From contig JACGCM010001927.1 of the NCBI GenBank assembly GCA_014058105.1, forward strand, positions 1,054,001-1,118,000: a stretch of DNA of 64,000 nt, in the 5' to 3' direction. Positions 1-64,000 of this stretch are shown here, piece after piece. Both the position numbers and the translations under genes were made by a program. The notes under the pieces are model-generated. The model made no database searches, was not told the DNA's origin, and worked only from the letters and a program-made list of their open reading frames with translations. This DNA is from Kingdonia uniflora. Taxonomy: Eukaryota; Streptophyta; Magnoliopsida; Ranunculales; Circaeasteraceae. Within the stretch, counting starts at the first letter, position 1, and each line of letters starts with the position of its first letter.

Positions 1-380
1 TTCAAAGATCTGCCACTATTATAAATTTATTATTTTGCATTAACCTACAATTAATTACAATTAATTATTCGATTAGACTTGACTAAATGCGATTAATCTT
101 AGGTTTAATTGAAGGAAAATTGTAGGAAAAATAAACTAATAATATCTAATCTTTACCGATTAATCTTTTTACAAAATAAAAAATTAATACCTAGATCTCG
201 ATTAAAAAACCCTTAATCTGTACTAATATAACCTAACACCCCTATAGCCGTAAGCGGGGTTATTGGTCTGTAGTACCCTAAAATGACACAAATGCCTACA
301 CAAAAACTTTAAAATGACTAAAACTACCTTCAATCATTTCCTCTCTTCATTTCTTTATCTACTGTATCCCCTCATTCCCC
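1..380. other. AT-rich flank, no gene seen
   Basis: A very AT-rich stretch with no ORF of note. It ends exactly at the CACTA element beginning at 381. The last 80 bases are C/T-rich and could be the upstream part of a host promoter or 5' UTR continuing at 6047, but nothing proves a gene. Confidence 0.5.
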
Positions 381-690
381 CACTACAAGAAATGAGAGTA
401 GTAGCCACGGAAAAATCTGTGGCAAAAGGTTTTTTGCCACGGTTTTTACCGTAGCACGTGTCGTACCCATAGATGGGGTGGCTAAAAGTTTGCTACACTT
501 TTTTCTGTGGCAAAATGTTAAACAATCACCACAGTTTAAGTCGTGCATATAGCCGTGGCAAAAACTACTATTTTCCACGGTTTTCCATAAACCAAATGTC
601 ATGTGCTACATGTGTGCCTACAGTAAGGGACGAATATACCCGTGGCAAAAGGTCTCATTTTTGTCACAGTACACTCCATGGCAAATAATG

Positions 691-2910
691 TTTAATTATT
701 AAAAAAAATCACATAATTATATTATCATAACAACATCTCTAGTATAGTTTATAAACCACACTTTAAATATCACGGAATTTTAAAAAATAAATTTAATTAT
801 TAAACATTATACAACATCGTGCCATTTTACATAATTGCAAAAGTATAAGTGATGAAACTACACAAAAGACACTTATCCGAACTCGTCACATTCTAATATT
901 ATACAATTCCTCCAAAGATTTGGCACAACATCCTTTATCAGACGATTGTTGTCGTACCTGCAAAATTAAATTTAATTACTTTATAATAAAATATACTTAA
1001 CCAAAATTATAGAATCATCGTAAAAGGGAAAATTAAGAGTATTAGTTTGAGATAATCATATGTAACATAAAGCAATATGCATTATTGTCTAAATCTCATG
1101 CCAAAGAGGGAAAGAATGAAAAGAAACAAGCGTTAGAATTGACTTACCTTCTAAAAAAGGAAAAGTCTGTAGTACTCTAATGGAATGCGTACTGATTCAT
1201 CTTTAATAGTCATGCTTTGCATAATTAGGAATCTAAAAATACATGAATGAAGTTATCCTCACAATATAAAATCACTATATATAGCTGATTAAATAAAATA
1301 TATAACAAACAGCTTTATATGAACATTGGCAGATAAAATAGAAAGCTGTGACTGATACAATTGGAATCAAACTATATAAGAGCCAAAGATGAAATGTATT
1401 CCAATTCAAGTTGAAAAGAAGCACAAGCAAATTTTATAGGAAGGGCATCCAAAAGCTTAAATCATAAAAGCCTGAAACACCATTATTAGCAACATGATGT
1501 GTGTAAGAGAACCTTTCTTGCCCAATTCAACTCTGATAAGCTTAATAGACTCAAACACTTCAAGACCATGTTCTCAGTTATCTTGTATTCTCCTCCAAAA
1601 TCTATCATCCACTCTACAAGCTATATGGTTTTGGCATAATTCAAGGGCATTCTTGCCAATTTTGGTGATTGAAAGAGGTTGATAAAATCAGTAAGGGCTA
1701 AATTTTAGAGATCCTACCTCGTAACTTTACGGTACATTGATGTTCCTGTGAGAACCAACTACCTTTCCTACAATCTAATAACATATATAATTAATGCTAG
1801 AAATCCATCTCACTTGGAGTCGTATTTAGAAATTAAAAGATACTAATTACATGCCAAGACATTGCACGCATTATGACCTTCAAAACGTTGAGATATACAC
1901 CTGTTTGGTCATGTGTTTCATTTCATCTAACTTTTTCTCATAGTTGGTAACCTAAAAAATCAAACGAAAACAACACATATGAGATTACAAACAATCCAAT
2001 TTGATGCATCAACATGATTAAATATTTGCACACAAATCAATAAACATTTAAGACTGGTTACATGAAAGTTTGTTGTTATAGTTGAACCAATACTTCAATA
2101 CAGCCAAATCAGAAGTCTTAGTTGCCTTATTTTCTTTGTTGCAACCACCTAAAGAGGAAGAATAAACTAATTAATACCAAAAAGGGAAGAAAAAAAACTA
2201 GGTAATTTCGAAAGGTCTTAAGTTATAAAGAAATTGCCTGCTAGTACGACTATAGGAATCAAGCTATCTAAAAATTGAAATATCTATGGCAAAAAAATTA
2301 CTAGTCATAGATGCAATTTAAGATACCAATGTCATGAACTAGTTTGGTAGCACATAAATAGTGAGCACACATGAACGTCATGGCTGCATACATGAACACT
2401 TGTGTAAGTATAGTTACAGTTTTTACTACGCTACAAACTAAAATAACATAAACTCTAAAAACTAAGATATAACTCATAATAAATAGTTTGAAGCTCCTAG
2501 CCTCTCAATACTTCGTCTCAAGCTTGTATCCTACGACACATTTTGACAAATTGACTAAAAGCTCATATATAGCCACAGTAGACGAGTTAAGCATGATGTT
2601 GCAACCTTGGTATATATATATACTAAAACTTACAGTGGTAAAGGCTAGCAATGTTATCTCTTGGGGACCTTTTTTTTAAATCACCAAAGAACTCAATAAA
2701 TTGCCCAAATCAAATTTTAGAATACAATTTCTAGTCTCTGTAAGTAAACATGTGCATGTATACCTCAACCTACACGGTATATGATGTTACTAAAAATAAC
2801 ATCCCAGATAACAAATAGGTAAAGAAATAAATAGTAGAAGACACTGGTTCATACTCGGGACATACTAAAATAGGCTAAACATTCTGAAGAAACCTGAATC
2901 TACTGCCTTT
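691..2910. other. CACTA interior, unassigned
   Basis: AT-rich interior between the left subterminal repeats and the captured gene fragment. ORFs are short and show no recognisable family. It may hold introns or UTRs carried along with the captured gene, or older CACTA sequence; I cannot tell which. Confidence 0.4.
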
Positions 2911-3715
2911 TTACCATAACCCAATGAACTTCCACTAGGCGCCTCCAATGCCGAGCTAGATAATTATGTTGACAATAGAGATGAGGAAACCATAGCCCCA
3001 CCATTGAGTGAGAGGCATGTAGTTGGCTCTGTAGAAAACTGGGGCATAACACCAAATAGAGGTGGAGTACCTAAAGCGCTTGTCACTGATAAGAAAGCTG
3101 TGAACATGACACCAATATGGGCTGCAACACTAGCAAAAAAGTAGTAGGAGTAGAAATAGAGCATCACTAGAATGCTAAAAGAAAACTGTCATGAAAGACT
3201 AAGCCCACCTACAAACTGATCTACAGTTTGACTAAACCAGGAGATGAGGCCATATTTGTTGAGATAGCCAGCCATTGCAATTAGGGCAACAAACCATGTG
3301 TGGGTGTCTCAAGAAATTCCTTCACCTAAACATTCCTTCCATGTGACAACTCCAGCTATCAAAAGAAATAATAATCCCAGAATAGCAGCAGTCACTGCGT
3401 TGACATTCAGTATCCCTCCAAAAACCCAAAGCCCAATCATTAGAACGAGTGTAGCTGCCATAATCATTTCATTCTTCGTCAATGGTCCCATCTTTTCCAA
3501 CTTCTCCCCAACAAGTTTGGACGCATCAGGACTACTCTTCGTAGATGGCAGATAAACCAAATACAAAATCAATGGTATAATAATCAATGACGCTAAACCA
3601 GGAACAATCACAACTTTCACCTAATCAGTCCATCCAAGCTCTTGGGGACCCAATACAATTGAGGCATGGTACATATATAAGTTGGAATTGGTTTTAGCAA
3701 GCCTGGGTTGAAGAA
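2911..3715 (-). pseudogene. Captured fragment of plastid 2-oxoglutarate/malate (dicarboxylate) translocator gene, C-terminal part
   Basis: The reverse strand encodes a chain of peptides typical of the plant plastid inner-envelope dicarboxylate translocators (DiT1/DiT2 type, SLC13/DASS superfamily), which exchange 2-oxoglutarate or glutamate for malate. In order: VPGLASLIIIPLILYLVY, KLEKMGPLTKNEMIMAA, LWVFGGILNVNAVTAAILG, GVVTWKECLGEGIS, TWFVALIAMAGYLNKYGLI, FYSYYFFASVAAHIGVMF, SVTSALGTPP and, in a shifted frame, QWWGYGFLISIVNIII and the C-terminus WKFIGLW before a TAA (2911-2913). These hydrophobic stretches are the last membrane segments. It is a pseudogene. In-frame stops replace five conserved Trp codons (for example TGA at 3309-3311). 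A deletion of roughly 25 codons after ALGTPP shifts the frame. The N-terminal half and transit peptide are missing. I see no intron inside the matched part. Family assignment is from remembered protein sequence. Confidence 0.85.
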
Positions 3716-5850
3716 GCATGATGGGAAATGGGGAAACTGCATGGGAGTGTAAAATTGGAGGTTGAAACAGACTGACCACCTGGAAATTTTATGGATATAA
3801 CTTTAGTTAGAGAACCCTCTATACTATCTAGATCACATTTTTTTTCTTTAGCAAAATATAGTCAAAACTAATTAACCTTACAAACACAGGATTACCACTA
3901 AACTATAATTTTGTGTCCTATCCAGGTGATTACCTTTATGCACTAATATACAAAAACCATTGAAGAATTTTTGATAATTTTTCATTCACCCGTTTATAGC
4001 ATTACATTTAAAATCATTGTCGAAGTTATAATAAAAATATCACAAAATACAAGTTTCCAACTTTTGAGCCATGGAAATTTTTGAGCCATAAAATGTTAAG
4101 TATTGCCAACATGATTTCTTCTTTACTTATATAATAGAAAAAATAAAAATGAAAATTTTTATTTTCACAGTAAGTGAATTTGTATTAACACTTTCAACTA
4201 AAACAATAGATGTATCCAAGACCTCAACTATCCAAACTTTAAAACACATGAACAAGTAAAGTAAACCTTACATACTTTATTAATGTATATCTCCACTGTT
4301 GATACTTTAGGTCTTTTGGTATTGGCAAAGTGGAGGTATCTTGCAAAACAGATGCTTACATTGTTACAGTTTAGAAGTGAAGAGCTTTTTGTGAGCTTAA
4401 GATCGTTGTTGTATAGAATCTAAAAAAATAGAAGAGCAAAGCTGTGTAACATGGATATTAGAAACATGAGAAGGAAGGAGTAAAAGAAATGAGGAGCTCG
4501 ACTGTTGAGGAGTCAGGACTCATGGAAAGCAACACGTAGGAAGTTCAATAAGTTGAATGTATTAGGATCAAAGAACTGATTTAGAGAGAAAAGATGGTTG
4601 AATGAATCTTTATTAAATATTAAGTGTAACGATTCCTTCTTGCACCTCAAGATAGTTGGATCACATAATTTACTGGAGACAAGAATGAGCCCAATGTGGT
4701 AGAGTTATTTCTGAAGATTGTTATTGTTTTGGATAGGATGACTATACTTGATTTCATTATATTTTCTAAGATTGTTGTTATCTTGGAGAGGGCTAAACCT
4801 TTATTTTGCATAGCCATCTCACGATTTATGTATACGTTTCTGAAACATGTAAAAATTCATACTTAAATATAATGGAACCCTAGTTTCAGATGATACCTTC
4901 TGAATATAAACTAGGTTAACAAATCTCTGTGTCACAACTCGCGGGTCGTAGAAACCACGGCTATAATGCAGATCAATGAGATAAATCCTGCCATAAAAAA
5001 GTTTTGATAGTTAGACCCGAAACAACTATTACAAAAAATCAAACGGTTAGAAATCTACTCACAAAAGCCTTTATGATCTCTGTGTTGCTCTAAAAGGTAT
5101 TTATGATCTAAATCAAGAACCGACTAATTTCGGCCTTAAAAGCAAACGTCTCAATAACTATATCTATCAATCGATACCTAAATAAAGGGTAATCAAAATA
5201 AAAAGCTAAAATCAAGAGAAAGATTCAGAAAACAAGGGTTTTATTGTTTAATTCTTACATACACAGTTAAAGAACCTTTAAAGAAAGACTTAATTTCCCT
5301 ATATTTCTACCAAAAACAACTCAAAAACCCTTCCCACTTTGGGTTTCAACAAAATTTGATCAATCAAAGATAGTAAATCAAAGAGTGTACTTGAGAGTGG
5401 ATGATCAATCCTTCTTGCAAATCACGTGCTTTGGAGAAAATAAAGAGGAGATAAGCAATGGAGGTGAAGCCCGACAAAGTGATACTCAGAGAGAGAGAGA
5501 GAGATAAAGAGAGAAAAAGAGAAGTATACCTGTGAATCACCGATTGAAACGAACACTGAGAAATTGAACTGATCAATTGAAATCAATAAGTCTGAGAACA
5601 ATGCACCAATTGAAATCAATTGAAATCAGTTTCTAAATACCCAAATTAGAGAGAACTTAAATTAAAGTTTTACTTTCTCAAATTGATCGAGTGAAGGAGA
5701 GAAAACGTGTAGGAGGTGAAGTTTTATTTTAAGAAATGCGTAGATCGAGCAGAGAGAAGAGATAATAAAGGGGCTTTTATCTTTTGATTTTGCGTATTGC
5801 GTACTAAGAGCAGGAAATAGAGGCGGGAGATATAACATTCATATAATATT
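3716..5850. other. CACTA interior with UTR-like AT/CT-rich sequence
   Basis: No coding sequence recognised. On the reverse strand 5520-5760 looks like a plant 5' UTR: CT-rich leader followed by a possible GTATAC splice donor near 5530. It could be the 5' end of the captured gene or of another transduced gene. This is a weak inference. Confidence 0.3.
5487..5504. repeat. (GA)n microsatellite
   Basis: Uninterrupted GA dinucleotide run inside the CACTA element. Short ORFs reading through it are low-complexity artefacts. Confidence 0.85.
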
Positions 5851-6046
5851 TCTTGCCACAGATTTGTGTTTTTCGCCATAGTTTTTCTTAACACAGACCT
5901 TGGCGTTGATGTCTTTTTTGGTACATAAACTTTGGGCCACTACTATAGCCTATTGGCAACAATAAAACTCGTGGTTGTCTACCACAGATAAAACTGTGGC
6001 CAAAACTAAAAGCCATCAGTGGCTATTGCCCCTTTTTCTTGTAGTG

Positions 6047-6606
6047 CCCCTTATGCTACTCTGTTTCAGTATTTCTAAAAACCACTTTCTCTCTTTGAGT
6101 AAAATGGTGGCATCTCTGAATCTAAAACTTCAATATGATGTGGAGTTTCACTAAATTCGTTATTGATGTAATTGGTTTAAGTATAAAGTAAAGTTGATTA
6201 GATTTGATTAGGGCTCAATTCAAAATGTTGAATATATGTTGTTTTAACTAATTTGGTTATACATTTGTTAATGGGTTCTTATGTTGGTGTTTTGAAGATG
6301 TAAAAAATTACAGTTCTTCTATATTCGTACTAGAATTTTAATAAGGATAATTGTTTGCTTTATTGGACAATGATATTGTTGTTTGGAATTTGGTTTATTC
6401 CAATCATCCATCTCCTTATGTTTATGCTTCAATACTCTATGAAGCAATAACAAGGTCCATTATTTTGTGAGTTACTTTATTTTTCAAGTGCATGATACAA
6501 GTCCATCTGTGCCTTGGCCATTCTCATTTAATTATCTTCGTAAAGGGGTTGTGAAGTTCTATGATTTTTAGGTGATTCCCACGAGTATAGTTTTGAAGTT
6601 ATTAAT
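6047..6606. other. Flank between CACTA and copia element, possible host 5' region
   Basis: Continues the sequence that stops at 380. It contains a CT-rich leader-like stretch and an ATG at about 6105 opening a short reading frame (MVASLNLKLQ...) that closes within about 17 codons. A host gene start later cut by the copia insertion is possible, but nothing beyond composition supports it. Confidence 0.25.
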
Positions 6607-7419
6607 TGTCGGGATTCATCGACATGGTTTTTGATATGAATATGTACGCTGAAACGAATAACTGGAGATCGAGTTTATATCTAGCATGCTTTCCTTAAGA
6701 CAGATTCGCTCCTGCCACAATACTTTACAGTGGTTGGACGTCTATCTCCCAGGATACAGCGAACTGACGTAGGTTGAAGGAAGCACACCAATCGAACCTT
6801 GATTATGACTTTATCTATGATATAAATAACTCAAAGAAATGGTAAAAATATATGGAAAAGAATGATGCAAGAGAGGGCTTTAAATATGACATTGGTGACT
6901 CCTTACCAAGAGTCATGTCTTAAGTTATACCACTTCATGAAGGGTCACACCTATAGTCATGTCTTTAAGGCACACCACTTCACGAAGGGTTCTCACCAAG
7001 AGTCGTATCTCTTGGACACACTACTTCACAAAGGGTCCCGACTCCTTATCAAAAGTTGTGTCTTAAGGTACAACTCATTACACACCTTAAGTTGTGTCCC
7101 TTGGAGTATAACCAACTCACAGCCCAAAAGGCCCAAAGGCAAAAATAAACTAGGTGTTATTTAGGAATCCCCATGAGCCCAAGCCCCCAAGGCCGAATCA
7201 TAATATATAAGGGTACCTACATCGGGTAGCCCATACACCAAACAGGCAAGCCCATGGGTCATCGCACATGCTTGTGTGTGACCAAACAACTCTAATACAC
7301 TTGAATAATGTAATATACATGATTACTAATGTATTAGAGTTTTATCTTTCTCACACCCAATGTGGGACTAAACACTTCTTCATTTAAACTAAGGAAAAAC
7401 CTAACATGGCTTTCTAACA
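6607..7419 (-). repeat. copia 3' LTR
   Basis: On the reverse strand the LTR begins TGTTAGAAAGCC directly after the polypurine tract GTGGGGGAT and appears to end ...ATCCCGACA at 6607, giving TG...CA ends and 813 bp. The start is well supported by the tract; the end rests on the TG/CA rule only, because no second LTR is available for comparison. Short imperfect repeats of the type 'caagagtcatgtcttaag' occur within it (6905-7090). Confidence 0.65.
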
Positions 7420-7984
7420 ATCCCCCACATTTGAATAGTAACCCAAGAAAACTCAAACAAAAATAAAATAAAATAAGGGAATGGTAATGCATCGAGATAG
7501 GTATCTTGTGAATATGAACCTTTTCTAGTAAAAGAACTATCGAGCTCATGCTGATTAGTGAATATATGTCTTGAACTGTCAGTTGTAATGCAAAGTAAGA
7601 TAATAGTCTTCACACAGTACCTCTCCAAATGTAATCAGTTCTCATAGTTGTGTTCAATTTGGCCCTGAACAAATCTTGGATTTATGAGTGCTATTAGCGA
7701 ATCTATCTCTTTAAATTCTCATGGAAGCGGTCCCACTTCTCACTCATTAAGGTGACATTCTATTAAGAGTATCCTGCAATACCCCACTTCCAAAAACAAG
7801 TCATAGAATCTATTAAAAACGTGTATAGTTTACCCTAAAGATCACTGTAGGTTATACTAGTTACATTATAGAATGAGCGGGAGTATAATCTTCTCAGTGT
7901 TCATGTTGAGTAACTCATAGCTAATTTTCCTATTAAGCCTAGATCTTAGAATTTCCAGTCAACTAAGATAGGTTTTCGTTGAGG

Positions 7985-8571
7985 TTAACTCATAGTTATA
8001 GGCTTTAAGCCCATTCCCTTCAATGTATAAATTATTTGCCTTTTTAACAAACCTTTTGTAAATGGATCTGCTAGGTTGTCACTTAACTTCACAAAGTTAA
8101 TAGATATTATTCCACTTGCAAGTATTTTTTTCACTGTATTATGTCTCCGATGCATGTGTCGTGACTTACCGTTATAGATATTGTTCTTCTCCCTTGTAAT
8201 AGCTGCTTGATTATCACAATGGATACATAAGGCAGGTACAGGCTTTGGCCACATAGGAATATCTTCTAAGAATTAACGAAGTTACTCAGCTTCATTCGTT
8301 GTTAAATCCAAAGCAACAAATTATGATTTCATAGTTGATCGGGCTATGCATGTTTGCTTTGAGGATTTCCAGGATATAACTCTACCACCAAGTGTAAACA
8401 CATACCCACTTGTTGAATATGACTCGTTAGAGTCTGATACCTAATTTTCATCACTACAACCTTCAAGTGCAGCTGGATGCTTTGTGTAGTGCACCCATAG
8501 TTTATAGTATGCTTTAAATACTGTAAAACCCTACTCAACGCTTCCCAGTGATCTGGTCCTGGGTTTATAGT
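7985..8571 (-). pseudogene. Ty1/copia polyprotein C-terminus (RT end and RNase H)
   Basis: Reverse-strand peptides match the end of plant copia polyproteins: PGPDHWEALSRVLQYLKHT, followed by a decayed RNase H with [13 protein letters not shown] residues, then CDNQAAI, SRHMHRRHNTVKKIL, FVKLSDNLADPFTKGL and the final KGMGLKPITM. The RNase H would degrade the RNA of RNA:DNA hybrids in the virus-like particle. Reading frames are broken around 8255-8343, so this copy is dead. It is truncated at 8571 by the chromovirus insertion. Confidence 0.85.
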
Positions 8572-10441
8572 TATCACGCCCCAAAATTCGTATTCTGAGA
8601 CTTATTAGAATATGCGTCTTGAGGCCGTGAATAGGTCGGGCATCCCCTAACGGATAAACCCTAGCGATATAGAAATATAGTACGCAACAGAAATATCAAT
8701 CGAAATAAATGTCTGACCACAACTTCTACAAGTCTGCCAAGAAGAAATAATAAAGAGTCTCACATAAACGAAATACAACAAAACAACTAGAGGGACGTCT
8801 CAATAGAACGCTCCCAACTACTACTCATGATCCTGAACGACTGCTAATGACCTGGTCCTGAATGTTATAGCGCAAGACATCAGCAAGCCACGACCAAGCA
8901 AGTCCAGTAAATCTTTAAGCGTTTGCAGTATGTTACAAGTAAAATATGAGAATAAACTATCTAAAATACAAGCCATCAATCAATAAGTGTCATACATCTA
9001 ATAGTTACTAAATATAAGGCATTAAGAGCTATACGAGTTCAATATGCAAGAAGATATAATATAAGTATATGAGATGTTTGCGCCAACTATATTTTGAAGA
9101 AATATTCTAGGAGTGTCGTGTACACATAGAGTTTCTTTGTAATTGTGCGCTTTCATCCTTTATCAAAAATAATAATCCAATAACTTTTTGGATGTACCTC
9201 TTTTAGGATTTAATGCCCACAAAGATGCCTAAGGTTAAACTCTTCGACCTGACCAATATCTTTTAAGGATTAACATCTATGGAAATGCTATAAAATCTAC
9301 CAATTTTTGTGATGTGACCAAGACACTTTCAGGAATTTATACCCATGAAAATGCTGATGGTTTACCACAAGACCTGACTGATAAAAAACCCCTATCATGT
9401 ATAGTTACTTTTAATCTTCGCTTACGTGGGTAATATCAATTATTACATCTCTTTATTTAGACCATATAGTTTATTTTATAAATTACAACATACACAAACA
9501 CTAACTCTAGTGTGCAACTAACTTATGGAAAAAGACAAGTGGACGAGTCGCTCTACTCGACGCTAGGTTCTCAAGTTCTAGCTATTAGCCGAGTAGTATC
9601 CAACATAACTAATGGTCTGAACTTTCAAGTCATTATCGTTCACATATTTGATCATAAATCGTTTATTTTAAAAATCATATATGAGTTATTCTTAACAAAA
9701 TCAGATCGCGAGCCTAGCATTGTCAATGCAAAGTATAATAATAAGATCACCTCTCAAAACTATGCTACTGTAACCAGTGAAGTAGTATTTCCTTAAACTT
9801 GGTCATATATAATGTGGGCCCCTATCATACTATGTGGTTTTATTGTTTCAACGTCACATTTGTGTTCAAAATTACCTAATGTACTCACATGTTCTTAACA
9901 TCCAAACCCTTAAATCTACCTACTATACTCACATGTCTTTAGCATCCGAGCCCATGAATAAAGAAAGTAATGATTTGATCATTGTACTATGATTCTGGTA
10001 ACAAATATAGGCATCTCAAGAGGTGGAAAACATCACTTTACCCTAGTCTAGGATCATGATTTGTAATGACCATGGTAAACTAGATATACATAAATAAGAA
10101 ATTATCTTTTATTACACTCATAAGCAATCATGAAAACAAAGAGAGGGATAGTACACTTTCCTTGGATGATGTACGCTTCCTAGCTTTCTCCATCTCTCTC
10201 TCTCTCTCTCTATCTCCTAATTCTATAAGGTGGAGGCTAGGGTTTTGTTTCCTAGCAACTCACGTGAGAACCTTTTCTCTCCTAACCCCGCAAGGTATAA
10301 ATACAAACTCCTAAGGTGTGATCCCATACCATGGGGGCTATTTTGCTAATATAACTACTAAAATATTGTATGATATTATAACTCACAATAAAAAATAAAT
10401 AAAAAATATGGTAATGACCAAAAATAATTTGGAGCATTACA
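8572..10441 (-). repeat. Chromovirus 3' LTR
   Basis: Reverse strand starts TGTAATGCTCCAAATT at 10441 immediately after the pol 3' end, and ends AATTTTGGGGCGTGATA at 8572 against interrupted copia sequence, so the termini are imperfect inverted repeats, as is usual for this type of LTR. Length 1870 bp. A TATA-like GTATTTATACC lies on the reverse strand near 10300. Only one LTR is present, so the far boundary is inferred from the copia junction. Confidence 0.7.
10192..10211. repeat. (CT)n microsatellite
   Basis: CT dinucleotide run within the chromovirus LTR, just downstream of its TATA-like element on the reverse strand. Confidence 0.85.
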
Positions 10442-11282
10442 TTGTACCCTACAAAAAAATAATTTTGTCCCTGAAATTGACATACCTGATTTTGTAAACA
10501 AAGAGGGGTAATCCTCTCTGATCTTGTCCTCTCGCTCCCAAGAAGCTTCACCATGATGGTGATTGCTCCACTAAACTTTGACTAATGGAATAGTATTGGT
10601 CCTAAGGACTTACTCCTTGCGATCCATAATAGTGACATGAAGCTTATCATAAGAAGCATCCTCTTGAATCTCGAGGGGTTGCCAATCAATAACGTGGGAT
10701 GGGTCACACTCATACTTACATAACATCGACACATAAAAAACATTATGAATCGGATCCATTGCTGGGGGTAAAGATAAATGATAAGTAACACTCCCAATCC
10801 GATCCAGAATATAAAAAGACCTGACAAACCTAGGTGTTATCTTACCCTTTTAACTAAAGTGCATCACCCCTTTTATAGGTGAAACTTTCAGAAAAATGTG
10901 GTCTCTAACAATAAACTCCAACGGTCTCCAACAAATGTTTACATAGCTCTTCTGTCGACTCTGTACTGTACGTAGTCTATCTCTGATCAGGCTAATACTC
11001 TCGGTAGTCTGAAGAACAATCTCTGGTACAAGCAAACTCTGATCACCGATCTCTGCTCAGCAGATAGGTAATCTACACAGCCTACCATACAATGACTCAA
11101 AAGGTGCTATACAAATGCTCGACTGGTAACTGTTATTGTACACAAACTTTACCAATGGTAAATGCTCAACCCAACTCCCCTTAAAATTAACCACACAAGC
11201 TCAAAGCATATCCTCCAAAATCTGATTAACCTGCTCTATCTAGCCATCGGTCTATGGGTGAAAGGCTGTACTAAAATCTAAC
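10442..11282 (-). pseudogene. Chromovirus integrase C-terminal half with chromodomain-like tail
   Basis: The reverse strand reads DFSTAFHPQTDGQIEQ (carrying the third catalytic residue, Glu, of the DDE triad), then NQILEDML, GSWVEHLPLVKFVYNNSY, APFESLYGRLCRLPIC, and the GPQ/Y-type tail (FYILDRIGSVTYHLSLPP, NVFYVSMLCKYECDPSHV). It finishes with TNTIPLVKV and SWERE, the usual end of chromoviral integrases. Several stops interrupt it. The N-terminal half of the same integrase lies at 26459 and beyond, on the other side of element A. In an intact element the tail helps target integration to heterochromatin. Confidence 0.85.
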
Positions 11283-12062
11283 TCTAATAGCCTAATTTTG
11301 TGATCCAAACTTAACCTTTACACCAAGGATATTCAGAGCTTCTAGATGAGTAAAGGAAGAGTAATAACACAAAGCTTTAGCGTGGAAAACCTTTGAATTG
11401 GTTAAAAACTACAACCTCTCTTAAGGATTTAGAAAGAGAGTAGTTTATTGATAGCTGTTAAATATTATATGAGAAGCTCTGAGTATTTAGTATAGAGTCT
11501 GGGTGAGTATTCCTCCACCTTTTGTCCCCTCATCTCGGATTCTTTGGTCTTATTTATAGGTCTTATAATATGACCGTTTGACGACCATTATTATCCTTAA
11601 TGACGGACCTTACAATATGTATTTGATAATTCTTGATTTGATTGTGTAATGTTCTGAGATTTGCTATTTAGTAACGGCTTCATTGATGACGGTGCATTTA
11701 TTTAACTCAAACTGCTGATGTTGAAGTCGAAAGTGATGACTGAAACTTTATAACTATTAATATATCTTTAATAGTACCACGTATTATGTCGATAAGGTCG
11801 AGTGGTTGTATGATGGTCGAAGATAAAGCTTGAGTTCGAGATGCAGAATAAGACACTACAAGATGGCTCTCAGCCAAGAGTAGGAGAAGCATCATGGGCG
11901 AGTGGTGTTGGTTAAGAAGTTCATACTATATCCGTAATATGAAGTTGCTATCTTGATTTTGATTGTGCCATACATGTGCCACGTATTATGTTGATGAGGT
12001 CGGATGATCGTATGCTGGTTGAAGATGAAGCATGAGTTCGAGATATGAAATAAGCCACTACA
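11283..12062 (-). repeat. Element A left LTR (minus orientation)
   Basis: About 780 bp. Reverse strand starts TGTAGTGGCTTATTTC at 12062, directly after the polypurine run GAGAGGGGGCGG, and ends GGCTATTAGA at 11283. A TATA box (TATAAATA, reverse strand of 11551-11558) sits mid-LTR. It contains the same partial internal duplication seen in the right LTR. By eye it is about 90% identical to the right LTR over the stretches compared. Confidence 0.85.
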
Positions 12063-12309
12063 ACCGCCCCCTCTCTGTCAACAGTACAAAAAATATTGTG
12101 GGTGAGTGGTGTTGGTAGGCGAGTGGTGTTGGTTGAAAAACATCATCAATACTGTAATTAATACCTGAGAATTATTTCCAATGTATCTTCATGAATATCT
12201 ATTTGTAGCTTTTAGGTTTTCTAAAACCAATGGTTCTAGTCAATTTTATTGCATGGGAAATCCTCCGGACATTGGGAATTTTGATAGTCAGCTTTAATGT
12301 TGATCATAG

Positions 12310-12318
12310 TATAAAAGG
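12310..12318 (+). promoter_or_regulatory. TATA box of antisense unit a1, element A
   Basis: TATAAAAGG about 100 bp before the a1 ATG. The equivalent position upstream of a1 in the right arm and in elements B (TATAAATA, 35874) and C (CTATAAATAG, 52369) also has a TATA box. Confidence 0.6.
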
Positions 12319-12414
12319 TACTCTGACTGGTGTGTGGTGAACCAAGTCTTCTTCCCTGAACTGTTTCTTTTGTGTTATGGTTTCTACATTTGAAATATTC
12401 TAACGGTTGAGAGT

Positions 12415-12855
12415 ATGGTAATGATAAGGCAGCAGACTTGGGAGGCTAGGATTCAAAGGAAGATAAAAGAATTTTGCGTCAGATACTTTGGTTACCACTC
12501 TTTGCATCTACCGATGGCAATTCTGGTGTCCTCTGCATACCATCGTATGACATATAAAGAGGTGATGGAGGCGGGGAATGACTATTAACAAATGGCGCAC
12601 TTCCATTATCTGTTAACATCGGAGGATGAGCGTCAAAATGGGCTGAGGCTACTGGTAGAGGAGGCTATTACAATTGAAGATGAAGTGACAGGCGTTCGTC
12701 CGAGGGAGTCTCGTCGGTATCCTGCTAGTAAGTGGGTCCTATCTAAGAAATATGACCCTCCGTCTGTCTCTTGCATGTGGGGTGGTGGGGGTTATGGTGG
12801 AAGAGGTGGCGGTGGCAGAAGTTTTTCTTTCAGGGACTATAGATATTGGCCATGA
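12415..12855 (+). pseudogene. Antisense accessory ORF a1 of element A (left copy), glycine-rich C-terminus
   Basis: Frame of 147 codons starting MVMIRQQTWEARIQRK and ending in a glycine-rich tail (GGGGYGGRGGGGRSFSF). One in-frame TAA (about 12585) follows the conserved EVMEAGNDY. A shared core (FCVRYFGYHSLHLP, YHRMTYKEVMEA) recurs in the right arm (25073-25339) and, more diverged, in element B (35963-36298), so this is a conserved element-borne protein, not a chance ORF. The function is unknown; a glycine-rich tail after a small globular part recalls RNA-binding proteins but no RRM is visible. It lies opposite in strand to pol, just inside the 3' LTR, under its own TATA box. An acceptor-like TCCTGCAG follows at about 12930. 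Confidence 0.6.
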
Positions 12856-13727
12856 AGAAGATCCTTCTACTGGTGCCGTACTTCTTTGGTAATTTCCAGT
12901 TCTACTGCTTCCTTGCTCTATCCTGCAGGGGATCAAAGTTTGGAAGATACTTCAATTTTTCATCTTCTTCATCGGTGGCTGCTGAGGAATGTTTCGAACT
13001 ATAACTTGATGTATTTTGTAAAATAATCTGTGAATTGTCTGGAACATTTCTAATCTATAAAGTAATCTGTAAAAAACTTTCGAATTAGTGAATCATTTTG
13101 ATGTTGTGTTTTGAACTGCTCAATTTATAGCTTTCTGTTTCCAAAATAGAAGTCTGTGAAAATATAGGTATGAGGAATGGTAGTTTGTCATGGAGTATTG
13201 CTGGGCAAATCAAACTGTAAATATCTTAGTGTGTATATTTGTGAAGGGCAGTGGAAGTTGAGGTTTGAAAAATAGAGGAGCTCAAAAATGTAACAATGGT
13301 CATGTGGTAAAAATAAGTAAACAATTTGTTAAGATGATTGGGTGGCTGTAAAGGTATGCGTATGTTTGCGAGCTACTAATTCGAACTGACTAGAAAATGT
13401 CTGGCCGTATGGAAGTAACTTATATCTGCCTGTAGGTGCTACTGCTAGACATGCTTGATTTGTATGTTGCGATCTCCATATCTATAGGCATAAAATCTGT
13501 GGAGATATTTCCTAACATGGAAAGTATGACCTGTCACAATATTTTTTGGCTTTTGCTAATATTTGTATTTCTAAAATTTCGTACAATATATCTTTTAACA
13601 AAATCTATGGGGCGATTGAGATTTTCAGAAATCTTCATTTTCTCTATATAAAGTAGTGGTCCTTAGTTGCTATGTCTTATTTCTTCTGTCAGAGGCAATT
13701 TTCCTGTTTGAGGTAGAGTGAGCAACC
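12856..13727 (+). other. Spacer between a1 and a2 in element A
   Basis: AT-rich, no recognised coding sequence. It holds the TATA box of the second antisense unit (TATATAAAG, 13645-13653). Confidence 0.45.
13645..13653 (+). promoter_or_regulatory. TATA box of antisense unit a2, element A
   Basis: TATATAAAG about 75 bp before the a2 ATG at 13728. Matching TATA boxes precede a2 in B (55019-55028) and C (reverse strand, 51361-51368). Confidence 0.55.
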
Positions 13728-14086
13728 ATGGTGAGGGCACGCTTTCAACGTGTACGGCATGCAGTAGAAGGTAGGTTTCATATCAAGGCCACTGAACTTC
13801 ATGAATGATACTTTCGTCATTTGCCGTATGATGCCGTTCTTTCGAGGTGACTATTGAAAGTAACTGGTTTAGATGATGATGGTTGGCGTGTAGAGGTTGA
13901 TCAATTTTTCTGGTATGATATTTTTCGTGAGTTTCTGTTGAACGCAACCTTACGAGAAGAAGTTGTTTGAGAGATCGTACGGGACAAGTTTGCTGAAGAA
14001 GATGAGAGAGTAGCAGAGGGGAGATAATACCATGTGGTGTGGTAAATCATCTGGGCTGTTTTAAATGGAACTATATGTTACTGTAA
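13728..14086 (+). pseudogene. Antisense accessory ORF a2 of element A
   Basis: Starts MVRARFQRVRHAVEG. The opening MV(R/K)(A/T)R.Q, the later YDAVL, WYDIFREFL and AEEDERVAEG segments match a2 of element B (MVRTHSQSARHASEGH, AEEDERIVGN) and of C (MVKTRSQRIVEA, YDAVLLDT). A one-base shift near 14020 moves the conserved C-terminus (CGVVNHLGCFKWNY against CGTTGHLGCFMCDY in B) into another frame, and TGA/TGA stops occur earlier, so it is not translatable as is. Basic N-terminus; no known domain recognised. The function is unknown. Confidence 0.6.
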
Positions 14087-15105
14087 TTTTGAATTGTGAG
14101 AGGTTGAAAATGAATAAGTAATCTGTTTTCAATATTCTATTTTGGTAGCCTGTTAAATGTAGAATGATGCATGTTGATGCAACGAACTGAAAGGAATAAA
14201 ATTAAAATATTTTTTTTTGTTATTTATGTGGCAGATATTATGGATGATAGATGTGTGATTTTAACAACTGTATAAATAGTTTCGAATATTGAGTTATTTT
14301 AGGAATGTCGTACGATCTTGGTATAGTATAAAAGTAAGGTGATTAGTCGTGTATACTACTTTAGGAAAAAGGGGCATATTTTTATAATGGTAGACAATAG
14401 AGACAGACGTGATGATAGTAGACGTTATCACAGAAGTCATGATGATGCTGTGAGACGAAATGATGTGCCTGTGGAGACAGTAGGGGTGACTGACATGTGT
14501 TTGAAGGAGCTGTTATTTTGTAAACTGAGGGAGAGTATAAGAACTTGTATCTCTCTCCCTCATAAATTATCTATAATTATAGAGAGAAAAAAGTAGTTTA
14601 AACCATATCCCTATAGAGAAGAAACGTTTGAGTTCTGAGGGTGTTTTGGTAAGGAAGGATTCATCTGGTGATCTAAAATTGTTGGAGAAGCAACAGGGGT
14701 AGTCAATTTCTGTAAAATGTTTGGGTAAAGCAAAAAATTGTTGTTCTTCAAGTACATGTTAGTGTCATATGTCTCTATTTTGTTTTGATTTGTTATTGCT
14801 AGTAATCTGTGTATGATATTGTATGTTTATCATTTTTAATTGAGGGATACAAAAGTTGAGAATGTAGGGGTTTTAAGATTTTGAGTAATTGCATGTATAG
14901 TTCTGTAGTGTATAAGCTTTGGGTATATGAACAGACTATAGGGAGAGAAAATGTTTTTTTGGAGAAGAAGAGGAAAAATTGAAATGATTATTTGTTATTT
15001 TGGAAAGTTAGAAAATAAATGTATTGACTGTGTAGAAATATGGGTGGAGTTCTTTTTATTGTGTGTAGGGTGTAGCATGTAATGTAGATATAATGATAAA
15101 ATATT
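14087..15105 (+). other. Element A region equivalent to ORF a3, degraded
   Basis: In B and C a short ORF (a3) lies here. In A only an Arg/Asp-rich frame remains (MVDNRDRRDDSRRYHRSHDD, from 14387). Otherwise AT-rich with short runs and no recognised domain. Confidence 0.35.
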
Positions 15106-18100
15106 TTGTGTATTTGTATGTCCAGTATGCGTTCAAAATCTATATATCCTATGAGTAAATTTGTAGTAACATCAAGTTCAGTGGAAACATCATCGCTGGG
15201 GAGGGAGGACGATTGTAAGACTGTAGATAAGATAGACGTTACTGTAGGTGTACAGGTTGGGGAATCTAGTAAAGTAGAAAAAGTTATAGGGAAAGAGGAT
15301 ACAAAAGAGAAAGATAAATGGTTTTTCATATATCCTGAGGGAGTAGATGTAGGAAAGGAATTTTTGAAATACAAAAAGAAATTACAGGGAGAATGGGGAA
15401 ATTATATGACAGACCAAGGTCACTGGTTTAGGGCTTATGTCTTAGGAAAAGGGGAGGAGGCGGTATACTATCAAGTTTCTTGTTTGGAGAAGTGGAAAAG
15501 GGCGAAAGGGATTAGTGAGGATGTTAAAATATTGTATTATAATGGCCTTGGGTTGGCAGGCCCGAATGATGGGTTTTAATGTTATCTGAATCAGGTCGTT
15601 TATGGCCTTAGAATTCCTCTGACCTTATTTCAGAAAGGGGTTATGAATGTATTGCAGTGCTATCCTGTCCAACTAAATGGGAATGTGTATATGATGATGA
15701 CGATATGCGATGCTCTGAATAAGAAATGGTGAAGGGAAAGGACTGCCAAGAAGTTTGAAGCTGATGAGGCGTTAAAATTTTATAAATGAAAGTACGTCAA
15801 AGGTCAAAATAGTTGTTACCTGTATAGTGATTCGTCTAGGCCAAAAAATTTTGACTTTGAATCTACGGGTAGACCATGGAATGACCACCGTGTATGGGTT
15901 GGGGAAACTGTATGCAGGTTCCAGACAAACCAGCGCTCATCCTGAACCATAAATATTATAACCTGAGTAAGTAATATTGACCAGATTCGACTAACCATCA
16001 TCATGTCTTCGAGCTGCTAAATATTATTTTGTTTCTTGTTTTGTCAGATCCCAATCCTTTATCGGCGCCTGATAATACCAGCTTTTTCAACTGCATAACT
16101 CATGATCAGGTCAAGTTAAAGCAGGTACTTGGTGAGCTAGGTATCTGGAGGGATAAGAGGGTAGATTCTATAGTACCCAAAGTTTAGTGAGCTCATGAGA
16201 ATCGAGCTATGGCTGAGAAGAAAGCCCGCTTAACTGTTGATGATGTCACTAGTCTTCCTCTTCCTGTTCCAAAAAATATTATCGTGAAATGGACTACTCG
16301 GAGGTCGAAATAACCAGCTCCGTAAACTGCGCCTGCTACTATGGTGGTGATCTCAGACCAAGAGATTACAAAACCTGCTACTAGAGATGTTGAGAAGTGG
16401 CAGGAAGTGAGAAAAGCTACTCCTTCAGAGGCTAAGAAGAACCCGTTGAAAAGAAAATGACACGAGGACGAGGGTAGTACTTGTACTAATGCTCAAGTTA
16501 CGGCCAAGATGAGAGAGCTGGAGTAAAAATACTGTATGATGGTGGGGACTAATCCGCAGCAGCACGATGAGGTGTACCAAGAGCAAATTTTTGTGGTATG
16601 TATTAATAATTTTGACGTACTGTATTTGGAAAGTGATATGTTGTTCTGAACTTGCATTTTTGTATTTGTAGCTCTCGATGCTGATGAAGGGGGTGACGAT
16701 GTTTATTGAAAAGAGGAGCCAAGAGTTCGAAGATCTTACTATGAGGTTGGATGCTCAATTGGCTTAAATGAAGAAGTTTGATGCTGAGTTCGAGATAGAG
16801 AATAAGGAGAGGGCTAAAGATGCCATGGTTGCTGAAGAGCGGTATACATCACTATCCGGGAATGATGATGTTATGACACGATCATGCGAGGCAATGTGGG
16901 TGGGAAGAAATCAATTTGTCTAATCTTTTTATAGCTTTGGGTTTACTACTGCCAATATAGAGTTAGGCCAAACTGGCAAATATGATGAGATAGTCTTCCC
17001 TTTAGATGTAGAGGAGAAAGTGGTGGCTGATGCTGCTGGTCCAGCCAATTTATCTACTTCATCCACTGAACTAGTTCTAGCTGCTGATAAGACATTGGGT
17101 CCTCCATCTGAGGTAGAAATCAACAAGAATCGTTAATCACTCTATGGTATTCTATGTTGAACTATACAGTTTATTTGATTTTGATGTGATTGTACTCTGT
17201 AGGTCGTAAACTATTAAGTTTCATAGACACATTTTAATATGTTCTGCTTGAATGTTTGTATGATGATAACATATTTGTAATTTGTATAGAAGGTAGAGCA
17301 GTTGAGAAAAACTAAATCCGACCTGGAGAGATCATTGAGTAGAACAAAGGATTCAGTGTCTCGTATTCAATAGGTATTAAATAAAGCTGAGTATGAGAGA
17401 AGGCTGTTTAAATCTAATTCGGAGAAAAACTTTAAAGAATTATATGACCTTCAATATAGATATGCTAAGGTAAAAATAGAAAGGGATGAGGTGTTCAGAA
17501 AGGAAGAGGAAAGAGGGGTGTTAGTTCGAGAACCAAAAGAGTTGGCCTGTTTTAATGACCCGAGTGATAAGACTAGGTGTCAATGTCTGTTGATAGTTCT
17601 GATATTATATTTTGAGGTCGAAGTAGATTGTAAATGGGATTTAAAAGAAGCTTATATAGAATTTTTGAAGGAAAAGGGTGTAGTACCTAACCCAGTTTGA
17701 GTAATGTTTCTAGCTCAAGAAACACGTAATTGCCATAATATAGATGCAAACAAATGCTCAACGCGAGCTGGGGTGTCCGTTATATAGGGTGGCGTATAAC
17801 CATTACCTGATATTTTTGACTTTATGTAGGATCGAAGGGCAATGAGGATTGAGTTTTTTAGGTTAAGGAAAGAGAAAATAGAGGTTTAACAGAAGTTAGA
17901 GGGTGAGTTAAAGGAGTTGTAAGATTTATTGTCGTAACATATAGAGCAAAAAATATCTTTAGCGATACAATTGTCAAAAGAAGTAACTGTTCAAAAGAAG
18001 GTAGAAACTGATGTGAGGGCTTTAGGCGTACTGCAAAAAGAAATGCGCAAGTATCTGTGCAGGGCACAAATGCAGTTGAAGGAGCATCTGTATCCATCAC

Positions 18101-19940
18101 AAGCAAAAAGTGTAGCACGAACGGAGTATGAGCGTCATATAGAAAATGTGATTGAATTTTATAGAGGGGCGCTGACGAGGGTAGAGAACAAATTTAGAAA
18201 GTTTGCAACTGGTTGTGGGAAAGATTTTGATGTGGAGAATGCAAAAGTAGAAAATATGTGGTTTACGAAAGATGAGGAGGGAAAGGTTCTTGAAAAACCC
18301 ATTTTTAGGCCGATAGAGAATATCTCAGAAGAGGATGAGGAGGAGGTTAAGAGCCTGATACCCTGATCGCGGTGAAAGCAACACCATCAGAAGGTGGTAA
18401 CCTTTTTATCTCCTGTAGATGTTCATGTAAAGAATTTAAAGAGTTCGAGAGATAAGGGGCAATCTTCTCGTAGCTCAAAAAAGTGAAAGTAGATTAGTTC
18501 AGTTATTTACCGAATTTGTATGTGCATTAGTTTTTTGTAAACTGCTTTTGATGTTGAATGAAAGCTGTTCTCTGTGATGACCATATAAATAGATAAATGT
18601 ATTGATATTACTTAAATATTTTGTTCTTGAGTAAACTTTTGTTTACTTTGATATGCAATCTGTTTAAATATGTAAAGTAGTATAAATGTTAATTGCTGTG
18701 ACAAGTAGAACTGACAGCTGTTCAGAGCTAATGTGACGCATTACATGCTCAAAATGAACAATTGAATGCTGAACTAACTTTGTGTCAGGGCGCACTAAAT
18801 AGTACTACTAAGTTAGAAGAAGAAATAAAGGTAAAGATATCAAAAGAGTGAAGTACAGTAGTGCGTTTGACCGATAAACTGGAAGATAAAGAGGCCGAAC
18901 TAGCCATTGAGTTGAGAAAGATGGAGGGATTAAAAGTTGTCATCAGAAAAAATGATGTGGAAACTTTGGGTATGTTGGTACAAATCAACCAACAAGAGGA
19001 AAAATTGACATCTGCGCGAACCTAAATTTCAGAGATGTTGGCAGTGTTAGAGAAGGAAGCAAATAATGTGAAAGACTTTCAATACCAGATAAACATGCCC
19101 GAAGAGAAGAGAGTTTGTGCGTGAGCAACTATTAAAGAAGTAAATGATCGTGCTCATAAATTTGAAGTATTAATGTATGTTACGAACATGATGTTAACCG
19201 AGATAAAAGAGACCCATAGTGAACAAAATGAAATGATAAATAAGGATTGGATCACGATCTGTGCTTTGCAGCATTGCGTTCAGCCGATGAGGGTAGAGAT
19301 TTAGGATTATAAATAAGAAAATGGGGAACTGTGTGATGCAAACACCAAATTGGAGGAAAATATTTGCAAGACTACAATAAGTCTTGAGGAAGAAGTATCA
19401 GAGAGGAAGTGTAATCAAACTCGTACAAATGAATCAACAGGCTTTATGGCAAACATGGTTGAGTTTATGGCGATAATGGAAGGTCGTAATAATGCGACGT
19501 TGAGTGAAAAACGAGCGTTGGAAGAAAGCTGTAGAAGTTTGGAAGCTTTGCTGAAGGAGGCTAAAGGACAACTTGCAAGGTTTGTTCTTCCTGATAAGGT
19601 AAAATGTGAGGCAAGTAATGCGCATGAGAGATAAATGACAGCAGTGCTCTCCTTCTTTGTATCCGAGTTCAAGAAATTAGAGGTGGAAAGTAAAACTGTA
19701 TATGACAAGCTAGTTGCTGATGGTGTATAGTGTGAGATAGGGTTGAGACGATCTGAGTATCTGGATCCCATGATAGCAAAAATTGGTGCTCTTACAAAGA
19801 ATAAGGTAAAAGAAGGAAAACAAATTGTGACTTGAAGGATGCCATAGTTCATACATCTGCGACTTTGTGGGGAAAGTTTGCGTAGTGCTGTGCGGCCTGA
19901 TAGCTCAAGTGATAATACGTGTGATAGCTCGAGTGACTGA
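15106..19940 (+). pseudogene. Antisense multi-exon accessory gene of element A (globular domain plus coiled coil)
   Basis: First part (about 15300-15966) encodes a globular domain: FIYPEGVDVGKEFLKY, GEWGNYMTDQGHWFRAY, then CYLNQVVYGLRIPLTLFQKG, YPVQLNGNVYMMM, CDALNKKW, SSRPKNFDFESTG. This aligns with 49230-50010 (C) and 56345-57183 (B). A first intron GTAAGT...TTTTGTCAG spans 15967-16047 and a second GTATGT...TTTGTAG spans 16596-16671; both have partners in B and C. The remainder (16680-19940) is rich in Glu, Lys, Leu and heptad-like, a long coiled coil, broken by many stops and frameshifts. The globular domain recalls the Pfam family 'putative gypsy type transposon' (Transposase_28), from memory and not searched. 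Convergent with pol; the two meet at the tandem repeat at 20120. Role unknown. Confidence 0.65.
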
Positions 19941-20119
19941 TGAGGCTTATGGATGTTATAAGGGATTATTCAGACTATACTAATGAAAATATAGTAGATA
20001 GAGTGTAACAAGATGTGACAGTTGATAAAAGTAATGATCTATATAAAATTGTACTAATCTTGTGATGAATCGATTGCGATATATAAGCTTGTTAGCAACT
20101 TTGCCGTATAATAGAGAGT

Positions 20120-20447
20120 TGGTTTGGCTGAAGCAATAAATGCTTAATATAATAAAAGATCGGTTTGGCTGAAGTAACAAATGATCTATAATGTAATAGA
20201 AGATCAATTTGGCTGATGCAACAAATGATCTGTAATGTAATAGAAGATCAATTTGGCTGAACCAACAAACGATCTATAATAGAAGATCAATTTGGCTAGA
20301 GCAACAAATGATCTGTAATGAAATAGAAGATCAATTTGGCTGAAGCAACAAACGATCTGTAATAGAAGATCAATTTGGTTGAAGCAACAAACAATATGTA
20401 ATGTAATAGAAGATCAATTTGGCTGTAGCAACAAGCGATCTGTAATA
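20120..20447. repeat. Tandem repeat, about 8 copies of a 39-44 bp unit
   Basis: Units of the form (A/G)(A/G)TTTGGCTGAAGCAACAAA...GATCTGTAATGTAATAGAAGATC. Lengths alternate between about 44 and 39 bp because the GTAAT segment is present or absent. It lies between the ends of the converging antisense gene and pol of element A, where element C carries a different tandem repeat. Confidence 0.9.
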
Positions 20448-20759
20448 TACTCGAATGGGGTGATCATACTAGTAATCTGCGATGTTTAAATATGTAATAT
20501 GTATATAAAAGTACTTGTATGATATAGTAGGAAAGTACTATAGTGTAGGGTAATCAAACACAAGTATTTCATTATTGTAGGATTAACATATAAAGAATAT
20601 TAGGTGGAGTACTATTTGAAATTGTAGAAAGTACTCTGATGTATGACGATCAAACATAAGTGTTTAATTGATGTCAGACCGATGTACAAGATGATAAATT
20701 AATTTATTTAGAAAAGTACACTGTGATAGATTATTATCTTCGATATAACTTTAATCTCC

Positions 20760-23700
20760 TCGTGTTCTAAGGATTAGGTACTCGTTCCCCAAGTTCGGTA
20801 GCGAGGTCGTAAGAGCCAAGTCCACTTTTTCCAACAATGATAAAATGACCTTCCTAATTTTTGGCGAGTTTTCCGGCATTGATTTGTTTTATGTGTTTGG
20901 GGACTTCTTAGAGGACTAGATTTTTAATTTTGAACTCTCTATGACAAACTTGCTTATCTTCCCATGATCATGATTACTCTATCTCTAGTTTCTTTGATCC
21001 AATTAATGTTACATGCTAACTGAGTAGTATGGATTGGATGGAGAGTGGATGATGTTGTGCTGGTTGAGGAACTCAATAACTCTGGATCCAATTAGCTGAG
21101 GTCCATTGCCAATTCTAATAAGATGAGGGCAGCCAAAATATATTATGATGGTTTCCCATATAAACTTGATGACTTCGTCTTCACGTGTTCGACATAAAGG
21201 AACTATTTTAAGCCATTTGGTGAAGTAATTTGTTGCTACTAGGAGGTACTTCCTTTTGCCTGATATAGTGGGGAATTCTCCTACGAGGTTGAGGGCCCAT
21301 CTTCTGAATGGCCAAACAACATTACTAGAATGGAAATCCAAGGCAAGAGTTCGAATTTGCGGTCCTTGTCGTTGGTAGGCATCACACTTGATTGCGTATT
21401 CGATGGCTTCAGCTTTCATTTAAGCCAAAAAACTTCTTAAGTAAGAACTCAATTTTCTAAAGGTCGTCCTGCAGCATGGGACCCACAAATGCCTTCCTAA
21501 AGTTCATGCAGGAATTTTTGAGCTTCTTTATTCGATAAATATTCGAGATAGGGTCCTGTAACTGATTTTTTAAAAAGGAAATTATCGGCCACAACGTATC
21601 GCTTAGCATTATCAAGTACACATCTTCTTTCAGTAGGATTTTTAGGGAGTTCACTGTCAAACTTGTTTTGGGGTCCGATATAAGTAAAAAATGGTTATCC
21701 CCAATCGTCCTCATCCTCTTCAACTCCCCCAGTATTAAAAAAATTTGAGCTTATGATGCTAATGCCGGGGGTGGATAGTATTTTGATCTTGAGATATCGA
21801 GCTTTTGTGCCAAGGACTCCCACTAGATAGGCACGGAAATTAGAATATCTGTAATCTCTGTGAGGTAAATGTTCAATGGTAGCCTTCTTGAATCTGCGGA
21901 TTCGGTCGGCTACTCTACGGCATTATTAATCATTTTTCCATTTTTCTAAAATTTCTCTGTATAATGGTTCACAATGAGAAAAGAGTCTGTGTACACAGAT
22001 AACTCAGAGACTCCAATCTCTAGGGCCATATCGAGACCGTGAATTAATGCCTCATATTCGGTCTCATTGTTTGTAGCTTCAAAGTTGATTATGATTACTT
22101 TTTCAATTCTGTCATTGGAAGGTGTAATAAGAACGATGTCGATGCCTTACCTCGCAGGTCCGGCTGAACCATAAGTTAGAAGACGCCAACCTTTTTGAGA
22201 TATCCAATCTGACTTTTCTTTAAACTATTCTTCATTAATTTATGTACTATCTTATTCCCAGTCAGGATCTTCTACTGGGAAGTCTGTAAGAAAATCTGCT
22301 ACTGCTTCACCTTTTTCAGAATGCTATGGTTTAAAGCGTATGTCATGCTCGCTAAGAGTTACCGACAATTATTGTACTCGTCTTGATTTCTCGCGCTTAG
22401 ACATGATTTTGCGCAAAGGATAATTTTTCATTACTCGAACTGAGTGGGATTGGAAATACTATTTTAACTTCTGAGATGTGTAAACGAGAGCTAACAATAT
22501 TTTATCGATCTTGGTATATCGGGATTCTGCTGAAGTGAAAGTTTTGCTGATGAAGTAGACAGGTTTCTCCATCTTCTCATCAAGTCGAATGAGGACATAA
22601 CTCAATGACTCGTTGGTAATGGCAAGATATATGGTGAGTTCTTCTCCTTCCTTAGGTGTACTTATCACTGGTGGTTTGCCAAAATAATGTTTGAGTTCCT
22701 GAAATGCTACTTTACATTCTGGAATCTACTCGATCTAAAGATCTGTTTAAGATTTCTTTTTTGTTGTCCCTTCACGCAATAGGTCGAATAACCATCGACA
22801 TCGATCTAAATATTTGGAGACAAAGTGATTTATTGCTGATATCTAGCCTGCTAGCCTCTGTACGTCTTTATTTGTTTTTGGAGAAGACATAAATAAAAGT
22901 GCTGAATACAATTTGGATTAGCCTCAATGCCTTATTTGTTGATCAAATGGCCTAAGAATTTGCCTGACTGAACCCCAAACTGGCACTTGTCGGGATTGAG
23001 TTTCATTTTGTAGAAACGGAGAATTTTGAAAGTTGTGCGTAGATTCCCGATATGGTTATCCTTTTTGAGACTTTTACACAACATATCATCAATGTATACT
23101 TCCATCATTTTTCAGAGATGGTCTTTGAACATCTGTGTCATCAACCTTTGATAAGTGGCTCTAATATTCTTGAGATCGAAAGGCATAACCCTGTAGCAAT
23201 ACAGGCCATGCTCTATAATAAAAGTTGTTTTCTCCTGATTGTCAGGTAGTAGAGGTATTTGATTATACCCTGATGTGGCATCCATCATGGATAAGAGTTT
23301 ATATCCTGCAGTATAATCGAGCATATGGTTTATGATAGGAAGTGGAAAACTATCCTTCAGAGTATGTTTGTTGAGGTCTATGAAATCTACACACACTTTG
23401 ATCTTGTGGTTTCTCTTCGGTACTGCTATAATGTTCGAGATCCATTCTGGATGATTGGCTTTTCAAATAAAACCAATTTCAGTGAGTTTATCGATCTCTT
23501 TGTTGAAGAGTCTTGGTGCTAAAGTTCTCTATTTTTATTTGACAACTTCAGCTTTATCTTTCAAATTAATCTTATGGCAGACCAGATTGGGATTGATGCC
23601 CGACATTTCGTGTAACGTTCAAGAAAATACATTAATATTTTCTTTAAGGAACTGAATAAGAGCATCTCATTCTGTTATGGGCAGAAGAGTTCTAATGAAT

Positions 23701-24996
23701 GTTCCTCGTTTATCCCCACTGATTTTAACGTACTCAGCAATTTCTACACTTGGCAGCTAGTTTTTTTGTAGAGTTTACTGTAAAGTTCTCTATAATGTTC
23801 CTTATTATTTTCTATAATTACTATGTAATTTGTGGTATCGATGGTTCTGGTACGATGGTAACAATATTTTCATAGGCTCGAGTTAGCTTTCGTCTGCCTT
23901 TGATTTCGTAAATACCGTCATTCCATTTGGATCGTAGTGCCAAATGGTAGGTTGACGGAATAGCTCATATATTATGTAGCCAGCAACATCCCATTATCCC
24001 CTAATAATGGGATTTTGCATTGATAACGTAAAATACAATATCAATTGTCGCTGGTACTATCGTAATAGGAAGTATGATATTTCTTACACTTTCTTCTCTA
24101 GAACCGTTGAATCCACATATATCAATGTCACTAGGCTCTACTTCGTCGGCTAGCCCCATTTATCAATCGTGCTTTGAAAATGTAGTTTGATACTACTGCT
24201 AGTATCTACCATCATTGTATGTAGTACGACATTTCTCATTTTCAACATGATCACCAATGCATCATGGTAATGAAAGTTGATGTGGCAAACATCACAATCG
24301 TCAAAAGAGATCCCTGTGCATTAGGAGCTAGATAGAGAAAGTAACCAAGCTTTTTTCTCATCCATATAGATAAGTCGTGATATTGGCCGACACGTCGTCT
24401 TTTTCCCCTATTCGATTCGATAATAGTATGGGTCTCAATGAAGTGGCTTAGGGAGATATGGTATAAATGCTTCTCCTCTGCCATTTCTTTGACCTTTACA
24501 ACCTCCGAAGGAAGTCTAGAACTCCCGTTCTTGTAACTTTTAATGTCCACAATGTATTCGTGCATTTATCCATCTATAAAAATATACTCCAACAATCGCT
24601 GTAAAGCGAAACAATACTCTGCCTCATGATGTCGAACTTTGTGGTAAATGCGATATGGTTTATTCTCAATGGGTTAGAGATACTGTATATTGTGAAAAAA
24701 CTTATCCTTTTGAAGTATAGGATAAATACTGGCTATAGTAACAGTCATCTTGGGAAGATAGGGTTTTGGCATATTACTGCCTTTCCGAGGTCGATCTTTA
24801 TTAGATTTTGTTCACTTTTTGTCTCTTCCTTGATCAGCAACACGATTGAAATCTTGGCATGTGGATTGATCTATAGCTGTCAATATTAATTTATGAGTTT
24901 TCTGTCTGTCGGACACCATTCTTTCGAGATCGATATACCCATTGACTTTTTTGATCATGTCCTCCAAAGTTGTGGGTTTGTTTAGAACGAGGTATT
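20760..24996 (-). pseudogene. Element A gag-pol (Tat lineage), 5'-truncated and inactivated
   Basis: Reading leftwards on the reverse strand: gag remnant (TTLEDMIKKVNGYIDLERM) starting at the chimeric junction 24997; a zinc-knuckle-like CEYHKFRHHEAEYC near 24640; MHEYIVDIKSYKNGSS (24565); RT with MMDATSGYNQIPLL and an intact VYIDDM near 23100; the first RNase H (ISKTFTSAESRYTKI, 22459-22668); a second RNase H with EYEALIHGLDMALE and YTDSFLIVNHY (21950-22100); integrase (21009-21419), then a C-terminal piece (20760-20998). Stops and frameshifts are frequent. Two integrase catalytic Asp are replaced (WALNLVGEF, RIGNGPQL) and the stretch with the catalytic Glu is deleted at about 21010. Protease is barely recognisable. 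N-terminal gag, PBS and 5' LTR are absent. Confidence 0.85.
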
Positions 24997-25072
24997 TCTT
25001 CCACCATAACCCCTACCACCCCACATGCAAGAGACAGATAAAGGGTCCTATTTCTTTGATAGGACTCACTCA

Positions 25073-25339
25073 CTAGCAGGATACCGATGAGACTCCCTCG
25101 GACGACCTCAGCCCATTTTGGTACTCCTCCTCTGATGTCAACAGATAATAGAAGCACACCATTTGATAATAGTCATTCGTCGCCTCCATCACCTCTTCAT
25201 ATGTCATACGATGGTATGTAAGGGACACCGGAATTGGCGTTGGCAGATGCAGAAGATGGTAACCAAAGTATCTGACGCAGAATTCTTCCATCTTCCTTCG
25301 AATCATAATCTCCTGAGACTGCTTCCTTGTCATTACCAT
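25073..25339 (-). pseudogene. Antisense accessory ORF a1, inverted second copy in element A
   Basis: Starts MVMTRKQSQEIMIRRK and keeps FCVRYFGYHLLHLPTPIP, YHRMTYEEVMEATNDYYQM without the stop found in the left copy. A deletion of roughly 60 bp relative to the left copy shifts the frame and ends it at SSVSC. Downstream, its glycine-rich end is replaced by gag at the junction. It now faces the minus-strand gag-pol of the same element head to tail. Confidence 0.7.
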
Positions 25340-25613
25340 ACTCTCAACCGCTTGATAATTTTAAATACAAAAACCAAAACATAAAAGAAATAGTTCTGGA
25401 AAAAAAACTTGGTTCACCACACACCAATCAGAGTGCTATTTATACGATGATTAACATTAAAACCGACTCTCTAAATTCCTAATGTCTGGAGGATTTCCCA
25501 TGCAACAAAATTGACTAGAACCATTGGTTCTAGAAAACCTAAAAGTTACAAAAAGATATTCATGAAGATGCATTGGAAATGATTCCCAGGTATAAATTAT
25601 AGTATTGATGATA

Positions 25614-25975
25614 CTTCTCAACCAACACCACTCATCCACAATGTTTCTCGTACTTTTGGCTGAGAGGGGGCGGTTGTAGTGGCTTATTTTGCATCTCAGA
25701 CTCATATTTTATCTTCGACCAGCATACGATCATCCGACCTCATCAACATAACATGTGGCACATGTATGGTACAATCAAAATCAAGACAACAACTTTAGGT
25801 CATGGATATAACATGAACTTCTCAACCAACACCACTCGCCCATGATGCTTCTCGTACTCTTGGTTGAGAGCCGTCTTGTAGTGTCTTATTCCGTATCTCA
25901 AACTCAAGCTTCATCTTCGACCATCATACGACCACTCAACCTTATCAACATAACACATGACACTATTAAAGACAT
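25614..25975. repeat. 204-bp tandem duplication across the LTR/polypurine boundary
   Basis: The motif TTCTCAACCAACACCACTC...TCTCGTAC begins at 25614 and again at 25818. The first unit carries an intact GAGAGGGGGCGG polypurine run; the second has GAGAGCCGTC instead. The LTR start follows the first unit's tract, so the second, decayed one lies inside the LTR. The mirrored copy occurs in the left LTR. Confidence 0.75.
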
Positions 25976-26453
25976 ATTACAGTTACAGAGGTCGAGTCAT
26001 CACTTTTGACCTCTACATCAACAGTTCGAGTTAAATAAACGTACCGTTATCAATGAAGCCGTTACAAAATAGTAAAGATCAGAACGTTACACAATCAAAT
26101 CAAAAATTATCGAATGCATATTGTAACGTCCATTATTAAAGATAATAATGGTCGTCAAACCGTCATATAATAAGACCTATAAATAGGACCAAGGAATCTG
26201 AGATGAGGGGATGAAAGACAGAGGAATACTCTCCCAAACTCTATGTTAAATACTCAGAGCTTCTCTCATAATATCTAGCAGCTATCAATAAACTATTCTC
26301 TTTTTAAATCCTTAAGAGAGGTCGCGGTTTTTATCCTATTCAAAGGTTTTCCACGTTAAAGCTTTGTGTTATTACTCTTCCATTATTCATCTAGAAGTTT
26401 TGAATATCCTTGGTGTAAAGGCTAAGTTCGGATCACGAAATTAGGCTATTACA
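25675..26453 (+). repeat. Element A right LTR (plus orientation, inverted relative to pol)
   Basis: Starts TGTAGTGGCTTATTTT after the polypurine run GAGAGGGGGCGGT and ends GGCTATTACA. Length 779 bp. TATAAATAGG at 26178-26187 is the likely promoter element. A normal 5' LTR for the minus-strand pol would lie here in the opposite orientation. Confidence 0.88.
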
Positions 26454-26458
26454 CCAAT

Positions 26459-28501
26459 GATGTACCATATGATAACTGGAAGTTCTTCCAAAACTTAGAA
26501 GTGAACTTCGAATCCATGTCTAAAATAATTGATACAGGTACTTCATGAAATCTTATAATCTCCTTAATATACAACCGCGCTAAGTCATCAAAAGATGATG
26601 TACTACAAATAGCTAAGAAATGTGCTGACTTCGTTAAGTGGTCTATAATAACCCAAATAGAATCAAAACCTTGTTTTGATCCTGGTAACCCCGCAATGAA
26701 ATCCATCAAGATGTTCTCCTACTTCCACTCTGCTATAGGTAAAGGCTGGAGTGGCCCTGCTGGCTTTTGATGTTTGGCCTTCGCCTGCTGTCATGTCAGA
26801 TACTTGGACACATAATCAACAAACTCTCACTTCTTATTGTTCCACCAATAGTGCCTACACAAATCATGATACATCTTAGTACCTCCCAGATGAATGGTGA
26901 ACCTAGAATGATGAGCCTCGTCTAAAATCTTGCATTGTATCTCTGTATCATCTTGTACACATAATCTACCTCAATAACGAATAACCCTATCAGAACTAAT
27001 AACCAAGTCAGACTGACTGTCATCTGCAACCTAGTATGTAACTCCCCATCGTTCTGCTGAGCCTGAATGATCCTACAAATTAATGAAGGCTCAACTAAAA
27101 TCCTAAAATAGAATACCCCTGCAGATCGAAAACCTAACTGTGGATCAAACTTTAAGATCGTCTCTAACATCTCTTACTCTTTGATCATTAACTGCTCCAT
27201 GACGCCACGCGGCTTGCTACTTTGGGTATCCGCTGCAACATTAGCTTTGCCCGGGTGATACACGAACTCATAGTCATAATCCTTAAGGAACTCAATCCAT
27301 CTATGTTGCCTCATATTAGGCTCGGGCTGAGTGAAGAGGTACTTCAAACTTTTATGATCAGAGAAAAGCTCAAATCTCTCCCCATACAAATAGTGCCTTC
27401 AAATCTTTAATGCATAGATAATCGCTGCCAACTCCAAATCATGAGTTAGGTAATTCTTCTCGTGGATCTTCAACTATCTAGGCGCATAAGCAATAACCTT
27501 ACCATCCTGTATCTGTACAACCCAATCCATGTATTGAAGCATCAGAATAAACCACAAGCTTACCTCCCTTAGATAAAATATCTAACACCAGAGCTAAAGT
27601 AAGTCATCTCTTGAGTTCGATAAAAGCTTGCTAACATTGGTCATCCCAGACAAACTTGACCTCATTCCTAGTTAGGTTGGTCAAAGGCGCAGAAATCCTA
27701 GTAAAGTCTAATATAAATCTGCGATAATAACCCACCAACCCCAGAAAGCTACGTATCTCAGCAACCGTAGACGACCTCTGCCAATCAAGAACTACCTCAA
27801 CCTTGGAAGGGTCAACAGCTACCCCATTCTTTGATTCGACATGCCCTATGAATTTGACGTCCTCCTATCAAAAGTTATACTTCTAGAGCTTCGCAGACAA
27901 CTTGTGTTCTCTAATTTTCTTCAAAATAATGCGTAGGTGATTGTCATGTTCTTCCCTTGAAGGAGAATATATCAAGATATCATCTACAAACACCACAACG
28001 AACTTATCCTGATATAGTTTAAAAACCCAGTTCATAAGGTCCATAAATGCAGTTGGAGCATTAGTGAGTCCAAAAGGTATAACCCTGAACTCGTAATGAC
28101 TATATCTAGTCCGAAATGCAATCTTTGGAATAGCCTCCTCCATAACTCTAAGTTGGTGATAACCAGATCGTAAATCAATCTTAGAAAAGTATTAAGCTAC
28201 TCGCAACTTATCGAATAAGTCCTTAATTCGAGGCATTGGATAACGATTCTTGATCGTGACCTTGTTCAACTATCGATAATCAACACAAAGCCTCATCGAA
28301 CCATCCTTCTTCTTAACAAATAGAACTGGTACACCCCATGGTAAAGCACTTTCACGAATAAAACCCTGCTTTATCAACTTTTTAATCTGCCCATACAACT
28401 CCTTAAGCTCGACTGGTGGCATGTGATAAGTTGCTCGGGAAATGGGCTTGGTCCATGGCACTAAATTGATGTTAAAATCAATGTCTCGCTTTGGTGGGAG
28501 G
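26459..28501 (-). pseudogene. Chromovirus reverse transcriptase, RNase H and integrase N-terminal half
   Basis: From right to left on the reverse strand: [12 protein letters not shown] and the RT start ([36 protein letters not shown]), RT palm with [18 protein letters not shown] (the FVDD catalytic pair kept), RNase H ([38 protein letters not shown]), a degraded HHCC zinc region (about 26800-26930), and integrase core (DFIAGLPGSKQGFDSIWV, IILDMDSKFTSKFW). It stops at SYGTSL where element A is inserted and resumes at 11277. Several frame breaks are present, for example 28144-28270. It is cut at 28501 by a CACTA end. Confidence 0.9.
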
Positions 28502-28844
28502 CACTACTAGAAAATGGACCAACAACTACGGTCTATATTAGTTTAAGCCACAGTGGTAATAGTAGCTAAATGCTACAAACATAACCGTGGCCAAACTCCA
28601 AAATTCGTGGCAAAAGACATATACATATTTCTTTTTCGTGACACTAATTGTAACTTGTGGCCAAACCGTGGCGAATAACTCTAAAAACGCGAGATCCAAA
28701 ATTTAGATGTTCGATTTCCTTCGTTTCTAAACCCTCTCTTCCCACTTTGTAAGTTTCTCCCAAAAAAATTTCCTAAATTTTTTTCCCAAAAATCTTCGAT
28801 CATATCTCTCTCTCTGAGAAAAGGACAGATAGCTTAAAAGTTAG
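28502..28844. mobile_element. Orphan end of a CACTA element
   Basis: CACTACTAGAAAATGGACC at 28502 is a CACTA-type terminus, followed by GCCACAG, CCGTGGCC and CGTGGC subterminal motifs like those of the element at 381. No matching right end (...CTAGTAGTG or ...CTTGTAGTG) was found in the rest of the window. The 3' part is CT- and T-rich and ends near the LINE. The element is either truncated or its other end is beyond the window. Confidence 0.65.
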
Positions 28845-29292
28845 GAACACTACTACCAACAACACTAATACAAATAGCACTGAGAATGGACAAGCTGGTC
28901 AAGAACTAACAAGACCTCTTTCTAACCATATAGGTACAAATGGCAGGGTTAATAACCCTAGAAGGGACCAGCAAGGAACCACAAACCCATCACTTGGTAA
29001 GAATTATGCTTGTAACCCTAACGTGATGCAGGGTACACAAATGCTGTAAAATAAACAAAGTACTTCAAGGGAGAAGTAGCAGGCAGGAAACAAAAGTTCA
29101 AAAGATACAAGGGCACCAGAAACAAGAACAAATAACCATCAGCCCCTGAATGGCCCAAGAATAAAAAATAGTGAATCTGCTAGAGAGATTGCCCTTAAAA
29201 ACGCTCAAGCTGAAAACAAAAGAAAGGAAAGGGATAGAACTGCAATGGTAGCTGAGCAAGGAGGTACGTCTACTAAACCCTTAAATGATTAA
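28845..29292 (+). pseudogene. LINE ORF1, C-terminal part
   Basis: A polar, Asn/Gln-rich frame (ENGQAGQELTRPLSNHIG, then SAREIALKNAQAENKRKER) with two internal stops, ending TAA at 29290-29292. In plant L1 elements ORF1 encodes an RNA-binding protein with a zinc knuckle; only the tail is here. Its stop overlaps the ORF2 start by 8 bases, typical of compact LINE organisation. Confidence 0.6.
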
Positions 29293-31130
29293 TATGGCCT
29301 GTTGGAATATTAGGGGTCTAAATGACTCTTTAAAACAAAAATAGATTAGTAGGCTCATTACTAAATTTAACATTGGCATTTTTGGGATTGTCGAAACCAA
29401 AATTTTGGAATTAAATAAAATGAGTATTGTTTAGTCCATGTGTAGAGGGTGGAACCTGATTGATAATTATGATTATGCTCTCTCTGGGAGAATTTGGGTG
29501 GTTTAGGACCCCAAGATGGTCAAGGTGGAGGTCCTTGAGAAGAATGACCTCTTGTGTACTCTACTTTTGTGTATACAAAATAGAATTTGGGTGGTTTATA
29601 CATACTCTTAATACTTTACATGATAATAGGAAATGGTACTCTACTTTTGTGTATGGCTATAATGATTACATACCTAGGAGGAGACTTTGGAATAAAATTG
29701 AAGCTATTGGGCAAGTCATTGACATTCCTTGGACTCTTCTTGGTGATTTCAATTCTATTTTGTACTCTAATAAAAAGATTAGTAGAGCTCCTCATATTCC
29801 TGCTACTATAGTGATTTTTTGGCCTACGTTCAAAACATTGAACTTATTGATTGTAAATATAAGGGTCGTTTTTTCACATGGTCCAATTGTCAAGTAGGTA
29901 CCATCAGAATTTTGACAAAAATTGACAAGGTGCTTATTAATTCTATCTGGTTAGATGAGATGCCTGAGGCTTAGATTGAGCTCCTCCCCCAAGGTATTTT
30001 TGACCACTCTCCAATGGTACTTAGCTTCTTTAACAATAAGAATGATGGTCCTAAGCCCTTTAAGTTTTTTAACTATTGGACCCAAGATGCAACTTTCCTT
30101 AATCTTATTGAGCAGACCTGGAATGTTAGAATTAAAGGCAACCCTATGTATGTGTTGATGACCAAGCTTAAGTTAGTTAAGGCAGCCCTGATCATTTGGT
30201 GCAAGGAGAGAAAGACTAATGCCACAAAAAAAGTCATTTTAACTAGGCAAAAGATGGATCAGGCTCAGTCTGCTTTTCAGTTGGACCCTTAGAATGACTC
30301 CCTTATAATGTATGATAGACCTGCCATCAAAGATTTTGTTATGAGTGCTAAAATGGAGGAATCATGTGCCAAGTAAAAATCTAGGGCAACCTGGTTTAAC
30401 TTTGGTGACAACACCTCTTTTTTTTCACAAAGCTGTTAAAATTAGGAGAAGTAGAAACCAAATTAACTACATCTATGATGGTAATGGAGTTAAAATTAAG
30501 AATTTCAAGGATATAGGTGATGAAGCTGTTAAATATTTTAAGGGTATCCTTGATACTCCCCATAATACTGAGTATGACAAAACTATTTTTGATAGTTTAA
30601 TTTCTACTTCTACTAGTGAAAGTGACGAGCTTGAAAATGATGTATCTATTAGTGAAATTATCACTGCTCTGAATGACATTGGTGATGAGAAGGCCCCGGG
30701 TCCTGATGGTTTCTCTTCACATTTTTTCAAAGTCACGTGGAACATTATAGGTAATGACTTTCTGAAAGCTATTCTTAACTTCTTTAGAACTGGAAATATG
30801 TTAGGAGTTATTAATGCTACAACTATTACCTTGGTACCTAAGATACCGAATCCCTCTACTTTTGGCGATTTTAGACTCATAGCCTATATGAATGTCATTT
30901 ACAAGGTAATCACTAAGGTTATGACTAACAGGATGAAATTCTGCCTATGTAAGCTTGTTAATATGAACCAATCAGCTTTTGTACCAGGAAGAAGTATTCA
31001 GGATAATATTATGATATCTCATGAGCTGGTTAGAAACTACCATAGAGATAAAGGTCCTCCTAGGTGCGTTGTTAAGATAGACCTTAAGAAGGCTTATGAT
31101 ATGGTGAGATGGGAAGCTGTCATTGACACT

Positions 31131-31390
31131 CTCACAAAATTAAAGTTTCCTAAGAAGTTCATCAATTGGATTAGAGTTTGCATTTCCACTGCAAAATACT
31201 CTATTTTAGTTAATGGAGTTCTTTATGGTTATTTTAAAGGTGAGAGGGGATTAAGACACTCTCACAAAATTAAAGTTTTTTAAGAAGTTCATCAATTGGA
31301 TTAGAGTTTGCATTTCCACTGTAAAATACTCTATTTTAGTTAATGGAGTTCTTTATGGTTATTTTAAAGGTGAGAGGGGATTAATACACG
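31131..31390 (+). repeat. 130-bp tandem duplication inside the LINE RT
   Basis: Copies 31131-31260 and 31261-31390 start CTCACAAAATTAAAGTTT and differ by only a few bases. Each is preceded by GACACT, suggesting slippage or microhomology repair at GACACTCTCAC. Since 130 is not a multiple of three, it shifts the reading frame just before the GDPMS motif. Confidence 0.92.
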
Positions 31391-32424
31391 GAGATCCCAT
31401 GTCCCTTTATCTTTTTATTCTCATAATGGAAGTTTTTAGCCTAATGCTCATGAGAAAGGTTGAACTTGGATTCTATACTTTACACCTTAAATGCTATGAA
31501 CCCAGAATAGCACATCTTTGTTTTGCATATGACCTGCTTGCGTACATGAGTGGTGATACTAAGTCTGCAAGATCCTTTGCTTTGGTGCTTGATGAGTTTA
31601 AATCCTTTGTTGGGCTGGAGGTTAACTGCAATAAAAGTCTTATTTTTTGCTTTGGAATGGATGATAATGCTATTACTAGTTTCAAAAATGCCTTAGATTT
31701 TAATATTGAGAACCTGTCTGTGAAGTACCTTGGTATCCCCCTGCACTCAACTAGATTAGCGTATTCTGACTGCCTACCTTGATTGAGAACCTGAAAGCTA
31801 GAATCTCTAGTTGGCAATTTAGGTTCTTATATTACGCTGGTAGACTGCAATTGCTCAAAACTGTACTTAATGCTATGAGTGTTTACTGGACTACTAGCTT
31901 TAAACTTCCTAAAAGAGTTATAAATGAGATTAATGACATCTGTAGAAATTTCCTATGGTATGGGACTGACATTTCAATCACTAGAATTGCAGTTGGCTGG
32001 GAAAAAACATGTTACCCTTTTAATGAAGGTGGACCTGGGATTAAAGATCTTGTAACTATTAATATTGCCTCTAATTTGGGATATATATGGGCAATTGTCT
32101 CTAAAAAAAAGACACCATTTGGGTGGCATGTGTGAATAATAATTACATTCATGAACAATTTTTTTGGCAAATTGGAATCCATAGGGAAGCCTCTTGGTGT
32201 TGGAGGAAATCTTTTGGGCTTAGAGCTAAAGTTAGTGAAATTGTGAAGTACCTGATAGGGAAGGGTGACCAACCTAACCTATGGGGTGATCCTTGGCACC
32301 CTTGCACGATTGGAAATACTAAATGGAATTTCTCTAAGCATGCTAAAAGAGTGCTTGGTGATATTGCTACTGCAACTAGAAGCACCCAAATTTACTCTCG
32401 ATGGAGGATATAGTCATTTGGCCT

Positions 32425-33220
32425 TGGGATGGCAATGGGGCTGATTTGGGGCGAGGAAGCCAATACCATCCCCATCCCCACTTAGGTTCCCATTTAAATT
32501 AAGCGGGGATCCCCGAATCCGCCCCACATAGATAAGCTCAATACCATCCCGCCCCATTTAACTTGTGAAAATAAAAAAATAGTATGCATAAAGATAGGTC
32601 CTGCTGTTAAGGAAGATAGAACGATATTTTTGGGCAGTCCAAGAGAAAATATCCACAAGCAATCATCAAGTTAGCGTAAAAACATAAATTTAGGCAGAAA
32701 GATATGTAAAGCCTAAAGAACAAAGAATCTTCATTAAAAATAATTTATACCTCATCATACTTAAATCTGACCACCAGTTCAATAGAAGCCAAAGGGGGGA
32801 AAAGGAAACATAAAGATAGACTACATGGGATGATGCCCAAGCTGAATAAACTTCCATGAAGTGGATAGCCTAATGCTCATGAAGTTTTTAGCCTAATGCG
32901 ATTTGATTTGATTTCTGTGTTGTCTGAGGCAGAGAAGAGGAAAGGATTTGAGAGTTTAAGATAGACTACTGAGATACAAATTGTTTAAGGGTTTATAAGT
33001 CCCAAGGGTATCATAGTAAAACTATTAGTTGATAGTAAATGGGGCGGAGGCGGAGCGGACAACGGATATTTTGTTAACAGTCCCAAATCCACCCCGATCC
33101 CTGACGGATTTTGGGCAGCTTATCCCATCCCCACCCCCATCCCCGGTAAGCTCATATCGAATATACCCCGTTCGGGGCGGGGTGGTTCCCCAGCAGGGTG
33201 GGAAAAATTGTCATCCCTAA
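32425..33220. mobile_element. hAT-like non-autonomous element (about 0.8 kb) in the LINE
   Basis: The left end TGGGATGGCAAT and the right end (reverse complement TTAGGGATGACAAT) form a short inverted repeat. TTTGGCCT (32417-32424) and TTTAGCCT (33221-33228) make an 8-bp target duplication with one mismatch, the hAT signature length. The subterminal 150 bases on each side are GC-rich (GGGGCGGGG, CCCCATCCCC) while the middle is AT-rich. Removing it rejoins the LINE peptide EDIVIWPAFKSGKY. No transposase ORF is present. Confidence 0.75.
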
Positions 33221-33840
33221 TTTAGCCTGCATTTAAGAGTGGTAAGTATTGTATCATTAGCACCTGCCACTACCTCAGACATAAAAATAGTATAGTTGAC
33301 TGGAAACACCTTTTATGGTTCAAAGACTGTATCCCTAGACACTGCTTCATAACCTGGATGTCCATTTGAAAAGTTTTAAAAACTCAGGATAAGCTCTGAA
33401 GTTGGGGATCTATACTTATCTCAAAGTATCTCCTTTGTTGGAATGCCACAGAAAATAAGGAACATCTTTTCTTTGAGTGCCCTTTCTATGTTTTTATTTG
33501 GAATGCTTTACTCTTTTTACTTGGTTTCAACAGGTTGAACACTTTTTGGGACACTGAGATGTTATGGATAAAGTAACACTTTCATGGTAATGATTTACTT
33601 AGCACAATGTAGAAAATCACTCTTAATTCTTTCTTCTGCAACATCTGGAGGGAAAGGAACACTAGAATCTTCCAAGGAAAACAATGCACCAAACAGCTAG
33701 TGTTTGAGAACATCATTCAAGAGATTTGGCTAAAGCTCTCCTATAAGGACTTAGTACTGCAAGACACTGCTTGGACAAGACAGATAATGGAGAAGTGGAA
33801 CCTGTGAGCTGAGTTCACCATGAAACCTTCTAAAAAATGT

Positions 33841-34175
33841 AATACAAGATAGATAATTGGCGCTCTTTTAGATCAGTTGGAAGGGGCTCTTTACATTTGT
33901 TATCGGGGCCAAGATAGGCAATGAAGGGATTTCACTAATTGTCGTCCTCCTTTTCATCACCCTTAGTATTGATCGTGCATACAAAATGAAGATCAATACT
34001 GGGAGTTGATATAACTTTGATCTGCAGATATCTTACTTTTACACCCAAGACCCCGACTAGATTAGCTAAGGAATCGGCGTGTCGACTTTCACCTCGAGGT
34101 AGATAGTCGAGAGTGCTTTCACAAATCTGTTCATCCTGCAAGCAACGAGGGCTGCATACTCGATCCGTAGCTCAA
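33841..34175 (-). pseudogene. Tat element E pol fragment (RNase H to integrase linker)
   Basis: The reverse strand shows EYAALVACRMNRFVKAL, LDYLPRGESRHADSLANL, KVRYLQIKVISTPSID, TINTKGDEKEDD, and PFIAYLGPDNKCKEPLP. These align with the linker after the second RNase H in element C (near 43000-43270). It is cut on the left by the LINE and joined on the right directly to an LTR, so RT, protease, gag and PBS of this element have been deleted. Confidence 0.8.
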
Positions 34176-34749
34176 AATGGCTTGAAATTAGCTCTTATAC
34201 CAAATGTACCTATGACAAAAACTAATGTAAAGTAGGAAATGACATATGTGATTTAGCATGAAAAACCTTTGAATAGGTAAAAAACTATGACCATGAGTTG
34301 AGGGATTTAGTAATAGTAACTTTTATTGCTTGAGGCTGATATCTTATTACAAGTGATCTCTCGAACTAGAAATACTTGATCTTGTAAATAAGAAGTTTTG
34401 TGGTGTTCAACATCTGGAAATTCCTGTGTTAGAGTCTAGAAAATCTGGTTATTCTTGGTCCCTATCTCTTCTAGAACTTTTTCTTTATATATACTTTACT
34501 CGTTACTCGTTATTGTGTTGAAGCACATTCTTCGAATAATGAGGTAAGTGGTGGTTGACTGTGTAACTGTTAAGTTCGTGGGAGATAGGTGTTTTTGACT
34601 TGTTCATATTCTTCTATTGTGCTCAATCCATGCTTTTTATCAGTTCATAATTTAGGTGGCAATGGTGATTGCTCATGTCATGTGTGAAATGCGTGAGTCT
34701 GATATGGTGGTAGTTTGAATTGGGTTAGGCCGAGGCATAGGTCCCTATA
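34176..34749 (-). repeat. Tat LTR (element E), minus orientation, 3' end trimmed
   Basis: The reverse strand starts TATAGGGACCTATGCC at 34749 and is clearly related along its length to the LTR at 35078-35619 (shared CGTGGGAGATAGGTGT, AAACCTTTGAATAGGTAAA, ATTAGCTCTTATACCAAATG). Its last approximately 20 bases, compared with the neighbour, are missing at the junction with the pol fragment. Confidence 0.75.
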
Positions 34750-35077
34750 ACGAGTACATATGTTAATAGGTTGTATAGGTGCTATTGGCTGTGTCCAATT
34801 GTTACTCCAAGTTAAGGTTGGTAGGACATAAAACATCTTCAACAGGGAAGGTATGCTATTCCGATTTTGGATACTAGTATTCAGAATAGCATACCACTTT
34901 GTTTCAACAGATTTCTCTCTAAATTTAGCTTTTTATTAAAATTGGGACCCACAATGTTATTTTATGTGAAAGAGAAAATGTTTTTATTTAAAATTGATAC
35001 CCACAATATTCTATTATTAGAGAGGGAAAAGAAAAAAAGAGAAGAAATATTTGTAGGGGACCCACAAAAGTAGTATG
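34750..35077. other. 328-bp interval between two Tat LTRs with a perfect hairpin
   Basis: Contains GGTATGCTATTC (34850-34861) and its exact inverse GAATAGCATACC (34884-34895), with the palindrome ATACTAGTAT in the loop. Three variants of GGGACCCACA / GATACCCACA (about 34947, 35000, 35058) are spaced 50-60 bp apart. The look is that of a small MITE or solo fragment, but no terminal repeats plus target duplication could be fixed. Confidence 0.4.
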
Positions 35078-35619
35078 TGTAATGGCCTAATTTAGTAATA
35101 GCTCGAAATTAGCTCTTACACCAAATGTACTTATGACAAGAATTAGTATAACTCGATATAGAAATGACACAGGTAATTAGCGTGAAAACCTTTGAATGGG
35201 TAAAAACTACATCCTCGGCCTGAGGATTTAGTAACTGTAACTTTTAATTCTTGAGGCTGATGTTTTGATTACATATTTTGTGATCTCTTGAACTTGAAAA
35301 ACTTGGTCTTGAAGTATTAAATTCCTCTTAATTTTTTCTCTAGAACTTATCTTTTTTATAGACCTTACTTTCAATTTGTTATCATGCATAAGCACGTTCT
35401 CCTAAAAATTGAGCCAATTATCAGTTGGGTTTATAACTGCTAGTTCGTGGGAGACAGGTGTCTTTGACATATTCTATTCTATCTGTAGTGCTCGATCCAC
35501 ATTCTTTATCAGTTTGTGGTCTTGGTGTCATTGCTGATTGTGTGTGTCACGTGTATAATGTATGGGTCTGGTATTGAGGTAGTTCGAGTTAGGCATAGGT
35601 TGAGGGACAAGTCCCTATA
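35078..35619 (-). repeat. Element B 3' LTR, minus orientation
   Basis: The reverse strand starts TATAGGGACTTGTCCC at 35619 (TG degraded to TA), preceded by the polypurine run AAGGGGGCAAT that is also found before element C's LTR, and ends CCATTACA at 35078. Length 542 bp. Strongly related to 34176-34749 and more distantly to element C's LTRs. Confidence 0.75.
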
Positions 35620-35873
35620 ATTGCCCCCTTGTAACTGAAGGCACAGGTAGCTTTAGTTTAGAAATTTCACTCGAATTTATGTGTGCCAGAATTGGGAAAG
35701 GTTTGGTGTAGAAGGGGAATGGGTTGGGAATTGCAACGTTTGTATTAAAGACTAGATTTGGTATTGATTGCTTGTAAGAGGATTGATGTATTTGGTTGTT
35801 TGGTTTCCCAGGAAGTATTGTTTGGAATGATGACTGCCTTGGAACTCCGTCCTTGCTTTGAATATTGTTCTTC

Positions 35874-35881
35874 TATAAATA
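35874..35881 (+). promoter_or_regulatory. TATA box of antisense unit a1, element B
   Basis: TATAAATA, 82 bp before the a1 ATG at 35963; same arrangement as in element A. Confidence 0.55.
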
Positions 35882-35962
35882 TTGTTGATACGGTACCACC
35901 GGTTATCCCTGTGAAAGTACTCTCTCTCTGGAAACATTTTCTGAGGTCCTCATGCCTTGATA

Positions 35963-36298
35963 ATGGTGACTACTAGACGCCAAGTATATAAAGCTTGGGT
36001 TCTTGCTGAAGTACTGAAGCTCCAATTGTGATATTTTGGCAACCAACCTTTGGATTTGCCCACTCCCATACCTGTTCCTCCGACGTATCATGGGATGATG
36101 GATGAGGAAGCAGTGGAGGCTGTGAATGACTATTATCATATGTGACGGTTCCATCATTTGATTCTATTAGGTGAGCAGTGTCGGGTATGTCTTCGTCTTC
36201 TTGAAGAGGATGCCATTAATAAGGCAGATGAGGAAGCCGGTGTACATCCTAGGAAGTATTGCCGCTACCTTCGAGTAATTAGGCTTTGCAGTAGTTGA
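35963..36298 (+). pseudogene. Antisense accessory ORF a1 of element B
   Basis: Starts MVTTRRQVYKAWVLAE. It shares YFGNQPLDLPTPIPVPPTYH and AVEAVNDYYHM with a1 of element A, then HPRKYCRYLR near its end. Two in-frame TGA codons interrupt it (after LKLQL and after YYHM). Glycine codons continue beyond the stop (GGGGYRG-like, about 36330), so the glycine-rich tail was probably present before decay. The protein's role is unknown. Confidence 0.6.
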
Positions 36299-36908
36299 TA
36301 TATTCTTCATTTTTTACCTTTCTGAGGTGGTGGAGGTTACAGAGGAAAAGACTGAGGTAGTGGTTTTAGATTTGAAATATGCTTATAGTCTTCGAATTGG
36401 AAATATGCCTCTGTTACAACCATCTTTCTTTTCTTGTAGAAGTGTTTCATGCCGGATAAGTATATGTGCCCGAATATGAAGTATTGATGAAAGATGAGAT
36501 GTATTGTAACTCGTAGATTGAACTGTAGGAAGTTTATGAAATATTGTACTTTTTGTAAAGTATTTTGTAAGGAATTTTTGAGCTAATGAAATAAAAAGTT
36601 TTTTCAGCAATTCTGTATTGATACATCGAACTAGAAATTAACATGGTAAATTAAAATTTTGATAGATCGATCTGTGTGTGATGGAGATTGTTAAATAAAT
36701 ATGTTGAATGTACAAAATAGTTAATGGTATCGAACTGAAAGAAATCGATTTGACCGAGCTGTTTTATACCACCTTGCAGGATAAGGTAATGTCGTGAAAC
36801 GAAAAATTGAGTCTGTGTGGATATGTGTGTAATGAAGGTAAAAATGTGTAATAGAATTTGAGATTAGTTCGAAAAAAACATAAGGTCGAATATCTCATAT
36901 ATGTATAG
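36299..36908 (+). other. Element B spacer after a1
   Basis: AT-rich, with short decayed frames. It equals the a1-a2 spacer of element A and continues at 54894 after the CACTA insertion. Confidence 0.45.
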
Positions 36909-38075
36909 CACTACAACAAAAACATAAAATTACGACTTAAGCATACGACTGAAATATTTGTTGTTTGTAAACGACGTACTTAGTAGTTTTCCAAGGTTAC
37001 TATCATATCTATGTATTTTGTTGCGAGGCTTATGTTTTCATCTTATTTCTCTCATTCCTGCAGTTAGGCTTTTACTTGCTTTGGCTTTCTCCCTTCCATA
37101 ATTATCTTCCTTCCTTCTAACGATGGTTTCGAATCAATAAGGTTTGTCTTCCTCTCCCCCTCTTTTGATCTACATTTTTGCTTGTTTTTTCTCAGGAAAT
37201 TAGGGTTTAGTCCTTTCTCAAATCTTGGATGTAAAATGAAATTGTAGATTACAGTTATCTGATTTTCAGTTTAGTACCGATGGTTTCTCGATTGTATAGC
37301 CGTTGAAATGCATTTGGAGAATTCAAGTAGACGAAGGTCAGATTTTATGTTTTTTAATCTATGTCTTCTCCTTCACTTGTTCTTATTCTTTGATTTTTTG
37401 GAATTAGGTTTGTTTTTAGTCAAGCTTAGGGTTTCTATGTTAGTAAAATTCTGATTATTAGCTGAATGCCCTTAGTGATTATCTATAATGATTTGTTATT
37501 TGCATCAAACCATCTGACAATCTCTAGGTTTGTCTACCAATACATGCCAAAGGTTGGAGTTATGATAGGCAGGGAGAGTAAATGTGAGATCAACCGATCA
37601 CAGAACATGGACGAAGGCATAAAAAGAGTGATGCTATGAAAGAGGATTTGAAAGATGGAGTGTAAGATAAATAAGAGAAATCCAAAAACTAAGTAAAATG
37701 TATATGGGGTCAATTATTATTTGCCATCTTCCATAAAGTTAATTTCAACCATTGGTCTGCTTGACTACAACTAAGAGAAACTAGCTCAGTTGAACTTTGT
37801 TCTTGGATATTATTCACTACATATTGTGCAACTATAGATCTTTCCATAAGGCTAAAAATGACTTGGTCGCCCTTTAATTTGTAACTTGAGTGTATCTCTA
37901 TTACTGTAACCATCAAAATCAGTAATGTGGGGAATCCGTACTAAATGCAGAAAGAATCCCAAACATATTCTTTACATCAAATTTAAACGATATTATCCAG
38001 AATTAGTAACCTTAAAGAACTATAATTCAATTGAGTAAGAATCCTACTTGTGATTCAGTACTTGTTTGGTGAAAT
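36909..38075. other. CACTA interior left of element C
   Basis: After the subterminal repeats comes a CT-rich plant-leader-like stretch (about 37040-37200) with possible intron boundaries, but no recognisable protein. It may be a captured gene 5' region. Nothing firmer is visible. Confidence 0.3.
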
Positions 38076-38080
38076 CTAGG

Positions 38081-38669
38081 CGTCGGGACTTATCCCTCGA
38101 GCTATGGACACTCGATCTCATCTATACCTCGAGCTCTAGAAGACTCGATCTTATCCAGTACCAGACTCACGCATAAACAAACACGTTAACAGTTATACAT
38201 CGACCACGAACTCAAGCAGAACGTGGATCGTCCACAACAGATGTAAACAGAACAAGTCAACATACACATGTCTTCCATGAGCTAGCAGTTACACACTCAA
38301 CTACCCATGACTCCCACTTTTAGGAGAACGTGTTCGAGCATAATGTCAAGCTGAGAACAAGGTCTATAAAAGGGCAAAGCTCCTTAGGAAAAGGGAGGTC
38401 AACGGAGAATTCGATACATACAATTATCTAATCTCTAGCTTTTTTATCTTAGATTAATTCTTGAAATTAGATTCTCTCATTTTCTCAAGCAATAATACTA
38501 CTTTCACAAAATCCTCCACTCAAGGTCGTGGTTTTTACCTATTCACAGGTTTTCCACACTAAATCCCCTGTGTCAAGTGTTATCTCTTATTTAATTCTTG
38601 GCATAGTAGTTCCTGGTGTAAGGATCGATTTCAAGCTAGTTCGAGCTTTACGAAAAATGGTCCCTACAT
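38081..38669 (+). repeat. Element C 5' LTR
   Basis: 589 bp. The first bases CGTCGGGACTT correspond to TGTAGGGACTT in the 3' LTR, so the terminal TG has mutated; it ends GGTCCCTACA. TATAAAAGG at 38365-38373 is the likely promoter. Rich in CTCGAG / CTCGAT motifs. Confidence 0.92.
38365..38373 (+). promoter_or_regulatory. TATA box in element C 5' LTR
   Basis: TATAAAAGG, matched by TATAAAAAGG at 52873-52882 in the 3' LTR. It would drive the genomic transcript. Confidence 0.65.
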
Positions 38670-38671
38670 TT

Positions 38672-38689
38672 GGCGCCGTCTGTGGGAAC
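38672..38689 (+). other. Primer binding site of element C
   Basis: TGGCGCCGTCTGTGGGAA begins two bases after the 5' LTR. It starts with TGG, the complement of a tRNA CCA end. The same TGGCGCCGT core follows element D's LTR at 62870. I do not assign the tRNA. Confidence 0.8.
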
Positions 38690-38752
38690 GTACGATTTTT
38701 CCACGTACTTAAGAACCACGATTGATACTCATCAATCGAGTAGTATTCAATT

Positions 38753-40392
38753 ATGGTTCAAACATGTCAATCTTCGGAAGCTCATCCTGAAAGTTCGAGG
38801 GAACCTGATCGGGTTGCCGAGCTTCGGGCGAGCTTAATTGCCAAAGCTGAGAAACAGAGTCAGTTTGAGCGCCAGCTATTGGAAGATCGAGAACTCCACG
38901 TGAAGGAATCAGAACGAGAGCGTCAAGCTCGAGTTCTAGAGACAAAGAAGCAAGAAGCTCAGATGTTAGCTTTTCAAATAGCTCTGAAAGCATTACAGAG
39001 CAGCCAACCACCACCAGCCCTGAGAGAGCGCGAAACAGTACCAACAATCTCAAGGGTTTTCGTTCACGAGAGGTTTGGGGCACATAAGGTTCATAGTACA
39101 GACATTTCTAGGATTCATTGTGAGGATCCACAAGCACCGATAGTCTCAATTCATTTAAGACAGGAGGTGCTGACAGATATCAACAGAGATTGTAGACCTT
39201 CCAAGCAGCCTGAGAAAGTCTTGCGACCTCCTTACCGAGCCCCGCTTCTTGAACATGTGAGCGAGGAAATAGGTGACCACGTTCCTTGACTCATACGTCA
39301 AACAATTCCGACAGTTCCAACAGCTCCAGTAGTTCCAGCAGTTCCAGCAGCTCCTATCCCTCAGCATTATATTTCTCAGGAACTCATGGACCAACGAATC
39401 AGGGAGATCATCGAAGCAACAACTTTAGATGCAAAGGATGACCCACACAAATTACAAGGTAGTCAAATTGCTAAAGAGTTATTTGATATGAATGTCGCAA
39501 CAGGTTTTCATACACCCAAGATCATGAAATACAAAGGAACTTATCCTGGCCAGTACGTTCAATAATTCTGCGACTCATTGGGTTTGTATTCTAATCTGAA
39601 TCACATCTTTTGCTGGCTCTTCGCTACCAGTCTTCAGGATGAACCTCTCTGTTGGTTCCACTCTTTACCGGAAGGTTCGATTCATACATTCGAGCAGCTA
39701 GAATTTTTTTTATTAAGGCTTATGCCCACAACAAAGACAAAGAAGAGAACTTATATTCTCTTATAAATCTCAAGCAAGCACATGGGGAGAAGCTCGAGGA
39801 GTTCTCCAAGAAGTTTCTCGAATTGGCTCGGAACGTCAACAATCTAGATCAGAAGACAGCTGTATCCGCATTCATAAATGCTCTGCAGTTCAATTACAAA
39901 GATAAAGAGTATCTATTCCTGAAGAAGTCCATGACTCTCAAAGATATGATCGAGAAAGTCAACAATTACATCGATCTGGAGCAGATGATGCCCAAACCGA
40001 ATAAACCTGTAAAGGCAGTCCACAACACCAAGGTTCCTTCTAAAAATTTCAACAACAACCGCAGCTCGAGCGATCCAGGCAATCCTAAACAAGCAAAGAC
40101 AGAACCAGAAAGAGACAACAATCAGAGGTCACAGAAACCATCCAGAACAATCATATCAAAGTTAAATGCCAAGCTTTTCGTGATCTATCCTATTCTCCAG
40201 AAAGATAAATGTTTGTGTCCAGCTCGACATCTTGATCCAATAGCAGGTCGACCTTATTGCGAATATCATAAGATTAAGCACCACAGCACCGACAATTGCT
40301 ATGGTTTGAAAAAACTCCTGGATATCATTTTTAAGGAAGGGAGGATGCTCGAATACATCATCGATCTTCCCAGCTATAAAAACGGGAGCTAA
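38753..40392 (+). pseudogene. Element C gag (nucleocapsid precursor), frameshifted
   Basis: Starts MVQTCQSSEAHPE. Residues about 25-85 are charged and helical (AKAEKQSQFERQLLEDREL), probably a coiled coil. A Pro/Val/Ala repeat (VPTAPVVPAVPAAPIPQ) lies at 39310-39360. A stop (39287) and TAA (about 39563) break the frame. The Retrotrans_gag core follows (LFATSLQDEPLCWFHSLP, TFEQLE); a shift at a T-run near 39703 moves it to the next frame (KAYAHNKDKEENLYSLINL, MTLKDMIEKVNNYIDLEQ). The zinc-knuckle-like YCEYHKIKHHSTDNC is at about 40254-40300, and the part ends SYKNGS* at 40392. In an active element Gag builds the virus-like particle and packages RNA. Confidence 0.85.
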
Positions 40393-41025
40393 CTGAAACA
40401 AGATGACGTGGCTCAAGCAATAGAACAAGCAGAGGAGAAGCATCTATATCATCTCTACTACAGCAATATGATCGAGATCAATTAGGTTTCAAATTCCAAC
40501 ATGCGAAGGAAGTTGGGCGAGTGCTGTGACCTTGCCATCCAAGACAAGGAAGCCAAGCTCCTCCCAGAGTCAAATAGTCATCGAAAGGGAATCTCCTTCG
40601 AGGACTGCGACACAGAACATGTGAAGTATCCTCATCATGACGCACTAGTAATTAAGCTCAAAATGAGGAACTTCGTAATGCACACCATAATGGTAGCCAC
40701 AGGAAGTGGGGTTGAGATCCTTTTCTAGAGCACGATTGACCAGATGGGACTCTCAGATCAGGTCGTTCAAACTAAGACAGACATCAGTGGATTTAATGGC
40801 TCCAAAGAAGAACGAGTTGGGAAGATCACTCTCCCGACCACAGCAGGGCCTACCACTATTGACGTTATTTTTTATGTCATCAACGCCAAATCAAGGTATT
40901 TGGGGATACTAGGACGCTGTTGGCTGTACAATATGGAGGCTATCCCGTCCATATTCCACCAAACACTCCGGTTCAAGCATAACAATGGTATTTATGAAAT
41001 CAAAGGAAGTCAGAAACTCTCTTGA
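40393..41025 (+). pseudogene. Element C protease region, catalytic Asp lost
   Basis: Continues after gag with EEKHLYHLYYSNMIE, then DALVIKLKMRNFVMHTIMV. The aspartic protease active site normally reads DTG; here the frame gives VATGSGVEILF, with GCC (Ala) at 40696-40698 in the Asp position. A TAG follows ILF. The body continues DQMGLSDQVVQTKTDISGF, FYVINAKSRYLGILGRCWL (flap and C-terminal part, usually LGRPWL) and ends at 41025. The enzyme would cleave the polyprotein; this one cannot be active. Confidence 0.8.
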
Positions 41026-41325
41026 GCTTGCGAGAATATAGTCTTACCAGTTCTCAACCATTCAAAATAGATTGCTGCATAGCAATCATAGAAGGCTGAT
41101 CACCTCGATGGTCACTCTTTTCCAGCCGAGCCCATGGAATACGTCCAGGTCGATGGAGTTAACCGAGGTACTTATATTGGTACAAAAATAATTCAAACAG
41201 AGAAAGAAGCTCTTATTTCTTTCCTCCAATCCAACAAAGATGTTTTCGCATGAAGCTTCCTAGAAATACCTGGCGTAGGCCCCTCAAAGTCTTACCACAT
41301 CTTAAACATTCGCAAAGGCGCCGCG

Positions 41326-42200
41326 GCAGTTAAATAGAAGCAACGCAGGTTATCTCCAAGATTTAGAGACGAGGTGAACAAGGAGATCGACAAACTTATC
41401 GAAGTCGGTTTCATTCGAGAAGTCAAGTACCCAGACTGGATTTCTAATATCGTTGTTGTTCCAAAGAAGAATGGGAAGGTTCGGGTCTGTATCGATTTTA
41501 CAAATCTAAACAAACACACGCCAAAGGATAACTTCCCTCTTCCAATCATTCATCAGATCCTCGACTCTGCAGCAGGTCACGAACTCTTATCCATGATGGA
41601 CGCTGCTTTGGGGTATAATCAGATTCCACTCTTGGAAGCAGATCAAGAAAAAACTTCGTTTTTAACAGAAAGAGGTCTCTACTGTTACAAGGTCATGTCA
41701 TTCGACCTTAAGAATGCTGGAGCCACTTACCAAAGGCTGGTCACAAGTATGTTCAAAGAATACTTGGGAAAAATAGTCGAAGTCTATATTGACGACATGC
41801 TTTGCAAGAGCCTAAAGAAAGAAGATCACATCTCTCACCTCTCTACAGTATTTAGTATATTACGATCTTACAGAATGATGCTTAATCCCAAAAAATGCCA
41901 GTTTGGCATTCACTCAGGCAAGTTCTTAGGACATCTTATCAGCATGAAAGGGATAGAAGCAGATCCAGATCAAATTCGAGCTCTTCTGGACATGCCTTCA
42001 CCATCACATGGAAGGATGTACAAAAGCTCGCATGAAAGATTGCAGCAATCAACAAATTCGTATCCAAATCCTCGGATCGATGCAGATGGTTATTTATACT
42101 ACTCAGAGGTTCTACTCAACAAGGCAAAGGTTCAAAGAACGAAGATATCAACTGGACACCAGAATGCGAAGCAGCTTTTTAGGAACTTAAAACTTACCTA
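41326..42200 (+). pseudogene. Element C reverse transcriptase
   Basis: VNKEIDKLIEVGFIREVKYP, VVVPKKNGKVRVCIDFTNLN (the first catalytic Asp region), ELLSMMDAALGYNQIPLL, and VEVYIDDMLCKSLKKEDH with the YIDD pair intact at about 41785. CQFGIHSGKFLGHLIS follows. The true frame is lost near 42000 (after LLDMPSP): the translated end is out of frame, while the adjacent frame continues into the RNase H entry. RT copies genomic RNA to cDNA in the particle. Confidence 0.88.
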
Positions 42201-42215
42201 GGGAGGGTTGTAATC

Positions 42216-43040
42216 ATGAGCACTCCGATAGGCAATGAGGAACTGATTATCTACCTCGTAGTTACAGATACATCTCTCAGTTCAGTTCTCATTTGGCTCA
42301 AAGGAAAAATTAAGAAACCAATCTTCTTTATCAGCGAGACACTTACTCCAGCAGAAACGAGGTACTCTAAAATTGAAAGATTACTTTTAACTCTCGTTTA
42401 CACCGCACAAAAACTTAAATACTATTTTCAAGCACATCCTGTCAAAGTCATGACGAACTACCCACTTCGGGAAGTATTGCCTAAAAAAGAGAAATCCAGA
42501 AGAATACAGCAGTGGTCCGTCAGTTTGGGGGAGCACGAAATCAAATTCGAGCAGCGAATTTCCGAAAAGGGTCAAGCAGTCGCTGATTTTCTAGCAGACT
42601 TTCTAGTTTCAGATCCTGACTTGGAAGAACATGATCCAGATCTCGCCGATGATGCAGTAGATGAAATTCCACCCTCCAAATCTTTTGATGATCGAGCATC
42701 ATGGATATCTCAAAAAGGGTGGAGGCTCCTCACCGATGGTTTAGCAAGACCCGCAGGGTCGGGAATTGGGATCGTTCTCATTACACCCTCCAACGACAGA
42801 ATCGAGAAATCCATCCGTCTCGACTTTGAAGCCTCGAACAATATTACAGAGTATGAGGCATTTATTCGCGGTCTAGACATGGCTCTCGAACTCGGAATCA
42901 CTGAAATCTTAGCCTACACGTACTCTCTTCTAATCGTTCATCACTACTTAGAACATTACAAGAAGAACGACATCATGGTCGATTATGCAGCTCTGGTTGC
43001 AGAAAAACTAAACAAATTTCACAAAGCTACGCTCGAATAA
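42216..43040 (+). pseudogene. Element C dual RNase H (RT-linked RNase H plus second RNase H)
   Basis: The first RNase H covers residues 1-125 (MSTPIGNEELIIYLVVTDTS, ISETLTPAETRYSKIERLL, VKVMTNYPLREVL). A spacer with acidic residues follows, then a second RNase H of the kind added in Tat elements: LLTDGLARPAGSGIGIVL, NNITEYEAFIRGLDMALELG, AYTYSLLIVHHYLEHY. The usual catalytic Asp in the DS motif is Tyr (TAC at 42921-42923), a change shared with element B. The ORF stops at 43040. The second RNase H has been proposed to substitute for or assist the first in removing RNA. Confidence 0.85.
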
Positions 43041-44460
43041 CTCCCTCGAGGAGAGAATCGCCACGCTGACTCCTTGGTTTGCTTAGCCAGAATATTGGAT
43101 ACAAAATCACGACACCTTCAGATCGAGGTTATTTCTAGCCCTAATATTAATAGTACTACAATATACGCGATTAACACTGGGGGCGATGAGATGGCAGAAA
43201 ATGATTGGAAGAAACCTTTCGTTACTTATCTCGGTCAGGATAACTCATGCAACGGGCCACTACCAGATGATCCACAACAGCGCAGACACATCATCGAGAA
43301 TTCAAAATGCTACACAGTCCATCCAAACGGTGATCTCTTCAAATGCTCGGTCACTGGTCCATACCTCAAGTACTTCTCTAAGGAACTTGCCGACAACATG
43401 CTTCGAGATCTACATGAAGGAATCTACGGATCCCATACCGCTGGACGAGCTCTTGCTAACAGAGCTATTACCCAAGGTGTTTTCTGGCCAGGGATGCGTA
43501 AGCAAGCTGAAGAATACTCAAGGAAACGCGATGCATGTCAGCATCATGGAAATCAAATTCGGGCCCCTGCCCTCGAACTCCATGCCAGTAAGTTGTACTG
43601 GTCATTCAAGCGATGGGCACTCGATCTAGTTGGTGAATTCTCCAATACTCTGGGTAATAGGAAATTTCTCCTTGTTGACACGGATTACTTCACTAAATGG
43701 GTCAAAGCAGTTCCTCTATGCAGAACTCGAGAAGAAGGGGTCATTTTTTTCATTTGGCAGCATATCATCATAAGATTTGGTTGTCTACATTTGATCTCTA
43801 TCGATAACGGTTCTCAGTTCGTTGGAGCAAAGGTCGTAGCATTTCTCAGCAAACACAATATAATCCATTCTCCATCAAACCCATACTACCCCCAGGGAAT
43901 CGGACAGGCGGAGATCACAAACAAGATCGTCGCGGATGGTCTTAAAAAGTGCCTTATGTTACAGAAGAAGGGCAACTGGATACGTGAATTACCTCACGTC
44001 TTATGGGCTTATCAAACTACGCCCTGAAAGTCAACACAGTGCTCTCCTTTTCTGCTTGCCTATGGAACTGAAGCAGTCATCCCAATGAAGTTCCACCATC
44101 CCGTGAGAGACCACGAGCTTACAAACGAAGAAAACGAGTTCGAATTGGATTGTAACCTCAATTGGATCGATATGACACGAGATCGAGCTATCGCAAATCA
44201 TGGTCAATATCATCAAACACTGGTAAATTCATACAACAAATGAGTTTGCGCTTAGGAGTTCGCTATCAACGACTGGGTCCTTCGAGAAATCCCAAATAAT
44301 AAAAAAGATCCACATGCTGGGAAACTAGCAAAGAACTGGGAAGGTCCTTTCATGGTCATAGGTCGAACTGATCTGGGTTCATACTATCTCATAACGGAAG
44401 CTGGTGATAAAATTCTAAATCCATAGAATTCAAGAAGATTTAATTTATATCAACGCTAAA
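43041..44460 (+). pseudogene. Element C integrase
   Basis: LPRGENRHADSLVCLARIL linker, HHCC zinc region (LHEGIYGSHTAGR ... KRDACQHHG, where the first Cys appears replaced by Arg), and core with WALDLVGEF (Asp), SIDNGSQFVG (Asp) and GQAEITNK (Glu), so the DDE triad is present. A stop at 44025-44027 follows AYQTTP. The C-terminus continues in frame blocks (PFLLAYGTEAVIPMKFHHP, AGKLAKNWEGPFMVIGRTD, GSYYLITEAGDKILNP) to about 44460. Integrase inserts the cDNA and leaves 5-bp duplications, as seen here. Confidence 0.88.
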
Positions 44461-44650
44461 CAGCTCCTCCGTCGCTCAGTAACGTTCAATCCAAATCGAG
44501 ATTTCACCCCCAATGTATGTACAAACTCTTTTCAATCAATGAAATCTCTTTTTTATCACAAGAATCCCTGCTATACAGTTCCCCTTCATCTCCATCATCT
44601 CCAAGGGTAAAAGCACAGTTTATCCTAGCTCGATCCCTAAAGGTAAACAA

Positions 44651-46060
44651 CATCCAACATTGGTAATGGCATAGATAATACTAGCCTAACTCCTGAGGAT
44701 ACTCATACATCCGAAGGCGGGGGCTATAACGAACCTCTTAACCTGAAGATAACAAGCCTAAAGTACGAGTGAGGAAAAAACTTGCTCGCTGCCGCTAAGC
44801 TCCAACATCCAACATTGGTAATGGCATAGATAATACTTGCCTAACTCCTTAGGATACTCATACATCCAAAGGTGGGGGCCATAACAAACCTCTTAGCCTG
44901 AAGATAATAAGCCTAAAGCATGAGTGAGGAAAAAACTTGCTCGCTGCCGCTAAGCTCCAACATCCTACATTGGTAATGGCATAGATAATACTAGCCTAAC
45001 TCCTGAGGATACTCATACATCCGAAGGCGAGGGCCATAACAAACCTCTTAGCCTGAAAATAACAAGTCTAAAGCACGAGTAGGGAAAAAATTTGCTTGCT
45101 GCCGCTAAGCTCTAACATCCAACATTGGTAATGGCATAAATAATACTAGCCTAACTCCTAAGGATACTCATACATCCGAAGGCGGGGGACATAACGAACC
45201 TCTTAGCCTGAAGATAACAAGCCTAAAACACGAGTGAGGAAAAAACTTGCTCGCTGTCGCTAAGCTCCAACATCCAACATTGGTAATGGCATAGATAATG
45301 TTAGCCTAACTCCTGAGGATACTCATACATCCGAAGGCGGGGGCCATAACGAACCTCTTAGCCTCAAGATAACAGGCCTAAAGTATGAGTGAGGAAAAAA
45401 CTTGCTCGCTGCCGCTAAGCTCTAACATCCAACATTGGTAATGATATAGATAATACTAGCCTAACTCCTTAGGATACTCATACATCTGAAGGCGGGGGGC
45501 CATAACGAACCTCTTAGCCTGAAGATAACAAGCCTAAAGCACGAGTGAGGAAAAAACTTGCTCGCTGCCGCTAAGCTTCAACATCCAATATTTGTAATGG
45601 CATAGATAATACTAGCCTAACTCCTGAGGATATTCATACATCCGAAGGCGGGGGCCATAACGAACCTCTTAGCCTGAAGATAACAAGCCTAAAGCACGAG
45701 TAAGGAAAAAACTTGCTCGCTACCGTTAAGCTCCAATATCCAATATGATATCAAGGCATAGATAATACTAGTCAAACCCCTGAGGACACAGAAACCTCTG
45801 GGGCTGGGGCCATAAAGAGCCTCAGCCTGCGGGATCAGGCCTAAAGCACGAGTGAGACGTTGCTCGCTGCCGATAAGCCCAACTCTCCAATATGGTATCA
45901 AGGCATAGATAATACTATGCCGAACCCCTGAGGAAACACAGATCCGGGGCAGAGGCCATAAAGAACCTCTTAGCCTGCGATGACCGCCTAAAGTACGAGC
46001 AAATATAATACTAGCTTACTACCGCTAAGCCTCCCTGAAGTCCAAGGGTTGAAGCACAGA
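44651..46060. repeat. Tandem repeat, 155-bp unit, about 7 good and 2 degenerate copies
   Basis: Unit starts at CATCCAACATTGGTAATGGC: 44651, 44806, 44961, 45116, 45271, 45426, 45582. The spacing is 155 bp (156 once, from an extra G). Two diverged copies start near 45738 and 45886. It lies between the ends of pol and the antisense gene. Tat elements are known to carry hypervariable tandem repeats here, a source of satellites. Confidence 0.95.
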
Positions 46061-46256
46061 TAATACTTACTTCTACACCCACGAACTTCTTCTAATTCAA
46101 TGGGTCAAACCAGAAAATAACATCTATTGCAGGTGTGAAAATATTATTTTCTCATATTAGCATTTTAAATTACAACGCTCCTTTCAAAGTACTATATCAA
46201 CACTGAAGCATCAACATCTGCTACATACAAAAGGTACTCATTATCAGAGTTCAAGT

Positions 46257-49200
46257 CTATTTCTTTTTAACTCTGCTAGATTTTCTTGATGGGAGAGCAG
46301 TCGACCTTCCTCTCACAACAAGAGTAGGTAAGAATACACTCGAGCTTCCCCCAATTTCAGTCCTGGATGCCATATATTCTGGAGCTCGTTCAACAACAAT
46401 TTTTCTCCCTTGAGCTATCTGTTCAGCCGTCGTGATCCCAATACCACGATCCATAACCCCAATTGCATCTATGCTCGAGATATCGAGTTTACATACACAA
46501 GTCCTTCCAGAGAAACAATCTTGCATCAAATCTCTCTCAACCTGCAGGAATTTTATTTCCTTGACAAAAAATACAACCAATACGCTTAATTGCCATTGAT
46601 GCAAAGCTTCACCATCACATTTTTCTTGTTCGTGAACTACTAGTTCCTTAAAGGCTTGGTGAGCAACAGCAGCGAGTTTGTTATCCCTTAAGCGACGAGC
46701 TTTTAATTCAGCCAATTCAGCTGTTAATTGATCAATACGTTTACTCATCTGCCTTGTAAGATCTATCGACTTCTGCCGAGAGTTTGTGAGATCAATACGC
46801 ATATTCTCCACTAACTCTTCTTTTCGACGAAGAGATTCCTTCATCTCTCGACTCCCCTCACCAGAAGAAATTTCACCATCCCTTTTATCCAATTCAAATT
46901 TAAGATCTTTCTGATACTTCATTTCACGTACACGTAATTCCCGCTCCGATTCGGAAATTCGCGTACAGAGTTGATTAATTCTTTCATTCGTCTCCTTCTC
47001 ACATTGTACAGCCATCCTCACGTTTTCGTGAGCGTGGGCCGAATCGTCTGCCAAACTTTTGTTCATGGCTTGAATCTCTGCTAAATCAGCCCTGCTCTGA
47101 GCCTCTCTCCCTTTTAAATGACGTAAATCAGCCTTCAAACGATCTAACTTGGCAATCATACTATCACGTATTTGTACAGAGTTACGCAATTCTCGATCTT
47201 TTTCCACAATACTACTGCTTAATTTTTCAAATTCGGCCTCAGATATAGCAAAATTAGTTCACGCAGTATCCAGGTCGATCTCTCTCTTCAACAACTGCTC
47301 GTTCAGAGTACGAATGTTATATTTCATATCAGATATCTCTTCATTTAATGCTCTAATACGGTATTCGGCTAACTCAGCCTCGTGCCAAGAACCTGACGCA
47401 GCCTTTTCCTTCAACTTGACAAGTTTACTGGTAAGTTGGTTCAAAGCCGAATCCCTGCTTAAAATTGTTGTAGTCTTATCCTCGACTTGTCTCTTAGCTT
47501 CTTCGAGCTTCAAAGAAAGCTTCACATTATCATCCAATTGATCTTCATACTAGGAAATCAAAGCCTCATATTCTTCTGCATACTCAGCATTATACAAAAG
47601 AGTCTGCTCTTCTCTCTTTCAAGCAATGTCTAGCTCCTTCTGCATAACAATTAGTAGGGACTCACAACATCAGTACCTGATGGGGAAACAGATCAACAGA
47701 AGCATACTGACAGACTTGCAGTACAGATACCTGCAAGCTCGAGATAGCAAATTCTTCCTTGGCCTACCGACCATAACATGTTTTGGTCGCAAGACAGAGT
47801 GTACATACACAAACATCCTGAACTAGAATAAACATGTATGGTACATATCCTTTCTTCTATTAAATTCTTGTTCATCTTGTTATTAATTTATCTGAATTAT
47901 CTAACCTGCAATTCAGCAGAGGATTTTTTCTCCACTTCAAGCAGACCCTCTAAGTCTACAACTCTGAGGCGCGAGCTTTCTATCTCATACAATACGGAGT
48001 TTCGTAAGAAAAATGTTATTGGCATTAAACAACAATAAAATATTACAAAGCTCGAGCTCATGTTTCACAACCAATGTTGCATTACACGATCATCCTACCT
48101 GATTAATAGCTTCCTGATTATCGACAGCGGTCTTTTCAGCAACAATCAGACCAACCTCCATTTCCTCAACCTCCTCTTCATCCATAATTTCCTTCTCCTC
48201 ATAATTCCCTTCGCTGAATGCCATAATCTCTGCCTTTGTATTCCTCAGCTGGTAGAGCTTCCCCGCAAGGTTGTTCCGAGAAGTAGTGGACATGGTAACC
48301 AATCGCTCTGCTTCGGCTACACTTTCGGCCCCAACTTCCTTTAGCTTTAGGGCAGCAGCTTCCCTTTCTTTCTCCAACTCCAGCTGGAAAGCTTCCCTCT
48401 CCCGAGTCAGGTTCTCTTCCAACTAGTTTTTCTCCCCCTCGAGCTAGGAGATCCTCTTTTCTAGCTCAATCGACCTATCCTGGAAACTAAGCTGAACCCC
48501 CCTCAGAGCACGAGCAAACTATAAAAAGAAATAAGTTAGCTCGAGCAAAAAAATAGCTCGACAAAATCAACTATTTACTAACCTTCTTAAACTCATCATC
48601 CATAACGGCAACCATCTTCTCTCGAGCTTTAGCTCGACATTGTTCCTCCAAGAGACCAGCTTCAACCTCAAAACGCAGCCTCAAGTCCGACCCCTCAACG
48701 ATCTTATCGCTTTCCTCTAGTACCACCTGCGACTTTGTGGGAGAAGTTACCTTCCTCCTCTTATTGCTATCGTCCACACTGCCTGATGTAACAGAACGAG
48801 AAGCGGCCCCCCTTTTTACAGCCTTCCTCTTTGCCAGGTTCTGTACAACAATGCTAGAGACAGTGGCCATGTCTACTGGCCCATCTGGCATTTCATTGAG
48901 CCCCGCGAGCTTCAAAGGTGTATTAAGTTTAGGAGTTGACAATTTCTCTTCTATTGAGCCTGAAGTTTTCGCAGCCATTCTCCTATTCGCTTGAGATCTC
49001 CTGACCTTGTTGTCCTTACTAGCTACCCTTTTAAACCTACTTATCTCTAACTCTTTGAGAACAGCTTCGAGCTCAGTGCCTTCCCTGGCAACGGCGTCTA
49101 TAAAAGATTCCTTCCTCGAAACTTTGTAATTAATTCCTGTATAAAAAATTGGCAACGTAAGATACAAATCAACTACAGAAATATAGTTCAACATACAAAT

Positions 49201-50740
49201 GATAGTTTAATTTTTAATGGTATACTTACCCTTTGTTATAGTTCTATTATTAAGTTCCAGAGGTTCCTCATCAGAGCGCTGAAGACATTCACCAGACACC
49301 CATAAAAGGTTGTCGTTCCACACTCGCCCTGCTGAAGACAGGTCGAAGAAGCATGGTCTTGAAGAACTAGAATAAATATATGCACCATCAGTTGCTGTGA
49401 CATATTTCACAGCATAATACTTAAGAAAATCCTTGGCAGTAATCCTCCTCTCACTACCAGATGCAGCCCATATCTCATTAAGGATTTTGCATACAAGAAT
49501 AACTTCCCAAAAATTGTAATTCAATTGCGCCGGGCAATCCTCAATCATATTCATAACACTCTTAGCCAAATTTCTCAAAGGCAGTGTCAGCCCATAGTCG
49601 AACTGGGCTAAATAGCACCAAAACCCATCAGTTCGACTATCCTTCACCAAGCCTTGAACGTACTCCAAGGATACTTCATCCCCCAAACGCATGCACTTCT
49701 TTTCTTTAGCCAAATCAGGCAACAAATATAGGTAATCCCCTCCTTGACTGAAACTACAAGTCCTAAAGAAATTACCCCTATATCCGAAGGCGTGTCCCCA
49801 AATCCCATTTATACTATTTTTGGCCTTACAGAATTCCCTAAACTGACTAGAACCTATTGGGAACTCAACTCGTGAGCCCTTCAGGCGAGGCCATTCTACC
49901 AATTCGGCGATAGTATCCTCCTCATCCCCTACTCCAATGACAAGAAATAAGTGCCCTACGAGGTCTACTTCATCAGCCTTTGCACAACCGAAAGTCGAAA
50001 CCATACTTATCTACAGTAAAGGGTCTACTTTACAAGACGCTAATCCCACAAAACTTACAGAGGGTCTAGGTATATATATCAATTTTTATCTCGCACTACT
50101 AGATCAGTTATACAATTACTAAACTGTCACCAAATTGATTTGTATCGCCCCACAGTCATTATTCCCATTGTTATTTTTATTTCATTTTTGTGTTTGGGTA
50201 GGGATTACATAGTTATCCCGACACAATAAATTTTTGTATACAAAAACTCTTATAAACCCAAAGACAGACTTACCTTCAATACCCGAGTGAGAGTCTGCAG
50301 CGTTGGTCCGCACCAGTTTGCTCAATTTCTGCAACTTTTGCAAAACCTCCTCGATCTCCGCCTCCTCTTGTAGTTTAAAATTGAGACTCCTAGTCACTGC
50401 CTTCCTCTTATCCTTTCCTCCTTCAGCGGTAATGGAATCGTCAATTAAGATCTCTTTTTTTTCTCTCTCTCTCTTTAACCCTTCTCTTCTTTTTTTGGTT
50501 TTCTGTATTCGGAGGGGGAGGAGAGGGGGTACTTATGCACCTTTCCCCGAACTGCTGGCGGTTTAGAGTTTTCCAGTAAGCAGTCCGCGATTCCTGAACC
50601 GAGCCATCTGTTCGTCTGAACCTTTCAGACGTGTCGTACCGCTTCGGTGAAAATACCTTCCCATCATTACACCAAATAATATACTTTAGCGTATCTCTCA
50701 GCCTCTTGGTCCTACTCTTTTCGCAATACCCCAAACTCAT
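46257..50740 (-). pseudogene. Antisense multi-exon accessory gene of element C (globular domain plus long coiled coil)
   Basis: Reverse strand. Exon 1: 50740-50274, starting MSLGYCEKSRTKRLRD, with a frameshift in an A-run near 50455. Intron 50273-50011 (GTAAGT...TAG). Exon 2: 50010-49230, the globular domain (WGHAFGYRGNFFRT, FWCYLAQFDYGLTLPL, CPAQLNYNFWEVILVCKIL, SSSSRPCFFDLSSAG). Intron 49229-49137 (GTAAGT...CAG). Exon 3: 49136-48583, with basic NLS-like KRKAVKRG and SNKRRK. Intron 48582-48519. Then a coiled coil (EREAFQLELEKEREAAALKL; 46257-47207 is a clean 316-codon stretch with RSRADLAEIQ-type heptads) ending RKSSRVKKK*. Two TAG codons occur in exon 4. Exon 2 recalls the Pfam Transposase_28 'putative gypsy type' family (memory only). 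The gene is convergent with pol. Best preserved of three copies; role unknown, nuclear location inferred. Confidence 0.7.
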
Positions 50741-51040
50741 GATTATGAATTTTCTACTTTAAAATTTTACGTACATTTATTTGCCTTACTTTTTTCACCT
50801 TGACTTTAACGTCAATATCAGTTAGCAACACAAATTCTAAAATTCAGTTTCAGCAATAATCCTAGTCATAGCCAATTTTCGTGAACAAATTTTTCTTCAA
50901 GTAATTTCGGGCAATTACATTTCAAAAATTCAAAAATACAGTAGTCAATCACTCCAATCCCTAAGATACTTGCATTTGAAGCAACCGGTGTGCCCAACAA
51001 TTCCACAAGCCTTCAGCGGCCCAGAGGCGATACCCCTATC

Positions 51041-51322
51041 CTAATTGATGATCTCCTCCCTGACCATCATCTGGAAAAACTTTTTACGATCTTCACCAAA
51101 CCGCCAATAGGTACGCATGGACTCAGACCAGTACACGCAGTTTGTTTCCTTGCCCCTTTCTATATCTGTCTTACCCTCGTAGTTCGCTCGGGTATCGAGC
51201 AGAACCGCATCATAACCTTGCTGCCTGAACATAGCTTCCTTTATTTCATCAATCTTGAATGCTAAATGTAAGTCATTCAACACACACGCTTCAACAATCC
51301 TCTGAGAACGAGTCTTCACCAT
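51041..51322 (-). pseudogene. Antisense accessory ORF a2 of element C
   Basis: Starts at the internal MVKTRSQRIVEACVLN (an upstream in-frame ATG at 51349 exists, but MVKTRSQ matches the starts in A and B). Then FKIDEIKEAMFRQQGYDAVL, and YWSESMRTYWRFGEDRKKFF, and it ends REEIIN*. About 94 codons, apparently open. Preceded by TATAAAAG (reverse strand of 51361-51368). Conserved with 13728-14086 and 55051-55404. No domain recognised. Confidence 0.6.
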
Positions 51323-51360
51323 TTTTTTTATATGAATAACCTTCTTCAAAACAAGTTACA

Positions 51361-51368
51361 CTTTTATA
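51361..51368 (-). promoter_or_regulatory. TATA box of antisense unit a2, element C
   Basis: TATAAAAG on the reverse strand, about 40 bp before the a2 ATG; conserved in position with elements A and B. Confidence 0.55.
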
Positions 51369-51908
51369 CTGTTCAGTTAACAGGACTAATTTTTCGATTG
51401 ACTATACGCAACGTATTTCAGTTTCTATAACCAACTCTTCCCGGGTTCGAGCTACTTACTATTATTTTTTCGTGCTTAATCGAGCTCTCTAAAGTTTATA
51501 TTTCAAGCTTTATGTTTACATCTGTTAAGCTCGATTCATTTACGAGGTAGGTAAGGTATGTTATCCCACAAACTATTCACTCCCATATTTTGTACAACTC
51601 GATAACATGTCGCCTATTTCTGCCTTTTGCTAGTAAGAAACAAGCAAAATATTCTTTTATTACGCTCGATTTTTATCTAACAAGTTGGTTATAGGACTAC
51701 TCCTACAGCGTTCCTTTACAATTACAAAATCAAGCTTTTTGAAGCTCGATATTACAAATACTTTCTCAAACACGAGGAGAAGTCTCTAGTTCTTTTCTCG
51801 TTGTCAAGATAACGTTGATCTTCCTGAGATACCTCAGTCACAACTCAAAAATTGCAAGACTGCAACAGGTCAAAAACCTCTTTCCCCTTTATTTCCCTGC
51901 AGGATGAA
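51369..51908 (-). other. Spacer between a1 and a2 of element C
   Basis: No coding sequence recognised. An acceptor-like CCTGCAG on the reverse strand at about 51896-51902 follows the a1 ORF, as in element A. Confidence 0.35.
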
Positions 51909-52247
51909 TTAAAAGAAAAGCGATGACACCGAAAGAAGCGATCCATCTTCCACCTCCACCACCACCGTCTCTTCCTCCTTATCCCCACTAACCCGGAGTT
52001 TGTAGAAATTAAAGAGGACTCCTACCTTAGAAATCGGAACATCAATAGAGACCAGGGATTTTGCATCGCATACACCCCGGCCGCTAAATCGGATGCTAAA
52101 TAATACCCATAAATATTTTAAACAATACTCCTTCAACAAAATAGCACAGGAAATCTCCCTACTCTGATAACCACAAAACCATATCCAGAATCCCTTCATG
52201 ATGAAAGAAAACTGGGTATGATACACTTGATTCCTCATCTTCGCCAT
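51909..52247 (-). pseudogene. Antisense accessory ORF a1 of element C, diverged
   Basis: Begins MAKMRNQVYHTQFSFIMKG, matching the MV.(T/I)R.Q start of a1 in A and B by position and spacing, with WFCGYQS resembling (R/L).YFGYH. Beyond that the reading frame differs; the DNA encoding a glycine/arginine-rich tail in A is here read as Glu/Val-rich, indicating a frameshift. It lies just inside the 3' LTR under a TATA box (52369-52378). Homology is by position and a short match, so moderate. Confidence 0.4.
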
Positions 52248-52368
52248 GATTTTGCAAAGGTACGCTTCCAAAAAACTTTTTTTTTTTTCTTACCCTACAA
52301 AACAGACATGTTTGTTTTTATCTGCAGCGAAGATGTGTTGCAGGTTATTCGACGATCAACTCTGACCA

Positions 52369-52378
52369 CTATTTATAG
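52369..52378 (-). promoter_or_regulatory. TATA box of antisense unit a1, element C
   Basis: CTATAAATAG on the reverse strand (self-complementary), about 120 bp before the a1 ATG. Confidence 0.5.
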
Positions 52379-52577
52379 CGATACCGCATTTAATGCAAGT
52401 TGCTTCCTCAAACAGTCATCCGCTCAGGAAAACTAATAGTCTGCCCATAACACTCACGCGTCATAATGACAACACACTCTTCAATACAGCATTCCATTTT
52501 TCAAGTGTCGCTTACGTCATCATAAGGTCCAAGTTTTAGGGTTTTTCTCAACTAAAGTCATACGTGACTTCAGTTAC

Positions 52578-52584
52578 GAGGGGG
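52578..52584 (+). other. Polypurine tract of element C
   Basis: GAGGGGG followed by CAAT and then the 3' LTR start TGTAGGGAC. Elements B (AAGGGGGCAAT) and A (GAGAGGGGGCGGT) have the same arrangement. It primes plus-strand DNA synthesis. Confidence 0.75.
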
Positions 52585-52588
52585 CAAT

Positions 52589-53176
52589 TGTAGGGACTTT
52601 TCCCTCGAGCTATGGACACTCGATCTCATCTATACCTCGAGCTCTAGAAGACTCGATCTTATGCAGTACCAGACTCACGCATAAACAAACACGGTAACAG
52701 TTACACATCGACCACGAACTCAACCAGAACGTGGATCGTCTACAACATATGTAAACAGAACAAGTCAACATACACCTGTCTCCCACGAGCTAGCAGTTAC
52801 ACACTCAACTGCCCATGACTCCCACTTTTAGGAGAACGTGTTTGAGCCTGATTTCAAGCTGAGAATAGGGTCTATAAAAAGGCAGAGCTCCTAAGGAAAA
52901 GGGAGGTCAACGGAGAATTCGATACATACAATTATCTAATCTCTAGCTATTTTATCTTAGATTAATTCTTGTAATCAGATTCTCTCACTTTCTCAAGCAA
53001 TAATACTACTTTCACAAAATTCTTCACTCAAGGCCGTGGTTATTACCTATTCACAGGTTTTCCACGCTAAAATCCCGGTGTCAAGTGTTATCTCTTATTT
53101 AATTTTTGGTATAGTAGTTCTTGGTGTAAGGATCGATTTCAAGCTAGTTCAAGCTTTACGAAATCTGGTCCCTACA
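52589..53176 (+). repeat. Element C 3' LTR
   Basis: 588 bp, TGTAGGGACTTTTCCC ... GGTCCCTACA, followed by the CTAGG duplication. TATAAAAAGG at 52873. Confidence 0.93.
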
Positions 53177-53181
53177 CTAGG

Positions 53182-54890
53182 CTTTAACTATTTTTGCTGT
53201 GTTTCAATATTTGTATTTTATCCACATGATAGTGCAGCTTATATCATATTGCCTAACCTATATAACAAAAGAACAAAGAATATAGACAACTATTTTTAGA
53301 GTATACTTTGTTTATTGATAATAAGTAGTGCAATTGAATGTAAGTCGCTCACAAAATCAATAATTGTCCCAAGATTTACAAGACCAATTTTTGATGCATG
53401 TTTTGCTTGCAACTTTAGCAGTTTATGGAAGAATCCCTTATCGTACCTATTGTACGTCTTGATTACATCTTATATGGCATCAAACTTATACATATTGATT
53501 CTCTTCAGACCATTCAGGTTCACATTGATTTGATTATTTACTCCAACAACATAGCTATTATTTTAAGTATTTTTGTGAATCTCATATTGTAGGATCTAAA
53601 GCTGTTATATAACAGTAAGTGTAGTATAAATGACTATGCCACTTGTTCTTCATTAAGTATAATAATTTGCCTGAGAAGTTTTGAATTGTTGCAAATAAAA
53701 ATCATAAGCCAACTTTGCCAAAAGCTTGAAAGCTAAATTATTATACAAGACTTACAGTACTAATATCCGTCAATGGATTACAAGAATCCAATAATAATCC
53801 ATGTAATCGCAATACCCCATTCTTATAACGAACACAAAATCAGCAACTAAGCTTCTATTGACTAACTTAAAAAGTTTTTTGTATATGCAACCTTTCAGGT
53901 TTATGTTTCTTTACAAATGTTGCTAATCTTTGAGGAATCCAGGCATTACATGTTGGAGCCACCAGGGATCTTTTCATTTAGGTAAGTGAAAGATGTGTAA
54001 CTTCACTTTCTTTGGATCATTTGCCATGTTGTTTATATCCACCTAACATGTCATGCTAATTTTTTTTAGTTTGATTTTTGGTAATATTAATTTGGCTAAA
54101 AATGAGGTTCACTTGCATTAATTCTGAAGATATCTTTGTAATTAAGTGAATTATTGATGAATTGCAAGTTTGAGGATTGGGAGGAACCACTTGTAATAGC
54201 CATAAGCAGTTTAAATGCTAAACTATATTTTAACGTAACCATGTTATCTCCTCAGTAACATTGATTAAAGTAACAAGACATTTATCGGCTATGAGCGATC
54301 GATAATTGGTTGTATTATTTACACGATTATTTTAATTTGTTAATCTTTCAGTGTCTCATCTTAGTTTTAATTACCTAGTTGCTTTATTGGCTATAAAAGT
54401 TCCTAACACAAATTTGATAATTATAATTTTTTTTTGTAGGTCCAGTGTGTACTTAAAACACCTCAATATTGATGATAAGACGCTAATCTTTTTGTTTAGA
54501 CGCATGAAAGATTGACAGCATTTTCTTTTTATAATTGTAAAGTTCAAGTTTTAAAATAGTGTGATAAATCAATCTACTGTTTGAATTCTTTATTATAAAT
54601 AAAAAAATTCATATGGCTTACTCAGTTTTATGTATCTTTTAATATTTAAATTATGGATTGAACAAATTTTGCAATTTAATTTGAAATGTTCACTATGAAA
54701 AACGACAATAATTTTGGTCATTTTTTAGCGACTATGTTATAAGTCACATTTTGAAAGAAAAATGACTACCCAGATAGACACTGAAAAATACGACAATGTC
54801 AAAAACGACGGCTGAAACAACTATGATTCACGTCGTATTAATCAAAAATGACAGGTATTGCTGTCGTATTTTTCTATTTTTTGTATAGTG
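53182..54890. other. CACTA interior right of element C, with one exon-like segment
   Basis: AT-rich. 53899-53981 is bounded by TTTCAG and GTAAGT and encodes LIFEESRHYMLEPPGIFSF in one open frame, so it may be an exon of a captured gene; the gene is not recognised. The right subterminal GTCGT/ACGAC repeats occupy 54700-54890. Confidence 0.35.
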
Positions 54891-55018
54891 TAGTTCGCTC
54901 AGAGAAGTTGAAATCAAATAAATTGTGAACTTGATTTGAGGGTGTGGAATTTAGGGATAAGGGGGATTTGATACAGATCATCCTATATATTGAATGGGGA
55001 ATTGTCGTAATCGTGGAT

Positions 55019-55028
55019 TATAAATAAG
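55019..55028 (+). promoter_or_regulatory. TATA box of antisense unit a2, element B
   Basis: TATAAATAAG about 25-30 bp before the a2 ATG at 55051, unusually close, so the transcript leader would be very short. Confidence 0.5.
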
Positions 55029-55050
55029 GTTGGAAATTAAAAGAAGAAAA

Positions 55051-55404
55051 ATGGTGAGGACTCATTCTCAAAGTGCTCGACACGCTTCTGAGGGCCATTT
55101 AGCGATAAAGGTTGCTGAAGTTCATGAGAGGATATTTGGGAGGTTAGATTATGATGCTAATTTCCCTGAATCTGAAATACAGTTTGATGGTTTAATTTCG
55201 AGGGCGAGGGAGAACGAGGTTGGGCGTCATTTTTGGTGTGAGGTATTTCTTGAATTGATCGCTGGGCCTGAAGCTCAAAAATCTGTAGTAAAGAAAATTG
55301 TCCTAGAGGAAATAGCTGAGGAAGATGAGAGGATTGTTGGGAATGTACTAATTAGGTGTGGCACTACAGGGCATCTTGGTTGTTTTATGTGTGACTATGT
55401 TTGA
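55051..55404 (+). CDS. Antisense accessory ORF a2 of element B
   Basis: Starts MVRTHSQSARHASEGHLAIK (chosen over ATG 55030 because the MVRT start is shared with A and C). It continues VHERIFGRLDYDANFPES, HFWCEVFLELIAGPEAQ, AEEDERIVGNVLIRCGTTG and ends CFMCDYV. 117 codons with no internal stop: the best-preserved a2. Homologues at 13728-14086 and 51041-51322. No domain recognised; function unknown. It sits just after the CACTA insertion, which separates it from a1 at 35963. Confidence 0.6.
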   Translation: MVRTHSQSARHASEGHLAIKVAEVHERIFGRLDYDANFPESEIQFDGLISRARENEVGRHFWCEVFLELIAGPEAQKSVVKKIVLEEIAEEDERIVGNVLIRCGTTGHLGCFMCDYV

Positions 55405-56344
55405 AAGGGTGAATTTATGTTAGTTCGAATAAAGTAAGTTAAATAAAGGGAAAATACTTATGTTATGAATTTTTTCCTTGTTTGTTATGAATGTTGTTGG
55501 AAATAAATATTTAAATTTTGATATGGCGTAGCATTGAAAATGACGTCAGAAGTTGTATAAGTAACATGAGTAGGAGAATAGGAATTAGATTATCAGTATT
55601 TTATTGGAGAAAAAGTTTGATTGCGTGTGAGTAGAATGTATCATCATGAGTATGGGAAGGTGTGAGAGGGATTTTCGCAGGAGAGAGAGAAATATATTTA
55701 AATATAGGACTTGGAGTAATGATGAAAAGACATTTTTACCCAAAAGGTACGAATCGTCTTTCATGAATAGTAAAAGGGACGCCTCGGTTCCAAAATTGAG
55801 GGTGGCTTGTGTGAGCTCCAATAACTACCAGCAATTGGAAAGAGAAAATATAAATATCCTTTCCTCTTCTTCACTCAAACGTTTGCAAAAAATATGGAGA
55901 CAAAAAACTTGAGAGAGAGGAAAAATTGAGTTATAGAGATTTTAGAGAAAGAGTAAACCAAAGTAGCCATCGAAACCAGAGGGAAAAGGGGAATGCCATT
56001 GTGAAGTTTGAGGAAAAACCCTTGTTGCGAAGTTCTATTGTAAAAGAGGAGGCATTTGAGATCCCAATATTCATTTTTTAACATTGCAGGTTAGTGGTTT
56101 ATGGTTGATTGCAATGATTTTTTTATTTTTGTGATTTAGAAGAATCATATGGTGATGGATGTGAAGTTTACTATTTTTGTGTGGATCTGAAATTTGAAAA
56201 GTTTGCTATTTTTTAGGAAGCTTGCAAAAAGTGGTTTTGCCTCTCTATAATTTGGAGTTTTGTATGAAGAAGCATAAATGTTCTTGTATTATATAATATA
56301 TATAAAATAAATTATAAAGAAATTTGATTGGAATACCTAGACCT
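55405..56344 (+). pseudogene. Antisense accessory ORF a3 of element B and following degraded sequence
   Basis: An open frame of 88 codons (55646-55912) starts MSMGRCERDFRRRERN and contains YRTWSNDEKTFLPKRYESS; exon 1 of the C antisense gene has MSLGYCEKSRTKRLRD and KYIIWCNDGKVFSPKRYDTS at the same place. Beyond 55912 frames shift (SYRDFRERVNQSSHRNQREK, KFEEKPLLRSSIVKEEAF). Basic, no known domain. Confidence 0.5.
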
Positions 56345-59300
56345 TAGAAATAAGCCACAATTTCGAGCATACTCTTGATATGGAGACTTTAACCTCTGGT
56401 CGTTTGATTGAGGATGTACCTATAGAAATTGATAATATAGAATCTGTGGGGGAGGCGAGCTAAGAATCGAGAGCTCGGATATAACAAAGTTTGAGGTGGA
56501 GGGGAAGAATAAAGTAACGTTTCCAGATTTCCCTGGTAACTTTGTACCATATCCTGTAGATTCAGATGTGTTTAAAAAGTTTTGCAAAATTAAAGGCAGT
56601 TAAGGTGGTGTATGGGGTGAGGTGATAGAATATGCCGGGAGGTCATTTAGGGGGGTGTATGGTTGAAAATGATGATAAATACTTTTTCTTACTACCTGAT
56701 TTGAAGTATGAGAGACGTGAAAGAAGAGTGGACGAGTCTATCTCACTTAAGTACTTTAATGGAGGTGTGAAAGGTGATTTAGGCGAGGGATTCCTGTGTT
56801 ACCTTGCCCAGTTATATTTTGGGCTAATGGTGCCTTTAAGTAATCTCACTAAAGGTATTTTGAATGCTATTGAGGCATGCCCGACCCAATTGAATGGAAA
56901 CATATGGAAAACAATAAACGTTTGTGATAATTTGAACAAAAGGTGGGCATTTAAGGGGGTAGAGAGGAGAGTAGCCCCTGTAGATGCTTTACAGTATTAT
57001 ACTGTGAAATACTATACTGTGACTGGGACGTATACTTCTCTTCTAGTTCATCTCGACCTCGATTCTTCAACCTGAATTCAGTAGGAAGAGTGCGGAATGA
57101 TAATATGATATGGGTAAAAGACGACTGTCTCCAAAGAGTGAACGAGGAACCCATGGACCTTATATATAAAACTTTGAAGAAAAGTAAGTAACTGTTTGTG
57201 CATGGAACTGCTATTTTACGTTAGCATCTTGTATGTATGTAACAATGTTTTGTATATGCAGATCCTCATTTATAAGTTGTGAGAAAGGAATCATTGATTG
57301 ATACAGTAGCTCGAGAGGGATCGGAGCTCAAAATTGTATTGGGCGAGCTCGAAATAAGTAGGTTCAAGAGGGGTAACGACAGGTCGAAAAAGATCTAAAA
57401 TCCCAAGCAAAGAAAAAAATGTCTGGAACTAGATACAGGGTAAGTGTAACAGTTCAATATGTTGTATTCTTGTAAAATCTCAAACTGAAATGTTTTATTT
57501 GTTGTAGGTTTCCCGTGTGTTTAGTAGAATTTGCCTTGGGTTCGAGGATGGGAGAAATGAACTCGAGAAGAGAACTGCTTAGTTCGAGGCAGATTTAGCG
57601 CAAAAGAGGGAGCGCTTGAACTCTGCAATAACAGACCTGAAGGATTCGTTCCCGGTAATGATGTTCGATCTTGTTGCAGAGGCGAAGAAGAATGTAGAGG
57701 AAGTTTTAGTTGGTCGGGATAACCTTGATCAAAATCATCTTGAGGTTGGCTATTCTTTGGCCAATATTGAAGCTATAATTGAGGGTCACTTTGTAGAAAT
57801 AGAAGAGTCCCGGGTAGAAGAAGAGCCTGATGTTAAAGGTAAATCTTTCGAGGAGACTATGAAGGAGTTGGATGCGGTCTCGACGAGGACTGATTTAAAG
57901 AACCAAGGAGGAGAGGATGAGAAGGTAAAGTAAACATTGAAGTTTAATTTTTTGTGAATTAAAGACTATTATTGTATGTAATATATTTGGGGGATACTTA
58001 TGGAGTAGTCTAAGATATGTTGTAAATATTGATTCATAGGAACTTAAAGGTTTGTGCCTTAGAATTGAGGATTTAGAGAAAGAGCTCGCCAAGGAGCAAA
58101 ACTCTGCAGCAACTCTGTTAACTTCGCATATGGAGCTTCAGGTTAGAAAAGGCTAAAATTTTTAGAATTGCTCTATATGTAACTTCTCTGGGGTTGGCAT
58201 AAGAGTATAGAGAAAAGTAAGGTAAGATTAGAGATAAAAATCATTATAGGCTAGAAACTTTTGGTGGTGCTGCATCATAAAAAGATAACGAGAGTAACCC
58301 AAGAAGTTCATAATCACATCTTTTTTGGAAATGTAAGAAAAATAATGGGAGTAATAAAAATTTCTACCTTGAAATAGGAGAGAATCAACGATTTCATTTG
58401 ATTATGAGATGAATATGGTATTGCCACCAGGTTGAGAAAACTTCACAGCTTAAGGGCTAAGTAGCATCTCGTTTTGTTGACTCATGATATATAGAACTTT
58501 GTTAGATATGTGAGTAATGTTGTAAACAATAGTATATTGATCGTATCTGTGAAGTATTGTTGAATTGAACTGTATGTGCATGCAAAGGTAGAAGTTGTTC
58601 AGGCGAGTGAAGAATATACTCTTGAATGCAAATATGAGTGTAAGCTTAATTTTGATAGGATGAAAGAGGCAAATGAAGATAGCGTGGATTAGTATGTAAG
58701 AGTGGAGATCAAGCTTGCTAAGGCAGAGAAAACTATGAATGATCTGACCTTGCTGATCTAAAGTAAAGATGCTAAAAAGGAAAAACTACAAGGCGAGCTT
58801 GTTAGTATACAAAATAAAGTGACAGTTAAAGAGCACGGTAGAATTGTTGTGGGCGAGAGGTAAGGATGTGGATGTCGCGTAATAGTACATCAGAATGCTT
58901 GAGGTGGAAGCAAAAGAATTGAAGGATAATCTTGTTTGTTTGAGGGGGCAAATGGATAAGAAGAAAATCGAACTGGTTAACGCATGAGCTAATTTGGCTA
59001 GTACTGAAAGTGAAGTGAAGAAGTTGAGTGACTCTGTTCAAGTAAAAAATGCTAGTCCTCAGAGCACTTAGAATCAATGTGATAAACTTAATGAATGAGC
59101 GGCAAAGTTGAAGGTGGACTTGGTGAGTTCACATGGAAAAAAGGCTGAGGTAGTAAAGAGATCAAAAAAGAGAAGGAGTGATGTCGAGGTGGTGACTGCG
59201 AAGGGTGATGTTGTTAATACCCGAGCTTGAATTAATGACTTGGAGGCAGATTTAGTTGTCATTCAAACTGTCATGAGGAAAACGAATGAACGAGCTAGAT

Positions 59301-59697
59301 AGTCTTGTGATAGGTTAGATGTTTCTCGCTTCAAAGAAAAAGAGTTAAATGAAGTTATCAAGAGAAAGGATGAGATGTCGAAGAATGCAAGTACTGGGGA
59401 ATGTGATGTAAATGATGTGGAGTTGGTGGCACTACGTAATAAAGTAGAGGAGTTAAAAAGAAAAATTGGGTTGATCAAGAGAATTTGATGAGATTGGTAT
59501 CGGAATTGACTGATGTTATGTCAGACTTAGAGGGATGCTTAGAGCATGAAAATGCCCATTACGTACATCTGGATAAACATCATAAGAAACTAAAGGTGAA
59601 TTTTGTTGAGTTGGCCGTGCCGAACCGACATAGGATTTTTATGGATGAGGTATACTCGAGGGAGATAATGGCAGTTATTGGCCTATATATTTTGTAG
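56345..59697 (+). pseudogene. Antisense multi-exon accessory gene of element B
   Basis: Globular domain at 56480-57183: KFEVEGKNKVTFPDFPGNF, then YFFLLPDLKYERRERRVDES, FLCYLAQLYFGLMVPLSNL, CPTQLNGNIWKTINVCDNL, PRFFNLNSVGRVRN, frame-shifted at about 56600 and 57060. Intron GTAAGT...TATGCAG at 57184-57261; next exon starts with a counterpart of C exon 3 (VRKESLIDTVAREGSELK). Second intron GTAAGT...TTGTAG at 57440-57507. The rest, to 59697, is a Lys/Glu-rich coiled coil with many stops (for example TDLKNQGGEDEKVK, 57616-57933 is one open piece). The same architecture as in A and C; converges on pol at 60310. Function unknown. Confidence 0.65.
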
Positions 59698-60309
59698 AAG
59701 AAGTAAAGAGGCGTAAGTTTGAAAGGGATACCTTACATGACTATTTAGTATTAAAGGTTGTATCTGTAATGCTGAAATATATTGAGGTAATTGTTTGAAC
59801 TCGATGGCAATCGATATAAGCCCAGTAGAGCGAGGAAGAGATATTGTAGTTACTCGAGCGTAAGATTTTATAGCCTCACGACCTCCTACAGTAGGGGAAA
59901 GTGCAGCTGACCTTCCAAGAAAAACCTATATAAGTAACATGTTATTTATGTATGGTAGATATTTAGAGAGATGAAAGCTAGTTTTACCTATGCTTTATCT
60001 TGTATCTTATAGATAGTAGAAATCATTGATTGAAAACTACTATTGCCTTCATTTTATTGGTTGATATGTGTATAAATGTATTGATTGAAAGCTAGTGTTA
60101 CCTTTGCTTTAATCTTTGTGATTTAGTAGATATTACGTATATATTTGTAGAGAATAATGTGGGAAGAAACTTGAAAGTTTTCATTTAGTGGAAAAGAATG
60201 TACAAACTATTGGAGATTGGAATCTCACTTTTGGAATGGGAAGAATGAGAATAGAGCTATTTTGTACTTGGGAACTAGGGATTTAGTGGTAATATCATTT
60301 CAATCGCCT
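59698..60309. other. Convergence region of element B, weak repeats
   Basis: Between the antisense gene and pol. Two or three degenerate copies of a GATTGAAAGCTAGTGTTACC-like motif (about 59970, 60030, 60085) hint at an old tandem repeat like those in A and C, but far less regular. Confidence 0.35.
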
Positions 60310-62134
60310 AGTGCTCAAAGGGTTTGGTAGTCGAACGCCTTTACCTGTCATGAGCTTGTATGATCCAAGGCCAGTGTGGCCAATGATTAAAAATGGCCCT
60401 TCCTAATTTTCTATGAGCTTTCTAACATTTACTATTTCCTGCTCTTGGGAATCTCTCTAAGGACTAGATTAACAATAGCTCGAGCTCGGATCTCATCGAT
60501 CCAGTTCATATTACAGGCTCACTCTAATTCATTTTCCTTGTCTGTTAGCTCATGATCTCTGAGGGGATGGTGGTATTCTGTTAGAATGATGGCTTCAGTT
60601 CCATAAGCCAGGAGGAAGTCCCGGTGTATTATGATATGCCCATAAGACATGAGGTAGTTCCCGTATCCAATTTCCTTTCTTTTACGATTGAAGCCTCTTC
60701 TTGATTCCATCTACTATCATCTTGTTGGTGATTTCGGCTTGGCCATTTCATTGGGGGTAGTATGGATTGGATGGGAAAGAATGATGTTGTTTTTATTGAG
60801 AAAAGCATCTACCTTTTCTCCAATGAACTGTGGCCCATTATCAATCTGAATCGGGTAGGGGCAGCCAAACTGTGTGATAATATGTTCACAGATAAAGGAG
60901 ATGACTTCTTCTTGAGTAAGAACCTTCGGTAACCTGGCGTATTGGGAAGTTCTCCCACTAGGTCATGTGCCCACCTCTAGAAAGGCCAAAATACCCTGCT
61001 CGCATGAAGTTCGAGTACAGGTACTCTTATCACGTGTCTATATCGTTGACATGCGTCGCATCTTCTTGAGTACTCTTCCGCCTATTTTCACATTCCTGGC
61101 CAGAATACTCCTTGTGTAATCGCTCTGCTTGCAAGTGACCGTCCTACGGCATGGGAGCCACTAGTACCTTCATGTAATTCTTTAAGCATTCCATCTGCTT
61201 GTTGCTTAAAGATGTACTTGAGGTAAGGCCCTGTTACTATTTTTTATATAAACGGCATTTCTAAAATGCATAAAGTTTCAAATTTTCGATCAACTGTCTG
61301 TGTTGTTTTCGATCTTCTAGAAGGGACCCATCATATTCATTTTTAAGGTCGAGCAATAAAACGCCTCCTCTAATTGTTGTACTCCTTTTTATCGCCCCCA
61401 GTGTTGATCGCGCATGCAGAGGGAAGATTAATGCTGGGGGTTAAAATCACTTTAAGGTAGAGTATCGTGCTTTTGTACCCAAGAACCCGGCTAAGTAAGC
61501 CAAGGAATCGGCGTGCCTGTTTTCTCATCATTGTAAATAGTCAAAAGTAGCATTTGTGAAACTGCTTATCTTATCAGCAACGAGGGCTGCATAGTCGACC
61601 ATTTTGTCGTTTTTCCTGTATTGTTCGGAGTGATGGTGGACTATTAGTAATGAATATGTATAGAATGATAGCTTAGGAACTCTAAGTTCCAGTGCTAAAT
61701 CGAGCCTATGGATCAAGGCTTCGTACTCTGTAACATTATTTGAGGCCTTAAAATTCAAACGGATTAATTTCTCGATCCTGTTATCTGATAGAGTAATCAG
61801 TACAATTCCGATACCTGACCCTACGGATCCTATTGAACCATCTATCAGAATTCTCAATCCTTTTCTTGTAACCCATTTAGCCCATTCGTCGAAGGGATTG
61901 ATAGGTGGATCTTTTGGGAGTTCTTCTGCGAGATAGGGATCGTGCTCTTCTCAGTCTGGAACTTCTACAGGGAAATCTACTAGAAAATCAACAACCGCTT
62001 AACCTTTTTCTGAATGGTGCTGCTCGAATTTGATATCATGTTCTCTTAAAATGATGGACCATTGCTGCACTCTTCATGGCAGAAAAAAACTTCTCGTAGT
62101 GGGTAATTTATTATAACTTTGACGGAATGAGCTT
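60310..62134 (-). pseudogene. Element B integrase and RNase H (pol 3' part)
   Basis: The reverse strand, from 62134 leftwards, shows the first RNase H end (KAHSVKVIINYPLREVF), then the second RNase H (61528-61857: MRILIDGSIGSVGSGIGI, NNVTEYEALIHRLDLALEL, FYTYSLLIVHHHSEQY), where the usual DS catalytic Asp is Tyr (61654-61656) as in element C. Linker and HHCC remnants follow, then integrase core with frameshifts, LAYGTEAIILTEYHHPLRDH (60519-60710) and the C-terminal GSYKLMTG region to about 60310. Many stops. The RT side is cut off by element D at 62135. Confidence 0.8.
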
Positions 62135-62867
62135 TGTAGTAGCCTACTCGCAGCCTCCGACCCCACTCAGACACTCGAAGGCTACTTCGCAGCCTACCCA
62201 AATATATCGAAGCCCATTCAATCCTCAAAACAAGCCTTCTAGAGATCCCCTGAAGACGAAGCTTCGACTCTGAATAAGCCTCGAGGATAGACTATACACA
62301 TCGCTGCAGAAACCCTTCGACCATATCTGTACATGGTCGAAGTATGATGGGATAGGCAGCCAGCTCATCAGACAAGACGGTGCAGTGATTGGTTCTTGCA
62401 ACTACAGTGACAAGCTCAACCACTGCCATAGTACCAACGTACAGAGACATCTCCAGCAGCTGTTACAGTGATAGTACAAACATGTCCGGTGCCCATACCC
62501 CCGCCGGGATATCCAGACAATACCCTTATAATCTGACCTAACCTTGGTGACTCAGCCCATCCTATGTTCTATAAATAGGAGAGATGGGGATCCAAGGAAG
62601 GGTTAGAAAAATCCTCCCCAACCCCTTTGCAGTTTACCTTCGACCACCCTATAAAACCCAGTACTCGAACCTTCGATTACTCATCAGTAATAAAAACATA
62701 CTTAAAAATCATCATCAGAGGTCGTAAAGCGTCACATTCGGGCCTCTACGCAAGTATTTTTATATAGATTGTCAGTTCTTTAGATTATTTACTTGCATTC
62801 CTTTTATTGAAGATCAACCTCGTGTTGTAAGAGCCAACTTCCCCTCCAAAGAAGTTATGCACCTACA
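62135..62867 (+). repeat. Element D 5' LTR
   Basis: TGTAGTAGCCTACTCGC ... GTTATGCACCTACA, 733 bp with TGTAG/CTACA inverted ends. TATAAATAGG at 62570-62579. Contains several TTCGA motifs. Confidence 0.85.
62570..62579 (+). promoter_or_regulatory. TATA box in element D LTR
   Basis: TATAAATAGG about 300 bp before the LTR end, the expected position for the element's own promoter. Confidence 0.6.
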
Positions 62868-62869
62868 AT

Positions 62870-62887
62870 TGGCGCCGTTTGTGCTTC
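62870..62887 (+). other. Primer binding site of element D
   Basis: TGGCGCCGTTTGTGCTTC two bases after the LTR, with the same core as element C's site. The tRNA is not assigned. Confidence 0.8.
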
Positions 62888-62975
62888 CCACCCTGCCAAA
62901 CTCCTTTCCTTTTTCCCTCCCTTTGTTTTCAAATTCCACAGATTCTCCTTAATAATACCCACCTTCCTCTCCAGT

Positions 62976-64000
62976 TCAATCTATGCCGGTATCTCCATCG
63001 ATGGAGTGGCCACCCAAATAGCCTTACTATCTCAACAAGTCTCTCAAGCTGAGGAGCGCCACCATGCACAACATAACCAAGAGCGTGAAAACCACTGTCT
63101 CGAGCTGGAAACTGAACGAAACCGCCGTCTGAACGATGAGAACAGACAGAACCGGGCAATCGATGAATTATGCAATACAGTTCAAGAACTACAGAGACTA
63201 CAGCCTCTAAAACTTGTTCGCCCATCCCAAGCACCAGATCTGTCGCGCATGTCTGCCCGCGCCCGTCTGGGACCCTTACCCACTCATAAAGCAGCCTAGG
63301 GCCGTATTTCAAGTCAATGGTGCTCCCTATACTATTCCTCCTACCGGCTCCATCCATCTCGGCATTCACCCCACAGAAAATTCATCTGACTCAACCCTCC
63401 AATCCTCTAGACACCCCATACGCCGCCCTGCTCGAGAACGTCTCGGGGAGCGCAGCGGTGAACACATTCTGCCCGCTCAAATTCATCATCCTCGAAACCC
63501 GCGATCCCCCCCCCCATCCTGTCTATGCTGCGCAGCAGGACTTCGACCTCAAGGTACAACCTGCCATTCAGGGCTGTGCGATCCCGAAACCCAACTCTTG
63601 GAATTGACTAAATAACCCTATTTGCCCTAAACTTCTTGCTATCGAGATACCCCCTAATTTCCGTGCCCTCAAACTCATCAAATACCGCAATACAGACCCC
63701 CAATCACACATTCTCAAATTCTAAAATGTTTTGAGCCTTTATTCAACGGCTGACTACTTGTTATGCCACCTTTTTCCTACCAGCCTTACTAATAACCCCC
63801 TTCAATGGTATTACGACCTCCCAAATGGCACGACACGAAGTTTCGAGCAACTATCACAGCTTTTCCTTGCCCAGTTTGCTTTCAATAAGGACATAGAAGT
63901 CAGAGTTGATGCCCTATTCAATTTCAGAAAATCCAGCAACGAGACACTCGAAACCTTTACCAAAAGGTTCCTCGATGAATCACAGAAAATTGAGAACCTT
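62976..64000 (+). pseudogene. Element D gag, N-terminal and core part (continues past the window)
   Basis: A charged helical segment (VATQIALLSQQVSQAEERHH, ENHCLELETERNRRLNDENR; about 62997-63210) resembles the coiled-coil start of element C gag. After a variable Pro-rich stretch with frame shifts (63210-63610), the Retrotrans_gag core appears in one frame: EIPPNFRALKLIKYRNTDPQ, a TAA at 63722-63724, then STADYLLCHLFPTSLTNNPL, WYYDLPNGTTRSFEQLSQLF, AFNKDIEVRVDALFNFR, ETFTKRFLDESQKIENL up to 64000. Only one stop is seen within the core, so decay is mild. Protease and pol lie outside. Confidence 0.8.

Follow-up and report, generated by a model that had tools for sequence, protein, structure and literature searches.

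Structure of the element and its inverted ends

The window, a stretch of 64,000 nucleotides from Kingdonia uniflora, contains a minus-oriented Tat/Retand-like element of 15.2 kb (11283-26453), with parts of a chromovirus on both sides. At its left the element has a normal 3' end, with an antisense ORF, a PPT and an LTR of 578 bp (11283-11860, minus strand). This LTR adjoins the PPT and a stretch of about 200 bp in which the PPT and the start of U3 are repeated (11861-12075, minus strand), and a matching stretch is found at the 3' end of C142, an ordinary copy of the family with direct LTRs. On the right side of the element, the 5' LTR, the PBS, the leader and the first part of gag are absent. 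In their place stands a second 3' end, inverted and 1.45 kb long (24997-26453, plus strand), which runs from the start of the antisense ORF through the PPT region to an LTR of 577 bp (25877-26453, plus strand). The LTR length of 577-578 bp follows from the ordinary 5' LTRs, which start at the position matching window 25877; a first estimate of about 780 bp, drawn from the upstream PPT copy, was discarded on the evidence of these relatives.

In a self-comparison with blastn, the left arm (LTR, PPT region and antisense ORF start; 11283-12801, minus strand) matches the right arm at 83.4% over 1521 columns (11285-12804 against 26451-24997). The two differ at 190 of 1453 ungapped columns (K2P 0.1475), with additional indels. 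The right arm exceeds the LTR by the PPT region and the first ~360 bp of the antisense ORF with its upstream stretch, and the self-comparison reveals no third, internal LTR copy inside the element. Each window LTR has a PPT-like tract on its inner side, and the PBS found after the family's 5' LTRs is absent next to both outer ends. Each is therefore a 3' LTR, and U5 faces outward at the left and right ends alike. This is the arrangement that the sequence-only reading had described, with a minus-oriented LTR on the left and a plus-oriented LTR on the right. The window element has neither the direct LTRs of an ordinary insertion nor a PBS adjoining a 5' LTR. The outer termini read TGTAATAGCC on the right and TCTAATAGCC on the left. 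The right end passes from TTACA into CCAAT and the left end, with one base changed, from TTAGA into GTTAG; both coincide with the end of the LTR (CA), and the TT found ahead of the PBS is missing.

Between the arms, the pol domains lie on a single strand (minus) in the order reverse transcriptase (RVT_1, PF00078, two pieces, 22932-23462), RNase H (RT_RNaseH_2, PF17919, 22459-22725, with a second RNase H-like piece matching RVT_3, PF13456, at 21946-22146) and integrase core (rve, PF00665, 21009-21419, E 1.3e-9). The element's own 5' side stops at 24812-25001 (minus strand), which is probably the remaining C-terminal part of gag, given its placement between leader and reverse transcriptase in C142; it has no Pfam match above cut-off. 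The region between pol and the 3' LTR is long, and contains 7.7 copies of a 44-bp tandem repeat (20123-20446) as well as antisense ORFs on the plus strand. The ORF nearest the 3' LTR (12394-12855) consists of two open pieces and is rich in Gly and Arg at its end, and its Pfam matches, HMG_CoA_synt_C among them, fall below cut-off and were disregarded. Other antisense ORFs at 14327-19634, also broken, gave Pfam matches below cut-off or none in the four pieces scanned.

The pol order and the long region with antisense ORFs and tandem repeats are those of a Tat/Retand-like element, a lineage name assigned here on structure. Retand, a plant Ty3/gypsy element, is likewise reported to carry antisense ORFs, and often tandem repeats, in an extended stretch from pol to the 3' LTR (PMC11963269). 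The lengths reported there, 2.9-6.6 kb, are shorter than that of the window element. TRP28 is also reported for Retand (PMC11963269), whereas no match to it was found in the six antisense pieces scanned in the left half of the window element, where the ORFs are broken.

Target site and inner junction

The element interrupts the integrase gene of a minus-oriented chromovirus. The part before the site (26454-28503) includes RT (27883-28191), RNase H (27174-27398) and integrase up to GTSL, the last with a Pfam rve match below cut-off. The part after the site (10600-11282) resumes integrase at LDFSTAFH and continues into SH3_Tf2-1 (10610-10849). The flanking 5-mers are CTAAC on the left (11278-11282) and CCAAT on the right (26454-26458), as previously noted. 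They agree at three of five bases, a weak match when taken alone, as it is met by 106 of 1024 random 5-mers. The evidence for a target site duplication (TSD) is strong because of the overlap of the flanks and not because of the 5-mer match. Among nine of the 40 other chromovirus match rows, which were examined for this purpose, L053 has no left-flank match, and in all eight copies with both flanks these overlap by exactly 5 nt (in some copies the left flank is extrapolated, without gaps, over its final 1-4 nt). At the protein level, 44 of 108 proteins are matched by both flank pieces, and the overlap is one residue in 40 of them; the remaining four have other offsets (-28 to -68). The claim that the flanks belong to a single chromovirus integrase gene is therefore borne out. 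The proposed original 5-mer, CTAAT, does not occur in the eight comparable copies, which have CCAAC (3), CCAAT (2), CCAGC (2) or CCAAG (1).

A duplication of 5 bp is the usual length for plant LTR elements (PMC11963269), and is also that of this family. The region of the other end was fetched for 12 ordinary copies (C142, C826 and ten more). An arm match was present in eight and none was found in the expected region of L040, L041, L043 and L047. In the five of these eight in which both outer ends can be read, a 5-bp TSD is present every time, three of them exact and two with one difference. The window element thus has the target duplication of an integrase-mediated insertion, at the length of its family. 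A search of solved structures returned Ty3 as the sole retroelement, with an alignment that stopped short of the insertion site and was set aside. Inverted terminal repeats are also a feature of DIRS elements, which have inverted LTRs, use a tyrosine recombinase and are not known to give a TSD. The window element differs from these in its DDE-type integrase domain (rve, 21009-21419), its 5-bp TSD and its ordinary relative with direct LTRs.

The switch from gag to the inverted 3' end occurs at 24997-25001, where 4-5 bp of microhomology, (T)CTTC, are present in both parent sequences and no filler bases are found. From 11285 to 25001 the window is collinear, with gaps, to positions 282454-296294 of C142, and from 24999 to 26453 it corresponds to C142 283951-282452 in inverted orientation. 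For the stretch of C142 from 296295 to 297944, which comprises the 5' LTR, PBS, leader and gag start, the right end of the window element has no equivalent. The junction is unique to the window among 40 scored genome matches, as the other 39 end at positions 115-126 of the 241-nt query. The microhomology at this junction fits repair after insertion as well.

Age and origin of the arms

The two window LTRs have diverged about as much as those of ordinary insertions (K2P 0.140, compared with 0.106-0.147 for five ordinary pairs). In a 14-row tree of whole arms, the window arms are sisters (SH-aLRT 92.3, UFBoot 94). In a 27-row tree of LTRs alone, both window LTRs fall in a clade with L015 and L016 (92.1/93), and the left LTR pairs with L015 (76.6/92) and not with the right LTR; four of the five ordinary pairs are sisters in this tree, the exception being C826. 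By p-distance the left LTR is nearest to L015 (0.110) and the right LTR to L016 (0.106), with 0.125 between the two window LTRs, and 64 of 351 LTR pairs show a smaller divergence than these two do. Over the whole arm, the right arm is slightly closer to L016 (0.1427) than to the left arm (0.1484). The LTR-only tree and the distances suggest that the arms may come from two sibling RNAs and not from a single template. Both trees leave out L001, L010, L018 and L031, which represent the window's own right arm or read the C142 5' LTR a second time. Also left out are loci in which the match to the LTR does not span approximately its start to its end, and hence there is no pair value for C2381. Differences between the arms are evenly spread over the codon positions of the antisense ORF (18/111, 15/111 and 14/110), as expected if they arose after insertion, a comparison that is informative only if selection acts on this ORF in the family.

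The directly observed facts are the structure, the junction, the flank overlap of exactly 5 nt and the divergence of the arms. Most probably, they reflect a single event in which integrase inserted an aberrant cDNA that had a U5 end on either side, as the sequence-only reading had proposed. The aberrant cDNA would have been joined from two minus-strand cDNAs 3' to 3'. This explanation fits best because of the combination of the 5-nt overlap, the U5 outer termini, the filler-free microhomology junction and a divergence like that of ordinary LTRs. In such a pathway, of which the intermediate and the order of steps are inferred, minus-strand synthesis would have begun twice in one particle, presumably on two packaged RNAs. 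The longer minus strand would have extended from U5 via the 3' LTR, the antisense ORF region, integrase, RNase H and reverse transcriptase into gag, and the shorter one would have gone no further than the antisense ORF beside the 3' LTR. The 3' ends of the two strands could then have paired over 4-5 bases (TCTTC/GAAGA), each being extended on the other; alternatively, two partial cDNAs may have been end-joined at the same motif. Either way, the product would be a linear duplex with a U5 end on each side, which integrase would trim and insert 5 bp apart in the chromovirus integrase gene. It is also possible that one minus strand folded back on itself, but this would leave one duplex end and a large loop still needing to be opened. 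Against the U5-U5 model stand the single event found, the LTR-only tree and the distances given above, the match of the TSD copies at only 3/5 bases, and the microhomology, which would suit later repair as well.

The main rival is that an ordinary element inserted first and that a later two-jump error of replication or repair exchanged its 5' LTR, leader and gag start for its own 3' end in inverted orientation. Such repair would leave the TSD in place, would fit the microhomology at the inner junction, and could jump near the outer end, given that the two ends of the LTR are short inverted repeats of each other (TGTA, or TGTAAT in certain copies). However, the outer jump would have to fall within the LTR's initial 4-6 bases. 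Variants of TGTA(A/G)TGG stand at the start of ordinary 5' LTRs, whereas the right end of the window element reads TGTAATAGCC, and two jumps are needed to an inverted template ~14 kb away. The arm divergence, within the range of ordinary LTR pairs, would also require the event to be about as old as the insertion, and later repair is considered improbable. The fusion by deletion of two nearby insertions in opposite directions is a much weaker candidate. Opposite-strand family copies do occur close together, for example in C2312, and the window LTRs are not strict sisters in the LTR-only tree, but such a fusion predicts two unrelated TSDs with host bases lost or gained. The exact overlap in 8/8 comparable copies, an empty-site comparison, nearly excludes this history, and the tree of whole arms joins the two arms as sisters.

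An assembly or library artefact, from a chimeric or fold-back molecule, would be compatible with a junction that is unique among the 40 scored matches and known from the assembly alone. A fold-back, however, gives near-identical arms, in contrast to the 190 of 1453 differing sites and the indels seen here, and an exact 5-nt host overlap is not expected. The window also starts more than 1,054,000 positions into its contig, and there are other contigs of several Mb, which suggests that long reads were used; an artefact is very unlikely. Finally, descent from a lineage that replicates in inverted form has nothing found in its favour. No other copy with the junction occurs among the 40 scored matches, and ordinary copying is impossible where PBS and 5' LTR are missing, which leaves this origin extremely improbable.

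Other cases and wider meaning

Of 701 U5-end hits (up to 2 mismatches), 100 were listed, and these include one outward-facing pair less than 80 kb apart, a differently rearranged copy with a PBS after its right LTR. The copy at C2312:930427-942519 was considered as a second case and rejected: an inverted 3' end lies 470 bp before its 5' LTR, but a PBS follows that LTR, and the 3' side of the element was not found at the right; it is a rearranged copy. L004 (C413) was rejected similarly: a piece of U5 lies inverted close to its 5' LTR, but that LTR is followed by a PBS. No published inverted-LTR insertion with a TSD was found among the titles and abstract openings listed, in a search that most subscription journals lay outside. 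What is shown is a single event and not a class, and the palindrome-ended class proposed from the sequence has gained no support so far.

Comparable cases are known from other systems. Complex insertions in Triticeae have been attributed to abnormal template switching, and there too the insertion of a single aberrant cDNA was inferred from one flanking 5-bp TSD and mutually similar outer LTRs (Sabot and Schulman 2007, PMC1950507). In those complexes a third LTR, internal and in the same direction, is common to two units (PMC1950507), whereas the window element has two inverted LTRs with U5 at both ends, and DNA must have been the template or been end-joined. Retroviral integrases carry out the concerted joining of two U5-type ends in vitro, with a target duplication of fixed length, 5 bp for Rev-A (PMC3790719), although these are separate short DNA ends and those in the window belong to one 15.2 kb genomic molecule. 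Self-priming of HIV-1 minus-strand strong-stop DNA is similarly documented (PMC4668388), and shares the use of minus-strand cDNA as a template for DNA synthesis. It takes place at the strong-stop stage and gives aberrant products, unlike the long cDNAs and integrated product considered here.

It is conceivable, if rather doubtful at present, that mutual extension of the 3' ends of two minus-strand cDNAs generates an overlooked class of palindrome-ended U5-U5 molecules that integrase inserts normally. If so, members of the class would show two inverted 3' ends, one exact TSD and no PBS, and tools that depend on direct LTRs would not report them. With the microhomology junction added, inverted 3' ends, the missing PBS and an exact 5-bp TSD form a clear signature that can be looked for in any plant genome. 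The inverted arms may also be sources of double-stranded RNA. The window element itself is probably a natural genomic record of an LTR-element integrase using two U5 ends of one molecule, a reaction known from the test tube, and probably also of minus-strand DNA joined head to head before integration.

Structure and orientation of the element

The window (G000:C2545:1054001-1118000) belongs to a 1.0 Gb genome with plant-type LTR elements, and in self-comparison a single long inverted pair links both ends of the region (11285-12804 versus 26451-24997, 83.4% identity). Base by base, the alignment of these arms runs from the outer LTR ends (GGCTATTAGA; GGCTATTACA) to near 12800/25001. The minus strand carries the RT, RNase H and integrase pieces, which makes the element body minus-oriented and puts its 3' end leftmost. 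The left end is ordinary in layout (antisense ORF, PPT, LTR); at the right end, an inverted copy of the left end occupies the expected place of the 5' LTR, PBS and gag start. Both window LTRs (11283-11860, minus; 25877-26453, plus) have a length of 577-578 bp, as set by the 5' LTRs of ordinary copies. With a PPT on the inner side of each and no PBS following either, these are two 3' LTRs with U5 outward, bearing out the two inverted LTRs proposed in a sequence-only reading. A second PPT-like tract with a copy of the U3 start lies roughly 200 bp upstream of where the LTR begins (25675-25761 and 12060-11964).

An ordinary copy from another contig, C142, was taken as reference in two stretches. 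It has direct LTRs and is flanked by a CTTAT target duplication, and a PBS-like sequence (TGGCGCCGTC...) begins 2 nt past the 5' LTR. Window 11285-25001 is collinear, with gaps, to C142 282454-296294, and window 24999-26453 corresponds to C142 283951-282452, inverted, while C142 296295-297944 has no counterpart at the right end. The upstream PPT-like/U3-start copy is found at the 3' end of C142 as well, and the 5' LTRs of ordinary copies begin downstream of it. The element resembles Retand elements (PMC11963269), by structure alone.

Elsewhere in the window, a 593-bp direct repeat (38082-38674 and 52590-53182, 93% identity, 14.5 kb apart) probably represents the two LTRs of a further long element. 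A tandem array occupies 44648-45999 (155-bp unit, 8.8 copies, 88% matches), and 31125-31389 contains two tandem copies, 97% alike, of a 130-bp unit.

Target site and alternative origins

One chromovirus integrase gene supplies both flanks, with LDFSTAFH at the left and GTSL at the right. Both pieces match 44 of 108 integrase proteins, overlapping by one residue with nothing lost in 40 of the 44 (other offsets, 4/44). Nine other chromovirus loci, from 40 other match rows, were compared at DNA level. One of them, L053, gave no match to the left flank; the remaining eight hold both flanks and all have an exact 5-nt overlap, which upholds the earlier proposal of a single integrase gene with a 5-bp duplication. 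The five bases at the site are CCAAC (three copies), CCAAT (two), CCAGC (two) and CCAAG (one), and the window has CTAAC (11278-11282) and CCAAT (26454-26458); the original 5-mer that had been suggested, CTAAT, is absent from these eight copies. The duplication is likewise 5 bp in all five ordinary pairs with both ends visible (three exact, two with one difference).

An exact 5-nt flank overlap is not expected from a history of two separate insertions followed by deletion. Repair after insertion would call for two jumps, an outer one within the first 4-6 bases of the LTR and another in gag; as the origin of the inverted right end it is possible but less likely. A fold-back artefact predicts near-identical arms, whereas 190 of 1453 sites differ between them (151 transitions, 39 transversions).

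The junction and a possible mechanism

The junction reads TATTTCTTC joined to CACCATAA; it shows a 4-5 bp microhomology and lacks filler. The gag side of most relatives has ...CTTC and then other sequence (e.g. ACCCTTCCATCG), and the antisense-ORF side reads TCTTCCACCATAACC in most copies. Among 40 scored matches to a 241-bp junction query (3975 candidates), the window alone covers both sides, and the other 39 end at query position 115-126. Within the reach of this search, the junction event is thus unique.

A same-genome search for like loci, as previously suggested, gave one outward pair within 80 kb among the 100 listed of 701 U5-end matches, but it is a different rearrangement, and a second U5-outward insertion of the window type was not found among those 100. 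This pair lies in a copy of the family at G000:C2312:930427-942519 (loci L049/L051), which has an inverted 3' end (LTR, PPT, part of the antisense ORF), a 470-bp stretch, and then 5' LTR and PBS, gag and pol; its 3' side was not found at the right, and its two LTRs are 89.3% alike. The nearest published case found is a Triticeae template-switch complex (PMC1950507), in which the LTRs are direct rather than inverted. No inverted-LTR insertion is named in the titles or abstract openings of the literature searched, mostly outside subscription journals.

The observed structure would follow directly if a long and a short minus-strand cDNA paired at their 3' ends via TCTTC/GAAGA, each then being extended on the other, or if two partial cDNAs were end-joined at TCTTC/GAAGA. 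The resulting duplex would bear two U5 ends, because the 5' end of each cDNA is a U5 end. In vitro, a pair of U5 ends is joined by integrases with the normal duplication (PMC3790719), and minus-strand DNA is known to self-prime as a side reaction (PMC4668388). Fold-back of a single strand would give a loop with one end and would require a further step. The sequence does not discriminate between co-packaged strands, fold-back and end joining.

Divergence and source of the arms

Arm K2P is 0.140 for the LTR part (taken as 780 bp or 577 bp) and 0.157 for the non-LTR part (780-bp boundary), compared with 0.106-0.147 for ordinary LTR pairs (n=5), and the differences, found in LTR and non-LTR parts alike, are also spread across codon positions (18/111, 15/111 and 14/110). 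A 14-arm tree places the window arms as sisters (SH-aLRT 92.3, UFBoot 94). By contrast, in the LTR-only tree of 27 rows, one clade (92.1/93) unites the window LTRs with those of loci L015 and L016, the left window LTR pairs with L015 (76.6/92), and ordinary pairs are sisters in four of five cases; p-distance puts each window LTR a little closer to L015 or L016 than to its counterpart in the window. From these trees and distances, the arms belong to the same subfamily and look similar in age to ordinary LTR pairs. They may stem from a single template or from a pair of sibling RNAs, and the latter, within one particle, would be in keeping with the model of two paired cDNAs.
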